64,000 nucleotides of DNA. Source: Halorhabdus utahensis DSM 12940 (GTDB lineage Archaea; Halobacteriota; Halobacteria; Halobacteriales; Haloarculaceae). The stretch is from positions 62,001-126,000 of the forward strand of contig NC_013158.1 of the NCBI RefSeq assembly GCF_000023945.1, read 5' to 3'. The notes under the pieces are model-generated. The model was not told where the DNA came from, ran no database searches, and saw only the letters and a list, made by a program, of their open reading frames with translations. The translations under genes were made by a program, and so were the position numbers. Positions within the stretch are counted from its first letter, which is position 1; each line of letters begins with the position of its first letter. Of this stretch, positions 1 through 64,000 are shown piece after piece.

Positions 1-732
1 GGGGAATTACTGGGCTATCCAATGGGTGGATTCGGTCGCCTGATCGACGCGCTGGTCGATGCCGTCGGAAAGATGAACATTTTCACGGGATCGCGAGCGG
101 TCGACATCGGTATCGAAGGCGGTGCCGTCAAGTCCGTGACCGTCGAAACGGATCAGGGGAAGGTCCCACACGCCGTCGACGGCGTCGTCATCGCCACGAT
201 GCCCGACGTGCTGGAATCCCTGACGGGCTACGAGTGCGAGATCGACTTCCAGGGCACCGTCTGTTCAGTCATCAGTCTGGAGGAGGCGCTGACGGACACG
301 TACTGGCTCAACATCGCCGACGACGCTCCGTTCGGCGCGCTCATCGAACACACTAACCTCGTCTCAGCAAAACAGTACGGTGGCGAACATCTGTTGTACG
401 CCGTCAAATACATCCAGGATCGCGAGGACGAACTCTGGCAGATGGACGACGAGGGCGTCGAGGAAACCTGGCTCACCGGCATCGAGGACCTGTTTCCGGA
501 GTTCGATCGCGAGTCAGTCAACTGGATCGAAACCTCGCGAAGTCCGAAGACGGCACCCATCTACGAGCGGGGCTATCTCGAGAAAGTCATCCCGTATGAT
601 CTGAGCGAGTACGTAGCCGAAGGCGTCTACTACGCCGGCATGGCGTCGCGAGCCCAGTACCCGGAACGCTCGCTCAACGGCGCGATCGTTGCCGGCGAGA
701 CCTGCGCCGAGTTGATCGACCACGACGAGTAG
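1..732 (+). CDS. FAD-dependent amine oxidase / protoporphyrinogen-oxidase-like protein, C-terminal part
   Basis: The reading frame is open from the first base, so the N-terminus with its Rossmann GxGxxG motif lies outside the window. About 243 residues remain. The C-terminal stretch GVYYAGMASRAQYPERSLNG (about residues 208-227 of the visible part) is the second FAD-contacting region typical of flavin amine oxidases and protoporphyrinogen oxidases. The internal VDGVVIATMPDVL is the usual strand in which an oxidised product or cofactor domain closes. Substrate is not predictable; in haloarchaea such proteins are often annotated only as NAD(P)/FAD-dependent oxidoreductase. The ATG at 22 is internal, not the true start. 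Confidence 0.8.
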   Translation, partial: GELLGYPMGGFGRLIDALVDAVGKMNIFTGSRAVDIGIEGGAVKSVTVETDQGKVPHAVDGVVIATMPDVLESLTGYECEIDFQGTVCSVISLEEALTDTYWLNIADDAPFGALIEHTNLVSAKQYGGEHLLYAVKYIQDREDELWQMDDEGVEETWLTGIEDLFPEFDRESVNWIETSRSPKTAPIYERGYLEKVIPYDLSEYVAEGVYYAGMASRAQYPERSLNGAIVAGETCAELIDHDE

Positions 733-881
733 CGCTGTCAGGAAGTTCGGCCAGGACGCTGGGACTGTATCGAGGCGTTTCTCAGCTCCCACTCTGGCCG
801 TGGGCCCCAGGCAGCCAAAAGATTTCTCCGCTGGAAACGACACCGAAATATTCATATTGCCTGTGTTTGACGGCCACAGAT

Positions 882-1781
882 ATGTTTGGCTTGGGAAACC
901 TTGGCGGGACGGTCATGCAACTGGGAATCGGGACGATCGGGCGGTGGGTGCTCTTCCTCGTTGTGCTGGGGCTGTTCCTCGTCCCGGCGCTGTACTTCGG
1001 AGTCAGGTACTTCCGTCAATGGCTGGCACTGCGAGGGGCTGGCGAGACGTCGGTCGCCGAAGCCGCCAATACGAACGGCTTAGTGGGCCTCGAAGGCACG
1101 GCCGTGGCGGACAAGCCGATCGAACCGGCGCTCGCCGACGAGCGGAGCGTTGGCGCCAAGTACTACCTCAAGGGGATCGCCCCATTGCGCTTGGCCCATG
1201 AGTGGAACCCGCTGAATCCGATCGAGAGCCCGCTTGAATCCGGAGCGAACTTCGCTACCCCGTGGCGGACTGTCGACGAGGGCCAGATGACGACCGGGTT
1301 CTGGCTCGAAGACGACACGGGACGGATCCGCGTCGAGCCTGAGGACGCCTCGGTGTACGTCACCGGCGGGAAAGTCCACGCCGAGGTCGATACCGATCGT
1401 GACCTCGAATCACAACTGTCTGACGTGCCCGAAGACGAGATCGTCCGGGACAAACGCGAAATCTACGACGGGAAGGGCGAGATCGTCACGTTCGTCTGGT
1501 CGGTATTGAACTGGGGCGACCGGTGGTACCGGGAGGGGCACATCGAGAATGGCGACCAGGTGTTCGTCGCCGGGCCGGTCGAGACTGATCAGTCGGTATC
1601 TGACGAATCCGGAGCGGTCAACGCCGTCGTTCGGTCCGACGGCAGCGATGGCCCCTTTTTCGTGACGAACCGATCCCGGAACGAACACACGAACAAGCTG
1701 CTGTACGTGAGTCTGCTGATCTTCGCTGTCAGTGCCGTGTTCATCGGGCTGGTTGGGTGGGGCCTTCTTCAGGCTGTCTAG
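882..1781 (+). CDS. GIDE-domain-like membrane protein
   Basis: Predicted 299-residue protein with one N-terminal membrane segment (about residues 12-35), a soluble middle, and a C-terminal membrane segment (about 275-297). The middle part has the pattern of the GIDE domain first described in membrane ubiquitin ligases: GLVGLEGTA near the start, then FWLEDDTGRIRVEPEDASVYV and a late DQVFVAGPVE. No RING finger is present, so a ligase role is not supported. An in-frame TTG at 867 could extend it by five residues; I prefer the ATG at 882. Function in archaea is unknown. Confidence 0.7.
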   Translation: MFGLGNLGGTVMQLGIGTIGRWVLFLVVLGLFLVPALYFGVRYFRQWLALRGAGETSVAEAANTNGLVGLEGTAVADKPIEPALADERSVGAKYYLKGIAPLRLAHEWNPLNPIESPLESGANFATPWRTVDEGQMTTGFWLEDDTGRIRVEPEDASVYVTGGKVHAEVDTDRDLESQLSDVPEDEIVRDKREIYDGKGEIVTFVWSVLNWGDRWYREGHIENGDQVFVAGPVETDQSVSDESGAVNAVVRSDGSDGPFFVTNRSRNEHTNKLLYVSLLIFAVSAVFIGLVGWGLLQAV

Positions 1782-1850
1782 CTTTCGACGGTTGCCCGCC
1801 GACCGCGATCTTCTGTGTCTGGAGCGTCGGCATCACAAACCATCACTGCG

Positions 1851-2258
1851 TCACCGGGTCAGACGGTATACGAGCGCTACAAGGAGCAAGCCGAGATAGA
1901 GACCGAGCGCGTTGCGAACGGCGATCCACGCCGGCGAATGTTGTTGGATTCCCAGTCCCAGATCCCCGATTCCATAGCCGAGAAGTACCACGAATCCCAT
2001 CCGCAAACTGATTGGCCGGGACTCCGGACGCCACCGTGTGAGTGCCAGCGCCGCGACGACCGAGACAGCGGTAATTCCACTGTAGGTCTCTGGTATCGAC
2101 ACACCAGGTGCATGAGCAAATGCAATCGCGATCGGGAACAGCACCATGTGGATTGCGACGTACGTGACGACGAGGTGTTTCCCACGTCCCCAGCTCTCTT
2201 TGAGCGATCTAATCGGCTGTGGACCCGCTTGCTCGGCTGACTGGCGAGTGGGGGACAT
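1851..2258 (-). CDS. Four-helix membrane protein of unknown function
   Basis: The ATG at 2258 gives 135 residues; the frame stays open to 2309 upstream but the extra part is not haloarchaeal in composition. Hydrophobic segments are visible around residues 28-48 (HLVVTYVAIHMVLFPIAIAF), 60-77, 85-102 and 110-132, so four membrane helices are likely. It is convergent with the gene that ends at 1781 and has no recognisable catalytic motif. No family is recognised. Confidence 0.6.
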   Translation of the reverse strand: MSPTRQSAEQAGPQPIRSLKESWGRGKHLVVTYVAIHMVLFPIAIAFAHAPGVSIPETYSGITAVSVVAALALTRWRPESRPISLRMGFVVLLGYGIGDLGLGIQQHSPAWIAVRNALGLYLGLLLVALVYRLTR

Positions 2259-2324
2259 GCGAGAGTGGTCAATCCAACGAAACAAATCAGTTACGCACTC
2301 CAGATGCACCCGGTAGGCCGGCCT

Positions 2325-2933
2325 TCAGCCCTCTATCTCTGCGTCCTCAACGGCGTCCGGATCCACACCGGGGGCCTCCTCGACGTCGACCTCCTCGGGT
2401 TTCTCGCCGCCGCCGATCACAATTTCGCCGTCTTCGGTCTCGACGTAGACATCATCAGCAAACCCGCCGATTGCGTGGGGATGGTCGGGATCATCGAGCT
2501 TTTCGGGCGTCGATGGAGCTTCGGGCAGGCCGCCCTCCGGCGCGAACGCACCGAGCGGGTCGTCGATCGTGATACCGTGAGACTCGAAGAAGTCGGCGTA
2601 GCGATCGTAGTGGGCCTCGACCTCCTCGACGGGGAATTCCATCATCTCCGTCCAGCCGTGGTTGTAGAAGTCGAAGTTGGCCTGGGCGTGGGTGATCTCC
2701 CGTGCTTCTGCCTCCGGGTGGCCTTCCTCGAGTGCCGCGACGTAGGTGTCCATCGTCGCGTCGAAGAACCCTTCCAGGCGTTCGCGCCGCTCTTCCTGGC
2801 GGTTCTCCTCGGCCCAGTCCAGGAAGACACCGGTGTGGAGATCGACCAGCTTGTCGGACACCATCTCGCCCACTACCGGCGCAGTCAAACTCTGTTTGGC
2901 GGCCCAGTGTTTGACGCTTTGCTTGATTTTCAT
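2325..2933 (-). CDS. Haloarchaeal conserved protein, DUF6149-like
   Basis: The preferred ATG (MKIKQSVKHWAAKQS) gives 202 residues; the frame is open further upstream, but that part reads like antisense. The central THAQANFDFYNHGWTEMMEF is a highly conserved signature that I associate with the haloarchaeal family DUF6149. The acidic, low-complexity tail (EEVDVEEAPGVDPDAVEDAE) is typical of salt-adapted proteins. It is cytoplasmic, with no membrane segment or signal. Function is unknown. It stands divergent from the oxidoreductase at 3131. Confidence 0.75.
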   Translation of the reverse strand: MKIKQSVKHWAAKQSLTAPVVGEMVSDKLVDLHTGVFLDWAEENRQEERRERLEGFFDATMDTYVAALEEGHPEAEAREITHAQANFDFYNHGWTEMMEFPVEEVEAHYDRYADFFESHGITIDDPLGAFAPEGGLPEAPSTPEKLDDPDHPHAIGGFADDVYVETEDGEIVIGGGEKPEEVDVEEAPGVDPDAVEDAEIEG

Positions 2934-3130
2934 CTTGTGATCCGTAGGCGCTCCGGTCACATCAATACCGGGACGACGGCAAGCACCGGCGGACCCGTTC
3001 CCAATCTGGCACGGTTTGACGACCATCGAGCCGCCGGCCGAGCGGGCTATCCCAGTCCCTAATCGGGGACTGCCAGCGGGGATTGTGCCGATAGCAATCC
3101 ACATTAGGCCCCGGTCCCAACATCGGGAGC

Positions 3131-4375
3131 ATGACCACGTCGCACGTGATCCTCGGCGACGGCATCGCCGGGAGTTCCGCCGCGGAGACGATCCGTGAAG
3201 CGGATCCCGACGCCGACGTCACGATCATCACCGACGAGGGCGAACCTCTCTACAACCGCATTCTGATCAAGGAGTTCGCCAAAGGTACCCTCCCCGAAGA
3301 ACCGGTCTCGATTCACGAAGAAGAGTGGTACGAGGAGCGGGACATCGACCTCGCACTCAACACCCGCATCACGTCGGTCGACACCGACGCGAAGGTCGTC
3401 GAGGCTCACGACGGCACCACCTACGAGTACGACAAGTTGCTGGTCGCCACCGGGGGGACACCGACCAGGCTCCCGGTCGAAAACAGTGACGCCGAAGGCG
3501 TCCACTACTTCTGGACGTTCAAGGATGCCCGGGCGATCCGCGACCACGCTGCCGAAGCCGAGACGGGCGTGATCGTCGGGGCCGGACTGCTCGGCATCGA
3601 CCTCGCTGCGATCTGTGGGGCACAAAACGTCGAGGCCGACTACCTCATGCGGGGCAACCGGTGGTGGCGCTACGCCTTGAGCCTCGACGGCGCGGAGATC
3701 ATTCACGAGGCACTCAGGGAAAAGGGCGTCACGCCCGTCTTCGAGAGCGGCGTCGAACGCTTCGAGGTCGACGACGACGGCCACGTCACCGGGGCCGTGG
3801 ACGCGAACGGCGAGTTCCACGACGGTGCGTTCGCTGCCGTCGCGATCGGGCTGGACTTCAACACCGACTTTCTCGAAGACACACCCGTCGAACTCGACGA
3901 CGGCATCGTGGTCGACGAACACATGCGGACCGGCGTCGAGGACGTCTACGCGGCCGGCGACCTGACGCAGTACTTCGACGTCATTCTGGATGAACGTGCC
4001 CAGAACGGCTCGTGGGGTAGCGCCAAAGAGCAGGGCGTCGTCGCCGCCGAGAACATGGTCGCCGACGAACCCGTCGAGACGTTTCGCTACGTCTCCTCGT
4101 ACTCGATCACACACTTCGACTTCCCGTTTCTGTCCTTCGGTCATCCGACGATCGGCGACGACGAGGCCGAACGGAAGTATTCAGACACCGAGTGGCGACG
4201 GCTCACGTTCAAGGACGGCCAGCTTATCGGCGGTGTCCTGATCGGCGACCTCTCCCAGCAGCAAGCCTTCAAACAGATCATCCGCGAGGAGCGACCGGTT
4301 GGCGATCAAAAGGAGGCGTTACTCGAACCGGAAGTCGACCTCGACGCATTGGCACCCCCTGCCGTCGAGAAGTGA
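3131..4375 (+). CDS. NAD(P)/FAD-dependent oxidoreductase (NirB/rubredoxin-reductase-like fold)
   Basis: The 414-residue protein has an N-terminal FAD motif (HVILGDGIAGSSAAETI, residues 5-21), the PLYNRILIKEF segment seen in the FAD domain of nitrite reductase NirB and related ferredoxin or rubredoxin reductases, a second dinucleotide motif (GVIVGAGLLGIDLA, about 148-161) for NAD(P)H, and the C-terminal FAD motif VEDVYAAGDLTQ (about 272-283). No CxxC redox pair is present, so disulfide reduction is not expected. The partner electron acceptor is not encoded nearby. The ATG follows the divergent gene by about 200 bp. Confidence 0.9.
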   Translation: MTTSHVILGDGIAGSSAAETIREADPDADVTIITDEGEPLYNRILIKEFAKGTLPEEPVSIHEEEWYEERDIDLALNTRITSVDTDAKVVEAHDGTTYEYDKLLVATGGTPTRLPVENSDAEGVHYFWTFKDARAIRDHAAEAETGVIVGAGLLGIDLAAICGAQNVEADYLMRGNRWWRYALSLDGAEIIHEALREKGVTPVFESGVERFEVDDDGHVTGAVDANGEFHDGAFAAVAIGLDFNTDFLEDTPVELDDGIVVDEHMRTGVEDVYAAGDLTQYFDVILDERAQNGSWGSAKEQGVVAAENMVADEPVETFRYVSSYSITHFDFPFLSFGHPTIGDDEAERKYSDTEWRRLTFKDGQLIGGVLIGDLSQQQAFKQIIREERPVGDQKEALLEPEVDLDALAPPAVEK

Positions 4376-4441
4376 CTGTGCCGGAAGACGTGCCCTTGTC
4401 GGATCGACACCGTTTTGCTCGCGACGCTGTTGTCCCGGGAT

Positions 4442-4858
4442 ATGGACGCTGACGCCGACGGCGAGATGACGCTTGCGTTCGACATCGACGCCCTACAACA
4501 CCTGGCACATCCGGATACAGTGTTCAGTGATGCTCGCCAGTGGAGCAAGTACGTGGGCATCGTCTCCGAAGAGCCGACCTACGTCGTGACGAACTTCGCC
4601 CGGAAACACCGGATCCGCCAGGACTTCTTCTCCGGGCCTCGCGGGCGTGCGGAGAGCTTCGAGACGATCAAAGACCAGTTCGAAACTCCCCGATACGTCT
4701 ACGTCGGCACTGACGAGGTGGCTGCGGAGGCGGCCCGGTCGAACGGGTGGGAATATCTCGACGTCGAGGACGCCGCCGAGGCAGCCGAGTGGGAACTCGG
4801 CGAACCCGAAGTCCCCTCGGCCGAAGACACCGCCGAGACGCGCGATGATTGGCCCTGA
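4442..4858 (+). CDS. Haloarchaeal conserved protein of unknown function (DUF7124-like)
   Basis: I chose the ATG at 4442, giving 138 residues beginning MDADADGEMTLAFDID. An in-frame ATG at 4415 would add nine residues unlike the rest. Conserved-looking blocks are DARQWSKYVGIVSEEPTYVV, NFARKHRIRQDFFSGPRG and a C-terminal half resembling a small Rossmann-like unit (YVYVGTDEVAAEAARSNGWE). It looks cytoplasmic. I believe it belongs to a haloarchaea-specific family (DUF7124), but no activity is known to me. Confidence 0.75.
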   Translation: MDADADGEMTLAFDIDALQHLAHPDTVFSDARQWSKYVGIVSEEPTYVVTNFARKHRIRQDFFSGPRGRAESFETIKDQFETPRYVYVGTDEVAAEAARSNGWEYLDVEDAAEAAEWELGEPEVPSAEDTAETRDDWP

Positions 4859-4938
4859 GAGCGGACGGCGTTGTCCCTTGGTGGGCAGTTACTTCGGGTA
4901 CCGCGTCGTTTAACCCCCCGGACCCGCAATCTCCGCCG

Positions 4939-5469
4939 ATGGCTACCCCCCGCGTTCCGAGCGACGAGGACCGGCTGGAACTTCCGTGTGGCGAGACCGT
5001 AGACATCCATACTTTCGACATGGGTCGGCGCGAATTCGAGTGTCACTGCGGTCAGTCCCACGCCCTCGTGATGGACGTTCATCCGCTGACCAGGTTCCTG
5101 CCGTCGTTTCTCGTCGACACTCTGGCCGAGACTGTCGAACCGAGTGGGGAGGCGGAACAACTCGGGACGGGCCACCTGATGGGCATCGTCATGGAGGAAT
5201 TTCCCGACGACATAGTCGCGAAGGACGTCGAGGACGATGGGGCGATCGGGTGTGGGCTGCTGTGGGTATCCGAATTCGATTCGCGTCGGCTCCACGAGAT
5301 CGTGGTCGAACTCGTCGTCGACCTCATGGAACACGCGATCAGCCACGCCGAAGACGACACAGCGCGGGAAACGTTCGAGGAAGACATGCGTGAGTTCGAC
5401 GTGGGAACGTTCGTCGATGCGTACCGTGCCGAACGCGACTTCGACGGGGACAACGATACCCCCGTCTAA
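4939..5469 (+). CDS. Haloarchaeal conserved protein, DUF5815-like
   Basis: The ATG at 4939 gives 176 residues (MATPRVPSDEDRLELPC). The frame is open upstream to 4849, but that part overlaps the previous gene and a GC-poor leader. A cysteine/histidine cluster (FECHCGQSH) suggests a bound metal, and the middle reads PDDIVAKDVEDDGAIGCGLL. No membrane part. This is a widespread haloarchaeal family whose function is not known to me. Confidence 0.75.
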   Translation: MATPRVPSDEDRLELPCGETVDIHTFDMGRREFECHCGQSHALVMDVHPLTRFLPSFLVDTLAETVEPSGEAEQLGTGHLMGIVMEEFPDDIVAKDVEDDGAIGCGLLWVSEFDSRRLHEIVVELVVDLMEHAISHAEDDTARETFEEDMREFDVGTFVDAYRAERDFDGDNDTPV

Positions 5470-5593
5470 CCGTAGTGGAAGCTGACGAGTGGCGGTACCC
5501 ACGCCGTCTGACCGCGACGTGTGACAATGCCGGCGGCAATGACGTCTGTGTGACATTCGGACCCGTCGCCTTCTGTCGAATGGCGGGCAACAG

Positions 5594-5615
5594 CCGTCAG
5601 ACGCCAGTCTGACGG
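5594..5615. promoter_or_regulatory. Perfect 9-bp inverted repeat, probable operator of the downstream HTH gene
   Basis: CCGTCAGAC, a 4-base spacer (GCCA), then GTCTGACGG form a perfect interrupted palindrome. It ends only a few bases before a TATA-like TTTAAT at 5618-5623. A further half site GTCAGAC lies at 5641-5647, right before the ATG at 5649. The geometry suits a dimeric repressor that blocks TBP/TFB loading. Autoregulation by the HTH protein is an inference. Confidence 0.55.
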
Positions 5616-5648
5616 TGTTTAATGGTGTTCGGGGACGTTTGTCAGACC

Positions 5649-5876
5649 ATGCTGCGCCACGGCGAGTTCGAGCGTATTCGCGCCGTGCTTGCCGAGACGG
5701 ATCTCGAGGAGCCACTCACTGCGCGGGAGATCCACGAGGTCCTGCAGGCCCACGACGAACCGTTCGAGAGTCCCCACGAGATCGCGACTGTCCTCGGTCG
5801 TCACGCCCAACGAGGGAACGTCGAAGTCATCCGCGGTCACCCCTATCGGTATCGGTTCGACGACCGTGGCCAGTAG
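5649..5876 (+). CDS. Small winged-helix/HTH protein
   Basis: 75 residues from the ATG at 5649 (MLRHGEFERIRAVLAETD). An upstream in-frame ATG at 5622 would lie on top of the TATA-like box at 5618, whereas 5649 is about 26 bp downstream of it, as expected of a leaderless haloarchaeal transcript. The fold is a helix-turn-helix: LTAREIHEVLQAHDE, then PHEIATVLGRHAQRGNVEVI, with a short wing (HPYRYRF). It is probably a DNA-binding regulator, perhaps of itself through the palindrome at 5594. Confidence 0.75.
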   Translation: MLRHGEFERIRAVLAETDLEEPLTAREIHEVLQAHDEPFESPHEIATVLGRHAQRGNVEVIRGHPYRYRFDDRGQ

Positions 5877-5906
5877 CCCCTCGCGCGCTTCTCGATCACA
5901 ACACGT

Positions 5907-7664
5907 TTGAGACGACCCGCCGTGGCTCCGCTCGTGCGTAGCGTCATCGATCGGCTGGAGGTACGAGAGCCGCGGCGAGCGATCACACTCGTCGTGTTCG
6001 TCGCGCTCGTGGCCCGACTCGTCGCGCTCGACGTGCGGATCGCCCACTGGGACGAGGGTCGAGTGGGGTACTGGATCCTCCACACGGCCGCCACCGGGTG
6101 GTGGGAATACCGGCCGATCATCCATGGCCCGTTCGTCCAGCACGTCACCCGGTGGACCTTCGAGATCGGCGGCGTCTCGGATTTCACGATGCGGCTGCCG
6201 GTGGCCCTGATCGGGAGCGCGCTTCCGGCGACAGCGTTGCTGTTTCGATCACGGCTTCGCGATGTCGAGACGATCGCCCTCGGTGTCGTCCTCGCGGCGA
6301 ACCCACTCCTGCTCTATTACTCGCGGTTCATGCGCAGCGACGTCCCGGTCGCCGCCTTCGTGTTCGTCACGTTCGGCGCGCTGGTGGCTGCCGTTGATCT
6401 GGACCGTCGACGCTATCTTCACCTCGCCGCAATCGCGTTCGCCCTTTCGCTCACCGTCAAGGAGAACGCGATCCTCTACCCGGTCTCGTGGCTCGGAGCC
6501 GGCACGCTCCTGGCTCTCTCCCGACTCGCCGACGATCACTACGGCAATGGAGATCCGAGGAAGACACTGCAAAGATGGGCGCGTGCCATCCGCCGCCGCG
6601 CGTGGGCCTGGCGACGGAGTCTCATCGTGCTCCCCGTCGAGATCCTTGCGGTGTTCGTGTTCTTCTACGCACCACGCTCGCCGAAGACGGACGTTGGCCT
6701 CTGGAGTGCAGTGGCCGACCCGACATTGCTCCCCGGCGTCGTACGGCACGCCACACTCGGATCGATGGGGGAGATCGCGGACCTCTGGTTGTCACCGAGC
6801 ATCCGTGGGCACGCGTACGGTCCGTATCTCGCGCACTTTGTGATCGTGCTCGCCGTCGCGGCCGCCGCGACCGCTGTCTTCGCGGCCCTGGCAGTTCGGT
6901 GGCAACCACGACCCATCGTGACGTTCTGTGGCTGGTGGGCGCTGTCGGGCGTCGTCGGCTATCCATACGTCGCTGACGTCAAAGCGCCGTGGCTCGCCGT
7001 CCACGTCGTGATCGCGCTGGCGATCCCCGCCGCCATCGGGCTCGTCGCCACCGTCGACCGAATCCGAAAAGCTCGCGTCGAGCGCCGCCAACTCGAAGCG
7101 ATCGGTTTGGCCGCATTGCTCGTCTCTTCGGGCGGCTTCGTCATTGCCTCGGCCGGGCTAACGACCTTTCAGCAGCCGCCTCACGAACTGAACATCGTCG
7201 CACAGGGCGGACAGCCGAGTGGCGACCTCCGTCCAATAATCGAGGACATGCAGGCGGTCGCAGCCCACAATGAGGGGACAGACGTTCTCTACTACGGCAA
7301 CCTCTCGATCAGGGACGAAGCTCGGGCGGATCACCCACCTGTCCCGCCACGCTGGTTCAACCGGCTGCCGTTACCGTGGTACACCGAACGGGCAAACGCC
7401 ACGGTCGACAGTGTCGACACTGTCGCGGACATCGCCGCTGATCCACCACCCGTCGTGATCGCCGAGAGTGACGCACGATCGGACGTCGGTGGGGCACTCG
7501 ATGGCTACGCCGTGCGCGAGGAGGCGATCCTGATCCGGCCCGGCCCGCGGACGATCAGCGTCGTCGGATTCGAGTACCATCTCGGGGGAAAATCACTGGC
7601 ATTCTATATCGATCGAGAGGCCCTGTCAGCTGCGACGGCCGGTCACGAGGGTGACACTCGCTGA
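5907..7664 (+). CDS. Agl23-like membrane glycosyltransferase (TIGR03663 type)
   Basis: A 585-residue multi-pass membrane protein of the GT39/PMT-like superfamily. The first extracytoplasmic loop carries RIAHWDEGRVGYWILHTA with the acidic WDE motif of dolichol-phosphate-sugar-using transferases, followed by the YRPIIHGPF block typical of the haloarchaeal Agl23 / TIGR03663 group. About nine to eleven hydrophobic helices follow, then a soluble C-terminal domain from about residue 430. Agl23 proteins are linked to lipid-linked glycan flipping or sugar addition in N-glycosylation; the exact substrate here is unknown. No other agl genes are adjacent. Confidence 0.85.
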   Translation: MRRPAVAPLVRSVIDRLEVREPRRAITLVVFVALVARLVALDVRIAHWDEGRVGYWILHTAATGWWEYRPIIHGPFVQHVTRWTFEIGGVSDFTMRLPVALIGSALPATALLFRSRLRDVETIALGVVLAANPLLLYYSRFMRSDVPVAAFVFVTFGALVAAVDLDRRRYLHLAAIAFALSLTVKENAILYPVSWLGAGTLLALSRLADDHYGNGDPRKTLQRWARAIRRRAWAWRRSLIVLPVEILAVFVFFYAPRSPKTDVGLWSAVADPTLLPGVVRHATLGSMGEIADLWLSPSIRGHAYGPYLAHFVIVLAVAAAATAVFAALAVRWQPRPIVTFCGWWALSGVVGYPYVADVKAPWLAVHVVIALAIPAAIGLVATVDRIRKARVERRQLEAIGLAALLVSSGGFVIASAGLTTFQQPPHELNIVAQGGQPSGDLRPIIEDMQAVAAHNEGTDVLYYGNLSIRDEARADHPPVPPRWFNRLPLPWYTERANATVDSVDTVADIAADPPPVVIAESDARSDVGGALDGYAVREEAILIRPGPRTISVVGFEYHLGGKSLAFYIDREALSAATAGHEGDTR

Positions 7665-7710
7665 TACGATATTCGAAATCAGACTTCGATGATCGTAACC
7701 TTTCGCCGGG

Positions 7711-7718
7711 TTTATTAC
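7711..7718 (+). promoter_or_regulatory. TATA-like box of carB
   Basis: TTTATTAC lies about 26-30 bp upstream of the carB ATG at 7742. This is the spacing expected if transcription begins within a few bases of the start codon, as in leaderless haloarchaeal messages. Confidence 0.5.
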
Positions 7719-7741
7719 GATGAGCGAACTCCGGATGCACA

Positions 7742-10700
7742 ATGACAGCCGACGACCAACCGACGATCCTGTTGATCGGGAGCGGCCCGATCCAGATCGG
7801 CCAGGCCGCAGAGTTCGACTACTCCGGCGCACAGGCGTGTCGCGCGCTCCAGGAGGAAGGCGCACGCGTCGTCCTGGTCAACTCGAACCCGGCGACGATC
7901 ATGACCGACCCCGAGATGGCCGACGAGGTCTATCTCGAACCGATCAATACCGAAGCCATTGCCGAGATCATCCGCAAGGAGGAACCCGACGGCGTGATCG
8001 CGGGTCTGGGCGGCCAGACCGGGCTCAACGTCACCGCGGAGCTCGCTGAAGAGGGTGTCCTCGAGGAACACGACGTCGACGTTATGGGGACGCCGCTGGA
8101 TACCATCTACGCGACCGAGGACCGCGAGCAGTTCCGAAAGCGGATGGAGAAGATCGGCGAGCCGGTCCCCGCCTCGACGACGATCAAGAGCATGGACGAG
8201 GTCGAGGCGGCCGTCGAAGAAGTGGGTGGCCTCCCCGTCATCATGCGGACAACCTACACGCTCGGTGGCGCGGGATCGGGCGTCATCGGCGACATGGACG
8301 AACTCAAGGAAGCCACACGCAAGGGCCTGCGCCTCTCCCGGGACGACCGCGTGATGATCACCGAGTCCATCGACGGTTGGATCGAACTCGAGTACGAGGT
8401 GATGCGCGACGCCGATGACTCCTGTATCATCATCTGCAACATGGAGAACCTGGATCCGATGGGGATCCACACCGGGGAGTCGATGGTCGTCACTCCCTCT
8501 CAGGTCATCCCCGACGAGGGCCACCAGGAGATGCGCGACACGGCGCTGAAGGTGATCCGCGAACTCGAGATCCACGGCGGCTGTAACATCCAGTTCGCCT
8601 GGCGCGACGATGGCTCGCCCGGCGGCGAGTACCGCGTCGTCGAGGTCAACCCCCGCGTCTCTCGCTCGTCGGCACTTGCGTCAAAAGCGACGGGCTACCC
8701 GATCGCCCGCGTGACCGCGAAGGTCGCGATGGGCAAGCGCCTCCACGAGATCGAAAACGAGATCACCGGCGAGACCACCGCGGCCTTCGAACCGGCCATC
8801 GACTACGTCGTCACGAAGATCCCGCGGTGGCCGATCGACAAGTTCCGCGACGTCGACTTCGAACTCGGGCCGGCGATGAAGTCGACCGGCGAGGCGATGT
8901 CGATCGGCCGGACGTTCGAGGAGAGTCTGTTGAAGGCGCTACGCTCGACAGAATACGACCCTGCAGTCAACTGGACCGAGGTCAGCGACGACGAACTCGA
9001 ATCGGAGTACCTCGTCCGCCCGTCGCCTGACCGGCCATACGCGATGTTCGAGGCCTTCGAACGCGGCTATTCGGTCGAGACGGTCTCGGAACTGACCGAG
9101 ATCCGCGAGTGGTACGTCGAACGCTACAAACGGATCGCCGATGCCGCCGACGCCGCCAGTGCGGGCGAACTCGATATCGCGGCCGAGGCCGGATTCACCA
9201 ACCACGAAGTCGCGACGCTCGCCAGCGGCGGTGCGTTCGACGACACGCACGCCTCCTGGTTGCCAGACCGTCTCCTCGACGAGCGTGGCGTGGTCAGCGA
9301 CGACGGGGAGGCGACGCCACAGACCGACGGCGGCGGCGTCAGTGTCGCGGACGTCGAAGACGCCGCCCCCGCCCGCTCGTTCAAACAGGTCGACACCTGC
9401 GCGGGCGAGTTCGAGGCCTCGACGCCGTACTACTACTCGGCTCGCGAACCTCTCTCGGGGCTGGAGCGCAACGAAGTCCAGGTCGATCCGGAGATCGAGA
9501 GCGTCGTGGTCGTCGGCGGCGGCCCGATCCGGATCGGGCAGGGCGTCGAGTTCGACTACTGTTCGGTCCACGCCGTCCGTGCCTTAGAGGAGATCGGTAT
9601 CGACGCCCACGTCGTCAACAACAACCCCGAGACGGTTTCGACAGACTACGACACGTCCGACGGCCTGTTCTTCGAGCCGATCACCGCCGAAGAGGTCGCC
9701 GACGTGGTCGAGGAGACCGGGGCCGACGGCGTGATGGTCCAGTTCGGCGGTCAGACGTCGGTCGACATCGGCCATCCACTGGAGGCCGAACTCGACCGCC
9801 GCGGACTCGACTGTGAGGTCATGGGGACCTCGGTCGACGCGATGGACCTCGCGGAGGATCGCGACCGGTTCAACCGTCTGATGGACGATCTGGGCATCGC
9901 CCAGGCGGAGGGTGGGACGGCGACCAGCGAAGCCGAGGCGCTCGAACTCGCGCGTGACATCGGTTACCCGGTGCTCGTCCGGCCGAGCTACGTGCTCGGT
10001 GGGCGGGCCATGGAAGTCGTCTACAACGACGACGACCTCAAGACGTACATCGAGGAGGCCGTCCGGGTGAGTCCGGACAAGCCGATCCTCGTCGACGACT
10101 TCCTCGCGGACGCCATCGAACTCGACGTCGACGCCGTGGCCGACGGCGACGATATTCTCATCGGCGGTGTCATGGAACACGTCGAGACCGCCGGTGTTCA
10201 CTCAGGTGACTCGGCGTGTATGATCCCCCCACGTAGCGACGAGATCGAGAACGTCATGCCGCGGATCCGTGAGGTGACCGAACAGATCGCCGGCGCCTTA
10301 GAGACGGTCGGACTCATGAACGTCCAGCTCGCGGTCCGGGACGGTGAAGTCTACGTCCTCGAAGCGAATCCACGCTCCTCACGGACGGTTCCGTTCGTCT
10401 CGAAAGCGACGGGCGTCCCGATCGCCAAGCTGGCTGCGAAAGTAATGGCGGGTGCGAATCTCGACGAGCTCGACGTCGCCGAGCAACAGCCCGAGCAGGT
10501 CAGCGTCAAGGAAGTCGTCCTGCCGTTCGATCGCCTCCCGGGTTCGGACCCGCGTCTCGGCCCCGAGATGAAGTCCACGGGTGAAGTCATGGGTACGGCC
10601 GGGAGCTTCGGGAAGGCCTACCAGAAGGCCCAAATGGCGGTCGACAAGCCGATCCCGCTTTCGGGCACTGCCATCGTCGATCTGCCGATCGTCGGCTTCG

Positions 10701-10963
10701 AGGAACACTTCGAGACGCTTGATCTCGATGACTTCGACTCCCAGGCCGAGCTCGAGGCTGCACTGCGGGACGGCGAAATCGATCTCGTGATCTCCCGGAA
10801 TCGTGACGTTCTCGAAGTGTGTGTCGAGGAGTCGACTACCTACTTCTCCACGATCGCAAGCGGTAAGGCGGCCCTCGAGGCTATCGAGTCGGACGACCAG
10901 CCGCTGTCGGTCCAGGACGTCGCGACCCGTCCGAAAACGACTCGGAAGTGGGGCGACAACTGA
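7742..10963 (+). CDS. carB: Carbamoyl-phosphate synthase large subunit
   Basis: 1,073 residues, the standard length for CarB. It makes carbamoyl phosphate from bicarbonate, ATP and glutamine-derived ammonia for arginine and pyrimidine synthesis. The two homologous ATP-grasp halves are obvious: the N-half begins ILLIGSGPIQIGQAAEFDYS (residues 9-28) and the C-half repeats it as VVVVGGGPIRIGQGVEFDYC (about 585-604). Each half carries an ATP-grasp nucleotide loop (TTYTLGGAGSG and PSYVLGGRAMEVVY) and ends in a conserved EVNPR or EANPR metal site. The C-terminal MGS-like allosteric domain spans about 930-1073. The small subunit carA is not in the window. Confidence 0.97.
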   Translation: MTADDQPTILLIGSGPIQIGQAAEFDYSGAQACRALQEEGARVVLVNSNPATIMTDPEMADEVYLEPINTEAIAEIIRKEEPDGVIAGLGGQTGLNVTAELAEEGVLEEHDVDVMGTPLDTIYATEDREQFRKRMEKIGEPVPASTTIKSMDEVEAAVEEVGGLPVIMRTTYTLGGAGSGVIGDMDELKEATRKGLRLSRDDRVMITESIDGWIELEYEVMRDADDSCIIICNMENLDPMGIHTGESMVVTPSQVIPDEGHQEMRDTALKVIRELEIHGGCNIQFAWRDDGSPGGEYRVVEVNPRVSRSSALASKATGYPIARVTAKVAMGKRLHEIENEITGETTAAFEPAIDYVVTKIPRWPIDKFRDVDFELGPAMKSTGEAMSIGRTFEESLLKALRSTEYDPAVNWTEVSDDELESEYLVRPSPDRPYAMFEAFERGYSVETVSELTEIREWYVERYKRIADAADAASAGELDIAAEAGFTNHEVATLASGGAFDDTHASWLPDRLLDERGVVSDDGEATPQTDGGGVSVADVEDAAPARSFKQVDTCAGEFEASTPYYYSAREPLSGLERNEVQVDPEIESVVVVGGGPIRIGQGVEFDYCSVHAVRALEEIGIDAHVVNNNPETVSTDYDTSDGLFFEPITAEEVADVVEETGADGVMVQFGGQTSVDIGHPLEAELDRRGLDCEVMGTSVDAMDLAEDRDRFNRLMDDLGIAQAEGGTATSEAEALELARDIGYPVLVRPSYVLGGRAMEVVYNDDDLKTYIEEAVRVSPDKPILVDDFLADAIELDVDAVADGDDILIGGVMEHVETAGVHSGDSACMIPPRSDEIENVMPRIREVTEQIAGALETVGLMNVQLAVRDGEVYVLEANPRSSRTVPFVSKATGVPIAKLAAKVMAGANLDELDVAEQQPEQVSVKEVVLPFDRLPGSDPRLGPEMKSTGEVMGTAGSFGKAYQKAQMAVDKPIPLSGTAIVDLPIVGFEEHFETLDLDDFDSQAELEAALRDGEIDLVISRNRDVLEVCVEESTTYFSTIASGKAALEAIESDDQPLSVQDVATRPKTTRKWGDN

Positions 10964-10970
10964 CGGCCAT

Positions 10971-11492
10971 ATGGATCCCAGCGAGAAAGCACTGGAATCA
11001 CTGCTTGCGGACGATGAGTCACTGGTCGAGTCCTGGACGGTCGATACGGTCACTCGCGGTTTCGAGTTCTCCCCGCCCGGACTGGGTGGCACTGAGACAG
11101 TTGGCCTGACCGATCGCCGAATCGTCTGGCTCGATGACGAACTCGAAACCGTCGACCTGGAAGACATCAGGTCAGTGGGTGTCGACTCCGTCGGTCAGTC
11201 TCTGGCATCGATGCTGCTCATTACTGGCCCTATCGCGACTGTACTCGGCGCGATTGTGACCATCGTACTCAGGCTGTTTACGTCGCTGCCGGCCCCACTC
11301 ACGCTTGCCCCCCTTGGAATCGGGCTGTGTATCCTCGTCGCTGCGCTCGTCGGGTCTCGGCTGCAGGATCCCGAAGACGTCGACCGTCAGTACTACCTCG
11401 ACATGAAAACCTTAGAGACAACGGTCCAGATCTACGCGACTGAATCGACCGTCGTGGAGATGACCGAACGGGTCAACACGGCACTGCAGTGA
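10971..11492 (+). CDS. PH-like domain membrane protein
   Basis: 173 residues from the ATG eight bases after the carB stop, so it is probably co-transcribed. The N-terminal part (VGLTDRRIVWLDDELETVDLEDIRSV) matches the bacterial pleckstrin-homology pattern of a strand pair reporting a TDRRI motif. Two membrane segments follow (about residues 75-97 and 104-124), then a short soluble tail in which strand-like segments resume. Function is unknown; linkage to carB is positional only. Confidence 0.75.
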   Translation: MDPSEKALESLLADDESLVESWTVDTVTRGFEFSPPGLGGTETVGLTDRRIVWLDDELETVDLEDIRSVGVDSVGQSLASMLLITGPIATVLGAIVTIVLRLFTSLPAPLTLAPLGIGLCILVAALVGSRLQDPEDVDRQYYLDMKTLETTVQIYATESTVVEMTERVNTALQ

Positions 11493-11571
11493 GGCTCACT
11501 GTTTGCCGATGCCCGATCGGCAACTGGCGGCGACCGGCAAACACTTGCCCCCCTCGGTCGATAGGGGGAGT

Positions 11572-12468
11572 ATGAGCGACGTGGACTTTTCGGTCGAGAA
11601 GTACGAGAAACACAGGCATGCGGGCGAAATCCTGGCGGAAGTACGCGATGAGGCCGCCGAACGCGTCGAAGTCGGTGTGAGCCATCTCGAAATCGCCGAG
11701 TGGGCCGAAGACCGGATCCGCGAGTTAGGCGGGAAACCGGCCTTCCCGGTCAACATTAGCATCGACGAGGAAGCGGCCCACGCGACACCCAGTATCGACG
11801 ACGAGGCGACCTTCGGCGAAGAACTGGTGAACCTCGACATCGGCGTGAGCATCGACGGCTGGCTCGCCGATACGGCGGTGACGGTCAACCTGTCCGGCCA
11901 CGACGAACTCACCGAGGCGTCGGAAGAAGCACTCGATGCGGCCCTCGAGATCGTCGAGCCGGGCGTCGAGACCGGCGAGATCGGCCGGGTCGTCGAGGAG
12001 ACCATCGACGGCTACGGCTTCAATCCGGTCGTCAACCTCACCGGCCACGGACTCGGCCAGTACGAACAGCACACCGAGCCCAACATCCCGAACCGAGCAG
12101 TCTCCCAGAGTGCGACCCTGTCGGCCGGTGATGTCGTCGCCATCGAACCGTTCGCCACCGACGGCGCAGGCAAGGTTCGGGAAGGCAGCGACGAGGAGAT
12201 CTTCGCACTCGACCGGGAGGGGTCGGTTCGTAACCGCCGCGCGCGTCAGGCGCTCGAACAGATCACCGAGGAGTTCAAGACGCTGCCCTTCGCCACCCGA
12301 TGGCTTGATGTCAAACGGCCGTCCATGGCACTCAAGCGGCTGAAGCGAAACGACATCGTCCACGGCTATCCTGTGCTCAAAGAGGAAGCCGGAAAATACG
12401 TCAGCCAGAAGGAACACACGATCATCGTGACCGACGACGGCTGTGAGGTCACGACCCGGAGCCGATGA
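11572..12468 (+). CDS. map: Type II methionine aminopeptidase
   Basis: 298 residues starting at the ATG at 11572; an in-frame ATG at 11503 lies in a poorly conserved leader. It removes initiator methionine from new proteins. The pita-bread metal ligands are visible: D (VNLDIGVSIDGW), D (LADTAVTVN), H (LTGHGLGQYEQH), E (VVAIEPFATDG) and E (KEHTIIVTDDG). The insert before the third ligand and the archaeal length fit the type II class. The gene ends seven bases before the TnpB element structure at 12475, so the element may have landed exactly behind the stop codon. Confidence 0.95.
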   Translation: MSDVDFSVEKYEKHRHAGEILAEVRDEAAERVEVGVSHLEIAEWAEDRIRELGGKPAFPVNISIDEEAAHATPSIDDEATFGEELVNLDIGVSIDGWLADTAVTVNLSGHDELTEASEEALDAALEIVEPGVETGEIGRVVEETIDGYGFNPVVNLTGHGLGQYEQHTEPNIPNRAVSQSATLSAGDVVAIEPFATDGAGKVREGSDEEIFALDREGSVRNRRARQALEQITEEFKTLPFATRWLDVKRPSMALKRLKRNDIVHGYPVLKEEAGKYVSQKEHTIIVTDDGCEVTTRSR

Positions 12469-12474
12469 CATCCT

Positions 12475-12539
12475 CCCCGGCGTGAACAGAGCGGGACTAC
12501 GTCCCGCAGGCAGTCGGGCCTTGCCCGACGACGCCGGGG
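12475..12539. repeat. Cloverleaf-like structure, left copy (behind tnpB; possible omega-RNA scaffold)
   Basis: An outer 8-bp stem (CCCCGGCG at 12475-12482 with CGCCGGGG at 12532-12539) encloses two perfect 7-bp hairpins: GCGGGAC-TAC-GTCCCGC (12491-12507) and GTCGGGC-CTT-GCCCGAC (12513-12529). GTGAACAG follows the outer 5' arm and GGCAGTC introduces the second hairpin; both are shared with the copy at 14129. On the minus strand it lies 27 bp beyond the tnpB stop, where haloarchaeal sense-overlapping and omega RNAs are found. Confidence 0.7.
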
Positions 12540-12565
12540 TTTCCTCCGTGGGAGTCTCAGCCGGT

Positions 12566-13906
12566 CTACGACTCGCCGGAGGCAACATTCCCGTCACGGT
12601 GGACGGTACTCGGGTCTGTGCGCTGTTCTTTGGGACGGTGAGAGCGTGGTGACTCCGACCAGTCGTGGTCGTCCCACTCAAACCGCACGGGCCGTGCCAT
12701 CGGCCTGACCGCTTCCTCTGTGTGCCGCTCTAGGAATGTTTCCGACGCTGTAAGGTCGGCGTGCCCCTCGAACCCACACGGACAGGTGAGTGTGTCCTGA
12801 TGCCGTGTCGTTCGGTCTGTCGAACCACACTGCGGGCATTCCTGACTGGTCCACGCCTCTGACCGGACTTCTACCGTGATACCGTATTCTTCGGCAGTAC
12901 AGACCAGTCGCTCGGTGAATTGCTTGAATGCCCAGAAGTTATGGGTCTTGGCGTTTGTCTCGACCGACCAATGCGTGTCCAGTACGTCGGTCAACCCGCC
13001 GATATACAGTGTGTCCACGCCTTCGGCGTACAGTCGTTCCAACAGGTCACGACACAACGCTTCCTGAGCGTGGTCCCGGCGACGAGTCCGTTTCTGGTAC
13101 AGCCGCCGGATACGCTTGCTACTGTATCGCCCTTCATCGAGTTTCGACTGTAACCGGGCGATTTCTCGCGTCGTGTCGCGGAATCGCTGGAACAACTCGC
13201 GGCCCTCGTACAGATATTGCTTACCGGTTGTGGTGGTACAGGCGACGAGATTGTTTGCACCAATGTCCAGAGCGGCCTTTTCATCGGCCAGTGGAGTATC
13301 CCGTATCTCGTCAGAAACAGTCACGGGTTGCGAAGCCCTGAACGTGCTATCAGTCTCGTCGTACCACAGGTCTAACCGACCCTGTTTCTCGTACTCGGGC
13401 CAGTTCGGGTCGCCAGTGATTTCCAGACGGAGACGCCCAGTGTGGTCGTATCGGTCTTTCAATTCACTCCCGACCAGTATTTCGAGTCGGGAGCGATCGC
13501 CCCATTCGACGGTGTACGACGTGTTGCGGATGACGGTATGGAGTTTGCGGCCCTCGTCTTTGTTGCCCCAGAATCCCGGTGGTTCCGGGTGTTCAGTGAC
13601 GGACGTATCCGACTCGTCGTGATACGCTTTCTTGTTCTCGAAGAATCCGCGCCATGCTTCGGAGTTCTTCCGTATCACCTGTTGGGCGGTGGACGCACCG
13701 AGGACGCCTTTGTATTTGCCTTCGAGTCGGCCTGTATCGGCGTCCCACACGTCTTCGTTTTCGTAGCCGCCTTCGTCGTTGTACCGCATGAGGCGTCCGT
13801 AGTTAACCTCGTTCCAGAGAGCGGCGGAAGCGTCCAACAAGTCCCGTAGCAGTCGCTCTCCATTGTCGGAAAGCGGTCGCACGGCGAACGTGTTGGTACG
13901 CTTCAC
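12566..13906 (-). CDS. tnpB: TnpB-family RNA-guided nuclease homologue lacking the RuvC-II glutamate
   Basis: 446 residues from a GTG. The N-terminal helical/WED part is followed by a RuvC core: RuvC-I aspartate in [14 protein letters not shown], zinc ribbon CPQC...CPC, and RuvC-III aspartate in [14 protein letters not shown]. Where the second TnpB of this window has IAFEKL with the catalytic Glu, this protein has LYIGGLTDV, so Glu is replaced by Gly. I recall similar VGDL-type sequences in other haloarchaeal TnpBs, so this may be a clade feature and not a private mutation. RNA binding is still likely; DNA cleavage is doubtful. The C-terminal tail after the RuvC core is basic to neutral and poorly conserved. 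Confidence 0.85.
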
Positions 13907-13948
13907 GACGACAGATTATTATACTTTTAGTCTTAAAGTCTTTTCGTC

Positions 13949-14092
13949 ATGCGACCCAACATCGACATTTCACACACGCTCGGTGGCCGAGTCAAAGACT
14001 ACGCAGAAGCGAACGATTTGGACCTCTCGGAAGCCTATGCAGAGGTGTTAAAAGCAGGTCTGGAAGCGTTGGAGACTCAGGACCAGCAGTAA
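13949..14092 (+). CDS. 47-residue ribbon-helix-helix protein divergent from tnpB
   Basis: The ATG at 13949 opens MRPNIDISHTLGGRVKDYAE and continues with NDLDLSEAYAEVLKAGLEAL. One short beta strand followed by two amphipathic helices is the ribbon-helix-helix (CopG/Arc) plan. It is transcribed away from tnpB across a 42-bp AT-rich gap that must hold both promoters. It lies within the element, so it probably controls tnpB or its RNA. RHH partners are known beside many haloarchaeal tnpB genes, as far as I recall. Confidence 0.7.
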   Translation: MRPNIDISHTLGGRVKDYAEANDLDLSEAYAEVLKAGLEALETQDQQ

Positions 14093-14128
14093 CACGACGG
14101 TTTCCCACCGGAGCTTACGCGATTCACG

Positions 14129-14193
14129 CCCGCCGTGAACAGCGTGGCGTCGAAGACGCCACGGGCAGTCGGCCGTAGGCCGACGACGGCGGG
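14129..14193. repeat. Cloverleaf-like structure, right copy
   Basis: An outer stem CCCGCCGT/ACGGCGGG (14129-14136 and 14186-14193) encloses a 9-bp hairpin CGTGGCGTC-GAA-GACGCCACG (14143-14163, 21 bases with loop) and a 7-bp hairpin GTCGGCC-GTA-GGCCGAC (14168-14184). The stems differ in sequence from the copy at 12475 but pair perfectly in both, while single-stranded GTGAACAG and GGCAGTC are kept. That is covariation, and it argues for a selected fold. Confidence 0.7.
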
Positions 14194-14263
14194 ACTCTCT
14201 CGCTGTTGAAAGGTAGGCCGCTTTTGCACCACGGAACGCAGTTTCCGAGCCCACGACAGCCCC

Positions 14264-14464
14264 TCAAGCGTCGTTCATTCGACGTTCAGTCCGATGGCCG
14301 CAGGACTGACACACAGCGACGCGATATGGCTCACGGGAATAGGCGGCGTTCGCCGACGCCTCGTTTTCTGTGTGCAGCCTGATCGAGACGCCGTGGGGCC
14401 GGTTGCGCTCACAGGACGGACAGTACTCGGTACGGGTATTTGCCGTCTGATTGGCAGTCGCCAT
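14264..14464 (-). CDS. Small zinc beta-ribbon protein (DUF7835-like)
   Basis: 66 residues from the ATG MATANQTANTRTEYCPSC; 16 more residues are open upstream but read as non-coding. Two CxxC knuckles (YCPSCERNRPH and AVCQSCGHRTE) form one zinc ribbon, with the REPYRVAVC motif between. Similar tiny ribbon proteins are common in haloarchaea and have been proposed to bind nucleic acid or protein partners. No function is proven to me. Confidence 0.75.
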   Translation of the reverse strand: MATANQTANTRTEYCPSCERNRPHGVSIRLHTENEASANAAYSREPYRVAVCQSCGHRTERRMNDA

Positions 14465-14759
14465 ACCGGTTGTGCGTCGGCAAGTACCTTTTAATGGGCG
14501 CGTCGTTCGCACCGTTCATCGAGTGGTGGGACAGCACTCGAAAGCACGAACCGAGACGGCCCTAGGGGGCATTTCCAGACATCTCTGTCCCGCTCCGGCA
14601 TGAAAACAATCCGAAAACGGCCGATAGATATAAATATCACTTCTTCGTGAATCTGTAGTCCGTCAGAGGCGGTCGACGATAGCCGGAATCGTATCGGATG
14701 GTTCGCCAGCGGCCCCGGCCTCGGAAGCTTCTTTGGATCCCAGCGGCGACTGTGACACC

Positions 14760-15302
14760 ATGGATCAGGTTTTCGCCCCGTGGCGTATCGAGTGGGTCGA
14801 ACGCTCCGAGAAGAATCCGGACGTCGATGCGTGTATCTTCTGTGAGCTTCCGGGGTGGGACGACGACCGAACGAACCGCCTCATCGCCGAGAACGACCAC
14901 GCCTACGTGCTTCTCAACAACTACCCGTACAATCCCGGTCACGCGATGGTGATCCCGCGCACACATACCGGCGCCTACGGCGATCTCGACGACGAGGAAC
15001 TGCTGGCTCACGCCCACCTCAAACAACGAACGATCGACGCCATGGACGCCGCGTTCGATCCCGACGGCTACAACGTCGGCCTGAATCTCGGCGGGAGTGC
15101 GGCCGGCGGCTCGATCGACGACCACCTCCACACCCACGTCGTCCCCCGCTGGGAGGGCGACAACAACTTCATGGCTGTCGTCTCCGAGACGAAAGTCATC
15201 GTCGAAGCACTCGAGGATTCCTACGAGCGGCTGCACGATGCCTTTGCCGATCAGTCCGGGGCGATCGTCACTGATCCCGACGACGCGATCTCGTTTTCGT
15301 GA
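14760..15302 (+). CDS. HIT-family nucleotide hydrolase/transferase
   Basis: 180 residues beginning MDQVFAPWRIEWVE. The histidine triad is DDHLHTHVVPRW (about residues 121-132), whose middle histidine forms the nucleotidyl intermediate. The N-terminal CIFC pair with downstream H residues is the usual structural zinc site of the Fhit/HinT-like branch. NNYPYNPGHAMVIPRTHTG is the conserved substrate-binding block. It most likely hydrolyses AMP-linked or dinucleoside polyphosphate substrates in the cytoplasm. Confidence 0.93.
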   Translation: MDQVFAPWRIEWVERSEKNPDVDACIFCELPGWDDDRTNRLIAENDHAYVLLNNYPYNPGHAMVIPRTHTGAYGDLDDEELLAHAHLKQRTIDAMDAAFDPDGYNVGLNLGGSAAGGSIDDHLHTHVVPRWEGDNNFMAVVSETKVIVEALEDSYERLHDAFADQSGAIVTDPDDAISFS

Positions 15303-15341
15303 TCGTCGCGTCGCCACTCACCACCCTCGATTCCCGGGCGA

Positions 15342-15485
15342 TCACAACCCTTGATCGGTGAACCGACCTTCCTGCTCGTAGATGGCCACCAGCTCCTCGA
15401 CGAACTCAGCGATCGTTTCGTCGTCCTCCAGATAGGGTTCCATCCGTTCGACCAGTTCGTCGTCGAGTTCTATCGTGCGTGACAT
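15342..15485 (-). CDS. 47-residue RHH-like protein (DUF7557-like)
   Basis: The ATG MSRTIELDDELVERMEPYLE, followed by DDETIAEFVEELVAIYEQEG, gives an N-terminal strand and two helices in ribbon-helix-helix order. The frame is open 20 residues upstream, but that region contains a likely promoter (TATAA near 15508 on the other strand) and weak composition. Such proteins resemble antitoxins, but no toxin gene is next to it. It may be a solitary regulator. Confidence 0.65.
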   Translation of the reverse strand: MSRTIELDDELVERMEPYLEDDETIAEFVEELVAIYEQEGRFTDQGL

Positions 15486-15601
15486 TATGTATCGTACATT
15501 CTGTCGAGGCTTATAGATGTCGACCGTATCACTGACGGGGTTCACTCATCTCGCCGTGAAACACGAAGTCACTATAGGCATCGCTTCCCTATCCGCAGTC
15601 G

Positions 15602-16549
15602 ATGACTCGTCGCCGGACGCTTCGACGCGTCGGTCTATTGTTGTTCGGAGCGAACCTGGCGCTGTTCGTGGCCAAAGGCGTCGTCGCCGTCGAGACCGGC
15701 AGTCTCGCCGTCCAGTCCGAAGCGATCAACAGCCTCGCCGACACCGTCTATTCGCTGGTTATTGTCGGCGGACTCTACCTGACGACGCGGCCGCCGGACT
15801 TCGAACATCCCCACGGTCACGAGCGGATCGAGCCGTTCGTCTCGCTGTTCGTGGCTGCCGGCATCTTCCTGGCCGGCGGCGCGGTGATTTACCAGTCAGG
15901 GACAGCATTGCTTGCCGGTGACATCGAGTCGTTGCGGAGCCCAGCGGCCATCGGCGTTCTCGTGGTCTCCATCGGCGCGAAACTCGCCCTCTATCGGTAC
16001 TGTCTGGCCGTCGGACGAACGTGGCAATCGCCGGCGCTGGTCGCGACCGCCCTGGATAACCGCAACGACGTGCTGACCGCCGGTGCCGCCCTGGCTGGCG
16101 TCATCGGTGCAGCCGTCGGGGCACCGATCCTCGATCCACTTGCCGCTCTCGTGGTGGCCATTGGCATTCTGCACACCGGCGTCGAAGTCGTCCGGGACAA
16201 CGTCAACTACCTCGTCGGTGCGGCCCCGCCGGACGAACTCCGGAAAGAGATCCTTCGGACCGCTCTGGACCATCCCGACGTCAAGGGTGCACACGACGTA
16301 ATCGCCCACTATGTCGGCCCTGAAATCGACGTGAGTCTGCACGTCGAAGTCGAGGGCCATCGAACGCTCCGGGAAGCCCACGACATCGAGTCGGCCGTCG
16401 TCCAGTCGGTCGAGGAACTTCAACAGGTCGACGACGCGTTCGTCCACGTCGATCCGAAGGAACTCGGCGAGTGGAAAACCGACGAGGCAGTCGATCAGTT
16501 GGTCGAGACGACTGAGGAGACCACCGACAGAGCCGACGACGGGCGATAG
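15602..16549 (+). CDS. Cation diffusion facilitator (CDF) family metal transporter
   Basis: 315 residues with six membrane helices. The transport site residues appear as SEAINSLADTVYS in helix II and DNRNDVLTAGAALAG in helix V, the S/N/D pattern used for divalent cations. HPHGHERIEPF is the histidine-rich loop between helices III and IV. The cytoplasmic C-terminal domain (about 205-300) carries DHPDVKGAHDVIAHYVG and an EVEGHRTLREAHDI block typical of dimerising CDF tails. It exports Zn, Mn, Fe or similar; the ion cannot be told. Confidence 0.9.
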   Translation: MTRRRTLRRVGLLLFGANLALFVAKGVVAVETGSLAVQSEAINSLADTVYSLVIVGGLYLTTRPPDFEHPHGHERIEPFVSLFVAAGIFLAGGAVIYQSGTALLAGDIESLRSPAAIGVLVVSIGAKLALYRYCLAVGRTWQSPALVATALDNRNDVLTAGAALAGVIGAAVGAPILDPLAALVVAIGILHTGVEVVRDNVNYLVGAAPPDELRKEILRTALDHPDVKGAHDVIAHYVGPEIDVSLHVEVEGHRTLREAHDIESAVVQSVEELQQVDDAFVHVDPKELGEWKTDEAVDQLVETTEETTDRADDGR

Positions 16550-16596
16550 TGGCGACGGACCAGCCGATTTTTAGGTGCCGGGGGAATGGTGGATGT

Positions 16597-17979
16597 ATGG
16601 ACGAGGCGATCGAGTTCGGTACTGACGGCTGGCGCGCAGAACTTTCCGAGTTTACGTCACCCCGCGTTTCCATGGTCGCACAGGGGATCGCCGATTATCT
16701 CAGGGAGGAAGCCGATCACGCCGGCGGCACGGTCGCTGTCGGCTACGACGCCCGCGATACCTCGCCCGGGTTCGCGGCGGACGTCACGGAAGTCCTGACT
16801 ACCAACGGGTTCGACGTCACGCTGTCAGAGCGTGACTGTCCGACCCCCGTAGTGGCCTGGACCATTCAAGACCGGAATCTCGCCGGTGCAGTCATGATCA
16901 CCGCCTCACACAACCCACCGCGGTACAACGGCATCAAGTTCATCCCGGACGACGGTGCGCCCGCGCTCCCGGAAGTCACCGAGGCGATCGAATCGCGGCT
17001 CCGTGAGCCCGAGGCACTCCCGGCTGACGAACACGGCGTCTACCGGGAAGACGACTTCGTGACGCCGTATTTCGAGGACGTCCTCGTCATGATGGACGCC
17101 CACCTGACCGGGATCGATGTCGTCTACGACGGCATGCACGGGAGCGGGCGCGGCGTGACCGACGAGTTGCTGGAGATGGCCAAAGCGGACGTCCATCGAA
17201 TCCGGTGTGACTACAATCCGACGTTCGGCGGTTCCTCACCCGAACCGTCAGCCGAGAACCTCGAAGCGCTCGTCGAAACAGTCGAGGAACGCGACGCCGA
17301 CATCGGGATCGCCAACGACGGCGACGCGGATCGCCTCGCCGTCGTGACCCCCGAGCGCGGCTTCCTGAACGAGAACCTGTTTTTCGCCGCGCTGTACGAC
17401 TATCTGCTCGAATACAACGACGGGCCGGCAATTCGATCGGTTTCGACGACCTTCCTGATCGACCGGATCGCCGACGCCCACGGCGAGGATGTCTACGAGA
17501 CGCCGGTCGGATTCAAGTGGGTCGCCCAGGCGATGGCCGAACACGACGCGCTGATCGGCGGCGAAGAGAGCGGCGGGTTTTCGATTCGCGACCACGTCCG
17601 CGAGAAGGACGGCGTGTTGATGGCGCTGCTCGCGGCCGTAATGACGGCCGAACGGCCGATCGACGATCGGATCGACGACATTCTCGAAACCCACGGCGAG
17701 GTCCACCAGGATCGTCGGAGTATCGAGTGCCCTGATGACCGGAAGGAACCCGTCGTCGACGAACTCGAATCACAGTTACCGGACACCGTCGCCGGTGTTG
17801 CCGTCGAACGCGTCAACGACGCCGATGGGTTCAAGATCCTGCTTGCGGACGGCTCCTGGCTGCTGGTCCGTCCGAGCGGGACGGAGCCGAAACTCCGCGT
17901 CTACGCGGAGGCCGACAGTCCGGACCGGATCGACACGCTGCTGGATGCTGGCGTCGACCTGGTCGAACCGCTGGTCTGA
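16597..17979 (+). CDS. Phosphoglucomutase/phosphomannomutase family protein
   Basis: 460 residues, the standard length for the alpha-D-phosphohexomutase superfamily. MITASHNPPRYNGIKF (about residues 100-115) contains the phosphorylated catalytic serine. GIANDGDADRLAV is the magnesium loop, GGEESGGFSI is the sugar-binding loop and VRPSGTEPKLRVYAE is the phosphate-binding loop in domain 4. It interconverts hexose 1- and 6-phosphates for glycan or glycogen-like pathways; glucosamine, mannose and glucose specificity cannot be separated by eye. The ATG at 16597 is preferred over an upstream frame opening at 16549. Confidence 0.9.
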   Translation: MDEAIEFGTDGWRAELSEFTSPRVSMVAQGIADYLREEADHAGGTVAVGYDARDTSPGFAADVTEVLTTNGFDVTLSERDCPTPVVAWTIQDRNLAGAVMITASHNPPRYNGIKFIPDDGAPALPEVTEAIESRLREPEALPADEHGVYREDDFVTPYFEDVLVMMDAHLTGIDVVYDGMHGSGRGVTDELLEMAKADVHRIRCDYNPTFGGSSPEPSAENLEALVETVEERDADIGIANDGDADRLAVVTPERGFLNENLFFAALYDYLLEYNDGPAIRSVSTTFLIDRIADAHGEDVYETPVGFKWVAQAMAEHDALIGGEESGGFSIRDHVREKDGVLMALLAAVMTAERPIDDRIDDILETHGEVHQDRRSIECPDDRKEPVVDELESQLPDTVAGVAVERVNDADGFKILLADGSWLLVRPSGTEPKLRVYAEADSPDRIDTLLDAGVDLVEPLV

Positions 17980-17998
17980 GACGGTCGAGTTACGTCGC

Positions 17999-18445
17999 TT
18001 ATTCCGGTTCGATTTCGAGATGCTGACAATGTTTTGCCTCGGCATCGTAGCAGTCCGGACACTCGGGGCGACGCTCGACGTATCGGGTTAACCGGGCGGC
18101 GACGTCATCGCTGAGCGCGTGTTCGAGACGGCACGCCTCGTCGTGAAAGCCGTCGGTCACGTCCAGCCCCTCGACGAGGAATCGCTCGATGAGGCAGTGC
18201 TTGGCGAGCAGATCTCTGGCCTGTTCGGTCCCCCGCTCCGTGAGTTCAGCACCCCTGCGCTTCTGGTATTCGAGAAGATCCTGTTCCTGCAGCCGCGAGA
18301 GCATCTGCGTGACGCTGGGCGGCGAGACGCCGAGTCGATCCGCGATCGCGCCGGTTCGCGCCGCCTCGCCGTCCCGCGAGAGGAGGTATATCTCCTTGAG
18401 ATACATCTCCACGCTCTCGCTCGTGGCGGACTCGCTGTGATGGCT
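17999..18445 (-). CDS. DtxR/MntR-family metal-dependent transcriptional regulator
   Basis: 149 residues from a GTG at 18445 (VSHHSESATSESVEMYLKEI). The winged HTH reads RTGAIADRLGVSPPSVTQML followed by QEQDLLEYQKRRGAELTERG. The dimerisation/metal domain includes IERFLVEGLDVTDGFHDEAC and HALSDDVAARL, as in IdeR/MntR/SirR proteins. The tail ends in a Cys/His cluster (ECPDCYDAEAKHCQHLE) that could bind metal. It probably represses iron or manganese uptake genes elsewhere. It is divergent from the metE pair; the roughly 170 bp between them are AT-rich and probably carry both promoters. Confidence 0.85.
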   Translation of the reverse strand, partial: SHHSESATSESVEMYLKEIYLLSRDGEAARTGAIADRLGVSPPSVTQMLSRLQEQDLLEYQKRRGAELTERGTEQARDLLAKHCLIERFLVEGLDVTDGFHDEACRLEHALSDDVAARLTRYVERRPECPDCYDAEAKHCQHLEIEPE

Positions 18446-18619
18446 CACAATTGTTCCCGCTACACGACGAATGGAGAAATACTCACCGCTCCCCACAACT
18501 GTGTCGCTGGACCGTTTCTTCGAAAGCGTTCCCGTAGGGTCATTCCCGGCCCGTATATTACTATAGGGCATTTTCATGAATAGGAAATATTAAGCCTCGT
18601 CATTTCTTACCCCGGGGTA

Positions 18620-19609
18620 ATGACACAGGTGGTAGCGACTACGACCGGACTGTATCCCCTGCCGGACTGGGCGAAAGACGAGTTGGCCAACTTGAAAGGC
18701 CACCAACGGAGCGACCTGATCGACGGGTCGGAAGGCGAAGCAATCGTTTCGACCTACGAGGCGGCACGCGAAGACGTGATCGAGGCCCAGCAATCTGCAG
18801 GGCTAGACCGGATCGTCGAGGGCCAGCTCCGGTGGGACGACATGCTCGCGCACCCGCTTTCGGTTCACGATGCCGTCGAGACCCGCGGGATCGTCCGCTA
18901 TTACGACAACAACAACTTCTATCGCGAGCCGGTCGTCGAGGACGAACTCACGTTCGACGGCGACATCGGCGCGGAACTCGACGCCGCGGCCGCGTTCGTC
19001 GACGATGGGCTGCAGGCGGTTCTCCCCGGCCCGTACTCCCTCGCCGACCTCGCGACTGACGAGTTTTACGGCGACGAGGCCGCCTTCCTCGACGCGATCG
19101 GGGACTTCCTCGCCGAGGAGGCCGGTGCGTTCCCCGAGGTCGAGACGCTGTTCCTGCTGGAGCCGTCGCTCGTGACCGAGCCGCCGGCCGATGGCGGTGA
19201 ACACGCCAGCGAAGCCATCGATACCGTCGCAAGCGCGATCGATGCCGACGTCGTCGTCCAGACGTACTGGGGCGCACTCGAGGAGAAAGTCTACGCCTAC
19301 CTCCTCGACGCCGACATCGACGCCGTCGGTCACGACCTCGTCACCGACCACGAGGGGGCGATCACAAACGTCAACGAGTACGGGACGACCGACGACGTTG
19401 CGCTGGGGCTGGTCGACGGCCAGAACACGCTCGTCGAGACGCCCGCGGAGATCCGCGAACGTATCGAGTGGTTCCTTGCGGAGACAACCAACGACTTCGA
19501 GACGGTGTATGCCACGCCGAACACCGAGTTGCTGTATCTGCCCGACAACAAGTTCGAGGCCAAACTCGACGCACTGGCCGCAGCCACAACGGAGGCGATC
19601 GACCAATGA
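18620..19609 (+). CDS. MetE-like protein without zinc ligands (methionine synthase paralogue)
   Basis: 329 residues with the fold of the core cobalamin-independent methionine synthase: N-terminal TTTGLYPLPDWAK, then GQLRWDDMLAHPL and PGPYSLADLATDEFYGD. Comparing it with the next gene, the zinc ligands are missing: VQTYWGALE replaces LHVCYGDYS, and YATPNTELLYLP replaces SPDCGVKLLPRE. It therefore cannot activate homocysteine thiol by the known mechanism. It overlaps the next gene by four bases (ATGA), which suggests a two-subunit or regulatory arrangement. A TATA-like AAATATTAAG lies at 18585-18595. Confidence 0.85.
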   Translation: MTQVVATTTGLYPLPDWAKDELANLKGHQRSDLIDGSEGEAIVSTYEAAREDVIEAQQSAGLDRIVEGQLRWDDMLAHPLSVHDAVETRGIVRYYDNNNFYREPVVEDELTFDGDIGAELDAAAAFVDDGLQAVLPGPYSLADLATDEFYGDEAAFLDAIGDFLAEEAGAFPEVETLFLLEPSLVTEPPADGGEHASEAIDTVASAIDADVVVQTYWGALEEKVYAYLLDADIDAVGHDLVTDHEGAITNVNEYGTTDDVALGLVDGQNTLVETPAEIRERIEWFLAETTNDFETVYATPNTELLYLPDNKFEAKLDALAAATTEAIDQ

Positions 19610-20658
19610 GCGACACACGCGAACAGTTCCGACCGGACGACCACGACAACGACCACTTCCTGCTGACGACCGTCGTCGGCTCCTACCCGAAACCGGAATG
19701 GCACGATCGCGCCCGGGAACTGTTCGAGGCCGAAGACACCGGCTTCGACGAGGACGACTGGGAAGAATCCAAAGACGATGCCTCCCGCGTCATCACCCAC
19801 GAGCACGAACGCGCGGGCATCGACGTCGTCACCGACGGCGAGATGCGGCGCAACGAGATGGTCGAGTACTTCGCCCACCGGATCGACGGCTACGAGTTCA
19901 ACGGCCGCGTGAAGGTCTGGGGCCACAATTACTTCGATAAGCCAAGCGTCGTCGAACCGGTCGAGTACGACCAGCAATGGCTCGTCGAGGAGTTCAAGTT
20001 CACCGACGAGGTCGCCGACGTGCCGGTGAAGGTTCCGATCACCGGGCCCTACACGCTGGCGTCCTGGAGTTTCAACGAGGCCTACGACTCGGAGGCCGAA
20101 CTCGCCTACGACCTCGCGGACCTCGTCAACGAAGAGATCGAGGCCTTGGTCGAGGCCGGCGCGCGATACATCCAGATCGACGAACCCGCGCTGGCAACGA
20201 CACCCGACGATCACGCGATCGTGGGAGAGGCGCTTGAACACATCGTTGAAGACGTGCCCGATGAGGTCCGCCTCGGACTGCACGTCTGTTACGGTGATTA
20301 CTCGCGGATCTACCCCGAGATCCTGGAGTTCCCCGTCGAGGAGTTCGACCTCGAACTCGCCAACGGCGACTTCGAGCAGATCGGCGTGTTCAAAGAACAC
20401 GAGTTCACCAAGGACTTCGCACTGGGGGTCGTCGACGTTCACGACACCGAGGTCGAATCCGTCGCCGAGATCAAGGAAAACATCAAGAAAGGACTAGAAG
20501 TCGTCCCGCCCGAGCGACTGACCGTCTCGCCGGACTGCGGCGTGAAACTTCTGCCCCGTGAGGTGGCCTACGAGAAGATGGCCAACCTCACGACCGCCGC
20601 CCGCGAGATCGAAGCCGAACTCGACGCTGGTGAAATCGACGTCCCGGCTTGCGAATGA
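19606..20658 (+). CDS. Core methionine synthase (MetE C-terminal type)
   Basis: 350 residues from the ATG that overlaps the previous stop. TTVVGSYPKPEWHDRAR opens the barrel, VVTDGEMRRNEMVEYFA follows, and the zinc site is visible as LGLHVCYGDYS (His and Cys) plus SPDCGVKLLPRE (Cys). It transfers a methyl group to homocysteine to form methionine. Only the catalytic barrel is present, without the long N-terminal domain of bacterial MetE, as in archaeal core enzymes that use a methylated cofactor or corrinoid. The methyl donor is not known here. Confidence 0.9.
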   Translation: MSDTREQFRPDDHDNDHFLLTTVVGSYPKPEWHDRARELFEAEDTGFDEDDWEESKDDASRVITHEHERAGIDVVTDGEMRRNEMVEYFAHRIDGYEFNGRVKVWGHNYFDKPSVVEPVEYDQQWLVEEFKFTDEVADVPVKVPITGPYTLASWSFNEAYDSEAELAYDLADLVNEEIEALVEAGARYIQIDEPALATTPDDHAIVGEALEHIVEDVPDEVRLGLHVCYGDYSRIYPEILEFPVEEFDLELANGDFEQIGVFKEHEFTKDFALGVVDVHDTEVESVAEIKENIKKGLEVVPPERLTVSPDCGVKLLPREVAYEKMANLTTAAREIEAELDAGEIDVPACE

Positions 20659-20772
20659 TCCCGCCGCAGTGAGTGCCGACTCGAGAACGGCCGTCCGATT
20701 GCGAACCCGATGCAGTTATTTCGCCGACCCACAGATTGAACAAGTGTCGGAGAAAACCATCATCTGTAATAT

Positions 20773-21213
20773 ATGGTCGAACAGGAGGTGAACGGCGCTA
20801 CGCACACCTGGCCATATCGACCGCGGAATGTCGGTGGCACACTGCTCGCCGCTGTCCCCGTCGTGCATGTCGCGGCTCGGGCCGGCGTGGAGCCACCGGT
20901 GATCGGATTCGGGATGCTTGCCGTTGGCGGTCTTCTCGTGGTGATTTCACGGTTCGAACGAACGCTTCGGCCGTTTGCCGTCGGGATACTTCTCACCGGA
21001 ATGAGCGTGTTTCTCCAGGCAAGCTTGGACGGTGCCGGTGTCGAGCGGGCAACGATCTTTCTGGGACTGTTCGGGGTCGTTCTCGTGGTCAGCGAAACGA
21101 GTCCGGTTCGTCACATCAGCCGCCGTATCAATGAACGGATCGACCCGTACGTCGAGGCTGCGGGAACTCGGCTCGGCCGCTGGCTCGCACCTCTCCTGTC
21201 CAGACTGAGTTAG
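20773..21213 (+). CDS. Four-helix membrane protein of unknown function
   Basis: 146 residues. Hydrophobic segments at about residues 20-35, 44-57, 68-85 and 92-105 are followed by a polar C-terminal helix (RHISRRINERIDPYVEAAGT). The start ATG is 115 bp after metE. No motif is recognised. The arginine-rich loop after the last helix suggests the tail is cytoplasmic. Confidence 0.65.
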   Translation: MVEQEVNGATHTWPYRPRNVGGTLLAAVPVVHVAARAGVEPPVIGFGMLAVGGLLVVISRFERTLRPFAVGILLTGMSVFLQASLDGAGVERATIFLGLFGVVLVVSETSPVRHISRRINERIDPYVEAAGTRLGRWLAPLLSRLS

Positions 21214-21233
21214 GACGGGAACGGGGGACCGGA

Positions 21234-21707
21234 TCATTCCGCTTCGACCGTCTCGATCGCCCGCTTGCCGATCTCGATCACGTCACTCGGGAGTCGGTCG
21301 CTCGCCGCGTCGAGGTCGGCCGGCGAGAACCACTCCCAGGCGTCGGCTGGCGCTTCGCCATCCCCGGGCCCAATATTTCGGCTGTCGGCTTCGCCATAGA
21401 AAATGAAGTCGACGTGCTGGTGGCCGACCTCGCCGTCGTGGACGTTGATGTCCTCAAGCAGGAAATGCTGGGGCTGGGGGATACTCTCGACCGTTGATGA
21501 GGTAATGTCCTCCTGTGGTGCGAGGAGGTCGACGTCGAGTCCGAGCTCTTCCCGGGTTTCCCGCTTCGCCGCAACGTGGGGGAGTTCGTCGCGATCGATG
21601 TGCCCGCCGGGCGGGAGCCACATGTCCAATTTCTCGTGGTCGTGTAGTGCCGTCTCGCCGTCGTGAACGACGTAGACGGTCGCGACGAAATGACGCGTTG
21701 TCTCCAT
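21234..21707 (-). CDS. NUDIX hydrolase
   Basis: 157 residues. The NUDIX box is complete: GGHIDRDELPHVAAKRETRE followed by ELGLDV fits GX5EX7REUXEEXGU. The N-terminal TTRHFVATVYVVHDGETAL and the KLDMWLPPGGH block place it near the NTP/ADP-sugar-like hydrolases with a late HVDFIFYGEADS strand. It hydrolyses a nucleoside diphosphate linked to an unknown group. It is convergent with the membrane protein that ends at 21213. Confidence 0.9.
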   Translation of the reverse strand: METTRHFVATVYVVHDGETALHDHEKLDMWLPPGGHIDRDELPHVAAKRETREELGLDVDLLAPQEDITSSTVESIPQPQHFLLEDINVHDGEVGHQHVDFIFYGEADSRNIGPGDGEAPADAWEWFSPADLDAASDRLPSDVIEIGKRAIETVEAE

Positions 21708-21787
21708 GGACGCCTTCGAGAACGGGCCGGAGTTGAACCTGCCGAAACGCGTGAGTTGCGAAAATGTGACTGCGTAGCTGACGGTCC

Positions 21788-22759
21788 TCAGGCCGTCCGG
21801 ATGTCCTGTTTGGCTTCCAGCAGTTCGTGATACCGGTTGCGGATCGTGACCTCGGAGATGTTCGCGACCTCGCTGACCTCGTTTTGCGTTACCTTCTCGT
21901 TTGCCAGCAACGAGGCCGCGTAGATCGCAGCCGCGGCGAGGCCGACCGGACTTTTCCCGGAATGGACTCCCTCCTGCTTTGCGTTCTCCAGGAGATCACG
22001 GGCGTGTCGCTCGGCTTCCTCCGTGAGTTCGAGATCCGAGGCGAACCGCGGGACGTAACTCGTCGGGTCCGCGGGCTTGACTTCCAGTTTCAGTTCGCGG
22101 ACGACGTATCGATACGTCCGGGCGACTTCGTCTTTCTCCACTCGCGAGACGTTGTCGATTTCGTCGAGGCTACGCGGGTTGCCGGCCTGGCGGGCGGCCG
22201 CATAGAGCGATGCGGTGGCGACGCCCTCGATGGAGCGTCCGGGGAGGAGGTTCTCGTCCAGCGCACGGCGATAGATCACACTTGCCGTCTCGCGAACGTT
22301 CTCGGGGAGACCAAGCGCGCTTGCCATGCGGTCGATCTCGCCGAGGGCCTGCTTGAGATTGCGCTCTTTGGAATCGCGGGTTCGGAAGCGCTCGTTCCAG
22401 GTGCGCAACCGCTGCATTTTCTCGCGCTGGCGCGAGGACAGGGAGTTGCCGTAGGCATCCTTGTCCTGCCAGCCGATGTTCGTCGAGAGTCCCTTGTCGT
22501 GCATCATGTTCGTCGTCGGTGCACCGACACGGGACTTCTGGTCCTTCTCGGCGGCGTCGAACGCCCGCCACTCGGGGCCGGGATCGATCTCGTCCTCCTC
22601 GACGACGAGGCCACACTCACCACACACCGTCTCGCCGCGCTCGGAATCCGTTACCAGGCCGCCACCGCACTCCGGACAGACGTCCGTCTTTGTTTCCTCG
22701 TCGGTGGTACTCTCGCGCTGATTCGCTCTCTCGTGGCTTCTGAGGGTCGTATCTGACAT
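21788..22759 (-). CDS. tfb: Transcription initiation factor IIB (TFB)
   Basis: 323 residues from the ATG MSDTTLRSHERANQRE. The same frame is open for another 740 bp upstream, but that is antisense to gatC/gatA. An N-terminal zinc ribbon (CPECGGG...CGECGLVVEE), the B-reader segment GPEWRAFDAAEKDQKSRVGA, then two cyclin repeats (about 130-215 and 225-315) are visible; each repeat keeps the AAAIYAAS / ATASLYAAARQ helix. It recruits RNA polymerase to TBP-TATA complexes. Haloarchaea have several TFBs; this one has all elements needed for general function. Confidence 0.95.
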   Translation of the reverse strand: MSDTTLRSHERANQRESTTDEETKTDVCPECGGGLVTDSERGETVCGECGLVVEEDEIDPGPEWRAFDAAEKDQKSRVGAPTTNMMHDKGLSTNIGWQDKDAYGNSLSSRQREKMQRLRTWNERFRTRDSKERNLKQALGEIDRMASALGLPENVRETASVIYRRALDENLLPGRSIEGVATASLYAAARQAGNPRSLDEIDNVSRVEKDEVARTYRYVVRELKLEVKPADPTSYVPRFASDLELTEEAERHARDLLENAKQEGVHSGKSPVGLAAAAIYAASLLANEKVTQNEVSEVANISEVTIRNRYHELLEAKQDIRTA

Positions 22760-22928
22760 TGGTCGATTACGTGACGGGCACAGAGCCCGGAGAACACTGT
22801 CACTCAAATCCGTCTTTTTTCTCTGAGACCTTAAATTCTTTGGTCGACCAAAACCTTGCCTTTGCGGAGAGACAAACGCTGCCCGGGGTTTCGAAACCCT
22901 TAGTGGGAATCCCGCATTCACCTCAGCC

Positions 22929-23207
22929 ATGAGTGAATCGGCCGTCGATCCCGATGAGGTCGAACACGTCGCTGACCTCGCGCGGGTGAATCTGGATCCC
23001 GAAGAGCGCGAGCGCTTCACCGAGCAGTTCGCCGATATCCTGTCGTCTTTCGAGACGCTCGACGAGGTTCCCGAGGTCGAACCTGCGTCGGAGTTGACCA
23101 ACGTCATGCGCCCCGACGAGGTCGAAACGAGTCTCGACCAGGACGAAGCACTGGAGAACGCCCCGGACCGCGAGGATGGGTTCTTCAAAGGGCCACGCGT
23201 CTCATGA
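22929..23207 (+). CDS. gatC: Aspartyl/glutamyl-tRNA amidotransferase subunit C
   Basis: 92 residues. VEHVADLARVNLDPEERERF is the canonical GatC N-terminal helix, followed by FADILSSFETLDEVPEVEP and the C-terminal RPDEVETSLDQDEALENAP. It holds GatA and GatB together in the complex that converts Glu-tRNA(Gln) and Asp-tRNA(Asn) to the amidated forms. It overlaps gatA by four bases. It is divergent from tfb across about 170 bp. Confidence 0.95.
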   Translation: MSESAVDPDEVEHVADLARVNLDPEERERFTEQFADILSSFETLDEVPEVEPASELTNVMRPDEVETSLDQDEALENAPDREDGFFKGPRVS

Positions 23208-24508
23208 GCTACAACGCCTACATCACTGAAGAGACGATCGAGGGCGATGGCGACGGCCCGCTCGCGGGTCGAACTGTCGCTGTCAAGGACAACATCTCGA
23301 CGGATGGCGTTCGGACGACCGCCGGCTCGGCAATGCTCGCCGAGTACGTCCCGCCGTACGACGCCACCGTGGTCGAGCGCCTGACGGACGCCGGGGCGAC
23401 GATCCCCGGCAAGACCAACATGGACGAGTTCGGGATGGGGACGACCACGGAGACCTCCGCGTTCGGGCCGACCGAGAACCCCGCCGCCAAAGGCCACGTC
23501 CCCGGTGGATCATCCGGAGGATCCGCGGCTGCCGTCGCCGCCGGCGAGGCCGATCTCGCACTCGGTAGCGACACGGGCGGTTCGGTCCGGTGTCCGGCCG
23601 CCTTCACGGGCACAGTTGGGATCAAACCGACCTACGGACTGGTCTCGCGATACGGCTTGATCGCCTACGCCAACTCCTTAGAGCAGATCGGCCCGATCGC
23701 CCCTTCCGTCGAGGAGGCGGCCGAACTGCTCGAAGTCATCGCCGCTCCCGACGAGAACGATGCGACGACGCGGGCCGCTCACGAGGAAATCGGTGGCGAA
23801 AACCCCGATGACATGCGCGAGTATTCCTTTGCCGACGCAGCAGACGGCGACGTCGACGGGCTTGAGATCGGGGTTCCCACGGAACTGCTCGACGGAGCCG
23901 ACGAGGACGTCGTCGAGACGTTCTGGGACGCCATCGACGAGCTGGAATCGCAAGGCGCGAGTTACCACGAGGTCGACCTGCCGTCGGTCGAACACGCCGT
24001 CGAGGCCTACTACGTCATCGCGATGAGCGAGGCGTCCTCGAACCTCGCGCGCTTCGACGGCGTCCGGTACGGCCCGACGCCCGACTACGAGGGCAACTGG
24101 AACGAGGAGTACGCGAAGGTTCGCGAGGAGGGCTTCGGCGAGGAGGTCAAGCGGCGGATCCTGCTGGGGACCTACGCGCTCTCCGCGGGCTATCACGACA
24201 AGTACTACAAGAAAGCCCAGGACGCCCGCGCGTGGGTCAAACAAGACTTCGATTCGGCACTCGAAGACGCCGACGTCCTCGCGTCGCCGACGATGCCCGT
24301 CCCGCCGATGGAACGCGGCGAGAGCCTGGACGATCCGCTCACGATGTACCTCGCCGACGCTAACACGACGCCGGTCAACCTCGCGAACCTGCCCGCCATT
24401 TCGGTGCCAGCGGGCGAGACGAGCGACGGGCTTCCGGTGGGACTGCAGTTGATCGGTCCCGCGTTCGGCGAGCGCGCGATCATTCGGGCCGGCAGTGCGC
24501 TGGCGTAG
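23204..24508 (+). CDS. gatA: Glutamyl-tRNA(Gln) amidotransferase subunit A
   Basis: 434 residues of the amidase-signature family. The Ser-cisSer-Lys triad is visible: Lys in AVKDNISTDGV (residues 25-35), the cis-Ser and the nucleophilic Ser in VPGGSSGGSAAAVAAGE and LGSDTGGSVRCPAAF. It liberates ammonia from glutamine for tRNA amidation with GatB and GatC. Slightly shorter than bacterial GatA (about 480), as usual in haloarchaea. gatB is not in the window. Confidence 0.96.
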   Translation: MSYNAYITEETIEGDGDGPLAGRTVAVKDNISTDGVRTTAGSAMLAEYVPPYDATVVERLTDAGATIPGKTNMDEFGMGTTTETSAFGPTENPAAKGHVPGGSSGGSAAAVAAGEADLALGSDTGGSVRCPAAFTGTVGIKPTYGLVSRYGLIAYANSLEQIGPIAPSVEEAAELLEVIAAPDENDATTRAAHEEIGGENPDDMREYSFADAADGDVDGLEIGVPTELLDGADEDVVETFWDAIDELESQGASYHEVDLPSVEHAVEAYYVIAMSEASSNLARFDGVRYGPTPDYEGNWNEEYAKVREEGFGEEVKRRILLGTYALSAGYHDKYYKKAQDARAWVKQDFDSALEDADVLASPTMPVPPMERGESLDDPLTMYLADANTTPVNLANLPAISVPAGETSDGLPVGLQLIGPAFGERAIIRAGSALA

Positions 24509-24614
24509 TCAAGGAATCGCGATTGATTCGGCGGGTCATCGATCTTTCTCAGAACGAGTTTGTTATAACACACAAATTCTATACTATAGTCTTTCGAACT
24601 GATGATCAGTTTGG

Positions 24615-25043
24615 ATGTCTGGCCAACGTACTACCTCACGTCGAAAGGCCCTGCGAGGAATCGGTGCAACATTCCTATCCAGCGGCGTCGCAGGCTGTGT
24701 TTTCAGTGACGGCACCACTCGTGGGTTGGAACCGCTGATCATTCGCAATACAAAAGAAACGCCGATCAACGTGACTGTGACATTTCTCGACTGTGGAGTC
24801 AGAGTCGACCCGAACGAACCACAGACACTGACAGTATCTCCGGGAGAGGAAGAGTCAATCACGAACGTTGTACGTAACTCCGGGACGTGTCCGGTAAAAG
24901 TGAATGTACAGAACGGAACGACAGAGACCTACGACTGGAATGTCAATGAATTGGCGCTGTTCGTCATCGTCCAAGACAATGGGCTATCGTTCGAAATGGA
25001 AGATAAGTCTAGGTATCATACGTCAACTGAGATAGCGAATTGA
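24615..25043 (+). CDS. Tat-exported lipoprotein, unknown function (first of a pair)
   Basis: 142 residues. The N-terminus SRRKALRGIGATFLSSGVAG ends in a cysteine and is a twin-arginine signal with a lipobox (GVAGC), so the mature protein is probably lipid-anchored outside the cell. The mature part looks like an immunoglobulin-like beta sandwich (NTKETPINVTVTFLDCGVRV, SPGEEESITNVVRNSGTCPV) with a conserved cysteine pair. The gene and its surroundings are less GC-rich than neighbours. It is similar in plan to the next gene. Confidence 0.7.
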   Translation: MSGQRTTSRRKALRGIGATFLSSGVAGCVFSDGTTRGLEPLIIRNTKETPINVTVTFLDCGVRVDPNEPQTLTVSPGEEESITNVVRNSGTCPVKVNVQNGTTETYDWNVNELALFVIVQDNGLSFEMEDKSRYHTSTEIAN

Positions 25044-25071
25044 TGCAAGAAACGCCGGTTCTCTAGTTGAG

Positions 25072-25443
25072 ATGGAAACGAGCCTTTCACGTCGAAAGAT
25101 ATTACAGGCAAGTGGAGTTATCGCTGCGCCCGTCGCTGCTGGTTGTGTTTTCTACGAACAGAGAGGGCCGACGGACGTGACCGTATACAACGAACGGGAG
25201 GGGGAGGTTGCGGCGACAGTGCGATTCGTCGACTGTTCGATCACTGACGAACTGACCAAGACAGCGTCGGTTGCCGCCGGCAGCAAGCACACGTTCAACC
25301 ATGTCGTCAAAGAACAATCCGGGACCTGCACGATCGCGGTCGAAACGGGGGGAGGGTTGACGGACAGGTTTGACTGGCAAGTGGGGGAGAGTACCCTCGA
25401 CGTTCGAATCTACGAGAACGAAATCGAGCTCTCACCGAAATGA
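25072..25443 (+). CDS. Tat-exported lipoprotein, unknown function (second of a pair)
   Basis: 123 residues. SRRKILQASGVIAAPVAAGC is a twin-arginine signal with a lipobox cysteine. The mature part repeats the plan of the preceding protein: VTVYNEREGEVAATVRFVDC matches ITVTF-LDC, followed by HVVKEQSGTCTIAVE and a final DWQVGESTLDVRIYENEIEL. The two genes lie 28 bp apart and probably arose by duplication. They may be surface-exposed binding proteins; ligand unknown. Confidence 0.7.
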   Translation: METSLSRRKILQASGVIAAPVAAGCVFYEQRGPTDVTVYNEREGEVAATVRFVDCSITDELTKTASVAAGSKHTFNHVVKEQSGTCTIAVETGGGLTDRFDWQVGESTLDVRIYENEIELSPK

Positions 25444-25456
25444 TGTCTCCTCGCGT

Positions 25457-26566
25457 TCAAAGCACGCCCCGATAAACGTCCTCCAGCGTGTCGACAGCGT
25501 TCTCGATGCTGATCGCCTCCCGGCTGTCGAGACATGCCTCGCCGAGTTCCCCGCGTTCCGAAAGCACGCGCTCGATTGCCTCCCGGAAGGCCCCGATGTC
25601 TCCTTGGGGATACGTGTAGCCGGTGACGCCGTCCTCGATAGTGACTGAGAGTGCGCCGCTGTCGACGCCGGCGACGGGCGTCCCGCAGGCGTTGGCCTCC
25701 AGGGCGACCAGTCCCTGGGTTTCGACGGGACTCGGGAATGCGAAAGCGTCCAGAATGGAGTAAAACGCGGGCAACTCCTCGCGCGGCAGGAAACCGAGGA
25801 ATCGCACGTCCACGTCGGCCGCGGCGGCCCGGGATTCGAGGTCCTCGCGAGCGGGACCGTCGCCGCCGAAGACGACCGTGACGTCCATGCCGTCGGTGGC
25901 GGCGACGATGTCCGGCAGACACTTCTCGTAGCCGTGGCGGCCGGTGTACCCGACGATCGGCCGGTCCTCGGGCAGGTCGTATCGATCACGGAAGTCGGCC
26001 GTCTCGACGGGCTTGAACCGCTCGATGTCGACGCCGTTCGAGACTACCTCGACGGGCGTTGACACGCCAACCGATTCACGGACGTGCTCGCGTGTCCGCT
26101 CGCTCGGTGTGACTACGATGTCAGCGCGATCGAAGAACCATCGTTCGTAACTTTGGGCCGTCTTGCGGATCGTCCGCTCGACGCGATCACCAAGCGAGAC
26201 GTACGACGCGTATTCACTGGTCGGCGTGTGATAGGAGGCGACCAGCGGGAGATCCTGTGAACGTGCAACTCGCTTTGCACTCATTCCCAGCCCGAAAGGC
26301 GTGTGAGCGTGGACGAGGTCCATCTCGCCAACTTCGTCCGGGACCTGCGGGACGCCGATCCGGAATCCCTCGTAGAACGGAAACGGCAGGCTCCGGACCG
26401 GATACTCCCGATCGTCGGGGTCGTAGTCGTCGGCGGCGGGGTAGATAATCGGCATATCACCGCCACGACGGTGCCAGGCGTCGCGCCAGGACTGGACCGT
26501 GTAGGTGACGCCGTTGACCGTCGGGAGATAGGTGTCGGTGAACGCGGCGACGGACGGCACACTCAT
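25457..26566 (-). CDS. GT4-family glycosyltransferase
   Basis: 369 residues with a GT-B fold. The N-terminal domain begins VAAFTDTYLPTVNGVTYTVQ, typical of diacylglycerol or phosphatidylinositol-like lipid glycosyltransferases. The linker carries VSNGVDIERFKP, and the C-terminal donor domain shows FGGDGPAREDLE and the EX7E-like motif in ALEANACGTPVAGVDSGALS. It transfers a sugar from a nucleotide sugar to a lipid, glycan or protein acceptor at the membrane face. It converges on the Tat lipoprotein genes. Confidence 0.9.
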   Translation of the reverse strand: MSVPSVAAFTDTYLPTVNGVTYTVQSWRDAWHRRGGDMPIIYPAADDYDPDDREYPVRSLPFPFYEGFRIGVPQVPDEVGEMDLVHAHTPFGLGMSAKRVARSQDLPLVASYHTPTSEYASYVSLGDRVERTIRKTAQSYERWFFDRADIVVTPSERTREHVRESVGVSTPVEVVSNGVDIERFKPVETADFRDRYDLPEDRPIVGYTGRHGYEKCLPDIVAATDGMDVTVVFGGDGPAREDLESRAAAADVDVRFLGFLPREELPAFYSILDAFAFPSPVETQGLVALEANACGTPVAGVDSGALSVTIEDGVTGYTYPQGDIGAFREAIERVLSERGELGEACLDSREAISIENAVDTLEDVYRGVL

Positions 26567-26663
26567 GCTGATCGTGGATTCGGCGACGAGTGATTAATGC
26601 GTTGTGTCTTACTCCGGGGGCGGATCGACATCCCTAACCCCCACACACCGTTATTGCATGTTA

Positions 26664-26957
26664 ATGAGTAATGACGCAGCCATCGCCACAGAGCGGATTC
26701 AGCGGCTGCACGAAGCAGCTCGCGAGGCTGCCCGTTCCGGAAAGGACCAACGGGCTCGAAGCCACGTTCGCCGGGCGAAACGTATCGCCCAGCGCCATCG
26801 GTTGTCACTACCCGACCGGTTCGATCGATTCACGTGTGCGGACTGTGGGGCGTACTTGCTTCCCGGTCGATCGGCCCGCGTCCGCACGCAGAACGGCCAC
26901 GTCGTGATCACCTGTGACTGTGGTAGCCACGCTCGCTATCCCTACGACGACCAGTAG
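26664..26957 (+). CDS. rnp4: RNase P protein component 4 (Rpp21/Rpr2)
   Basis: 97 residues from the ATG MSNDAAIATERIQRLHEAAR; another in-frame ATG lies six bases upstream. Two N-terminal helices rich in Arg/Ala are followed by a zinc ribbon (FTCADCGAYLLPG and VITCDCGSHARYPY). This is the pattern of the archaeal RNase P protein that binds the specificity part of the RNA with Rpp29. Length is typical. It is the first of three same-strand genes with the YhbY and MscS genes. Confidence 0.88.
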   Translation: MSNDAAIATERIQRLHEAAREAARSGKDQRARSHVRRAKRIAQRHRLSLPDRFDRFTCADCGAYLLPGRSARVRTQNGHVVITCDCGSHARYPYDDQ

Positions 26958-27053
26958 CCGATCGTTCGTCAACGACATTTTCTGCGCCGCTGTGGTGGCT
27001 CAACCCCGGTCCAGTGCCGAAGCTTCAAACAGTCTGGGGACGAACAACGGGGT

Positions 27054-27302
27054 ATGAGTGACGTGACACCCGAAAACGCGATGCATGACCTGGACGTGAC
27101 GGTCTGGGTCGGCAAAAAGGGGCTCGACGCGGTCGTCGACGAACTCGGTGATCAGTTGCACGAACGCGGCCTGGTCAAGGTCAAGTTCTTACGTGCCGCT
27201 CGATCCGAGGGCGAACCGGCGACGCTCGCCGCGGAGCTTGCCGATCGGACGAACGCAACGGTCGTGGACACACGCGGCCACACAACTGTTCTCAAACGAT
27301 GA
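27054..27302 (+). CDS. YhbY/CRS1-YhbY family RNA-binding protein
   Basis: 82 residues. VTVWVGKKGLDAVVDELGDQ and LVKVKFLRAA with a late TNATVVDTRGHTTVLKR correspond to the CRM domain of YhbY, which associates with pre-50S ribosomes in bacteria and archaea and with intron splicing in plants. The canonical GxxG loop is present as GKKG. It overlaps the MscS gene by four bases (ATGA), which implies co-translation. Confidence 0.9.
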   Translation: MSDVTPENAMHDLDVTVWVGKKGLDAVVDELGDQLHERGLVKVKFLRAARSEGEPATLAAELADRTNATVVDTRGHTTVLKR

Positions 27303-28192
27303 GCTCGATCACGTTCGTGCCACTGGTGGGCGTCATCAGTGATCTGCTTGCCGAACAGAACGTCCCGTATGCGGGGGCGATCGGCTCGACGATCACGTTC
27401 GTCCTCGTGCTCGGGCTGGTGTCGCTTCTCGGTCGTGCCACAGTCCAGCCCATCGTCCGACGTGGCCTGCGATCACGTGGCGTGGACAAACACGCATCGA
27501 TACCGATTCTGAAGCTCACGCGGGGCCTGATCGTCTTCGTTGCCGTCGCCGTCGCCTTCCAGATGGCCGGGTTCGGCAACTTCCTCACGTCGCTGGCGAC
27601 CATCGCCGCCGCCGCGACGCTCGCCATCGGCTTCGCGATGCAGGACGTCATCGCGAACTTCGTCGCCGGCGTGTTCATCTTCACCGACAAACCGTTCCGG
27701 ATCGGCGACTGGATCGAATGGGACGACCACTCCGGGGTCGTCGAGGACATCAGTCTCCGGGTGACCCGGATCCGCACGTTCGACAACGAACTGCTCACCG
27801 TTCCCAACTCCCACTTGACCGACGGCGTCATCAAAAACCCCGTGGCCAAAGACGAGCTTCGGATGAAGTTCACCTTCGGTATCGGCTACGACGACGACAT
27901 CGACGCGGCAACGGAGATCATCATCGAGGAGGCCGAGGCACACGACGACATCCTTGAGGATCCCGCCCCGTCGGTCCGGCTCGTCGAACTCGGGGACTCC
28001 TCTGTGGGTCTGCAATCGCGGATCTGGATCTCGAATCCAAGCCGGTCGGACTTCGTGAAGACCCGCGCTGAATACGTCAAGACTGTCAAGGAACGCTTCG
28101 ACGAGGCAGACATCAACATCCCGTACCCCAACCGCACGATCGGTGGTGAACTCGAACTCGCGGGCTCCGGTCCTCTCGCTACCGAGGAGTAA
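27299..28192 (+). CDS. Mechanosensitive channel of the MscS family
   Basis: 297 residues. Three N-terminal membrane helices (about 20-45, 60-85, 90-115), the last glycine/alanine-rich pore helix ATIAAAATLAIGFAMQDVIA, then VAGVFIFTDKPFRIGDWIEW, the start of the MscS beta domain. The C-terminal alpha/beta domain follows from about 190. It opens on membrane stretch to release solutes at hypo-osmotic shock, relevant for a halophile. It is translationally coupled to the YhbY gene. Confidence 0.93.
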   Translation: MSSITFVPLVGVISDLLAEQNVPYAGAIGSTITFVLVLGLVSLLGRATVQPIVRRGLRSRGVDKHASIPILKLTRGLIVFVAVAVAFQMAGFGNFLTSLATIAAAATLAIGFAMQDVIANFVAGVFIFTDKPFRIGDWIEWDDHSGVVEDISLRVTRIRTFDNELLTVPNSHLTDGVIKNPVAKDELRMKFTFGIGYDDDIDAATEIIIEEAEAHDDILEDPAPSVRLVELGDSSVGLQSRIWISNPSRSDFVKTRAEYVKTVKERFDEADINIPYPNRTIGGELELAGSGPLATEE

Positions 28193-28227
28193 ACGGCGTC
28201 CGCAAACGATCTGTGACAACGCGAGAA

Positions 28228-29244
28228 TTATTTTCGGCGTTCGTCGAGGCGCGGTGCCAGCCCCGCCGCGATGGAACGCATCCCCTCGTCAGCAGGATGG
28301 AGGATGTCCCAGGTGAGTTCCGAAGCGTCGAGAAGCTCCGTGCCGTCGACAAGGGAGACATTTTCGTGTGGTGATTCTTTGACGACAGTTCGCAAGGCAC
28401 TCCGGAACGCTTCGGCGCGCTCCGGATCGCCCGATTCAGTGACGTCAGCGAAGTACGGGAACAGCGTCACGCAAACGACCGGTTTCTCGGGATGGGCTTG
28501 TGCGATGGTATTGACGAAGTACTCGGCGCGCTCGCGGAACTCGGCCCTCGTGAACTCGGCGTTCGCCATGTTGACCGACAGCGCCAGCGTCGCGACGTCC
28601 CAATCCTCGCGATCGGCGATGTACTCGGCCATCGCGGGGTCCGCGTACGCCGACCCGGAACAGCCGAGGTTCACCACGTCGTAGTCGTTGGCCCGCGCGA
28701 TCTGTGTGACGAAGCTCAAGTGTGCCGCGGAAGCTTTCGCCCCCTCGGTGATCGAGGTGCCGTACGCGAGATACCGCTGGTCCGGGAGTTCCGCGGCCGT
28801 CGGCGGACGACAGTTCCCGGAGACGTCGTGGAGTGCAACGGGGACGAACCGCTCGAAGGCGATCCGACAGACGCGCGGATCGAATCGGCCCTCATCGATG
28901 CTGTCATCGAGTTCAGCCAATCGCTCGGGCACACCGAGCGTGAACGTCTTCGGCGTCGAGTCGATCGCCTTGGCCTCCCACGGCTGAAACGATCCCCAGA
29001 AGATCCGAAGTTCCGCTCGCTCGGGAGCCGAGAGCGTAATCTCGATCTCCTCAGCGTCATCTTCGGGGACGAACCGGATCTCGCTGTGCGTGGGATGGCG
29101 AACTCTGTGACGTGCTTCCTCGTTCAGGTCTCTTCTGACGGATTCGGGGACACGGGAGAGTCGGTCTCCGTCAGGTGTCCATTCCGCGTCCTCTAACTCA
29201 GCGACGTTGTGCAGCGAAACAGACGGGTACTTCTCCGTAGACAT
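28228..29244 (-). CDS. SGNH/GDSL-family esterase
   Basis: 338 residues. An N-terminal beta domain (about 1-140) precedes an SGNH hydrolase domain. The nucleophile block reads LAYGTSITEGAKA, with GTS in place of the usual GDS. VNLGCSGSAY supplies the block II glycine, ALSVNMANAEF the block III asparagine, and TWDILHPADEGMR the Asp-x-x-His pair. The two-domain plan resembles CE2-like carbohydrate esterases. Substrate is unknown; probably acyl groups on glycans. No signal peptide is seen. Confidence 0.85.
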   Translation of the reverse strand: MSTEKYPSVSLHNVAELEDAEWTPDGDRLSRVPESVRRDLNEEARHRVRHPTHSEIRFVPEDDAEEIEITLSAPERAELRIFWGSFQPWEAKAIDSTPKTFTLGVPERLAELDDSIDEGRFDPRVCRIAFERFVPVALHDVSGNCRPPTAAELPDQRYLAYGTSITEGAKASAAHLSFVTQIARANDYDVVNLGCSGSAYADPAMAEYIADREDWDVATLALSVNMANAEFTRAEFRERAEYFVNTIAQAHPEKPVVCVTLFPYFADVTESGDPERAEAFRSALRTVVKESPHENVSLVDGTELLDASELTWDILHPADEGMRSIAAGLAPRLDERRK

Positions 29245-29361
29245 TGGGACACAGTGTGATCGATGGCGGCAAACATATTCCTGACCATTTCGATCAAGCG
29301 GCGGCGTTCGAACCGAACGCCATTCCGCAGGCCCGAGGCTCAGAATGTGATGAATCGGTAT

Positions 29362-29672
29362 GAATGGAGTGGACGCCCGGGATGGCCCGGCGTTCGAGCG
29401 TGGGGAATCCCGCGTGCCTCCTCCACCCCGCGACCCTGCGAGCGGCAGGTGTCCAGGGGTCCGCTGCTCGCTTCCGCGCCTGGCGGATTGCCCCCGGTTA
29501 ACGACACCGGCACGCCCCTGCAGGCGATTCAGTGCCGACCGCTACCCCCGCAGGACGAGGCTTCGACGTTGGCTAACGGGGCCCGCGCCCGTCTGCACGG
29601 ACGCCCCCGGGTTTCGGCCCCCGCTGAAGACCATAGCGCGGGGTGAGAGCGGGGCCTAACCGCCCGGCCTAG
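29362..29672 (-). ncRNA. ffs: Signal recognition particle 7S RNA
   Basis: The minus strand carries the SRP helix 8 signature GGAAGCGAGCAG (complement of 29464-29475), flanked by GCCAGGCGC and the matching CGGACCCCTGG arm. A highly GC-rich region of about 310 bases with ends that can pair surrounds it (near GGCCGGGCGGTTAGGCC at the 5' end). A TATA-like CCTTATGGG lies at about 29696-29705 on the minus strand, some 25 bp upstream. Length fits archaeal SRP RNA. Ends are approximate to about 10 bases. Confidence 0.85.
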
Positions 29673-29740
29673 TCCAGTTCACTCTTCCTCACTAACCCAT
29701 AAGGGCCTTTCGGCTCGGCGGCGTGCTGACGGCGGTCGAA

Positions 29741-30124
29741 TCACAGCACGTCCAGTTCGTAGGCGTACCACGTCGCGACAACTGGGATCGATGCTGCTGT
29801 CCCCGTGAGTGCGTATCGGTGGAGCCACGTGATCGAGATGACGTCCGATCGGGCAGTCAGGAGCCAGCCGACAGTCATGATGGCGATCAACAGTCCAAGT
29901 GCGAGTCCCACACCAGCGGCCAGCGCTGGATCAGTGCGGTCTTCTCGCCCGGCCGCGAGAACTATCACAGTAACGAGTGCCAACAAACCCCCGAAAAGCG
30001 GATCGATCGTGCCCGACGTATAGTATGTGCTGACCGATCCAGTGGCGAATGGATACGCCAGTGCTGCCAGAAACGACAGACACGCGAGGATTCCGATAGC
30101 TGGAACGAGGCGTCTTCGGTCCAT
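29741..30124 (-). CDS. Four-helix membrane protein of unknown function
   Basis: 127 residues from the ATG MDRRRLVPAIGILACLSFLA. Hydrophobic segments appear at about 7-28, 43-60, 68-86 and 104-122. A short extracellular loop has TYYTSGTIDPLF. No family motif. It lies directly behind the SRP RNA promoter region on the same strand and ends about 70 bp before the RNA start, so read-through is possible. Confidence 0.65.
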   Translation of the reverse strand: MDRRRLVPAIGILACLSFLAALAYPFATGSVSTYYTSGTIDPLFGGLLALVTVIVLAAGREDRTDPALAAGVGLALGLLIAIMTVGWLLTARSDVISITWLHRYALTGTAASIPVVATWYAYELDVL

Positions 30125-30213
30125 AGCTGGAGGTCAGACCGCCGCCGTCTTAATGGCGACGCTCGTCGCGTCGCACCGAAAGGCGCACAAATCCCGAGTC
30201 ACAATCGCGGGGT

Positions 30214-30531
30214 ATGGGATTTGGCGACACCGCGAAAAAACTCCAGAAAGTCACCAGCGCAGCAGAGGACCTCTACGAGAAGATGAACCAACTCCGCGGA
30301 CAGGTCCAGTCGCTCCGGGAGGAGGTCGCGACCACGAGCGAACAGGTCGATGAGATCGAAACCGACCTCGCCGAACAGCGGGCCCTGATCGAGGCGATCG
30401 CCGAGAGCCAGGGGCTCGACGTCGAGACTGTAATTTCCGACGCTCACATCGAGAAGGCCGATGCCGACGACGTGGCGACCGAGGAGGCAACCGACGGGGA
30501 AGCGGCCGTCGATACGGACGACGGGAATTGA
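30214..30531 (+). CDS. Coiled-coil haloarchaeal protein, DUF5798-like
   Basis: 105 residues. From about residue 5 to 60 the sequence has heptad-like spacing (MNQLRGQVQSLREEVATTSE and VDEIETDLAEQRALIEAI), indicating a parallel coiled coil. A short motif ESQGLDVETVISDAHIE follows, and the tail is acidic and disordered. I associate it with DUF5798, a haloarchaeal family of unknown role. Cytoplasmic, with no partners nearby. Confidence 0.75.
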   Translation: MGFGDTAKKLQKVTSAAEDLYEKMNQLRGQVQSLREEVATTSEQVDEIETDLAEQRALIEAIAESQGLDVETVISDAHIEKADADDVATEEATDGEAAVDTDDGN

Positions 30532-30602
30532 AGAATCGGTTGAAAGAGTGTACCCGACGTGTCGTGGTGAGAGATTAACCGTCGGCCGGCAGACCCGAGC
30601 GC

Positions 30603-31016
30603 TCACCCGAGCAGTCGTTGGTGTTCAACCTTCATACACCGGTCTTGAACGAATTGGCGGCCTGCATCCTCTGCGTTTCGGGCGCTCTCGTCGTGGGTGA
30701 TCCCCTTCTGCAGCCAGATTGTGGGCTCGTCCTCGCGCTCGAGTGCCGCCTCGACGATGTCCGGTACCTCCTCACTCGGGCGGAACACGTCGACGACGTC
30801 GACCCTGTCGGGGACAGCCGAGAGGGAGTCGTACGCATCACGGTCGAAGATGGTCTCGGCGAACGGATTGATCGGGATGACGTCGTAGCCTGCTTCGAGC
30901 AGGTACTCCGGAATGTCGTGGGCGGCCTTGCCAGGTGTCGATGAGCAACCCACAACTGCGATTGTCTCGCTCGTCTCGAGGATCTCGGCGATGGTTTCGT
31001 CGTCAGTGACAGGCAT
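30603..31016 (-). CDS. CoA-binding domain protein (YccU-like)
   Basis: 137 residues from MPVTDDETIAEILETSETIA. The Rossmann loop is AVVGCSSTPGKAAHDIPEYL, then GYDVIPINPF, VDVVDVFRPSEEVPDIVEAA and IWLQKGITHDESARNAEDAG. This is the succinyl-CoA-synthetase-like CoA-binding domain as a stand-alone protein. Its ligand may be CoA or another nucleotide; the enzymatic role is unproven. The upstream open frame to 31097 is not conserved in character. Confidence 0.9.
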   Translation of the reverse strand: MPVTDDETIAEILETSETIAVVGCSSTPGKAAHDIPEYLLEAGYDVIPINPFAETIFDRDAYDSLSAVPDRVDVVDVFRPSEEVPDIVEAALEREDEPTIWLQKGITHDESARNAEDAGRQFVQDRCMKVEHQRLLG

Positions 31017-31150
31017 AGCGAGAGCTACGAGTATGGTATGGAAAAACGTGGCGCAAACAGCGCATCGAGTCGGAATCGCCGGGACGGATAGAGACATTTT
31101 TTAGAGTGGGTGCGTTTTGGGGTAATGCGAAGGGTCGGCCACGGCGACGT

Positions 31151-31225
31151 GGGCGCTTAGCTCAGCCTGGACAGAGTACTTGGCTTCGGACCAAGCTGTC
31201 GGGGGTTCAAATCCCTCAGCGCCCG
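31151..31225 (+). tRNA. tRNA-Arg (anticodon TCG)
   Basis: 75 bases fold as a complete cloverleaf: acceptor GGGCGCT/AGCGCCC with discriminator G, D arm GCTC...GAGT, anticodon stem CTTGG/CCAAG with the loop CTTCGGA (anticodon TCG), and T arm GGGGG-TTCAAAT-CCCTC. No CCA is encoded. Its 3' half is the attachment site of the integrative element to the right. Confidence 0.97.
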
Positions 31226-31226
31226 T
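31185..31226. repeat. Attachment site left (inside tRNA-Arg)
   Basis: A 42-bp direct repeat of the tRNA 3' half from the anticodon to one base beyond the gene. The identical copy lies at 45258-45299. The integration restored a complete tRNA on this side. Confidence 0.9.
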
Positions 31227-31568
31227 AACAAGGCTTCTCGGTAGAGATTGACCGGACAGCGAAAGGGTCCTTATAAATCACATCAACCACCTGAGGCTTG
31301 ATTTCAACCCGTGACGGGACGCACCCTCTTTCGTCGTGCGTTCACTAAGAGCCGACGTGAGCCAGATGGTTAACTTTTCTCACCGTCACAATATCGGGCG
31401 TGGATGTCGCCGGGGCCGGATCATATATTTGGCTCATGTTCCCCATCAGGTCCCATGCAGCGCCGTCTCCAGTAACTCCAACAGTTGACGAGTGTTTGGG
31501 GTCGTGGCGTTCGTTCGTCTCCCAGCCAAGCGGGTCTGTCGGGGAGTAGTCGGCGAAATCGTAGTCGT

Positions 31569-31718
31569 CTACTCGACCATTCCCACTTTCCGCGCCTGAG
31601 CCAGAACCAGATCCGCATGCTCTCTGACCCACTCCTCCCCCTTCCGCTCCACCGTCTCCTCCAGTATTTGCTGACCTTCTGGGGTCAACTGTTGCCTGAG
31701 ATCACGGAGATCTGTCAT
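31569..31718 (-). CDS. 49-residue helical protein, unknown
   Basis: The ATG at 31718 opens MTDLRDLRQQLTPEGQQILE and the frame runs through VERKGEEWVREHADLVLAQA to a TAG at 31569. Composition is acidic and helical, as in real haloarchaeal genes. Its ATG overlaps the TGA of the preceding small gene (ATGA), which supports both. It may be a small regulator of the element. No family is recognised. Confidence 0.6.
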   Translation of the reverse strand: MTDLRDLRQQLTPEGQQILEETVERKGEEWVREHADLVLAQARKVGMVE

Positions 31719-31879
31719 ACGTTGGGGTCCTCGTCCATATTTTGGACTCCGGCGTCATAACCGTGATCGTCTGTCTGGGGGTCCAGACGATACAGTCGAA
31801 GATACTCTCCGCGATCTCCATCCCCGAACCCACTTGGCCCTCCGTCTGATGATTCAGCGTGAGGGGACCGAGATCCCAC
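31715..31879 (-). CDS. 54-residue acidic protein, unknown
   Basis: From a GTG at 31879 the frame reads MGSRSPHAESSDGGPSGFGD and then EYLRLYRLDPQTDDHGYDAG before a TGA at 31715. An in-frame TAA lies just upstream of the GTG region, so the gene cannot be longer. The stop overlaps the next ATG. One of the dispersed palindromes (31772-31789) falls in its coding region and another (31843-31860) near its start. Function unknown. Confidence 0.5.
   Translation of the reverse strand: MGSRSPHAESSDGGPSGFGDGDRGEYLRLYRLDPQTDDHGYDAGVQNMDEDPNV
31772..31789. promoter_or_regulatory. Dispersed 18-bp palindrome, copy 1
   Basis: TGTCTGG-GGGT-CCAGACG: arms pair at six of seven positions and the spacer is the complement of ACCC. 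Confidence 0.6.
31843..31860. promoter_or_regulatory. Dispersed 18-bp palindrome, copy 2
   Basis: CGTCTGA-TGAT-TCAGCGT, within the start region of the small gene that begins at 31879. Confidence 0.55.
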
Positions 31880-31954
31880 CGACCGGTTTTATCTCAATCG
31901 GTGACGGCATCCTGTTCGATCCCAACTCGCCAGTGGCCCGCCTCGTGACTCGTC

Positions 31955-31972
31955 TGTCTGAACCCTCAGCGA
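31955..31972. promoter_or_regulatory. Dispersed 18-bp palindrome, copy 3
   Basis: TGTCTGA-ACCC-TCAGCGA, in the non-coding interval upstream of the small gene that begins at 31879. Confidence 0.6.
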
Positions 31973-32019
31973 CGACTCCTATCTCTGATGATCTGGCACG
32001 ATCCTCTTTCGTTGCTGGT

Positions 32020-32295
32020 CTACTCCTCTCTCATCTGCTCGACGCACCAGTAGTACATCTCTTCGCGTAATCCCGGAGATGTTGGACCGAACAGCATTCC
32101 GAGTCGATAGCCGAGGTTATGCCACGAGAGACTACTGTGGGCACGCTCACCGTAGTCCTCCTTGTCCGTATCTACGCCCTTTCGCCAGCCTTGGTTGAAT
32201 ACGTCGAGTTTTTCGTCATCGGGATCGGGGTCATCCCGGTCGTCTTCTGCATGTGTTAGCGCTTGGTTGATGTGATACGTCAGGGAATCGTTCAT
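32020..32295 (-). CDS. 91-residue protein of the integrative element, unknown
   Basis: The ATG MNDSLTYHINQALTHAEDDR gives 91 residues; five more are open upstream. An acidic linker (DDPDPDDEKLDVFN) leads to LSWHNLGYRLGMLFGPTSPG and a C-terminal EEMYYWCVEQMREE. The tryptophan/tyrosine-rich C-terminal half looks like a compact helical domain. Similar proteins occur on haloarchaeal plasmids, as far as I recall; function unknown. Confidence 0.65.
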   Translation of the reverse strand: MNDSLTYHINQALTHAEDDRDDPDPDDEKLDVFNQGWRKGVDTDKEDYGERAHSSLSWHNLGYRLGMLFGPTSPGLREEMYYWCVEQMREE

Positions 32296-32817
32296 GTGGA
32301 TAACGAACAAATCCTACCCTCATGGGTCTTTGGTCCCCTCGGGCTTTGGCGATCAGGTCCGACACTCTTTCTGGGAACCTCCGGAATCAGCGGCCTCGAA
32401 GTTTGGGGTTTCGGTTCTGTCGGCACTACCTCACGGCTCGTTCTCCCACAGGCCGATTCTCTACCCGTCTCGTCGGTCGTAGACGGCTCTGCTCACACTC
32501 GAAGCGTTCGTAGGTGGTATGGGCCCCGATCAACTCGATCCGCGGCTAACGGGACTGGAGAGGCCCGCTGTACCTTTAGCGCCGATCTCGGGGGCAGGGG
32601 TCCTGTCGCCGAGGTGTCGACCCCGTGATGGCAACCTCGTTGTCTAGGCCGAGTCTCTCCGCTTAGTCGCCCGCCAGCCCCTCGCGGACAGCGCTGGCTC
32701 TACGCTCTCGCACCTTCGATCATGATCAAGGAGTTTGACTCATTGGCCACTTGCGTCCCACTCAGGAAGGCCGTGACGGCGTCGACGACACTCAGTGTCG
32801 ATTACGATCGTTGACAC
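32296..32817. other. Non-coding interval of about 520 bp
   Basis: No reading frame here has haloarchaeal codon use or acidic composition. I see only short palindromes (GATCATGATC near 32719 and CGACACTCAGTGTCG at about 32783). It may be decayed coding sequence or a regulatory interval; nothing more can be supported. Confidence 0.4.
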
Positions 32818-33285
32818 TCACTCTTCTCGCTCAAAGTCGGAGAGACGCATTTCTTTATTACCGTCTTGACTCCGGCCCTCTTGATTATCAAAATTTAGCT
32901 CCCTGGAGCCGGTTGTTTCATCGACAGGAACTACCTGTTCTCCGCCGACATATATCTCGCCATCTCGTTCCTCTACATCGCCCTGTTTGAGTCGGTAGAT
33001 TAGTTTATTATTGCTCATCTTATCGCCTGACTCTGTTACGTAATATCGACCTTTTTCATTCCCCCAACTGAGCAACGTAACCTCACTCTCTGAATCGGGC
33101 ATTTCGATAACCAGGATATCCGCCTCTATCTGATACGGTGGGCTCGCATCCTCCTGTGAACGCAGATCGTTGATGACGTTCCTGACATGGACCCTGAACC
33201 GCTCAACAGCTTTCTCAATATTCTCCTCCTCTACCTCGTGGACATATCTCCAGCGTTTAACGGCCGGGACGGAGGGATCGGTCAC
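32818..33285 (-). CDS. 155-residue protein of the integrative element, unknown
   Basis: MTDPSVPAVKRWRYVHEVEE starts a helical N-terminal half, followed by strand-rich segments (YQIEADILVIEMPDSESEVT, KGRYYVTESGDKMSNNK) and a charged tail (DGEIYVGGEQVVPVDETTGS). The gene has noticeably lower G+C than the core, as expected for transferred DNA. It stands divergent from the wHTH gene at 33385, and a copy of the 18-bp palindrome lies between them. No family is recognised. Confidence 0.65.
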   Translation of the reverse strand: MTDPSVPAVKRWRYVHEVEEENIEKAVERFRVHVRNVINDLRSQEDASPPYQIEADILVIEMPDSESEVTLLSWGNEKGRYYVTESGDKMSNNKLIYRLKQGDVEERDGEIYVGGEQVVPVDETTGSRELNFDNQEGRSQDGNKEMRLSDFEREE

Positions 33286-33321
33286 GGTGACTTACTTTAT
33301 ATCTAAGATACTTGTTTGTTT

Positions 33322-33339
33322 CTACTGACCCCTCAGAGA
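33322..33339. promoter_or_regulatory. Dispersed 18-bp palindrome, copy 4
   Basis: CTACTGA-CCCC-TCAGAGA in the intergenic region between the divergent genes at 33285 and 33385, a natural operator position. Confidence 0.55.
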
Positions 33340-33384
33340 ACGCTGTTCTATCACTTTCGGTCCCACCGGTCAGCGTTTTCAGTG

Positions 33385-33633
33385 ATGGGGCTTGTGCCGG
33401 AGACGAAGGTTCGTATCTTGGAAGCGTTAGCCGAGGAGCCAACACATGGGTACCAACTTGCCGAGGATCTCGATCTCTCCCACGGCTACATATACACGCA
33501 CCTAAAGGAACTCCGCGATGAGAACATGATCGAAGTCGTTGAGGAAGGCATGGATAAGAAGATCTATGAGTTGACCGAAAACGGAATCTATCTTCTCGCG
33601 GCACTCACTGACCGGGATCCAGACTCCGTCTGA
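33385..33633 (+). CDS. PadR-like winged-helix regulator
   Basis: 82 residues from MGLVPETKVRILEALAEEPT. The PadR-type signature is clear: GYQLAEDLDLSHGYIYTHLK, ELRDENMIEVVEE and a wing (KKIYELTENGIYLLAALTD). It lacks the C-terminal dimerisation helices of long PadR proteins. It is the only plus-strand gene of the left part of the element and has a palindrome copy upstream and one across its stop codon, so it is a candidate binder of that motif. Confidence 0.8.
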   Translation: MGLVPETKVRILEALAEEPTHGYQLAEDLDLSHGYIYTHLKELRDENMIEVVEEGMDKKIYELTENGIYLLAALTDRDPDSV

Positions 33634-33644
33634 ACCGTCAGCGA
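33627..33644. promoter_or_regulatory. Dispersed 18-bp palindrome, copy 5
   Basis: CGTCTGA-ACCG-TCAGCGA overlaps the stop codon of the wHTH gene. The following 230 bp to 33874 contain no convincing gene. Confidence 0.6.
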
Positions 33645-33874
33645 CACCCCCGAAGATATTCAGAACTACTCATACTCTCTCCCTCAATCCCTCCGGTGCT
33701 GCCAGCGTCGACAGTTCGGGTTTCGGTTAGTCGCACGATCCTGAGCCTTCCATTAGCCCCCTGCGGACGCCTCTGTGGCCCCTTACACGATCATTCGACG
33801 AGGTCTATGTGGGATTGGTCGTCTTACTTGATCGTGGGTGTCTCAGAGGGTCACAGCGGGCCTCGGTTGGTCCT

Positions 33875-34600
33875 TCAGAGATCTTCGCGACTGAACACGA
33901 GTCTGGCGCTGTGCTCCTCCAGCCACTCGGCGTGCTCCTCGTAGCGGGGATCGTGCTCGGCCACGAGTGACCAAAACATGTCGGTGTGATTCGGCTCGCG
34001 TAGGTGGGCGAGTTCGTGGACCACGACGTAGTCGATCACCTCTGGCGGGGCCATTAGCAGCCGCCAGTTCAGGCTGATCGTTCCGTTCGTCGAACAACTC
34101 CCCCACCGGGTCCGCTGGTTTCTGATTTCGAGACCGTCGTACTCCAGCCCCATCTCAGCGGCGAAGTGATCGAGACGGTCAGAGAGGTGCTCGCGGGCCT
34201 GACGTCGGTAGAAGTTCCGGAGGGCGCGCTTGATCGACGACTGTTCGACCGCGCTTCGTCGAAGGTGGATCGTCCCTTCCCCAACGACGGATTTCTTTCT
34301 GGGCTCAACGACCAGTTCGCGCTCCTCGCCCAGGTACGGGAACGTCTCACCGGGCTCAAATGTCCGATCCGGGACATCGTCCCGATAGCTGTCGAACTTT
34401 GCCTTCTTGTCGAGCACCCACATCGCGTTCTCCGTCAGGATCGCCTCCGGATCCTCGTGGGCGTCTGAGGGTACAATGACGGTGATCCCGTCGATCCCCG
34501 CGTCGATCCGGGCCTGTGTGGCGTCATCGCTCTTCGTGACCTCGTAGACCACTTCTTCGCCGGCCAGCGTCGTCGTTCGCTTACTCGTCGTCTGCGACAT
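33875..34600 (-). CDS. YgjP-type zinc metallopeptidase in a type I RM operon
   Basis: 241 residues. The N-terminal half is a beta-rich YgjP/DUF45 domain (ITVIVPSDAHEDPEAILTEN, EGTIHLRRSAVEQSSIKRAL). NQRTRWGSCSTNGTISLNWR is the diagnostic block, followed by the metal site VVVHELAHLREPNHTDMFW (HExxH plus downstream His) and a final VAEHDPRYEEHAEWLEEH. It overlaps hsdR by 20 bases, so it is part of the same transcript. YgjP-like proteins beside hsdR genes are recurrent in databases as far as I know; what they cleave is unclear. It might turn over HsdR or a phage protein. Confidence 0.88.
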   Translation of the reverse strand: MSQTTSKRTTTLAGEEVVYEVTKSDDATQARIDAGIDGITVIVPSDAHEDPEAILTENAMWVLDKKAKFDSYRDDVPDRTFEPGETFPYLGEERELVVEPRKKSVVGEGTIHLRRSAVEQSSIKRALRNFYRRQAREHLSDRLDHFAAEMGLEYDGLEIRNQRTRWGSCSTNGTISLNWRLLMAPPEVIDYVVVHELAHLREPNHTDMFWSLVAEHDPRYEEHAEWLEEHSARLVFSREDL

Positions 34601-37541
34601 AGTTTTGAATCAGGTAGGTATGGACGGCGTCGATGAACTCGTCGGTGACCAGTTCGCCTCGGTCGTGTTCTTTCACCAGTACATCCAACAGTACAAGTTC
34701 GATCTCCTTGACCGTCTGGTCGTTCGTCTCCCATCCTTCGTAACTCGTGTCGACGCGGTCGTCGAACTCGGCTACGATGTCGCGGGCAAGTGCTTCGACG
34801 GTGTCCTCAGAGAGATCGAGATCTCGCTCCTCAGTGATGTCTGTGAAGATAGCGAACTCGGCATCGGACATCCCGCGTTCGTTAGCCTCCTCCTCGATGG
34901 CAAGCACCTCTGCTTCGACCTCCCGGAGCGCCTCGACGGCCTCGGGATCGGCTCTGTCGCCAGCCTGCCACTCCTCGACGATGTCGGTCACGCGCTCGCT
35001 CAGTCGTTCGTAGCGGGGGTTCTGTCCCATTCGAGATTGCGTGCTCTCCTGGATGGCGTGAGCGATCGTCGACGCCTTTGCGGCGTCACTCCTGAGGTGG
35101 TCCAGGTCCTCCAAGTACTCCGCGCCGAGTTCGTAGACGGGATAATCCCGCTTGATCTCGCCGATGTCGACGTGCTCCTCGACGATTTCACGCGTCTTCT
35201 CGCGCATCTCGTCTTCAGGTCGTTCCGAGCGGTTGGCCGTCCGCTGGAAAGCCGTGTGGATCCGCCCGAGCCACCCGTAATCCTCATCGATCCCTTCTTC
35301 GACAAGTCGGCGATCTGGCGAGACCGATTCATAGAGGTCCTGGAGTCGTCGGAACCCTTGCTTGAACTCTCGCTTCTCAGGATGGGTACTCACTCGGTCA
35401 AGGCACTCGTCGACGACCTCCTGGCTGTCCTCCCTGGGGATTCCCTCGAAGATATCGAGAACTGCGTCGAGTTGGTTCTGGAGTTTCTCGAACAGTTGCT
35501 CGCTGTCTTGGGCCGCGTACTGTTTCGTCTCGTCGTCGTAGTCGAGGGCGTCGTCGATATTCTCGAAGACACCCTGGAAGTCGACGATTTCGCCATTCTC
35601 CTTGCCATCAGCGGGCCGGTTCGTGCGGGCGATCGCCTGCATGAGAGTGTGATCATGGAGTTCCCGGTCCAAGTACATCGTCTTCAGTACAGGGGCGTCA
35701 AAGCCCGTCAGTAGCATATTGTGGACCACGAGGAGTTTGGGATCGTCTTCGTTTTTGAAGTCCCGGACGATCTGATCACGCTCGCCGGGATCGGTATGGA
35801 ACTGCTGGAGTAACTCCGGATCGTCTTGCGTCGTGGTAAAGAGAACGTCAACGGCGTCCTCGCCTCGCCGGTCGACCAAGCGTTCCCCGTACATGGCCGC
35901 CGACTCCCGACTCGGGGTGACGACCATGCCTTTCCAGCCGTTCTTCTCGACGCCATCGAAGTGATCGTCGATCTCGGCGACCACACGTTCGACGCGGGGC
36001 TCGATCTCGGCGAGCATCCGACTGGTGACGTGATCGCGGATGATCGCCAACTTCTCCTCTTTGGGGAGGGTGGCGAACGCCTCGTCGAACTCCTCGTCGA
36101 GGCCGGCCTCGTCGACGTCCCAGTCCATCTCGTGGCGGAGTCGGAAGAAAACCGGGAGGATCAGCTCGTCGTCGATGCCGTCCTTGATCGAGTAGCGGTG
36201 GAGGTACTCCTCGCCCTCGGGAGAAAACTCGTCGAACGTGTTGCGGTCCTTCTCGCGGTCGCCTTCGCGGACGGGCGTCCCGGTAAAGCCGAAGTGGTAC
36301 GCATCGGGAAGGGCGGCTTCGAGTCTGCTCCCGAGATCGGCCTCCAAGAACCGGTGGGCTTCGTCGGACATCACGACGGCCTCGTCGGTCGACTGGACGC
36401 CGGGATCGACGTCTTGGAACTTCTGGATGGTCGTCACGACGAGTTCGCTCCGGCCCGCCGCGATGGTGTCTTCGAGTCCCTCGATACTCTCGGCCTCGGT
36501 CCAGCGCTCGAAGGAGAGGTTGGCGAGCTGGTCGCGCATCTGGCTGTTCAGTTTGTCCGTGTCGACGACGACAAACAGTTGCGGGGCGTCGAGAATGTCG
36601 CGTTCGAGGAGGTTCTTCGCCGTGAACAGCATCGTGAACGACTTCCCCGAGCCCTGGGTGTGCCAGATCAGTCCCTTGCGGTGATCGCCGCGCTCGACAC
36701 GGTCGAGGATCCGCTTCACCGCGTAGTACTGCATATGGCGGGGGATGATCTTCGCGTCTTGGTCCGGTTGCTCCTCGAAAAAGACGAAGTACTTCAGGAT
36801 GTCCAGTAGCGTCTGAGGGTTCAGCAAAGCCTGGACGGCCTGCTTGACGTCGTTGTCAGACTGGTAGGCCTCGGGTGCGGTCGTCCACCCTTGGTAGAAC
36901 TCGCGGGGGGCTCGGACGGCTCCGTACTGGAAGACACTCTGGTCGGCGGCGACGTTGAACAGCGTCGGGATGAATGCCCGTGGGACCTTCTCCTCGTAGG
37001 CCTGGAGGTCGGTGATCGCGTCGTAGAAGTCGTTGTCCTGGGTGACGGATTTCAGTTCCATCTGGACGATGGGGATCCCGTTGATGAGCAGGGTCACGTC
37101 GGGGCGAATCGAGCCGCGTCGGGAGACGGCGAACTCGTCGACAGCGTGGAGCCGGTTGTTCTCGGGGTGCTCGAAGTCGATCAAGTCGGCGTAGATCGTC
37201 TTCGTGCCGTTGTGTTGCTGGTCGACGGTGTGTTTCTTGCCCGTGGTCAGGATCTCGTGGAACGCCTCGTTGCCGTCGAGCAGGTTGTCGTGATCGAGGT
37301 CGCGCCGGAGCGAGTTGAGAAAGCGGTCGACGTTGGCCTCGGTCAGTTCGTCGTTGATCTCGACGACGGCCTCGGCGAGCAGGTCCCAGTAGATGACCTC
37401 CGAGCGTTGGCGGCCGTATCGCTCGTCGAGAACCGTCGCGCCGTGGCCTTCGTCTGGGTCATACGTCTCCCACCCGAGGCCGTCGAGCCACTGGAGGACC
37501 GATGTCTGAAGGCCGCCCTCAGATGGTTGTTCGTTAGCCAT
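34581..37541 (-). CDS. hsdR: Type I restriction enzyme subunit R
   Basis: 986 residues. The N-terminal nuclease domain has RPDVTLLINGIPIVQMELKS, with the D and ExK residues of the PD-(D/E)XK fold. The motor domain shows Walker A HTQGSGKSFTM, DEAH-like MSDEAHRF, FTGTPVREGD and the late VVHNMLLTGFDAPVLKTMY and QAIARTNRPADG helicase motifs. A helical C-terminal region from about 780 contacts HsdM. All active-site residues visible are intact. It starts eight bases inside the end of hsdS. It translocates and cuts unmodified DNA. Confidence 0.95.
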   Translation of the reverse strand: MANEQPSEGGLQTSVLQWLDGLGWETYDPDEGHGATVLDERYGRQRSEVIYWDLLAEAVVEINDELTEANVDRFLNSLRRDLDHDNLLDGNEAFHEILTTGKKHTVDQQHNGTKTIYADLIDFEHPENNRLHAVDEFAVSRRGSIRPDVTLLINGIPIVQMELKSVTQDNDFYDAITDLQAYEEKVPRAFIPTLFNVAADQSVFQYGAVRAPREFYQGWTTAPEAYQSDNDVKQAVQALLNPQTLLDILKYFVFFEEQPDQDAKIIPRHMQYYAVKRILDRVERGDHRKGLIWHTQGSGKSFTMLFTAKNLLERDILDAPQLFVVVDTDKLNSQMRDQLANLSFERWTEAESIEGLEDTIAAGRSELVVTTIQKFQDVDPGVQSTDEAVVMSDEAHRFLEADLGSRLEAALPDAYHFGFTGTPVREGDREKDRNTFDEFSPEGEEYLHRYSIKDGIDDELILPVFFRLRHEMDWDVDEAGLDEEFDEAFATLPKEEKLAIIRDHVTSRMLAEIEPRVERVVAEIDDHFDGVEKNGWKGMVVTPSRESAAMYGERLVDRRGEDAVDVLFTTTQDDPELLQQFHTDPGERDQIVRDFKNEDDPKLLVVHNMLLTGFDAPVLKTMYLDRELHDHTLMQAIARTNRPADGKENGEIVDFQGVFENIDDALDYDDETKQYAAQDSEQLFEKLQNQLDAVLDIFEGIPREDSQEVVDECLDRVSTHPEKREFKQGFRRLQDLYESVSPDRRLVEEGIDEDYGWLGRIHTAFQRTANRSERPEDEMREKTREIVEEHVDIGEIKRDYPVYELGAEYLEDLDHLRSDAAKASTIAHAIQESTQSRMGQNPRYERLSERVTDIVEEWQAGDRADPEAVEALREVEAEVLAIEEEANERGMSDAEFAIFTDITEERDLDLSEDTVEALARDIVAEFDDRVDTSYEGWETNDQTVKEIELVLLDVLVKEHDRGELVTDEFIDAVHTYLIQNYVADDE
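36810..36827. promoter_or_regulatory. Dispersed 18-bp palindrome, copy 6 (inside hsdR)
   Basis: CGTCTGA-GGGT-TCAGCAA lies in the hsdR coding sequence, in the reversed spacer orientation. A weaker copy with only one good arm (CGTCTGA-GGGT-ACAATGA) is at 34462-34479 in the metallopeptidase gene. Confidence 0.5.
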
Positions 37542-38862
37542 GCTGGAGTGCGTCGTCTACGATCTCGATGTCTGTGTCGTGGGTGCGGACCTTGCCCGAG
37601 AGGAGGTCTTGCATGAGGCCCTGTTTGAGGCGCTGGAGTTGCCTTTTGGACTCTCTCTGACTTTCGAGAGATTCTGATATTGATGACACCTTTTCGACGA
37701 TCCGCTTCTGTTCATCGAGCGATGGCACTCCGACTCGAAGCTTACGGAGGGCCCCGAGGTTGAAGTGCTTCTGTGCCAGACCAGCCTGAAACCGGTCGAT
37801 CTGCTTTCTCCCTGCAAAGGAATTAATCCACATAGCGGCGTAGTGGGGGTCCAATTTCGGTCCCGGCGTGGAAATGAGTAAATCTGCACAGTTTGCCCCA
37901 TCAAATTCACCGTCGACGACGCAAGAAAGGCCGGGGTCCCCCGACCTCACCGTTATTACGTCACCTTCCTGCAATCGGCTGTTTTCATTTTCGGCGTTCG
38001 ACTCTTCCGACATATACTCGAAATCCCCATCAACGATGCCATCTCTGGAGATATCTTTCGAGCGAAGAATCGGGACTGTTCCGTCGTCGTCGTAATACTG
38101 GGAAGGCTTAACGACGATACCGACGGAGGAATCTGAAATCAGTTTGCTGTACTGTTTGACATCCCAGTCACAGGGAATGTCGCCGACCCAACTGCTTCGA
38201 TATGCGACATCGTCGTCGGGCCTGAGCGTCCCATCTTCACGAACGCCCCTCGAAAGGACATCTTGTTCAGTACCACGACGGACCCGTTCAGTTTGCTCGA
38301 TTATCTCTTCGCTCTTCTGAATCGCCTGATCGACGGTATAGAGCACGCTGGCGATTTTGCGCTGTTCTTCGGCCGGAGGCATGAGTGCTTTCAGGCCGTA
38401 CGCATCATTTCGGTTTAATCCAGGTATGGCAGATGCAGCGTTTAACCGTTCCAGTTGGATGTTCTGAAGGAGGTAATACAGGAAACGCAGGTTTTGGCTC
38501 GTCTCCTCGCTTGTGATATAGTATGTCGTATCGATAGGCCAAAACGGTCTATCGCTGAAATCAATCTCACCAATTGAACCCTTTCGCCCCAATATGATGC
38601 CTGGTTTCTCTACAGCGGCCTCAGAATGCGTGTCTACCTGGCCATTAGAGCCAAAAACAGGTACGGTTCCACTTTCTCGACTATCTGATGGAAGATTATC
38701 ACCGTACTCTAAGGTTAGAATCTCACCCAGCCTAACAAGATTCCATGACTCAATCGGGGAAGATTCGAATTGCTGTAAATCCCCAACACTAACGTCTCCA
38801 GAATGATTTCCTCCTGCTTCCTGCTCATCTACGAACTCGTCCAGCGTCGCCTCCTCACTCAT
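37534..38862 (-). CDS. hsdS: Type I restriction enzyme specificity subunit S
   Basis: 442 residues with two target recognition domains (about 35-150 and 225-370), each followed by a coiled-coil-like helical region: PPAEEQRKIASVLYTVDQAI and PSLDEQKRIVEKVSSISESL. The repeat of this half-subunit design means a bipartite target. The sequence is less GC-rich than hsdM and hsdR, as usual for the rapidly exchanged TRDs. The recognition sequence cannot be inferred. It overlaps hsdM by eight bases. Confidence 0.93.
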   Translation of the reverse strand: MSEEATLDEFVDEQEAGGNHSGDVSVGDLQQFESSPIESWNLVRLGEILTLEYGDNLPSDSRESGTVPVFGSNGQVDTHSEAAVEKPGIILGRKGSIGEIDFSDRPFWPIDTTYYITSEETSQNLRFLYYLLQNIQLERLNAASAIPGLNRNDAYGLKALMPPAEEQRKIASVLYTVDQAIQKSEEIIEQTERVRRGTEQDVLSRGVREDGTLRPDDDVAYRSSWVGDIPCDWDVKQYSKLISDSSVGIVVKPSQYYDDDGTVPILRSKDISRDGIVDGDFEYMSEESNAENENSRLQEGDVITVRSGDPGLSCVVDGEFDGANCADLLISTPGPKLDPHYAAMWINSFAGRKQIDRFQAGLAQKHFNLGALRKLRVGVPSLDEQKRIVEKVSSISESLESQRESKRQLQRLKQGLMQDLLSGKVRTHDTDIEIVDDALQHG

Positions 38863-40336
38863 AGTTCAGCGCCTCCATGTGCTGGTCCATCCGCGCCTCG
38901 ATCTCGTCGCGCTCGGCCTGCAACTCCCGGAGCGTCGCCAGTTCCTCAGCCACGTCGATCTCTTCCTCGGGTTCGGTCGTATCGACGTACAGCGCGATGT
39001 TGAGGTTGTAGTCGTTCTCCCGGATCTCCTCGATCGACACCGTCCGACTGACGCGCTCCTCGGTCGTCCAGTCCCGGAAGTTCTCGACGACGTGGGCCAC
39101 GCCCTCGTCGGTGAGTTCGTTCTGGTTCGAGAGTTCCCGATAGAAGGCCTCGTCGGCGGCGTGGATGAACTGCACCTCGCCCTCGCGCTCGGCGGGCTTG
39201 TCGGTGTTCAACAAGAGGATGGCCGAGGGAATCGAGTTGTTCTGGAACAGGTTCTCGGGCAGGCCGACGATGGCCTCGACCAGATCGTTTTCCAGCATCG
39301 GCTCCCGGTAGCGGGACTCGTGCTTGCGGAACAGCACGCCGTGGGGGATGACGATGGCCGCCTGGCCGGTCTCGTTCAACTGTTCCGCCATGTGCATGAT
39401 GAACGCGTAGTCGCCCCGGTCGGCGCGGGGGAGCTTCTCGTGCCAGTCAAAGCGCCCGTAGGTGTCGTCCTGGAGTTCGTCCTTCTGCCAGTCCGCCGAG
39501 AACGGGAAGTTCGCGAGCACGTAGTCGAACTTGGTCAGTTCGCCGTTCTCGGTGAACTGCGGTCGCAGGAGAGAGTCCTCGCGCTCGATCCGCCCGCTGA
39601 GGCCGTGGATCGAGAGGTTCATCTTTGCGATGGCGGCGATATCGGGATTGATCTCCTGGCCCGTGAACGTGAGCTTCGAGGGATCGCCGCCCTGCTCGTC
39701 ACGGTAGTGGGTGGCCGCCTCGACGAGCATCCCGCCTGATCCCACAGTCGGGTCGTGGAACGTATCGCCATCCTCGAAGGGGGCGAGCAGCCTGACCATC
39801 AACTCGACGATGTGGGGCGGGGTGAAGAACTGACCGCCGGACTTGCCCTCCTCCTCGGCGAAGTGGCGCACGAGGTCCATGTACGCCTCACCGAGCATAT
39901 CCGGCGGGACGCTGTCGTTATCGAGATCGATGGTGCTTAGGTGCTCGATCAGACGAGTGAGTCGATCGTCGGTAAGGGCGTCCTCGGCGACGTAGTCAGC
40001 CCGGAACACGCCCTCGACCTCGCCGTCGTTGGCCTCACGAAGGGCGTCGAAAGCGTCGTTGATCGCTTCGTCGACGTTCTCGTTGACCGCTCGTAGGTCG
40101 TCCCACAGGTAGCCGTCTGGGACATACGGTACGTCGTAGATGTTAGGCCGGTTGGCGTGTTCATCCCCGTACTCTTCGACGTATTTCTCGCGCTGTACCT
40201 CGAAGTTGTCCGAGATCGTCTTGTAGTACACCAGCGGAAGGATGAAATCCTTATACTCTGTCGAGTCAACAGCGTCACGGATGATGTCTGCGCACTTGAA
40301 GAGATGAGAGTCCAGTTCGTCGAGAGTCAGCGACAT
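38855..40336 (-). CDS. hsdM: Type I restriction-modification methyltransferase subunit M
   Basis: 493 residues. An N-terminal HsdM helical domain (about 1-130) is followed by an N6-adenine methyltransferase core: FHDPTVGSGGMLVEAATHYR is the SAM motif, and VLANFPFSADWQKDEL supplies the NPPF-type catalytic motif. The block GQFFTPPHIVELMVRLLAPF is the typical family signature. It modifies adenine in the HsdS target and with HsdS and HsdR forms the restriction complex. It is the first gene of the four-gene operon. The 160 bp upstream hold no gene. Confidence 0.95.
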   Translation of the reverse strand: MSLTLDELDSHLFKCADIIRDAVDSTEYKDFILPLVYYKTISDNFEVQREKYVEEYGDEHANRPNIYDVPYVPDGYLWDDLRAVNENVDEAINDAFDALREANDGEVEGVFRADYVAEDALTDDRLTRLIEHLSTIDLDNDSVPPDMLGEAYMDLVRHFAEEEGKSGGQFFTPPHIVELMVRLLAPFEDGDTFHDPTVGSGGMLVEAATHYRDEQGGDPSKLTFTGQEINPDIAAIAKMNLSIHGLSGRIEREDSLLRPQFTENGELTKFDYVLANFPFSADWQKDELQDDTYGRFDWHEKLPRADRGDYAFIMHMAEQLNETGQAAIVIPHGVLFRKHESRYREPMLENDLVEAIVGLPENLFQNNSIPSAILLLNTDKPAEREGEVQFIHAADEAFYRELSNQNELTDEGVAHVVENFRDWTTEERVSRTVSIEEIRENDYNLNIALYVDTTEPEEEIDVAEELATLRELQAERDEIEARMDQHMEALNYE

Positions 40337-40490
40337 GGGATGAACCTATCAGGGGATCATCTTAGTCGTTGGTGATTGGCGGTCCACTTCACTACGTGTT
40401 TCCAACCCACCAGATTTTCAGGAGGGGGTCCCGCTCTCTGTGGGAGGGTCTCCTAAGAGCGCGATCCGCCGATTTCGCGTTTCACTTCGC

Positions 40491-40508
40491 CGTCTGAACC
40501 CTCAACCA
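40491..40508. promoter_or_regulatory. Dispersed 18-bp palindrome, copy 7
   Basis: CGTCTGA-ACCC-TCAACCA covers the stop codon of the HTH gene that ends at 40502. Confidence 0.55.
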
Positions 40509-41155
40509 CTCTGTTCGTCGCATCCGTTGTCTATCTCCCGGAACTGGACAGGAGTCGTGCCTGAACCCTCAGACGGTCCATGTTCGGGGTGGTGTTGGTC
40601 GAAGTCGACAAGCCCGAGGAGCGTGGTAATCTGGTCGATATACTGGCGCTTCTCCTTCTGGATCTGTTCGATATCGGGCCCGTAATCGGTGATCTTCTCA
40701 TACTCGTTCGGGACGGGGATTGTTAGGGAGTAGACGTCGCCGTCGACGAGGATCACCTGTCCGTCTCTCGTCGGAGTCCCTTCGACGGTCTGCTCCTCGA
40801 AGTCGGTCGGGACAGTCGTCGTCCGTTCGTGGAGGGCTGTCTCGATCTCCTCCAGCCTCTCGATTTCTTCGCGGAGGGCGAGCGCGGCGTCGAGTCGCCA
40901 TTCGGCCTCGGTCATGGCCACGGTCTCGCGGACCTCCCGGCCAATCTCCGACTCGTTGATGTACCGGTAGACCTGCCGGGTCGAGATGTCGAGGGCGTCG
41001 GCAATCTCCTCAACCGACCACTGGCCGTCCGAGCCGGCTCCGAAGTACTTCGCAACCGCGAAACGGGCCTTGGCCTCAGGAGAGGTGTACTGACTCGGAC
41101 CGGTGGGACCGCGGGAGAGGGCGAGTTGATCGGCCCCATCGCGCTGATCAGACAT
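40502..41155 (-). CDS. HTH protein of the integrative element
   Basis: 217 residues. YTSPEAKARFAVAKYFGAGS leads into a Hin/HTH_7-like helix-turn-helix, EEIADALDISTRQVYRYINE. The middle is a long helical segment (WRLDAALALREEIERLEEIE) and the C-terminal part has short strands and another helix (YGPDIEQIQKEKRQYIDQIT). The plan of HTH plus coiled region suits a dimeric DNA-binding protein of a plasmid or virus. A strong TATA box (TATATAAA) and three palindrome copies lie upstream, so it is the first candidate to bind the dispersed palindromes. Confidence 0.75.
   Translation of the reverse strand: MSDQRDGADQLALSRGPTGPSQYTSPEAKARFAVAKYFGAGSDGQWSVEEIADALDISTRQVYRYINESEIGREVRETVAMTEAEWRLDAALALREEIERLEEIETALHERTTTVPTDFEEQTVEGTPTRDGQVILVDGDVYSLTIPVPNEYEKITDYGPDIEQIQKEKRQYIDQITTLLGLVDFDQHHPEHGPSEGSGTTPVQFREIDNGCDEQSG
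40558..40575. promoter_or_regulatory. Dispersed 18-bp palindrome, copy 8 (inside HTH gene)
   Basis: TGCCTGA-ACCC-TCAGACG lies in the 3' part of the HTH gene. Confidence 0.6.
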
Positions 41156-41183
41156 GACGTCTCTCGACCGATCTTTATGTCCG

Positions 41184-41191
41184 TTTATATA
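41184..41191 (-). promoter_or_regulatory. TATA box of the HTH gene
   Basis: The minus strand reads TATATAAA, about 28-36 bp upstream of the ATG at 41155, the correct distance for a short-leader archaeal transcript. Confidence 0.65.
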
Positions 41192-41213
41192 TGGGCGTTG
41201 GGACGTTCGTGGC

Positions 41214-41322
41214 TCGCTGGACCCTCAGACGAGGTCGCCCCTCGTTTGAGCGCTCAGACGAACTCGTCGAAGTCCTCGGTCCGACACTCGGTAGGGTGTA
41301 TCCTCGTCTGAACCCTCATCGG
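41214..41322. promoter_or_regulatory. Cluster of three 18-bp palindromes (copies 9-11)
   Basis: TCGCTGG-ACCC-TCAGACG (41214-41231), CGTTTGA-GCGC-TCAGACG (41243-41260) and CGTCTGA-ACCC-TCATCGG (41305-41322) lie in the 220-bp intergenic region between the HTH gene promoter and the end of the prim-pol gene. Starts are 29 and 62 bp apart. The position fits an operator array, an origin or a partition site. Confidence 0.6.
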
Positions 41323-41375
41323 ATGCTTGTTACTTTTCCGAGGAGTCGCGACATAAGACACACGGGGGGCGGTGG

Positions 41376-42683
41376 TTACAGACGGGTATTATGGGGTAGG
41401 TCGAGATCAAGGAACCCGTCGTCATACCAGATTGTCGCCCCTCGGTCCACGCTGGTCACGTATCCAGCGCGTTCGAGACATTTTAGTGCTCGTCTGACTC
41501 GTTTCATTACCGACCTCTCTTTACTGCCTCGCCACTGAATGAGCCCCTCATTAACGATGGTGGAAACAGTCGCCTCTCCCCCGAGTAGCTCCATGCTGTT
41601 CTGAAGAGTTATCAGGGTGGCCTCGTGGAACACTGGCCGGCCGCCGTTCTCCTTCGCGCTCTCGATCCAGATCCGACCGAGATCTGGATCGACTGGGTTG
41701 ATCCTCGTGAGTGCGGTGTTCGTGATTGTGTTCGTCAGGTAATCGTCGCGGTCTCGGAGCTTCACTCGGGGACGACACGCCCGCATGATGTCGGCGATGT
41801 CTACCTCGCTGAACCCCCAGACGAGGAGCATCGAGACAGTCGCCATGTCCGCCTCGCTCGTACTCGGATAACTGCCCCCGGGGTTGTATGTGGACAGTAG
41901 ATGATCCAGCTTCTTAGACACGATCCGAGCTTCCTGTACCGTCGCCCCCCACTCGTTTGTGACCGCGTCTGGGTCGAAATCCTTTCCTAAATCTTCGATG
42001 TCATCAGGCTCCAAGGGCTTTGGATCTCCGTGGGAAGAGCCTTTGCTGGCTCCGTTTGACGGTCGGAGTTCAGGAGGGATATGCTCCTCTCGAATCGTAC
42101 CGATGCCGGGATTTTGGACCTGATGGTAAATGCCTCCAGACGGATGGATCGAGCCCGGGGCGACTACATACCAGTTCTTCGCTCGAATCTCGCCCGCGCC
42201 GGCTAACTCACCTTTTCCATGAGCATTATCGACTGACCCGCTGTTACGGTAGGTCTGATGGTAGCCGGTTCCCGACCCACTTCGCACGAGGAGCGTACGC
42301 GGAGTCTCATTTGGGGGCCACAGACCAACATCGTCGTGATCCGTGAAGACAAGTTCCTCGGTTCCATGCTCTGGACGTCCAGCGTAAAGCACGAACCCAC
42401 GACTTCCGCTCCGGATCGCCTCGACAGCCTCATCGGGAGGGCGGAGTAGCTCTTTCGCCCGGGGATTATCCAGCCCAAACCGGTCTCGTATCGCCGGATT
42501 TTTGCTATCATCAGTTAGCGGCATCAGTAACACATCATCCCAACCGGCAACAGCGAGCGCGTCGAGATATTCACGAAGGAGTTGACCTCGTTCTTCATCG
42601 CTCGTGTTGCAGATACAGACACGATTCTGGTGATTACACTTGGTGGCCGATACGTCGATTCGTTGGTCTGATTCTGATGGCAT
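41376..42683 (-). CDS. Bifunctional primase-polymerase (prim-pol) replication protein
   Basis: 435 residues from MPSESDQRIDVSATKCNHQN. The prim-pol fold is recognisable: LVFTDHDDVGLWPP gives the metal-binding acidic pair, RSGSGTGYHQTYRNSG the SxH-like motif, and AGAGEIRAKNWYVVAPGSIH the conserved signature that is usually followed by PSGG.Y, as here. A helical region follows (about 230-360) and a C-terminal winged helix (VKRVRRALKCLERAGYVTSV-like segment) ends the protein. It would prime and copy the excised element. No separate helicase is present. Confidence 0.85.
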   Translation of the reverse strand: MPSESDQRIDVSATKCNHQNRVCICNTSDEERGQLLREYLDALAVAGWDDVLLMPLTDDSKNPAIRDRFGLDNPRAKELLRPPDEAVEAIRSGSRGFVLYAGRPEHGTEELVFTDHDDVGLWPPNETPRTLLVRSGSGTGYHQTYRNSGSVDNAHGKGELAGAGEIRAKNWYVVAPGSIHPSGGIYHQVQNPGIGTIREEHIPPELRPSNGASKGSSHGDPKPLEPDDIEDLGKDFDPDAVTNEWGATVQEARIVSKKLDHLLSTYNPGGSYPSTSEADMATVSMLLVWGFSEVDIADIMRACRPRVKLRDRDDYLTNTITNTALTRINPVDPDLGRIWIESAKENGGRPVFHEATLITLQNSMELLGGEATVSTIVNEGLIQWRGSKERSVMKRVRRALKCLERAGYVTSVDRGATIWYDDGFLDLDLPHNTRL

Positions 42684-42755
42684 TTTTTGTCCAACCAGAC
42701 CGGGCGAGATCGCCGACGCCACGTTTAAGCGGCATACCAACCAAAAATGAGGCGA

Positions 42756-42773
42756 AGTCTGTGAGTTCAGCGC
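42756..42773. promoter_or_regulatory. Dispersed 18-bp palindrome, copy 12
   Basis: AGTCTGT-GAGT-TCAGCGC, about 75-90 bp upstream of the prim-pol start, in the interval between that gene and the RHH gene. Confidence 0.5.
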
Positions 42774-42817
42774 CTCACTTTGGTCGGGGCTCCCTCCCCG
42801 GCCTTGGTTCTGATCGG

Positions 42818-42970
42818 TCAGTCGAGAGTCTCTTCTTGGGGATCGAGTTCGTCAGCGGCGCGTTCGAGGAAAGTCGTCCAGTCAATACCAAGCCTCGCCT
42901 TCGCCACGCGGGCCTGATCGCGGACTTCCTCGTGAACTCGGATCGTGGCATACTGAGGTCGTTCTGCCAT
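42818..42970 (-). CDS. 50-residue ribbon-helix-helix protein
   Basis: The ATG at 42970 starts MAERPQYATIRVHEEVRDQA, followed by KARLGIDWTTFLERAADELD. A strand ATIRVHEEV and two helices give the RHH plan of CopG-like repressors. It lies upstream of the prim-pol gene on the same strand, like the copy-number repressor CopG upstream of rep genes in plasmids. That role is an inference by position. Confidence 0.7.
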   Translation of the reverse strand: MAERPQYATIRVHEEVRDQARVAKARLGIDWTTFLERAADELDPQEETLD

Positions 42971-43285
42971 GACTCATCTTATCCACTAAAGGCCCAAATA
43001 TCCGAGGTATGGGTTCTCTATCTCACGTTTAGTAAAAATCAACGTCATCACATACCCGATATCGTTTCGCTCGTTCAGCTTGCACTCTATCCGGTTGGCG
43101 TCCGCCTCCCGGCGCGACAGATCGCGGTTTTCGGTGTGGCATCGACGAGAGGGTCCGCCACGGACCGCTGGGAGCCCTTCACGGGGAGTCCTTCTCTCGA
43201 CGAGGGGGATACATCGTCGAACATCTCGTGGGTCAGAAAAAGCCGCGTGACGAGGGTTGTTCGCCTTTAGCGGCGACTTCACCGA

Positions 43286-43507
43286 TCAAGGTGGACGAAG
43301 ATCCCGCCAGCGGAAGTCCACAACGTCGCCCGAGTCGAGTTCGAGGCGATAGATCAGGGAGTCACGTTCGTCACCAGTCGCTTGAGAAGCATCGTCTTCG
43401 AGAACGCTGAGAACGACTCCCTCTTCCCCATGATAGATGTCATGGTCGGGATCGGTCTCGTCAGGGATGTCGACCCGGACGCGGTCACCCTCAGTGAACC
43501 GCTTCAT
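43286..43507 (-). CDS. KOW/SH3-like small protein
   Basis: 73 residues from MKRFTEGDRVRVDIPDETDP. GDRVRV and GEEGVVLSVLEDD form the strand pair of a KOW/SH3-like barrel and a YRLELDSGDVVDFRWRDLRP tail closes it. Similar proteins occur across haloarchaea near zinc-ribbon genes and on plasmids. It is 27 bp downstream of the zinc-ribbon gene, so the two probably form one operon. Possibly binds nucleic acid; no direct evidence. Confidence 0.75.
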   Translation of the reverse strand: MKRFTEGDRVRVDIPDETDPDHDIYHGEEGVVLSVLEDDASQATGDERDSLIYRLELDSGDVVDFRWRDLRPP

Positions 43508-43533
43508 CAGCAGAGGTAAGAGCGGGGAGACAG

Positions 43534-43686
43534 TTAGTCCTGTCTCACCTCGGTCCACTCATGGCCACACGTCTCACAGGTGTAGTGCTCCTTGATGATC
43601 TTCGGTTCCTCCTTCTTGAACATCCAGACGTCGCTATCGTCGCTACAACGGGGGCAGGATTTGGAGGCCTTCCGTGCGATTGGCAT
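43534..43686 (-). CDS. 50-residue zinc-ribbon protein
   Basis: The ATG at 43686 gives MPIARKASKSCPRCSDDSDV with a second knuckle ETCGHEWTEVRQD, i.e. CPRC and CETC separated by 23 residues. The ribbon resembles that of TFS-like and ribosomal zinc fingers with a TCGHEW end. It may interact with RNA polymerase or act as a chaperone of other element proteins. Lies seven bases behind the preceding gene. Confidence 0.75.
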   Translation of the reverse strand: MPIARKASKSCPRCSDDSDVWMFKKEEPKIIKEHYTCETCGHEWTEVRQD

Positions 43687-43693
43687 GTCTTGA

Positions 43694-44080
43694 TCACCCC
43701 TTCGACTCGTCTCCTTCCCCCGACACGTCTGAGGGTTCAGCCGCCCGTACCTGCTCGACCTCCTCGATGGTCAAACGGATCTCATCGACGTCTTCGCTAC
43801 TGGGATTGAGCACAGAGAGGTCGAAAGTGGGGTCCTGATCGATCGGGACAGCAGAGGGCCGAACCTTTTCGATGTCTCGGACGATCCAGAAGCCCTCTGG
43901 ACTGTCGTCGGGATCGGCGAGCACCTCGAAGACAGCAAGGTCGGTAAACTCGTCGACGAACTTAGACAGATCATGCCACGAGGCGGGTTCGATCTTGGGG
44001 TAAGAGTTTTCGTCAGAAGCCTCTCTGACCCTCGGGAGGTCACATCCAGCGCCGTCTCTTGGGACTCCAGTTCGGTCCAT
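43694..44080 (-). CDS. 128-residue protein of the integrative element, unknown
   Basis: MDRTGVPRDGAGCDLPRVRE starts a frame with DLSKFVDEFTDLAVFEVLAD and SPEGFWIVRDIEKVRPSAVP in the middle and a strongly acidic tail. It begins four bases after the integrase stop, so it is probably translated from the same message. The C-terminal ERLTIEEVEQV-like helix and tail look non-catalytic. No family is recognised. A dispersed palindrome lies in its 3' part (43726-43743). Confidence 0.6.
   Translation of the reverse strand: MDRTGVPRDGAGCDLPRVREASDENSYPKIEPASWHDLSKFVDEFTDLAVFEVLADPDDSPEGFWIVRDIEKVRPSAVPIDQDPTFDLSVLNPSSEDVDEIRLTIEEVEQVRAAEPSDVSGEGDESKG
43726..43743. promoter_or_regulatory. Dispersed 18-bp palindrome, copy 13
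   Basis: CGTCTGA-GGGT-TCAGCCG in the coding sequence of the gene that ends at 43694; here the codons differ from those at the other coding copies. Confidence 0.6.
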
Positions 44081-44083
44081 GGG

Positions 44084-45100
44084 CTATACCCCTTCAAGAT
44101 AATCTCGGCGCTGTTCGACCTTGACCTCCTCCGAACGCTGGTCATAGTGCATATCGAGGACTTCCTGGCCGACATTCATTCTATCTGAGACGACTTTCTC
44201 CGGGACATCCTCGGACAAGTGATGAGTTATAGAGCCACGACGAATCGCGTGAGGAGAGACAGATGAAGGGCACTTACTGGCCGTCTTTCGATTCCCCTTT
44301 ACTGCCTCACAGGAGTCTTGCTGTCTTCCGTGGGGGCACTCACTCACATACTGACAGGGTCTCGTCCACCGATATACGGTCTCTCGGACCGTCGTCTTGT
44401 GGGCTCGTCCGTGTGACGTCGACAATAGTGGCTGACGACCGTATTCGTCGACGACGTCTGGCCGTTCGTGGGAAAGCCAGTCATCGAGGATCCGGCACAC
44501 CTCATCCGAGAGGGCAACAAGTCGTTCGCCCTCTTCTTTGTTCTTCAGTGGCGTCCCGGAACGATGACGAACTTTCAGCCGTTGCTCCTCGGGATCATAA
44601 TCTTCGACATCGAGAGCATGAGCGGCCCCGGTGCGGATTCCGGTGTGCCAGAGTAGCGCCATGAGAGTGTGAGCCCGGGAGGCGTACTGGAACCGACCGA
44701 GATAGTCCAGGAGTGCTTCGGCTTCCTCTGGGTCAAGCATCACGTCTCTTTGGTTCTCGCCATCGCTCAAAGTCGGAGAGAGGATTGAGGTGTGAAGATC
44801 AGTTTCGACGGCGTCAATCGACTCACAGAACCGGATGAACACCCGTAGAGTGTCCATCTGCGTCTTTACGGAGACTTGATTCAGGTCCCCGTCGTCCTGC
44901 CGCCAGAGCTTATACTGGTGAAGGGCACGGCCTGAGAGATCGTTCAGATTCTCGATCTCTTCGACCTCGCACCATCGGATGAAGTGACCGAGACGGTAGT
45001 CGTGGGCTTCGATCGTTGCGTCCGAGGCGTCGGTACCACGCTCTCGGAGATACATCTCTTTCGCTTCCACCGGGCGAATCGGTTCGAGTTCCTTGGACAT
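44084..45100 (-). CDS. int: Tyrosine recombinase / integrase
   Basis: 338 residues from MSKELEPIRPVEAKEMYLRE. The N-terminal SAM-like core-binding domain (about 1-115) is followed by a catalytic domain with LLWHTGIRTGAAHALD (first arginine), SPHAIRRGSITHHL (His-x-x-Arg) and VLDMHYDQRSEE (tyrosine nucleophile). A cysteine-rich insertion (CQYVSECPHGRQQDSC) between them may bind zinc, which is seen in some haloarchaeal integrases. It lies about 160 bp from the right att repeat, the usual place for the integrase of a tRNA-inserted element. Confidence 0.93.
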   Translation of the reverse strand: MSKELEPIRPVEAKEMYLRERGTDASDATIEAHDYRLGHFIRWCEVEEIENLNDLSGRALHQYKLWRQDDGDLNQVSVKTQMDTLRVFIRFCESIDAVETDLHTSILSPTLSDGENQRDVMLDPEEAEALLDYLGRFQYASRAHTLMALLWHTGIRTGAAHALDVEDYDPEEQRLKVRHRSGTPLKNKEEGERLVALSDEVCRILDDWLSHERPDVVDEYGRQPLLSTSHGRAHKTTVRETVYRWTRPCQYVSECPHGRQQDSCEAVKGNRKTASKCPSSVSPHAIRRGSITHHLSEDVPEKVVSDRMNVGQEVLDMHYDQRSEEVKVEQRRDYLEGV

Positions 45101-45257
45101 AGTTCGCTCCGAACGCCCGACGTCAAAGGGCCGTCCCAGGTCACCAGCCAACCCGACATCTCGCCCGATTCCCCGGGAGCGATCGTAGCTGGCTGCGGTT
45201 TTTCCCCATGTTTTGCGCGGAACGGCGCGTTAGCGCCGCACGCCCCGGAAAACATGG

Positions 45258-45299
45258 TTCGGACCAAGCTGTCGGGGGTTCAAATCCCTCAGCGCCCGT
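45258..45299. repeat. Attachment site right (tRNA-Arg 3' fragment)
   Basis: Identical 42-bp copy of 31185-31226. Upstream of it there is no 5' half, so this is not a functional tRNA. Its right flank (TGAATTCTGCG, then GAACGACAGTGAGCGTTGAG) recurs with one mismatch at 59247. Confidence 0.9.
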
Positions 45300-45457
45300 G
45301 AATTCTGCGCGAACGACAGTGAGCGTTGAGGAGCGTCGGCTGAGAGATTTAAATCCGAGGGGTCGCGCACAGCGGAGCGAACACGTTTGCATCGTCGGCG
45401 TCAACCTGCTGTGGCGCGGTCGGACCGTCGTACCGGACACGCCGTAGGGGCACTCTT

Positions 45458-45712
45458 TTAGATCGGGGTGTGCTTGGCGTCCCTATCAACGTCGCCATCG
45501 TGGGCTACTTGCTGTTCTGGTGAAGGGGCATAGAGGAGTTTCTTGACGTCCAGCCACAGCCGGACGGTGTTCCAGCCGATCGCGACCGCCAGCAGCGAGA
45601 CCACGATCAGGATGGGTAGATTCCCCGGTTCAGTTCCAGTGCCCGGCGTCTCGGGGAACCGGAGGGAGACGACGGCGAGGAACGTCGCCCACAGCGTCAG
45701 TCCTTCCTTCAA
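45458..45712 (-). CDS. Small two-helix membrane protein
   Basis: 84 residues. An N-terminal hydrophobic helix (LTLWATFLAVVSLRF) and a second one (LPILIVVSLLAVAIGWNTVR) are followed by a polar tail. Its ATG overlaps the stop of the gene before it (45709), so they form an operon. No family. Confidence 0.6.
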   Translation of the reverse strand: MKEGLTLWATFLAVVSLRFPETPGTGTEPGNLPILIVVSLLAVAIGWNTVRLWLDVKKLLYAPSPEQQVAHDGDVDRDAKHTPI

Positions 45713-45972
45713 GCCCCGGCAAGCTGTATCGCCCGAGAAATGACGTACATGAGCACGATTGCCGTGCCGACGACGAGGACAAGCTGTGTGAACAGCACGA
45801 GGAGGAGGCTGACGACCGTCGCTTCAAAGACCGCCAAAACCAGGAAGTACGGAAGCAACGCGAGGGATCCGAACAGGACGACGAGTCCCACGATGGGCAG
45901 TGCTTCGCTCCAGATCTGTCGGAGGTCTAACTCGCCGCTCTCGTGGTTGACGAACGGTGGAGAATCTGATAT
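45709..45972 (-). pseudogene. Membrane-protein paralogue of 59343-59606 with altered start codon
   Basis: The frame reads ISDSPPFVNHESGELDLRQI and continues with WSEALPIVGLVVLFGSLALL and a second hydrophobic helix. It aligns with the paralogue MSASPPFVDKDDGELDLHQI at 59606 throughout, but its first codon is ATA (45972-45970) where the paralogue has ATG, and there is no ATG, GTG or TTG in frame upstream before the frame is lost. The first usual start inside is a GTG at 45891, which would remove the soluble N-terminus. It is either a decayed gene, one that starts at ATA, or a shortened protein. Confidence 0.6.
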
Positions 45973-46073
45973 CGAAGGAAACTCACGGCCTTGACCCGTA
46001 AACCTTCGGCAACGTCGTCGCAGCCACGCGAGACTTTATTTGCTCTCGCTGTGCATGGCGAGATGGGAATTAC

Positions 46074-47381
46074 ATGGCGTTCTCGAACTATCTCCGCGAG
46101 CGCCAGTGGCCGACAGTGCTCGGCACCCTACTGTTCGTCGCCCTCATGGTCGCCGGATATTACTACAACATCACGTTCGTCCAGCTGGGACTGATCGACC
46201 TCGGCACCCGGTTCGTGGGCCTCTCCGAGACCGCCGTCTCGCTGTGGATGGCCGTGCTCGCGCTCTGTACGCTGGTTGTCGCCGTCGTGACCGGCGTTGC
46301 GATGGATCGACGGGAGTGGAGTACGGACCTCCGGACGAAGTTCCGCCTGCTCCTCGGCGTCGTCGCCGTCCAGTTCGTGCTCACGCTCGTCGCACCGTGG
46401 ATCCGGACTGTCCCCGCTTTCGGCGCGTGGATCGTCGCCGCGTCGATCGGCCTCGGCGTCGGGTTCCCCGTCTCGTTCTCGCTCGCGATCGATCTCGTCC
46501 CGGTTCCCGATCGGGGCTACGTCGCCGCCGCGATCACCGCCGTCGCGTACTTCCTTGCGAACGCTATCCCGCTGTCGTGGTCGATCACCGTCTTCAGCCG
46601 GGTAATGGTTCTCGCAATGGCACCCGGGCTGCTCGCGCTGGCCGTCCTCTCGTTCGGCCGGTTCGAGTTCATCGAACGGATCCAATCGACGTGGGAATCC
46701 CAACATCATACGTTTGGAACTGGGCGGTTCTGCCGACCCGACGCCATCCGGACGCGAGGCCTGGCCTTCGCCGTCCCCGTCGTCCTCATGTTCGGCGTGT
46801 TCTTCATCGATAGCCTGGGCTTCCTGCGGATCATCGACACGCCAGCACTGTTGCTCACCTCATGGCAGTCTCCCGACCTCTCGATGCGGCTGTTCATCGC
46901 CATCGCGCACGTCGTCGGTGCCGTGATGGCCGGCGTCATCTACGCGAACTACTCGCTGTCCCGTGTCTTCCTCTGGACGTTCGCGCTCTTTGCGCTGACA
47001 CACGTCCTCTACACCTCTGACCTTCGGATCGCGTCCGTCTTCCCCACGCTCGCCCAAGGGACGACGTCGCCACTCAATCCGGCGATCTACGCCGTCGCCG
47101 TGAGCTTCTACACGACGCTGAACTTCGCGCTCTGGCCCGACCTCTCGACAGCCGCAACTGTCGGGACGCGCTCGGCGATCGGGATCGGCGTCGCGGGCTG
47201 GCTTGCCACCTTCTCCAGTACCGCGCTTGCGCTGTACTTCCACGCAGCGGACCTGACACTCCTCACCCACCTGAACGTCGTCCAGGCGCTGTCGCTACTC
47301 CTGGTCTTTGGCCTGGCCGTCGGCCTCTACGTCCGTCGGATGGTCACGATAGTTCGTGCGAACGGAGGAACGGCAACATGA
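46074..47381 (+). CDS. MFS-type membrane transporter
   Basis: 435 residues with about twelve hydrophobic helices and a central cytoplasmic loop near residue 205-225. Two bundles of six helices and the loop GVAMDRREWSTDLRTKFR between helices II and III agree with the major facilitator fold. Substrate is unknown. The first of three genes with overlapping ends, with the bactofilin-like gene and the DUF2071 gene. Confidence 0.8.
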   Translation: MAFSNYLRERQWPTVLGTLLFVALMVAGYYYNITFVQLGLIDLGTRFVGLSETAVSLWMAVLALCTLVVAVVTGVAMDRREWSTDLRTKFRLLLGVVAVQFVLTLVAPWIRTVPAFGAWIVAASIGLGVGFPVSFSLAIDLVPVPDRGYVAAAITAVAYFLANAIPLSWSITVFSRVMVLAMAPGLLALAVLSFGRFEFIERIQSTWESQHHTFGTGRFCRPDAIRTRGLAFAVPVVLMFGVFFIDSLGFLRIIDTPALLLTSWQSPDLSMRLFIAIAHVVGAVMAGVIYANYSLSRVFLWTFALFALTHVLYTSDLRIASVFPTLAQGTTSPLNPAIYAVAVSFYTTLNFALWPDLSTAATVGTRSAIGIGVAGWLATFSSTALALYFHAADLTLLTHLNVVQALSLLLVFGLAVGLYVRRMVTIVRANGGTAT

Positions 47382-48253
47382 CGCCGACCGACGCGATCCC
47401 GCTGTTGATCGTCGTCCTGCTGATGGTATCCATCGGTGGCGGCGACGTCCAGCAGATGACCGTGACGTTCCAGGGCGACAACAATGTCGAGGCGCTGGAA
47501 GACGTTCACGTCGTGGCCGGCGGGACGCTGACCGTTCCCGAGAACGCGTCCGTCAGCGGCGACGTGTATGCGATCGGCGGCACGACGACCATCGCGGGCG
47601 AACTCGACGGCGACGTGACTGTCTTGGCGGGGAACCTGTCGATAGTGGATAGCGCGGCCGTCACGGGCAGCGTGCAATCAATCGCGGGGGAGTCTGCGAT
47701 CGCTCCCGGAGTGAGGGTCGGGGACGCGACGACGTTCGAACCGCCGGCCCCCGCGAGTTCTCCCTGGCGACGGGTCGGGGGGTTGTTCGTCCAGTTCCTC
47801 GTCCTCGCGGCCGCAGGATGGTGGCTCGTCTCCCGCCATCCCGGGCTGCTCGACACCGTGAGTGAAGCCATCACCGACCATGCGCTCGTCAGTGGCGTCG
47901 TCGGCTCGCTCGCCGCCACGTCGCTGCTCGTCCTGTTCGTGTACATGGCGTTCACGATTCTCTTGCTTCCACTCAGCATCGTCGGCCTGTTCGCCGAACT
48001 GCTGGTTGTCCTGTACGGGCAACTCGCCTTCGGCTACCTGATCGGCACTCGATTGCCGATCGAACAAACGACCCGGGCGACGGTCGTCGGAATCGCGGTG
48101 TTTCTCCTGATCATTGAGGGACTCGGGCTGATTCCGTACATTGGGGCACTCGTCCAGCTCGGGCTGATCGTCGTCGGGTTCGGGGCGGTGCTGAACACGT
48201 ACTTCGGCCTCCAGCGCTTCGAGCCGGTCACCATTCCCGGTGGGGTCGAGTGA
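47378..48253 (+). CDS. Bactofilin-like beta-helix membrane protein
   Basis: 291 residues. After an N-terminal hydrophobic signal or anchor, a right-handed beta-helix of short repeats (SGDVYAIGGTTTIAGELDGD, then VTVLAGNLSIVDSAAVTGSV) spans about residues 40-110, as in polymer-forming cytoskeletal proteins. Four to five membrane helices follow (about 130-285). The combination of outward beta helix and membrane domain is common in haloarchaeal polymer-forming proteins. It may organise the cell surface; function not established. It overlaps the MFS gene by four bases. Confidence 0.8.
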   Translation: MTPTDAIPLLIVVLLMVSIGGGDVQQMTVTFQGDNNVEALEDVHVVAGGTLTVPENASVSGDVYAIGGTTTIAGELDGDVTVLAGNLSIVDSAAVTGSVQSIAGESAIAPGVRVGDATTFEPPAPASSPWRRVGGLFVQFLVLAAAGWWLVSRHPGLLDTVSEAITDHALVSGVVGSLAATSLLVLFVYMAFTILLLPLSIVGLFAELLVVLYGQLAFGYLIGTRLPIEQTTRATVVGIAVFLLIIEGLGLIPYIGALVQLGLIVVGFGAVLNTYFGLQRFEPVTIPGGVE

Positions 48254-48996
48254 TGTGGGATCGTCTCCAGAAGAGCAGTCGAAGCGGACGCGAGCTGCTC
48301 GCGCGGTTGAGTCCGACACTCCACATGGGCTGGCGCCAGGTCCTGTTCGCCAACTGGCCAGTTGACCCGTCTGTCGTTCGTCCTCACGTCCCCGACGGCC
48401 TGGCAGTGGACACCCACGCTGGCGACGCGTGGCTGTCCGTGGTCCCCTATACGAACGTGGACGTTCGCCCGACGTGGATTCCAGCAGGGTGGGGCGTCGC
48501 TTTGCCTGAACTCAATCTTCGGACGTACGTGACCCACGACGGCCACGATGGGGTGTACTTCTTCAGTCTCGACGCCGACGGCCTGCTGGGGGTCCTCGGC
48601 GCTCGACTCTTCCACCACCTCCCGTATTTCTACGCCAGCATCTCCATCGATACCGACGGCGATCGAGTGCGCTTCGAGAGCGAGCGGCGACATCCGGGTG
48701 CCCGCCCCGCTCGGTTCGCAGGAACCTATCACCCTACCGGCGATCAACTGGCGGCCGACGCCGGATCTCGGGCGGCGTTTCTCACCGAGCGGTATCGTTA
48801 TTACACCCAAGTTCCGTCCGGTACCCTTCGTTACGCGCGGGTCGATCACGAACCGTGGCAGTTGTACGAGGCGAACGTGGACCTCGGAGAGAACACACTG
48901 TTCGAAGCGAACGGTTTCGCTCATCCCGAAACGGATCCGATTCACTATTACAGCCCCGGTGTCCGAACGATCGCGACGCGGAACCGTCCAATCTGA
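48253..48996 (+). CDS. DUF2071 (YqjF-like) protein
   Basis: 247 residues from the ATG that overlaps the previous stop. The family signature is present: LHMGWRQVLFANWPVDPSVV, then HVPDGLAVDTHAGDAWLSVV and the beta-rich core (LRTYVTHDGHDGVYFFSLDA, LFHHLPYFYASISI). These proteins adopt an acetoacetate-decarboxylase-like fold without the catalytic lysine, as far as known. Role unknown. Third gene of the 46074 unit. Confidence 0.88.
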   Translation: MWDRLQKSSRSGRELLARLSPTLHMGWRQVLFANWPVDPSVVRPHVPDGLAVDTHAGDAWLSVVPYTNVDVRPTWIPAGWGVALPELNLRTYVTHDGHDGVYFFSLDADGLLGVLGARLFHHLPYFYASISIDTDGDRVRFESERRHPGARPARFAGTYHPTGDQLAADAGSRAAFLTERYRYYTQVPSGTLRYARVDHEPWQLYEANVDLGENTLFEANGFAHPETDPIHYYSPGVRTIATRNRPI

Positions 48997-49168
48997 GCCT
49001 GGCTGACTTTAGTTCTCCTCAAAATATCACATGTATCAATCCAGCCCAATAGCTGCCAGTTCCTGATAGAATCGAATCGTCCGTATCCAGAAGTATCAGG
49101 TCCCATACGCCGAGAATTACCGATACAGATAATATCTCAGCAATCCATTGTATGTCGGTGAAACTGAA

Positions 49169-49801
49169 ATGACTGAAACACTCACTGACACCGTGCCGGT
49201 TAGGGAACCCCTGACTGGACCCCGACGCCTCGCCGGCGGCCTCTTCCTCGCGCTCTCGGCGCAGTTCATGACCGCGATCATGCTCGCCGCAGCGATGGCA
49301 CCGGACTACGACTTCGGGGCCGGTGCGATCAGCGACCTCGGGGTCTTCCCCGAGACTGCGCTCCTGTTCAACGGCTCGTTGATACTCGTCGGGATCCTCA
49401 ACATTGTGGGCGGGGTGTACTTCTATCGCAGCCACGGCAAGCGCTGGCTCCTTTCGCTGTTCGTACTGGCCGGCGTCGGCGCAATCGGAACGGGGCTCAT
49501 CCCGCTGAACGTCAGCGACGCCCACAGCCTCTTTGCCCTTGTGGCGTTCCTGTTCTTCAATCTCGAAGCGATCGGCAGCGCAACCCACCTCACCGGACCG
49601 ATGCGAGTCCTCTCGATCGTCACGGGGACGATCGGTCTCGTCTTCCTGGTCCTCATGGCGGTCGGCGACGCCGGGACGACGGCGGCATTCGGTCCCATCG
49701 GCCACGGCGGCACCGAGCGCATGATCGTCTATCCGGTCATGATCTGGCTGATCGCCGTCGGTGGCTATCTGTTGGGTGCGGAAGCAGCAACCGATCAATG
49801 A
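49169..49801 (+). CDS. DUF998 membrane protein
   Basis: 210 residues from MTETLTDTVPVREPLTGPRR. Six membrane helices with DYDFGAGAISDLGVFPETAL after the first helix, the diagnostic loop of DUF998 (xISxLG). Conserved helices continue to YLLGAEAATDQ. The family is widespread, and no activity is known to me. An AT-rich region of about 170 bp separates it from the DUF2071 gene. Confidence 0.85.
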   Translation: MTETLTDTVPVREPLTGPRRLAGGLFLALSAQFMTAIMLAAAMAPDYDFGAGAISDLGVFPETALLFNGSLILVGILNIVGGVYFYRSHGKRWLLSLFVLAGVGAIGTGLIPLNVSDAHSLFALVAFLFFNLEAIGSATHLTGPMRVLSIVTGTIGLVFLVLMAVGDAGTTAAFGPIGHGGTERMIVYPVMIWLIAVGGYLLGAEAATDQ

Positions 49802-49906
49802 AAGTGCCGACGCAGGAGCGCTCAATTTCGACCGAGAGAGGTGCAATGCTGATCGACTGGACCACTCCGCTTGTGCACCAATTGTTTTGACCTCTTCACG
49901 ACAACA

Positions 49907-50269
49907 ATGAGTATGCGCGTTCGAATCCTTGGATACGCCGCTTTTGCGGGGATCGCGACGTTCCTCGTCGTTTTCTTCGCGGTCTCGGAAGCACTCCTCC
50001 CCTATATCGAGTTTTCCGTATTGGTCGGGATCCCGGTGGGTCTCCTCGTCGGGACCCTTTCCGCCGCGTTCGTGCTCACAGAATTCGGATCGGACACGAG
50101 TCAGACCCGTCGAGCTCTCGCTCGCGGACTCGGGACCGCCGGTATCGGCTTCGTAGTCGCGTTCGGCATCGGGCTCCTGACTGGACAGGGAGTCACACTG
50201 GCGACAGTCCTTGGAGTCGCGACAGGGCTCATCGCAGGCATGGTGATCGTCATTCGAGAAACGGGGTGA
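49907..50269 (+). CDS. Small four-helix membrane protein
   Basis: 120 residues from MSMRVRILGYAAFAGIATFL, with hydrophobic segments at about 8-27, 32-55, 70-88 and 95-115. An acidic/Thr-Ser loop (TEFGSDTSQTRRALAR) separates the two halves. No family recognised. The ATG at 49907 is used; a second is at 49913. Confidence 0.65.
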   Translation: MSMRVRILGYAAFAGIATFLVVFFAVSEALLPYIEFSVLVGIPVGLLVGTLSAAFVLTEFGSDTSQTRRALARGLGTAGIGFVVAFGIGLLTGQGVTLATVLGVATGLIAGMVIVIRETG

Positions 50270-50393
50270 TCCGATGGTCTCACGCCGTCTCCGCAGTCGT
50301 CTACTGGCAGAAGGACGCAGTACTCGCCATCCTTGAACGGGCCTGAACGCGATCGATAAGTTCATTCTTTCGTGTCCCGTCGTATCCAACATA

Positions 50394-51044
50394 ATGATGC
50401 TCCCGACCCACGCCCTCGCAGGGATGGCCCTGGCACTCCCGGTGGCGTACGTCGCCCCGGAGTTCGGCGGCCTCGCCCTCCTCGCGGGGCTTGTGGGCGG
50501 GATGTTCCCGGATTTCGACATGTATGTCGGCCACCGGAAGACGCTGCACTACCCCGTCTATTATGCCGCCCTCGCGGCCCCCTTTGTGGCGATCGCATTG
50601 TTTCTCCCGTCGGTCCCGACAGTCATCGCCGCCGTCTTCCTGGTCGGTGCGGCCCTCCACAGCCTGACCGACGTGTTCGGAGGCGGCCTCGAACTCCGTC
50701 CGTGGGAAGGCAACTCTGAGCGAGCCGTCTACGATCACTACCGGGAGCAGTGGATCGCCCCACGGCAGTGGATCGGCTACGACGGCTCGCCGGGTGATCT
50801 CGCGCTCTCGTATGGGCTCGCTGCCCCACTCCTGATTGCGATCGAGGGTCCCTTTCAGTGGGTCGTGATCGCGGCACTGGCCGTCGCGAGCGTCTATTCG
50901 GCCGTCCGGCGGTGCCTGCCACGGATCGCTGTCACCGCCCTCGACGTGGCCACGCCGTGGCTCCCCGAAGATGTCCTGTCGGCCCTCCCGTCGCGCTATC
51001 GCGATGGCCACCCGAAATCAGCCGGACCGAGCACGTCCGATTGA
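50394..51044 (+). CDS. Membrane-bound metal-dependent hydrolase, YdjM/DUF457 type
   Basis: 216 residues. The start MLPTHALAGMALALPVAYVA and GGMFPDFDMYVGHRKTLHYP contain the family motif of H, D, D and HRxxLHS-like metal ligands. LHSLTDVFGGGLELRPWEG is the second conserved block. Four to five membrane helices surround these residues. Members include the LexA-regulated YdjM of E. coli; the substrate is unknown. The soluble C-terminus is short. Confidence 0.85.
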   Translation: MMLPTHALAGMALALPVAYVAPEFGGLALLAGLVGGMFPDFDMYVGHRKTLHYPVYYAALAAPFVAIALFLPSVPTVIAAVFLVGAALHSLTDVFGGGLELRPWEGNSERAVYDHYREQWIAPRQWIGYDGSPGDLALSYGLAAPLLIAIEGPFQWVVIAALAVASVYSAVRRCLPRIAVTALDVATPWLPEDVLSALPSRYRDGHPKSAGPSTSD

Positions 51045-51156
51045 ACGAGTCACCGAACGACAGCCGTTTCTCGGAAGCGTGCCAGCGGGAACGTGTTTAG
51101 TCGAAAATACCTTGGTGTCGCCGGCACACGTCACCGAAGTGATGGACTGACCGATC

Positions 51157-51849
51157 GTGTTCGATCTCCTCACTCTTCTTGCGCTCGCACTGCAGGGAGC
51201 GATTCTCGGACTCCTCGTCGTCGCCGTCCGCCGCCGGAACGTCGCGGCCGCGGTCAACACCGCGGCCGCGCTCGCGCTCGCTGTCCTCCCCATCGTTCTG
51301 CAAATCAGTTCCCGGCTGACGCTGGAGCAACCGCTCGCCTTCGATCCGCTGCTCGCGGTCTGGCTCGGCGTCGCCGGCTTCCTCCACTCGCTCGGCATGC
51401 TCGGGCTGTACGACTCGACGTGGTGGTGGGACCACCTCACGCACACCGTCTCGGCGGCGCTCGTGGCGGCACTTTTGTACGCCGCGTTGCTCGTTGCCTT
51501 TCCGACCGCTACCTGGCCAGGGGGCATCGGTGCGATGACGGTCGCGTTCACGTTCGTGATCGGCGTCTTCTGGGAGTTGATCGAACTCGTCGGCCGGGAC
51601 GTGGCTGACCAGCTGGACGTCGAACCGGTTCTCGTCCACTACGGCTGGGGAGACACGGCTTTGGATCTCGTCTTCGACGTGGTCGGCGCGGTCGGTGTCG
51701 TCGCTCTCGACGTGACGGTCTTCGTTTCGGTCGTCGAGCGGTTCCCGGCCGTGACCGAGGGGCTGCTCGTCGCGAGCGGGTGGCTCGTGGCCCTCGGATC
51801 GGTCGGCATGGCGCTGTTCGTCGGCGTCGGGGGATCGATACGGGAGTGA
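51157..51849 (+). CDS. DUF2238-like membrane protein
   Basis: 230 residues with about seven helices. YDSTWWWDHLTHTVSAALVA and FTFVIGVFWELIELVGRDVA, then GWGDTALDLVFDVVGAV resemble YjdF/DUF2238, whose D/H/E/D residues line the membrane core. No enzymatic activity is established for this family. It lies convergent with the ABC permease gene that ends at 51867. Confidence 0.75.
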   Translation: MFDLLTLLALALQGAILGLLVVAVRRRNVAAAVNTAAALALAVLPIVLQISSRLTLEQPLAFDPLLAVWLGVAGFLHSLGMLGLYDSTWWWDHLTHTVSAALVAALLYAALLVAFPTATWPGGIGAMTVAFTFVIGVFWELIELVGRDVADQLDVEPVLVHYGWGDTALDLVFDVVGAVGVVALDVTVFVSVVERFPAVTEGLLVASGWLVALGSVGMALFVGVGGSIRE

Positions 51850-51866
51850 ACCGTATCCCGAACGGC

Positions 51867-53537
51867 CTACGCCATCGTGTACCCGTCGAACCGGCGGACT
51901 GCATGCCGATAGGACACCACGGGGAGTATGACGGCCCCGACAAGCAGGACGGCCGAGAGAAAATAGAGTGTATCGGCGGAGACACTGAGACCGAACGGTA
52001 GCGCCCAGGAAACCAACCCCGCCGCCAGGTCCCGAACGCTCGATTCGTAGACGACCCCCGCGGCGGCCGCGGTAACGAACAGGTAGGCGCTGAACAGTAC
52101 GAACGCCCATCGGCTCGGCAGGACCGTCTTCATCGAGCGCGTGACGTTGACCGCCTCGAAGCGCGGGAAGGTCATCCCAACGCCGATCGAGAACGCGGCC
52201 GAGAGGACCATGACCACCGGGGTCGCGAGTACGAGCGCGAGTGCAGTTTCGGATTCGATCGGGCTCAATACGGCGAGGACGGCCGTCAGGACCGTCCCGA
52301 TCGGGATCGCAATGGCAAGGCCGGCGAGCAGGTGTGCGTGGACGAACGTCCGACCATCGACGCGGCTCAACAGCGTCGAGGTCAAGGCCGCGCCCTGATC
52401 GCCCAGCGGGTTCAACGTGAAGATGACACCCGCCGCCCAGGCGGCGACCACCACGGCCACGAACGGGAGATGGGGCGGAATTTCCCCGCTCTGGACGATA
52501 TCGGCCAGGAAGCCACCCATCATCAGCACCGGGAAGAACGCATACAGCAGCTTCAGCGGGGCTCGCACGGCCCGCCGCCAGGACAACGTTATCAGAGCGG
52601 CCGTTCGCGGCCCGAGGACACTCTCGATCCGGCGTTCGATGCCGGGGCTGGCTGCTTCCGTCGCGACCGGATCGGGTTCGGCGCCAGCGAGTGCCGGATC
52701 CGAGAACCAGTGGATCCCGGCCACGCGCGACCCCGCGATGGTTCCAGCGACCGTGAAGACGAGTGTGAACGCAACCGCGCCGCTGGCCTTCGCCAGGGAC
52801 CCCTCGACGCCGGGCGTCCCGAGGAACAGGAGGTCAGCGTACCAGGCCATCGGCGAGGCCTGCATCGGCTCGAACAGCGCGACCATGAGCTGATCGACGG
52901 TCCCCGTCGAGAGCGCCGCGAAGTAGCCCAGGAACACCATGACGAGGATGACACCCTTGTGCTGGGCGACGAACGGGAACCGCGAAGCGACGTGGCGGAC
53001 GGACAACCCGATCGGATAGCCGACCGTCACCGCGGTGAGCCCGGCGGCGAGGATCGCGACGGGAACGGTCACCACCGGCCAGAGGACGCCACTCCCGAGC
53101 GCCAGGCCGGCACCGAGTCCGACCGCAGGGCCGAGGACCCACAGGACGACGTACGTGAACTCGGCGACGTAGACGCCGGCCAGCGCCTCCCGCGTCGGGA
53201 CGACGGTCAGGATCCCCTCGGGTTGGGCGAGCGTCCCGCGCTGACCGACCGCTCGCACGGCGAAGATCACGGTGATGATCAACCAGAACAGCGCGAGGAT
53301 GCCGCCGGCGATCGGCGTCGAAAATGTGCCGATCCCGAACAGCGGTCCGCCTTCGGCAAGTGACGTTCCCATCCGGTAGCCGAGATAGCCACCGCCGAGC
53401 GTGCCGACGAGGACCAGCAGAACGTACATCACCAGTCCGATGATCGACGACGACCCGCTTCGCCAGTCCGTGTGTTTCCGGAGCATTCGGGTCACGTCGA
53501 TCCGGGCCAGTCGAACGCTGTGATCGAGTGCGCTCAT
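51867..53537 (-). CDS. ABC transporter permease
   Basis: 556 residues from the ATG MSALDHSVRLARIDVTRMLR; a GTG two codons upstream is possible. About twelve hydrophobic helices in two halves separated by a soluble linker (residues about 250-290). It belongs with ABC-2-type exporters of unknown substrate. Its start lies directly behind the stop of the ATPase gene, so the two are coupled. Confidence 0.85.
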   Translation of the reverse strand: MSALDHSVRLARIDVTRMLRKHTDWRSGSSSIIGLVMYVLLVLVGTLGGGYLGYRMGTSLAEGGPLFGIGTFSTPIAGGILALFWLIITVIFAVRAVGQRGTLAQPEGILTVVPTREALAGVYVAEFTYVVLWVLGPAVGLGAGLALGSGVLWPVVTVPVAILAAGLTAVTVGYPIGLSVRHVASRFPFVAQHKGVILVMVFLGYFAALSTGTVDQLMVALFEPMQASPMAWYADLLFLGTPGVEGSLAKASGAVAFTLVFTVAGTIAGSRVAGIHWFSDPALAGAEPDPVATEAASPGIERRIESVLGPRTAALITLSWRRAVRAPLKLLYAFFPVLMMGGFLADIVQSGEIPPHLPFVAVVVAAWAAGVIFTLNPLGDQGAALTSTLLSRVDGRTFVHAHLLAGLAIAIPIGTVLTAVLAVLSPIESETALALVLATPVVMVLSAAFSIGVGMTFPRFEAVNVTRSMKTVLPSRWAFVLFSAYLFVTAAAAGVVYESSVRDLAAGLVSWALPFGLSVSADTLYFLSAVLLVGAVILPVVSYRHAVRRFDGYTMA

Positions 53538-53539
53538 GG

Positions 53540-54397
53540 TCACGCACCGTCGGCCGCAGCCTCTGGTTCGGCACTCGCGTACTCCTCGGTATGATCCGCC
53601 GTCACTGCAAGGAAGACATCTTCGAGCGTGTCTCCAGTACCTTCCTCGGCCTGCTGTTTGAGAGCCGCGGGCGAGCCCTCCGCGACGAGCCGGCCGTCGT
53701 GGAGGACGCCGACCACGTCGGCGAGTTCCTCGACGACCGAAAGGATGTGCGTCGAGAGGAAGATCGTCGTCTCGCCCGCGGCGAGTTCGGCGATCAGGTC
53801 CTTGACGGTTCGGGCAGCCCGCGGGTCGAGACCGCTCGTCGGCTCGTCGAGGAGGAGCACTGACGGTTCGTGGAGGATCGCCCCGACGAGTCCGGTCTTC
53901 TGGCGCATTCCGGTCGAGTAGCCACTGATCCGGCGGTCGGCGGCCTCGGCGAGATCGAACCGGTCGAGATAGTCCGCGATGCGTTCGTCGGCCTCGTCAC
54001 CGGGAATGTCGTGCAGCGCGGCGACGTGCCGGAGGTACTCGCCGGCGGTCAACTCGTCGAACAGCGGCGGCTCCTCGGGGAGGTAGCCGACGTGCTCGAT
54101 AACGCCGTTTCGGTCAGTGATCGGAATGCCGGCGATTCGGGCCTCGCCGGAGGTTGGGCGTGTAAGCGTTGTTAGCATTCGCATCGTGGTAGTCTTGCCG
54201 GAACCGTTCGGCCCCAGGAACCCGTAGACGGTCCCGGGTTCGATGGCCAGATCGAGGTCCTGGACAGCAACGACGTCGCCGAAGTGCTTCGTCAGGTCGG
54301 TAGCCTCGATTGCGAATGTACTGTCGGTTTCGTTCACTTCAGTCCCACCCATGGACGAGCGTTCGGACGAGTGAGACATAGTGGTACTGGTTGTCAT
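53540..54397 (-). CDS. ABC transporter ATP-binding protein
   Basis: 285 residues from the ATG that overlaps the upstream stop (ATGA). Walker A is GPNGSGKT, the Q-loop region is EHVGYLPEEPPLFDEL, the signature is SGYSTGMRQKTGLV (a YSxGMxQ variant common in ABC-2 export ATPases), Walker B is SVLLLDEPTSGLDPRA, and the switch histidine is in FLSTHILSVVEEL. It powers the permease encoded next. Confidence 0.93.
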   Translation of the reverse strand: MTTSTTMSHSSERSSMGGTEVNETDSTFAIEATDLTKHFGDVVAVQDLDLAIEPGTVYGFLGPNGSGKTTTMRMLTTLTRPTSGEARIAGIPITDRNGVIEHVGYLPEEPPLFDELTAGEYLRHVAALHDIPGDEADERIADYLDRFDLAEAADRRISGYSTGMRQKTGLVGAILHEPSVLLLDEPTSGLDPRAARTVKDLIAELAAGETTIFLSTHILSVVEELADVVGVLHDGRLVAEGSPAALKQQAEEGTGDTLEDVFLAVTADHTEEYASAEPEAAADGA

Positions 54398-55044
54398 TCC
54401 CATGCCCCGGTGTAAAGCCGGTAGAGCGATTCCCGCATCCCACCGATCACGAGCCGATCGAGTCCCCTCGTGTACGCCGCGAGGCCGACGAAGAAGGCCG
54501 CGAAGACGAGTGCGTTCTCGATAGTCATCGCCGCGGGCATCTCTCCATCGAGTTCGACCACGACTGGAATCACATCTTCCAAGAACCCGATCGCGCCGTT
54601 CCAGGCCAGTAGCGCGATCGTCGCCCCAAGGATCAACAAGACGAGGTTGATCGTGTATTCACTGTCCGTCGGTCGCTTGCGGTCCAGGTATGCCTCGCGG
54701 TCCGCTCGTGATTCGAAGGTGAGTGGATTTGGTCGGAGCTGAGCATACACCTGGCTGCCAAGGGTCAGCAAGGCGATAGCCCAGAGGAACATGGCAACCA
54801 AAGTGGTGAATGGATCCGGAACCAGCGTCGGAACTGCCCCTTCCAACGCTTCGACCAACACTGGTGTCATCCGGTCAACGATGACGTAGAACACCCCGAC
54901 GCCGACTAGTGCTTCTACCGGGCCGTACTGTGGATACAGTAACTGAACGGGATGACGGGATTCGACCTTCCCACTCTCGGTGAGGTCATCCTGAGGTGAC
55001 CTCTCCGGGCTCTGGCTCGCCGGCTTTGTCTGTACGTTAGTCAT
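54394..55044 (-). CDS. Membrane protein, first gene of the ABC transporter unit
   Basis: 216 residues. After a soluble N-terminal part of about 40 residues there are hydrophobic helices at about 44-62, 78-100, 135-155 and 170-190. The end (RLVIGGMRESLYRLYTGAWE) reaches the ATPase start, so it is an operon member and might be an accessory subunit. Promoter features would lie in 55045-55110, which is AT-rich. No family is recognised. Confidence 0.7.
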   Translation of the reverse strand: MTNVQTKPASQSPERSPQDDLTESGKVESRHPVQLLYPQYGPVEALVGVGVFYVIVDRMTPVLVEALEGAVPTLVPDPFTTLVAMFLWAIALLTLGSQVYAQLRPNPLTFESRADREAYLDRKRPTDSEYTINLVLLILGATIALLAWNGAIGFLEDVIPVVVELDGEMPAAMTIENALVFAAFFVGLAAYTRGLDRLVIGGMRESLYRLYTGAWE

Positions 55045-55369
55045 CGAGACCTCGGAAAACGATGGAGTAAATGGGGTTCATAGAATGATCGATATACATA
55101 CGTATTCATAGAATATAATTCTATACTACAGTTCTCGATAGCAGTGCTGAGCGAGATAGTACCTGTGCTACGGCGCTCCCATCTTGATACAGCGAGGGAA
55201 TCCTGCCCTTCCCGTGAGTGACGAGTGTTCTGACCTAGTCAGAACCGAGGAACGAACAGGGCGGGAGGGAATCGCGTACGCTCTATACAGCAATCCACCG
55301 GCTATCCCACATTTGACTCCCCAGTGTTATTTCACTATATGAGTAACTTTTATACTTACTCAAATACAT

Positions 55370-56642
55370 ATGGATACTGTGGAGCTTCGACGTACTGCCG
55401 TCGTGAAACTTGACGTAGGTGACGATGCTCACCGCCTTCTCCAAGAGACGATAGAGCGCTTCAAACAGGCCGCTCAGATGGCTGCAGACGACGGATGGAA
55501 CGGCACTGAAGACGGCTATATCGTCACGTCGAAAACTGAACTCCACGACCGGACATACGACGCAGTACGCGAAGCGACCGACGAACTCAATGCTGACCTC
55601 GTCTGTGCCGCGCGGAATCGGGCCGCCGACGCACTCGATTCCTGTGTCGAGAAACGCAAAGACGGCGAGAATCCCTCGAAACCACAATTCACGTCGGATT
55701 CAGTCGTCTACAACCTGAACGCAATCACCTACTACGACGACTACGCCACGCTTGCCACTGTGGACGGCCGTATCGAAGCCGAGTATGTCCTCCCTGACGA
55801 AGACGTCCCACCGACGACATACTTCTGTGAAGAGTGGGAGAAACGCGAAGCGACGTTGCATCACCGTGACGGCGACTACTACCTCCACATCGCTGTCGTG
55901 AAAGAGACGGACACAGAGCCGGAAGATGCCGAGAACGGAACGGTTCTCGGCGTAGACTTGAATGTGGATGGACACCTTGACGTCACTTCGAGTGGCGCGT
56001 TCATCGGCAACGCCGACTACCTCAACCACAAACGCCGAGAATACGAAAAGCGGCGTGGGAAGATGCAACAGGCAGGAACGCGGTCGGCCCACTTGACGAT
56101 GAAATCGCTCGGTGGCCGATTCACCAACTGGAGCGAAGACTACCTGCATCGTGTTTCGAAGGCACTGGTGCAGGAAGCGCTCGCCCACGACTGTACGCAC
56201 ATCGCGTTCGAGAAGCTGAAACATATCCGCAAACGTATCTCGAACGCGTCAAAGTTCCAGCAGTGGGCGTTTCGCCGTATCCAGGAGTACACCGAGTACA
56301 AAGCCGCCGAGTACGGGATTGCGGTCGAGAAGATCGCGCCACAGTACACCAGTCAACGGTGCAGTCACGTTGACTGTAGCTTCACGCACGACGACAACAG
56401 AGACGGCGACGAGTTCGAATGTCTGAAATGTGGGCGCGAGTACCACGCCGACTACAACGCCGTCGCCAGAAATCGAAGATTTCTGGCTGCCCGTCAGACG
56501 TAGTCTGACGACCGCGAAGAACATCGCTCGGAAACTACTCCAGAACTGGCACAAGTCTGGGTCTGGAGGGGTAACCAGTCATCTTGCCCTGAAGTCGGGG
56601 ACGTTAAACGTGAACGGCATTTACACGCCTACCACCATTTAG
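55370..56642 (+). pseudogene. tnpB: TnpB broken by a 52-bp insertion
   Basis: The first 377 residues form a normal TnpB: RuvC-I LGVDLNVDGHLDV, RuvC-II IAFEKLKHI (Glu present), zinc ribbon CSHVDC...CLKCG, and RuvC-III REYHADYNA. Then the frame runs into a hairpin insertion (56462-56513) and stops at 56503. When these 52 bases are removed the frame continues as NAAKNIARKLLQNWHKSGSG and on to TLNVNGIYTPTTI with a TAG at 56640-56642, exactly as in intact relatives. The three catalytic acids are retained in the truncated form, so activity is not excluded, but the usual C-terminal tail is lost. Confidence 0.8.
56462..56513. repeat. 52-bp double-hairpin insertion in tnpB
   Basis: It contains GCCAGAAATC-GAA-GATTTCTGGC (10-bp arms, 56465-56487), a TGC linker, then CGTCAGAC-GTA-GTCTGACG (8-bp arms, 56492-56510). 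Limits are inferred from the coding frame, because the interrupted codons become contiguous when it is removed; a target duplication of a few bases cannot be excluded. The plan, hairpin-GAA, linker, hairpin-GTA, then GAC, matches the inner part of the structure at 14143-14186. Confidence 0.7.
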
Positions 56643-56669
56643 TGGTCAGAACGGGAGTCCACCGACAAG

Positions 56670-56689
56670 CTCCGCCCTTCAGGGCGGAG
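56670..56689. repeat. Terminal hairpin of the second tnpB element
   Basis: CTCCGCCCTTCAGGGCGGAG is an 8-bp perfect hairpin with a TTCA loop, of the type found at the right end of many haloarchaeal IS1341-type elements. Confidence 0.65.
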
Positions 56690-56751
56690 AAGGTGACGCC
56701 ACTGCTCTGGCGAAATCCAGCTACTGCGGAGATCTGATTCGTTGGACCTCG

Positions 56752-57408
56752 TTACACGTCACTCGGATCTTCCTCAAGGCGCTCATACAGGTAGTAGGAG
56801 TACACCACCGTGATGCTGGCCGTCACCAGCACCGGGACGATCAGGAAATAGATTGCGTACTCCCCGAATAGCAGTCCCACGAGTGCCACCGCCGCGGTAA
56901 GTTTGAAGAGCGTCGCCCCGAGGGCGTTCGTCTGCTCCCAGACCTCGGGACTACTCATCGTCCACGGGGTACGAATGCCGACGAACCAGTTGCGTTCCAC
57001 GTGGTCGAGGAGGACACCGACGAGATAGAAGAGAATGGCCACAGCTGCCAGTAGCAACAACACAAAGTCGAACTCGTAGCCGAGGTTGAACGCGACGATG
57101 CCGCCGTGGACGATCGCCATGAACGCCGTGAAGCCGACGACGAACCAGTCGTAAATCGGGCGGAATTCGGCGATGTTCTCGCCGAGCGGATCGATACGGG
57201 GAATGACAGCGAACATACCGAGGAGGGCTGCCGTCAGTATTGGAATGAGGGCGAGGGCGACTGGCTTCGACATCGTGTCGTCGGGCACACCAGCGGCGTT
57301 CCAGTGCGTCGCCATCTGTTCGGGGAGATCCGGCGCGGCGAGGACACTGACGACACCCGAGGCGACGACCAGACCAGCCGCCAGAGCGAACCGATGTGTC
57401 GATTTCAT
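56752..57408 (-). CDS. SdpI-family membrane protein (DUF1648 domain)
   Basis: 218 residues from MKSTHRFALAAGLVVASGVV. The first half has LPEQMATHWNAAGVPDDTMS, the DUF1648 signature. VERNWFVGIRTPWTMSSPEV is the SdpI motif. Six to seven membrane helices. SdpI of Bacillus is an immunity protein; archaeal members have no known toxin partner, and I see no candidate here. Confidence 0.88.
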   Translation of the reverse strand: MKSTHRFALAAGLVVASGVVSVLAAPDLPEQMATHWNAAGVPDDTMSKPVALALIPILTAALLGMFAVIPRIDPLGENIAEFRPIYDWFVVGFTAFMAIVHGGIVAFNLGYEFDFVLLLLAAVAILFYLVGVLLDHVERNWFVGIRTPWTMSSPEVWEQTNALGATLFKLTAAVALVGLLFGEYAIYFLIVPVLVTASITVVYSYYLYERLEEDPSDV

Positions 57409-57540
57409 GTCGGATAGTACGGGTTTCAGCGTCATAAATGAGTCCGTCTATCAATTCGTCAAATATTGAGTGAATTGCGATAACCCCGTTACTCTGTACC
57501 TATCACTTCGTCCTCTCGCCAGATGGCAAACAATCAGTGA

Positions 57541-57685
57541 TCGATTCGCGCTGTGCATCCCGTAGCGTCATGAGAATAGCTGAAAATTCTGACTGATATC
57601 CATCAATCAGACGGTCGATTTCGGCTAGCTCACGCCCTGAAAGGGAATCCGTTCGCCCATCGAACGAGCCCCCTCAGCGCCCGTG
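57541..57685. repeat. Diverged direct repeat A with tRNA-Arg 3' fragment
   Basis: About 145 bp similar to 59099-59247. The right end carries CACGCCCTGAAAGGGAATCC, GTTCG and, after about 15 bases, CCCTCAGCGCCCGT, the last 14 bases of the tRNA-Arg att core. The rest is about 70 per cent alike by eye. Its right flank (GGCAGAATTTCAC) resembles the reverse complement of the flank at the other copies. Confidence 0.7.
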
Positions 57686-57910
57686 GCAGAATTTCACCGT
57701 TCTAATCCCCCGACAGCGGCAGGGTGACTACCGTAACGAATCCAAAGTGCGTGCTTTCGTTCGTTGATCGAACGAACGCAGCTGTCACGGGCAGACGGCG
57801 CGAAGCGCCGTCGACGCCGAGGTCCCCTCACTGTATCAAGATGGGGCCTTACTCTCGCATATATGTGATCCATCCAAACCTATAATAGAGTCAAGAGACT
57901 ACTATCGGAT
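57686..57910. other. Intergenic region with two short palindromes
   Basis: No gene is visible. CGTTCGTTGATCGAACGAAC plus a final G lies near 57758 and a perfect 8-bp hairpin GACGGCGC-GAA-GCGCCGTC at 57794-57812, preceded by CACGGGCA as in the cloverleaf structure at 14162. Promoter of the cassette genes must lie in 57850-57905, which is AT-rich. Confidence 0.45.
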
Positions 57911-58468
57911 ATGACAGACCAGGGTCTCGAATCGTGGACGAAGGACTTGACGGCCCGCGAACGCGTCAGGGAGATCGCAACGACGCTCACCGAACCGCGA
58001 TCAGTCGAATGGGTGCGTGACCAGGCGCAGGTCTCCGCCTGGCAGACCGCCAAAGACGAGTTGGAGATGCTCGTCGAATTCGGGCAAGTCCACGCGATCG
58101 ACGGTGACGACGGGAACACGAAGTACGCGCCGAACTACCAGCAACGCTACTTTGAGGAAGTGACCGAGTTGATCAACAGACACACGCGTGAGGAACTGCG
58201 CGAAGAGATTGCCACGATTCAAGAGACCATCGACGAGTGGAAGCGTGAATTCGACGTCGAATCCCGCGACGAACTCGAATCGACGCTAGCCGACAACGAG
58301 CTTACCAGTGAAGCTGTCCGGGATCGCAACAGCGTGCTCCGGCAGTGGGAGCGCCACGAGGACAACAAACGGCTCATCAAGCACGCCCTCGAACTCTACG
58401 ACGATGCCAGGTCACTCTATCCCGGAGAGAACGCGTCTTCGAGTTCCTCAGTCTCACTCACACAGTAG
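57911..58468 (+). CDS. HTH-domain protein of a repeat-flanked cassette (DUF7342-like)
   Basis: 185 residues. TARERVREIATTLTEPRSVE and VRDQAQVSAWQTAKDELEML form a winged helix, followed by a long coiled-coil segment (REELREEIATIQETIDEWKR) and a second one (RDRNSVLRQWERHEDNKRLI). The tail is serine-rich. I associate it with DUF7342, a haloarchaeal family usually found in pairs with another small gene. The next gene starts five bases after its stop. Confidence 0.75.
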   Translation: MTDQGLESWTKDLTARERVREIATTLTEPRSVEWVRDQAQVSAWQTAKDELEMLVEFGQVHAIDGDDGNTKYAPNYQQRYFEEVTELINRHTREELREEIATIQETIDEWKREFDVESRDELESTLADNELTSEAVRDRNSVLRQWERHEDNKRLIKHALELYDDARSLYPGENASSSSSVSLTQ

Positions 58469-58473
58469 TCCCG

Positions 58474-58980
58474 ATGATTTTCCTCGCCAATCGCGCGAAC
58501 CTCGATACACGGACGCTCCTCACGCGACTCCACAACAAACTTCAGACCCAGGTCACTGACGAGACATCGCCGATTGAACAGGTCTGGTATCACACCTCAC
58601 AAGGGAACAAAGTCGGCGTCCGGGCGACGATCACTCCCAGCGTGTTCCTCGGAACGTCCTACCCTGTCGAGGAAGCTGAGCTCCAGGTCTCGTTCGATTT
58701 TCCCGCGGACGCCGCCTACGATTATTATTCCATTCAGTGGGTCGAGTCAGCGCGTGACCTCATGATCGGATGGCACCAGGACGAAACCCACATGGATCTC
58801 GGAGAGTGTCATTTCCAGATCGATTACCAAGGGGAGACAGTACAACGAGAGTCTGCGGCATTTCTCGATGTCCATCCGCTCAATGTATTCGATCGACGAA
58901 TCGATGATCTCGTGGACGTCCTTGATGTGATCGACTGGGATGATGACATCCCAAGCGTCTCGAAGGAAAACGTTCAGTGA
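58474..58980 (+). CDS. Unknown protein paired with the HTH protein
   Basis: 168 residues from MIFLANRANLDTRTLLTRLH. The middle is strand-rich (WYHTSQGNKVGVRATITPSV, ELQVSFDFPADAAYDYYSIQ) and the C-terminal part has RESAAFLDVHPLNVFDRRID. No membrane segment and no catalytic motif I recognise. The tight coupling to an HTH gene and the flanking repeats suggest an addiction or defence type of unit, but nothing in the sequence proves it. Confidence 0.7.
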   Translation: MIFLANRANLDTRTLLTRLHNKLQTQVTDETSPIEQVWYHTSQGNKVGVRATITPSVFLGTSYPVEEAELQVSFDFPADAAYDYYSIQWVESARDLMIGWHQDETHMDLGECHFQIDYQGETVQRESAAFLDVHPLNVFDRRIDDLVDVLDVIDWDDDIPSVSKENVQ

Positions 58981-59098
58981 GACAGCCTCTCCTCACGAAT
59001 CGGGTTCTCTCTCATATGCTCGTAGTGCTTGACGAAGGCACGAAGGTCTTGCCGGACACGGTGAAACAGCCCCTGTCGAGGGATTGATACAACCGCTC

Positions 59099-59247
59099 GT
59101 GATGAATGCGCGCCGTGTATCTCGCAGCTTCTTGAAAATAGATACTATTTCTGACCGATTTTCGCCACTCAGACGGCAGATTTCGGACGTCTCACGCCCT
59201 GAAAGGGAATCCGTTCGTCGATCGAACGAGCCCCCTCAGCGCCCGTG
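59099..59247. repeat. Diverged direct repeat B with tRNA-Arg 3' fragment
   Basis: Similar to repeat A. It ends CACGCCCTGAAAGGGAATCC, GTTCG...CCCTCAGCGCCCGT (tRNA-like part 59233-59246), and its right flank GAATTCTGCGGGAACGACAG continues like the flank of the att site at 45300. The 5' part of a tRNA is absent. The stretch 58981-59098 holds nothing recognisable. Confidence 0.75.
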
Positions 59248-59342
59248 AATTCTGCGGGAACGACAGTGAGCGTTGAGGAGCGTCGAATACAACTGGTGGT
59301 CTGGTCTCGTCTACGCTGGCTTTCTGTGGCGCTCGACCGTGC

Positions 59343-59606
59343 TCAGGTGTCGGCAAGTTGAATCGCCCGGGCAATGACGTACATGAGGACGACGGCCGTC
59401 CCGACGGCGAGGACGAGTTGAACGAAGAGGACGAAAAACACGCTGAGGATCGTGCTACCGAAGATCAGTCTGATCAGGAGATAGGGGAGCAATGCGAGGC
59501 TCCCGAACAGGATGATCAGGCCCACGAGAGGGATCGCTTCGTCCCAGATCTGATGGAGGTCCAGTTCGCCGTCGTCCTTGTCTACAAACGGGGGAGATGC
59601 TGACAT
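59343..59606 (-). CDS. Small two-helix membrane protein (paralogue of 45709-45972)
   Basis: 87 residues from MSASPPFVDKDDGELDLHQI. Two hydrophobic segments (LVGLIILFGSLALLPYLLIR and VFFVLFVQLVLAVGTAVVLM) follow an acidic cytoplasmic start. The frame upstream to 59657 has no better start. It is about 60-65 per cent identical by eye to the copy at 45709. Unknown function. Confidence 0.7.
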   Translation of the reverse strand: MSASPPFVDKDDGELDLHQIWDEAIPLVGLIILFGSLALLPYLLIRLIFGSTILSVFFVLFVQLVLAVGTAVVLMYVIARAIQLADT

Positions 59607-59726
59607 CGTCTGTACCTCCCGACCCACTAACCTAAAGCTTCGGTGGCCGACGTCCATGTGTGGTACTTACACCCGCTGTCGCGTCGATTGGGAACGTTTT
59701 AGCCGCCCATGGCCCGCTAGTCGCCA

Positions 59727-60914
59727 ATGAGCTACAAGATCGGTCTCGTGGGCAAACCCTCCGTCGGGAAGTCCACGTTTTTCAACGCGGCGACGATGAA
59801 CGATGTGCCGGAAGGGGCTTATCCGTTCACGACGATCGACCCGTCGGTCGGCGAGGCGTATGTGCGGGTCGATTGTGCGGCCCCGGAATTCGGCCACTCC
59901 TGTACCCCCAATCACGGCTACTGTGACGATGGTGTCCGTTTCGTTCCGACGAAGCTGGTCGACGTCGCGGGACTCGTTCCTGGTGCCCACGAGGGGAAAG
60001 GACTCGGCAATCAGTTCCTCACGGATCTCAACGAGGCGGACGTGCTGGTCCACGTCGTCGACTTCACCGGCGAGACGGACCTCGAGGGTGAACCGACGAC
60101 GGATCACGACCCACGCGAGGACATCGACTTCCTGGAGAACGAACTCGACATGTGGTATCTCGACGTCTTCGAGAAGGGGATCGAGCGCCACCAGACGGGG
60201 TATAATGGCGCAGATGGAGACATCGAGGCCGACCTCGCCGAACAGCTCTCGGCGTTCGGGATCGGTGAAGACGAGATCAAGCAGGTCATTCTCGCCGAAG
60301 AGTTAGAACTCGATCCCAACACGTGGGACGAGACGGATCGGGAAGCCCTCGCCCGCGAGATCCGGATGCGGACCAAGCCGATCGTCATCGCGGCCAACAA
60401 GATGGACACCGAAGCGGCACAGGACAACTGGGACGCGGTGACGAGCGATCCCGAATACGAGCACCTGACGTTCGTCCCCGTCTCAGCCCACGCCGAGAAG
60501 GCGCTGAAGAACGGCGACGAACAGGGTGTGCTGGACTATCGCCCGGGTGACGCGGACTTCGAAGTGACGGCTGACCTTCCCGAAGAGAAAGCCGCGGGCC
60601 TCGAAGAGATCCGCGAGTTCGTCGGGGCCTACGGCGGGACAGGCGTCCAGGACGTCATCGAAACGGCGCTGTTCGAAGTCCTCGATGCGATCGCCGTCTT
60701 CCCTGGCGCGCGCAAGCCACAGGACGACGGCACGTTCCTGCAGGACTGTTTCGTCCTCCCCGACGGCTCGACGGCCGAGGACTTCGCGTACTTCCTGCAT
60801 ACCGACATCGGCGAGGGCTTTCTTCACGCTCACGACGTCCGTTCGGAGCGTCAGGTCGGCGCGGAGACGGAACTCGATCACCGTGACGTCGTCGAGATCA
60901 CGACGACAAACTGA
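59727..60914 (+). CDS. ychF: YchF/OLA1-family NTPase
   Basis: 395 residues. G1 GLVGKPSVGKSTFFNAAT, G3 VDVAGLVPGAHEGKGLGNQF and G4-like AANKMDTEAAQ define the Obg-related fold; the long helical insertion (about 120-210) is typical. The C-terminal TGS domain has DDGTFLQDCFVLPDGSTAED and HDVRSERQVGAETELDHRDV. Archaeal members bind ribosomes and hydrolyse ATP or GTP. The gene marks the return to conserved chromosome. Confidence 0.93.
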   Translation: MSYKIGLVGKPSVGKSTFFNAATMNDVPEGAYPFTTIDPSVGEAYVRVDCAAPEFGHSCTPNHGYCDDGVRFVPTKLVDVAGLVPGAHEGKGLGNQFLTDLNEADVLVHVVDFTGETDLEGEPTTDHDPREDIDFLENELDMWYLDVFEKGIERHQTGYNGADGDIEADLAEQLSAFGIGEDEIKQVILAEELELDPNTWDETDREALAREIRMRTKPIVIAANKMDTEAAQDNWDAVTSDPEYEHLTFVPVSAHAEKALKNGDEQGVLDYRPGDADFEVTADLPEEKAAGLEEIREFVGAYGGTGVQDVIETALFEVLDAIAVFPGARKPQDDGTFLQDCFVLPDGSTAEDFAYFLHTDIGEGFLHAHDVRSERQVGAETELDHRDVVEITTTN

Positions 60915-60950
60915 GGCGACGTGCCGACGGCCGGAAGACGGCTATATTCG

Positions 60951-62063
60951 CTACAGAATGCCCATCGCTTCCAGCCGCTCCGGAAGATACGTATCAGTCA
61001 CGAAGTCCAGGCCGTAGGAGGCCAGGGCCTGCTGTTCGGACTTCTTGTCGATGTCGAGCTGGAGTTCGATCTGTTCCTCCCAGTAATCGGTCTGGAAGCG
61101 GGGATCCTCGAGTTCGGACTCAAGGGCGTTGATGTCCGAATCCGCGAGCGGGTCGGTCGGGAGATCGTACTCGACGATGTCCTCGGGCTGGACGCCGATG
61201 AACTGGGCTTCCGGCGTCGCGAGGTACTTCGAGAGGTGGGCGGACTTGATCGACCCGTAGGCGACCGACCCATAGATCCGGTAGGACCACGGGTCGCCGT
61301 CAGTGAACACCGTCACCGGCAGATCGAGTTCGTCGTGGAGTCGCTTGGTCAGCCGCCGGGTCGCCCGGGCGGGCTGGCCGCCCAGGTGGACGACGAGGGC
61401 GTTGTACTCGTCGTCGAAGCCGTTTTCGACGAGTCGATCGCGCATGCCGCCGGTCTCGACACAGAGGACGAAGTCCGCGTCGTTGTCAAGGAACTCGATG
61501 GTGTCGGGATCGTTCGGGATCTGATAGCCGCCCTGGCCCACGTCGTCCTGGCAGTGGATCTCCCGATCGCCGCGGTTGGTTTGCTCCCGAAGTCGCAACG
61601 GCCCCATCACCTTGGCACCCGATTCCTCGGGACGCATGTGGAACTCCTCGCGGCGCACGTCCGAGACGATTTCCAAGTCCTCGATGATCTGATTTGACTC
61701 GTCCTGGCTGTTGAACTGCGCTTCGTCGAGGTCCCAGGACTCGCTGAGGTAGTACAACTCACGCAGCGTCGAGGACCGATCTTCTTCGAGTTGGTTTGCG
61801 AGGAAGTCGATCGAATAGATGACTTTCAGGAGTTTCTGTGCCCCTCTGACGCTGTTAGAGGATCGCGTACTCTTCCGATCACCGTAGACCCAGACCTTCT
61901 GTTCGGGATCGTACTCGATGTTGGTCTTCGTCCGCGTGGGGACGTCCATGTGGGGGACGTCGCCGCGCTCGAACTGGTCGTAGAACTGTGCCGCCAGCTC
62001 GATCAACCGCTCGCGGGCGTCCCCGTCGCTTGCGTCTTCCGTGTTGCCTGTGTCCGTGCTCAT
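60951..62063 (-). CDS. top6A: DNA topoisomerase VI subunit A
   Basis: 370 residues. The CAP-like domain holds [20 protein letters not shown] with the DNA-cleaving tyrosine, and the Toprim domain has [20 protein letters not shown] and the metal residues in [20 protein letters not shown]. The C-terminal [20 protein letters not shown] is conserved. With Top6B it relaxes and decatenates DNA by double-strand breaks. It overlaps top6B by four bases. Convergent with ychF, separated by about 36 bp. Confidence 0.96.
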
Positions 62064-64000
62064 TGTTCACCGTCCACTGTGAGTTTCTCCTCGGCGATGC
62101 CCTCGACCGAAATGTCGAACTCGGCATCATCGCTTACCTCGTACGACAGTGCGGCCTCGTCGCCACTCGAAACGGTCGGCGACCACTTGATGAACCACTC
62201 GCCCTCCATCTCGACGACGCGCGCGTCGTCGCCGTCAGCCTCGACGTTCGCCGGCTCGGCGGTCACGATGTCCGTGATCTCGACGTCGGCGTTCGTGCTG
62301 TCGTTGTTCTCGACGACAAGACTGACTGTCCCGTCCTCACGCTCCCGCTCGAGAAGGACGTTGTTCATGATCCGGGCCAGCGAGTCGTCGATGTTCAACT
62401 CTGCGCGCCCGGTCACCGCAGTCAGCTTCGTCGCCATCTCCGGGAGGATCGTCCCGAGTTTGTCCTGCTTTTCGCGGCGCTGACGACGCGACCGCCGCTC
62501 GTTGAGGAACGACTTGAGTTCGCGGGCCGCCTCGCGGATCGCGAGTTCGATCTCGTCTTCGATCTCTGGAATGTTGGCGATGGCGTCCTTCGATTCGCTC
62601 GTGAACGGGACGTTCGTCGAGGCGACGTGGATCATCACCACGGCCGGCCCCTTCGGAATCCCGCTGCCGCCCGGTTGATCGAGACCGTAGTTGCGCCAGT
62701 TGATTGTCTTGACGACGTCCGTCGTCGCACACGCTCCCCGCTGGTAGACCAGCGGGACGCGGTTCGCGAACCGCATGACGTCGACCGGGCCACCCTCGTC
62801 GAGTTCGCCACCGTAGGCGATACCCGCCTCGACGATGAACGGATCCCCGCCGTGGACGGAGGCGTCCCGCGTCGAGGCCGCGTAGAAGTCGGCGTCGAAC
62901 TCCTTTCGCAGTCCTTCCTCGACGAGTCGCTCGGAAATCGGCGCGAGACAATCAGTGGGCGGCGAGATGATGTCCGTCTCGCGCATCGCTTCGAGGAGGT
63001 CGGCGGCCACATCACGGTTGTCAGCGATCTCCGTCACGTTCGGCACATCGTCGGGGACCGTCTCCATGATCGCCCAGATCTCCGTGGTGACGTTCTCACG
63101 GGCAGTCTCCCCGATCGTGGCGTCGTCGTATTCCTCGGTGTTTTCGGCGGCCCGCTCGACGTACTCGGCGAGCTGATCGCGAGTACATCGGTGGCGGTCG
63201 TCCTCGTCAACGAACTTCGCGGCGATCCGGTCGGCCAGCCCCTCGATCGTCGCGTCGTCTTTCCGTTTGCTGGTGGCCGCGTCGACCAGGCCATAGAGGT
63301 CCGAGGCCAGCGTCTCCCGGACGTCACCTTCGTCCGTGTTGCCGATGAGTTGGGCCCACGCGGCCGCGGTTGCCTTCTCCCGGACGGTGCTGCCGAACGT
63401 CGTGCCGAAGCCCTCGGCCGCAGCTTCGGCAGCCTCGTCGACGATCGCTCGGAGTTCGTGGTGAGCAACTCGCTCACGATCGTCGATCGCGTCGGCCACT
63501 TCGCGGGCGAAGGACTTCGTCGCGTCCTTGCCCTTGTTGGCGACGGCAGCCCTGACGGCCACCTCCACGTCACCCTCGTGGACCTGTGGCGGTCGCCAGG
63601 CCATCTCGCGACCGAAGTGTCGGTCCCGGAAGTTATCGAGGACTTTGTCGGACGTTTTCCCGCCTACGCGGGTGAACTCCCCCTGCAAGAAGCCGGACAC
63701 CGAATACGAATCGGTGGCTTCGAGCATCTTCAGCAGCGTCCCGAGTTCGACGCCGTGGGGATGGGGGCGGATCTCCTTGGTCTCGGCTGGCAAATCCGCG
63801 CCCTCGACGCGTTCGAACTTCGCCGGCTCGGCCATGTTCGGCTCGTGGAACTCGATGCGAGCGTGGGGGTTGACCACGGCCGTGTGCTTGATGTAGTCGT
63901 GGAGCTGCTGGCGCGCCCGGAGATTGGCCTCCAGTTCGACCTCGATTCGCGTCCCGTGGGGGCGATCCCAGGTCGTCGTCTCGTCGACATCGATCTCGGG
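62060..64000 (-). CDS. top6B: DNA topoisomerase VI subunit B (5' part beyond window)
   Basis: The frame runs to the window end without a start, giving about 646 visible residues. The N-terminal GHKL ATPase domain lies mostly outside; what is visible begins with the transducer-adjacent region [57 protein letters not shown] and [20 protein letters not shown] belong to the transducer domain. The last about 100 residues ([20 protein letters not shown]) form the C-terminal Ig-like domain. It drives DNA passage with Top6A. Confidence 0.95.

Follow-up and report, generated by a model that had tools for sequence, protein, structure and literature searches.

In the window, the whole 64,000-nucleotide stretch of DNA analysed, we identified a 14-kb mobile element (31185-45299) with a copy of a 42-bp tRNA-Arg repeat at either end. 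According to a weight matrix, this element contains 15-17 sites of the interrupted palindrome CGTCTGA-ACCC-TCAGACG, compared with about 0.2 in shuffles, and the same sites were observed in three otherwise unrelated tailed-virus contigs (L037, G394 and G431), where in each case they accompany the same DNA-binding gene. That the element carries a tag common to three tailed viruses, near the same DNA-binding gene, suggests a parasite wearing the DNA label of a virus. We favor the explanation, to which we would give about an even chance, that a tailed virus resembling HVTV-1 is the helper of the element, an integrated satellite, and that the sites are dispersed recognition sites for a TerS-like protein, probably packaging marks. 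The element has the following features:

31185-31226, plus strand: att repeat, left end of the element, 3' end of tRNA-Arg(TCG) (tRNA at 31150-31226)
33875-34600, minus strand: YgjP-like metallopeptidase, RM companion (PF01863, E 1e-59)
34581-40336, minus strand: type I restriction-modification (RM) cargo, HsdR, HsdS and HsdM
34581-37541, minus strand: HsdR, from gene order, its own sequence and homologs across haloarchaea
37534-38862, minus strand: HsdS (Pfam)
38855-40336, minus strand: HsdM (Pfam)
40502-41155, minus strand: TerS-like HTH protein, candidate site binder (phrog_26615, E 3e-21; homologs upstream of TerL in tailed viruses)
41376-42740, minus strand: Prim-Pol / RepB-primase-like replication protein (PF09250 and PF22448)
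43286-43558, minus strand: small protein, function unknown; the related element G319 has a copy of 88% identity
43694-44080, minus strand: orf43694, small protein adjoining int, kept in the window element and in the related elements G319 and G033
44084-45151, minus strand: tyrosine integrase (PF00589, E 2e-11)
45258-45299, plus strand: att repeat, right end of the element, exact 42-bp copy of the left repeat

The 42-bp tRNA-Arg repeats and the integrase gene indicate site-specific integration of the window element by its own integrase. Pfam/PHROGs scans of the main ORFs revealed neither TerL nor portal or capsid genes in this element or the related ones; in this respect they resemble PICIs, which have no capsid, portal, or large terminase gene of their own.

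An earlier note on this DNA had reported 13 or more copies of the palindrome, and every copy that it listed was found at the position it gave. Its list missed a good site (41806) and a weaker one (39733), and its entry at 42756 is borderline; the copy at 34462, which it called weak, is a genuine site that scores 18.5 bits. The sites of the window element are the following:

31772-31789, minus strand: CGTCTGGACCCCCAGACA, intergenic; 20.5 bits; position kept in G319 and G033
31843-31860, minus strand: ACGCTGAATCATCAGACG, intergenic; 15.7 bits; position kept in G319 and G033
31955-31972, plus strand: TGTCTGAACCCTCAGCGA, intergenic; 25.6 bits; position kept in G319 and G033
33322-33339, plus strand: CTACTGACCCCTCAGAGA, between divergent genes; 19.5 bits; G319 copy at 24255
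33627-33644, plus strand: overlapping the PadR-like gene's stop codon; 22.5 bits; G319 copy at 23950
34462-34479, minus strand: within the YgjP-like gene; G319 copy at 23109
36810-36827, minus strand: within hsdR; 25.3 bits; conserved in G319
39733-39750, plus strand: weak site within hsdM; 15.2 bits; may be chance
40491-40508, plus strand: across the end of the TerS-like gene; 22.9 bits
40558-40575, plus strand: within the TerS-like gene; 25.4 bits
41214-41231, plus strand: upstream of the TerS-like gene; 21.5 bits; conserved in G319
41243-41260, plus strand: upstream of the TerS-like gene; 19.1 bits; conserved in G319
41305-41322, plus strand: upstream of the TerS-like gene; 21.3 bits; conserved in G319
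41806-41823, plus strand: within the Prim-Pol gene; 21.1 bits
42756-42773, minus strand: borderline, intergenic; 13.6 bits
43726-43743, minus strand: within orf43694; 27.1 bits; conserved in G319 and G033

With a threshold of at least 14 bits, the element contained 17 sites and the 49.9 kb of DNA on its flanks contained none, against a mean of 0.25 in dinucleotide shuffles; a matrix refined on two elements gave, at 15 bits or more, 15 sites against 0.17 in shuffles and again none in the flanks. The exact 12-mer CTGAACCCTCAG is present four times in the element (31958+, 36813-, 40561+ and 43729-), not three as had been claimed, and has no further copy in the 3,116,795-bp chromosome. Allowing up to 2 mismatches, CGTCTGAACCCTCAG occurs genome-wide at 10 places, 7 of them inside the element. 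By these pattern searches, the motif is at background level in the rest of the 3.1-Mb chromosome. Exact 15-mers in four other genomes (G090, G242, G265 and G175) were single, isolated and near the chance rate, and the hsdR site is absent from 24 hsdR homologs located outside such elements. A protein-level repeat was discarded, given that some sites lie between genes and that both orientations occur, although the intragenic sites favor one frame. The earlier note was right that the sites are dispersed, specific to the element and selected at the DNA level.

Conservation was evaluated in two related integrated elements from other haloarchaeal families, both at tRNA-Tyr, and the sites are retained: 22 in G319 and 13 in G033. 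Neither of the two outcomes that the earlier note named as refuting, an equal motif density across the chromosome or a lack of conservation in related elements, was observed. At 15 bits or more, site density is 1.07/kb in the window element, 1.58 in G319, and 2.74 in G033. The latter element, of 4.7 kb, has neither the HTH (TerS-like) gene nor RM, and the Prim-Pol gene is missing from both. A non-coding block beside int, common to G319 and G033, carries five sites with a spacing of 54/71/58/58 and showed no Rfam match; the corresponding place in the window element is occupied by Prim-Pol. The integrase, the replication gene, and the occurrence in three haloarchaeal families at different tRNA targets indicate that the element is mobile.

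The virus contigs, which are incomplete genomes, also carry the sites. L037 contains 20 in 13 kb (1.54/kb) and G394 contains 53 in 30.2 kb (1.75/kb), both at 15 bits or more, and the third, whose HTH protein is 63% identical, has 13 in 17 kb versus 0.04 expected. Over the genomes of viruses and elements, the sites are scattered at about 0.8-2.7 per kb, in genic and intergenic DNA and on both strands. The link with the HTH gene was reached in both directions: scanning IMG/VR with a two-site motif yielded one motif-rich contig, L037, which encodes an HTH homolog, the remaining contigs having 0-2 matches, and a search with the HTH protein led to G394, which is also full of sites. At default thresholds, no match to the window HTH protein was obtained in GTDB contigs, PLSDB plasmids, or INPHARED phages. 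No single host or sample is known to have yielded both a helper and a satellite.

The motif accompanies HTH homologs that are at least 50% identical. The HTH protein at 40502, one of three candidates named in the earlier note, is predicted to be the most likely binder. In the Druskaviridae (HVTV-1, HCTV-1 and HCTV-5), a TerS-like gene lies in the same position, and the virus contigs share with them TerL and the portal family phrog_18178, to which G394 adds the head protein family phrog_24667. In contrast, the Druskaviridae have no dispersed motif: five loci with Druskaviridae-type homologs (about 33% identical) contained 0 sites, none reaching 15 bits was detected in HVTV-1 (45 kb) or HCTV-5 (49 kb), and no analogous dispersed palindrome was found in these two genomes. 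The TerS-like protein of these viruses, about 30% identical, has another recognition helix, STIEDYVY in the non-carriers versus RQVYRY(I/L)N in the motif carriers.

Several observations suggest that the HTH protein may be a homolog of the small terminase (TerS). In HVTV-1, the homolog gp108 is immediately followed by HNH, TerL and portal genes, and in L037, G394 and G431 the TerS-like gene is located in the same region, separated from TerL by one to three ORFs. Monomer models predict an HTH, a long helix, a beta hairpin and a helix; like the small terminases of SF6, P22, phBC6A51 (2AO9) and HK97, the protein has an N-terminal HTH, long helices, a predicted beta hairpin and, in the viruses, a gene just before TerL, although it belongs to an archaeal family, phrog_26615, listed as of unknown function. 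Matches of TerS profiles to the HTH family were weak and marginal, and a sequence search of the PDB gave nothing significant. To our knowledge, none of the known small terminases has specific sites scattered in this manner. Foldseek placed 2AO9, a small terminase (PMC4737164), among the best fold matches, which were not significant (E 0.1; model pLDDT 69 and 59). Against the packaging reading, the DNA-binding domain of SF6 TerS shows no preference for sequence when it binds pac DNA (PMC4737164), and HVTV-1 and HCTV-5 do without a dispersed palindrome of this type.

We propose that the helper would be a tailed virus of haloarchaea whose head cassette resembles that of HVTV-1. The helix-turn-helix of the TerS homolog encoded by the element would recognize the 18-bp palindrome, whose two CGTCTGA half-sites lie about one helical turn apart. 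The sites most likely label DNA as viral for loading by the TerS/TerL motor, and a satellite with the tag and its own TerS may then be packaged into the particles of the helper, with the type I RM cargo traveling along. It is conceivable, with a chance somewhat short of even, that in one clade of archaeal tailed viruses tens of tags, read by the small terminase, mark the entire genome, and that satellites copied the tag, even into cargo genes, for packaging. DNA selection for packaging would then rest on a distributed label and not on one pac or cos site.

Alternatively, the HTH protein could be a regulator that silences genes of the virus and the element from dispersed sites, in the way that the repressor of mycobacteriophage L5 works at its stoperators, a reading already raised in the earlier note that we consider unlikely. 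Like stoperators, the sites are short and numerous, would serve a single HTH protein, and are scattered through the genome at comparable density and on both strands; three sites (41214-41322) fall within the HTH gene's promoter region and one (33322) between divergent genes, as for autoregulation, and TetR-type repressors were also among the weak Foldseek matches. However, this reading is weakened because the HTH family occupies the TerS position of tag-bearing tailed viruses, in a packaging cassette just upstream of TerL and outside any immunity region, and because the 4.7-kb G033 element keeps its 13 sites where the gene is missing, which does not fit sites bound by an immunity repressor encoded in the same genome. 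In G394, moreover, sites within long structural genes are about as dense as elsewhere and occur in both orientations in genes that are all on one strand; unlike stoperators, the sites consist of two half-sites one turn apart and have no fixed orientation relative to transcription.

Less probable still is a decoy or defence role, in which the TerS-like protein and the sites, alongside RM, would titrate or poison the machinery with which an invading virus packages its DNA, and the element itself is not packaged. The type I RM and the lack of a detected structural gene agree with this idea, and shared sites would bind the TerS of the virus, but the evidence for mobility given above argues against it, as does G033, which has sites without the TerS-like gene or RM. 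It is very improbable that the sites serve replication or partition, as iterons or parS-like sites to which an initiator or a partition protein binds: the five-site block next to int and the corresponding place of Prim-Pol fit this possibility, but the sites extend over entire genomes, structural and hsdR genes included, instead of occupying one locus beside an initiator or ParB gene, G319 and G033 keep them without Prim-Pol, and the DNA-binding gene that viruses and element have in common occupies the TerS position.

Phage satellites that encode TerS include PICIs such as SaPIs, which use pac, cos-type PICIs, and PLEs, which act against lytic phage. Known pac and cos sites are local and not spread through a genome, a further point against the packaging reading. 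The satellite that we propose shares with the TerS-encoding ones tRNA integration by a tyrosine integrase, small size (14 kb), defence cargo, a predicted TerS-like gene, a DNA motif common with a virus and, in the window element, its own replication gene. It differs in its archaeal host, in the HVTV-1-like helper genes, and in a putative signal of tens of dispersed copies rather than one local pac/cos. No TerS-type archaeal satellite was found in the open papers searched, and the only satellites found cited for archaea were those of fuselloviruses (PMC11389934). If our proposal is correct, archaeal tailed viruses would have here, as far as the literature found indicates, their first TerS-type satellite; the motif and the phrog_26615 protein would be a visible signature for finding more, and a genome-wide packaging tag would depart from the pac/cos picture. 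It would also offer a direct route to testing how these viruses distinguish their own DNA from that of the host, give a function to an unannotated haloarchaeal virus gene family, and connect a type I RM island with transfer by viruses.

Other candidate binders were considered. The PadR-like protein (33385), suggested in the earlier note, is absent from G033 and was not found in L037, and no support was obtained for an RHH protein at 42818. Prim-Pol is missing from G319 and G033, and a host factor was discarded, as the chromosomal motif is only at background. The remaining candidate, orf43694, is present in all three elements but was not found in L037; this small protein is related to one domain of roughly 600-aa HEAT-repeat-like proteins.

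All copies of the 18-bp interrupted palindrome CGTCTGA-ACCC-TCAGACG (the site) that an earlier note had listed were confirmed at their coordinates in the ~14-kb integrated element, whose ends are marked by:

31185-31226 and 45258-45299: att repeat, exact 42-bp duplicate of the tRNA-Arg 3' end

With a matrix built on the window sites, we found 17 matches of at least 14 bits in the element versus 0.25 in shuffles, and none at this threshold in the surrounding 49.9 kb, in agreement with the proposed restriction to the element. The exact 12-mer was also exclusive to the element in the 3.117-Mb chromosome, but it has four copies, not the three claimed. A 15-mer with up to two mismatches occurred at ten chromosomal places, seven of them inside the element; the motif is thus not equally dense along the chromosome.

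Beyond the window's own genome, a close homolog (76% identity) of the HTH protein, the proposed binder of the sites, was found in only one of 394 haloarchaeal genomes, G319, from a different family of the same order as the window's host. The G319 element is inserted at tRNA-Tyr (ARAGORN labelled the att fragment at the opposite end tRNA-Phe) and has in common with the window element int, small ORFs, HsdM/R, a YgjP-like gene and a PadR-like gene. A class-wide motif scan detected a third element, in G033, likewise at tRNA-Tyr; its 4.7 kb include int, orf43694 and a gene for a membrane protein with a zinc ribbon, without Prim-Pol, RM or HTH genes. The conservation of sites expected in related elements was observed in G319 (22 sites) and G033 (13). 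When the left intergenic blocks of the three elements were compared, site columns were 83-89% identical versus 53-67% in the flanks, and at one site the G033 spacer is inverted with the arms retained, suggesting that the two half-sites are what is recognised.

Tailed-virus contigs also carry sites. Scanning IMG/VR for two sites close together returned 13 contigs, a single one of which (L037) was motif-rich, with 20 sites; it encodes TerL and portal, has a short DNA match to window 31569-31720 (74% identical), and the HTH protein (55%) is the sole element protein with a clear homolog there. The HTH-protein search led to G394, a 30.2-kb contig with 53 sites along its entire length and an HVTV-1-type major head protein, protease, portal, TerL and TerS-like gene, and a wider search led to G431, with TerL, portal, an HTH homolog 63% identical and 13 sites versus 0.04 expected. 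Zero sites were found in the Druskaviridae-type contigs of the wider search (homologs ~33% identical) and in 94 kb of HVTV-1 and HCTV-5, where no alternative strong dispersed palindrome was found either. The HTH recognition helix varies in step with the presence or absence of sites. G431 (70% G+C) has a weaker form of the motif, and one residue is altered in the recognition helix of its TerS (L089:7372-8043; RQVSRY versus RQVYRY), a possible case of protein-site co-evolution.

In G394, with a coding fraction of 0.86, 42 of the 53 sites are intragenic; they occur in both orientations, and 35 of the 42 share one reading frame, yielding acidic S-E-P/G-S-D peptides (one of the other frames through the site would contain a TGA stop). 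This arrangement indicates selection on DNA, as previously proposed, which the protein tolerates. Site 36810 lies within hsdR of both the window and G319 elements, and neither it nor any other match was present in 24 homologous hsdR genes located outside elements of this kind (87% identical in two cases, ~54-66% in the remainder), so it would have arisen after the cargo joined the element or been kept there by selection. Between these two elements, HsdM and HsdR are 91-97% identical and HsdS just 30% (37534-38862 versus L004:18711-20000), apparently a swapped restriction specificity.

The HTH homolog of HVTV-1, gp108 (annotated hypothetical), is followed by HNH, TerL, HNH and portal; this place in the gene order is the small-terminase position. 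The family is phrog_26615 in PHROGs, with function listed as unknown, and small-terminase families were matched marginally. In its AlphaFold models the HTH is followed by a long helix, then a beta hairpin and a helix at the C terminus. Foldseek matches, all with non-significant E-values, included eight chains of 2AO9, a small terminase (PMC4737164), the best with probability 0.96 and E 0.1, and the match to a second model was weaker. We regard the HTH protein as a likely TerS.

The elements contain mobility genes, defence cargo and, in some cases, replication genes; scans of the main ORFs detected no structural gene. This content would be accounted for if the sites were a cis-acting label read by a helper virus's protein, the elements bearing a virus group's tag plus that group's TerS-like gene, and G033 the tag alone. 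We infer that the tag serves DNA packaging. The pac and cos sites described to date are local; a genome-distributed packaging label, if true, would be new. A role of the sites in replication and decoy defence remain rival explanations, as does stoperator-like silencing by a self-encoded repressor, which leaves G033, with sites and without the HTH gene, unexplained unless that element is a relic. Searches of the open-access literature turned up no TerS-type satellite in archaea; in a 2024 review, satellites of fuselloviruses are the only ones cited (PMC11389934). An archaeal tailed-virus survey, which does not name TerS, reported no Druskaviridae-related proviruses (PMC8651126); this would be compatible with a satellite that exploits a lytic virus.

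The product of orf43694 (43694-44080, −), adjoining int, is conserved in all three elements and is homologous to one domain of ~600-aa HEAT-repeat-like proteins of other haloarchaea. A non-coding block common to the G319 and G033 elements (L004:15380-16360 and L018:16345-17345; 82-88% identical) carries an array of five sites as well as a core of ~400 bp that is strongly conserved and free of sites; the block occupies the place of Prim-Pol in the window element, had no Rfam match, and is possibly an alternative origin or an RNA. At the right end of the G033 element (L018:19034-19390), several tRNA-Tyr att fragments, partly degenerate, lie in tandem, as if integration had occurred there repeatedly.
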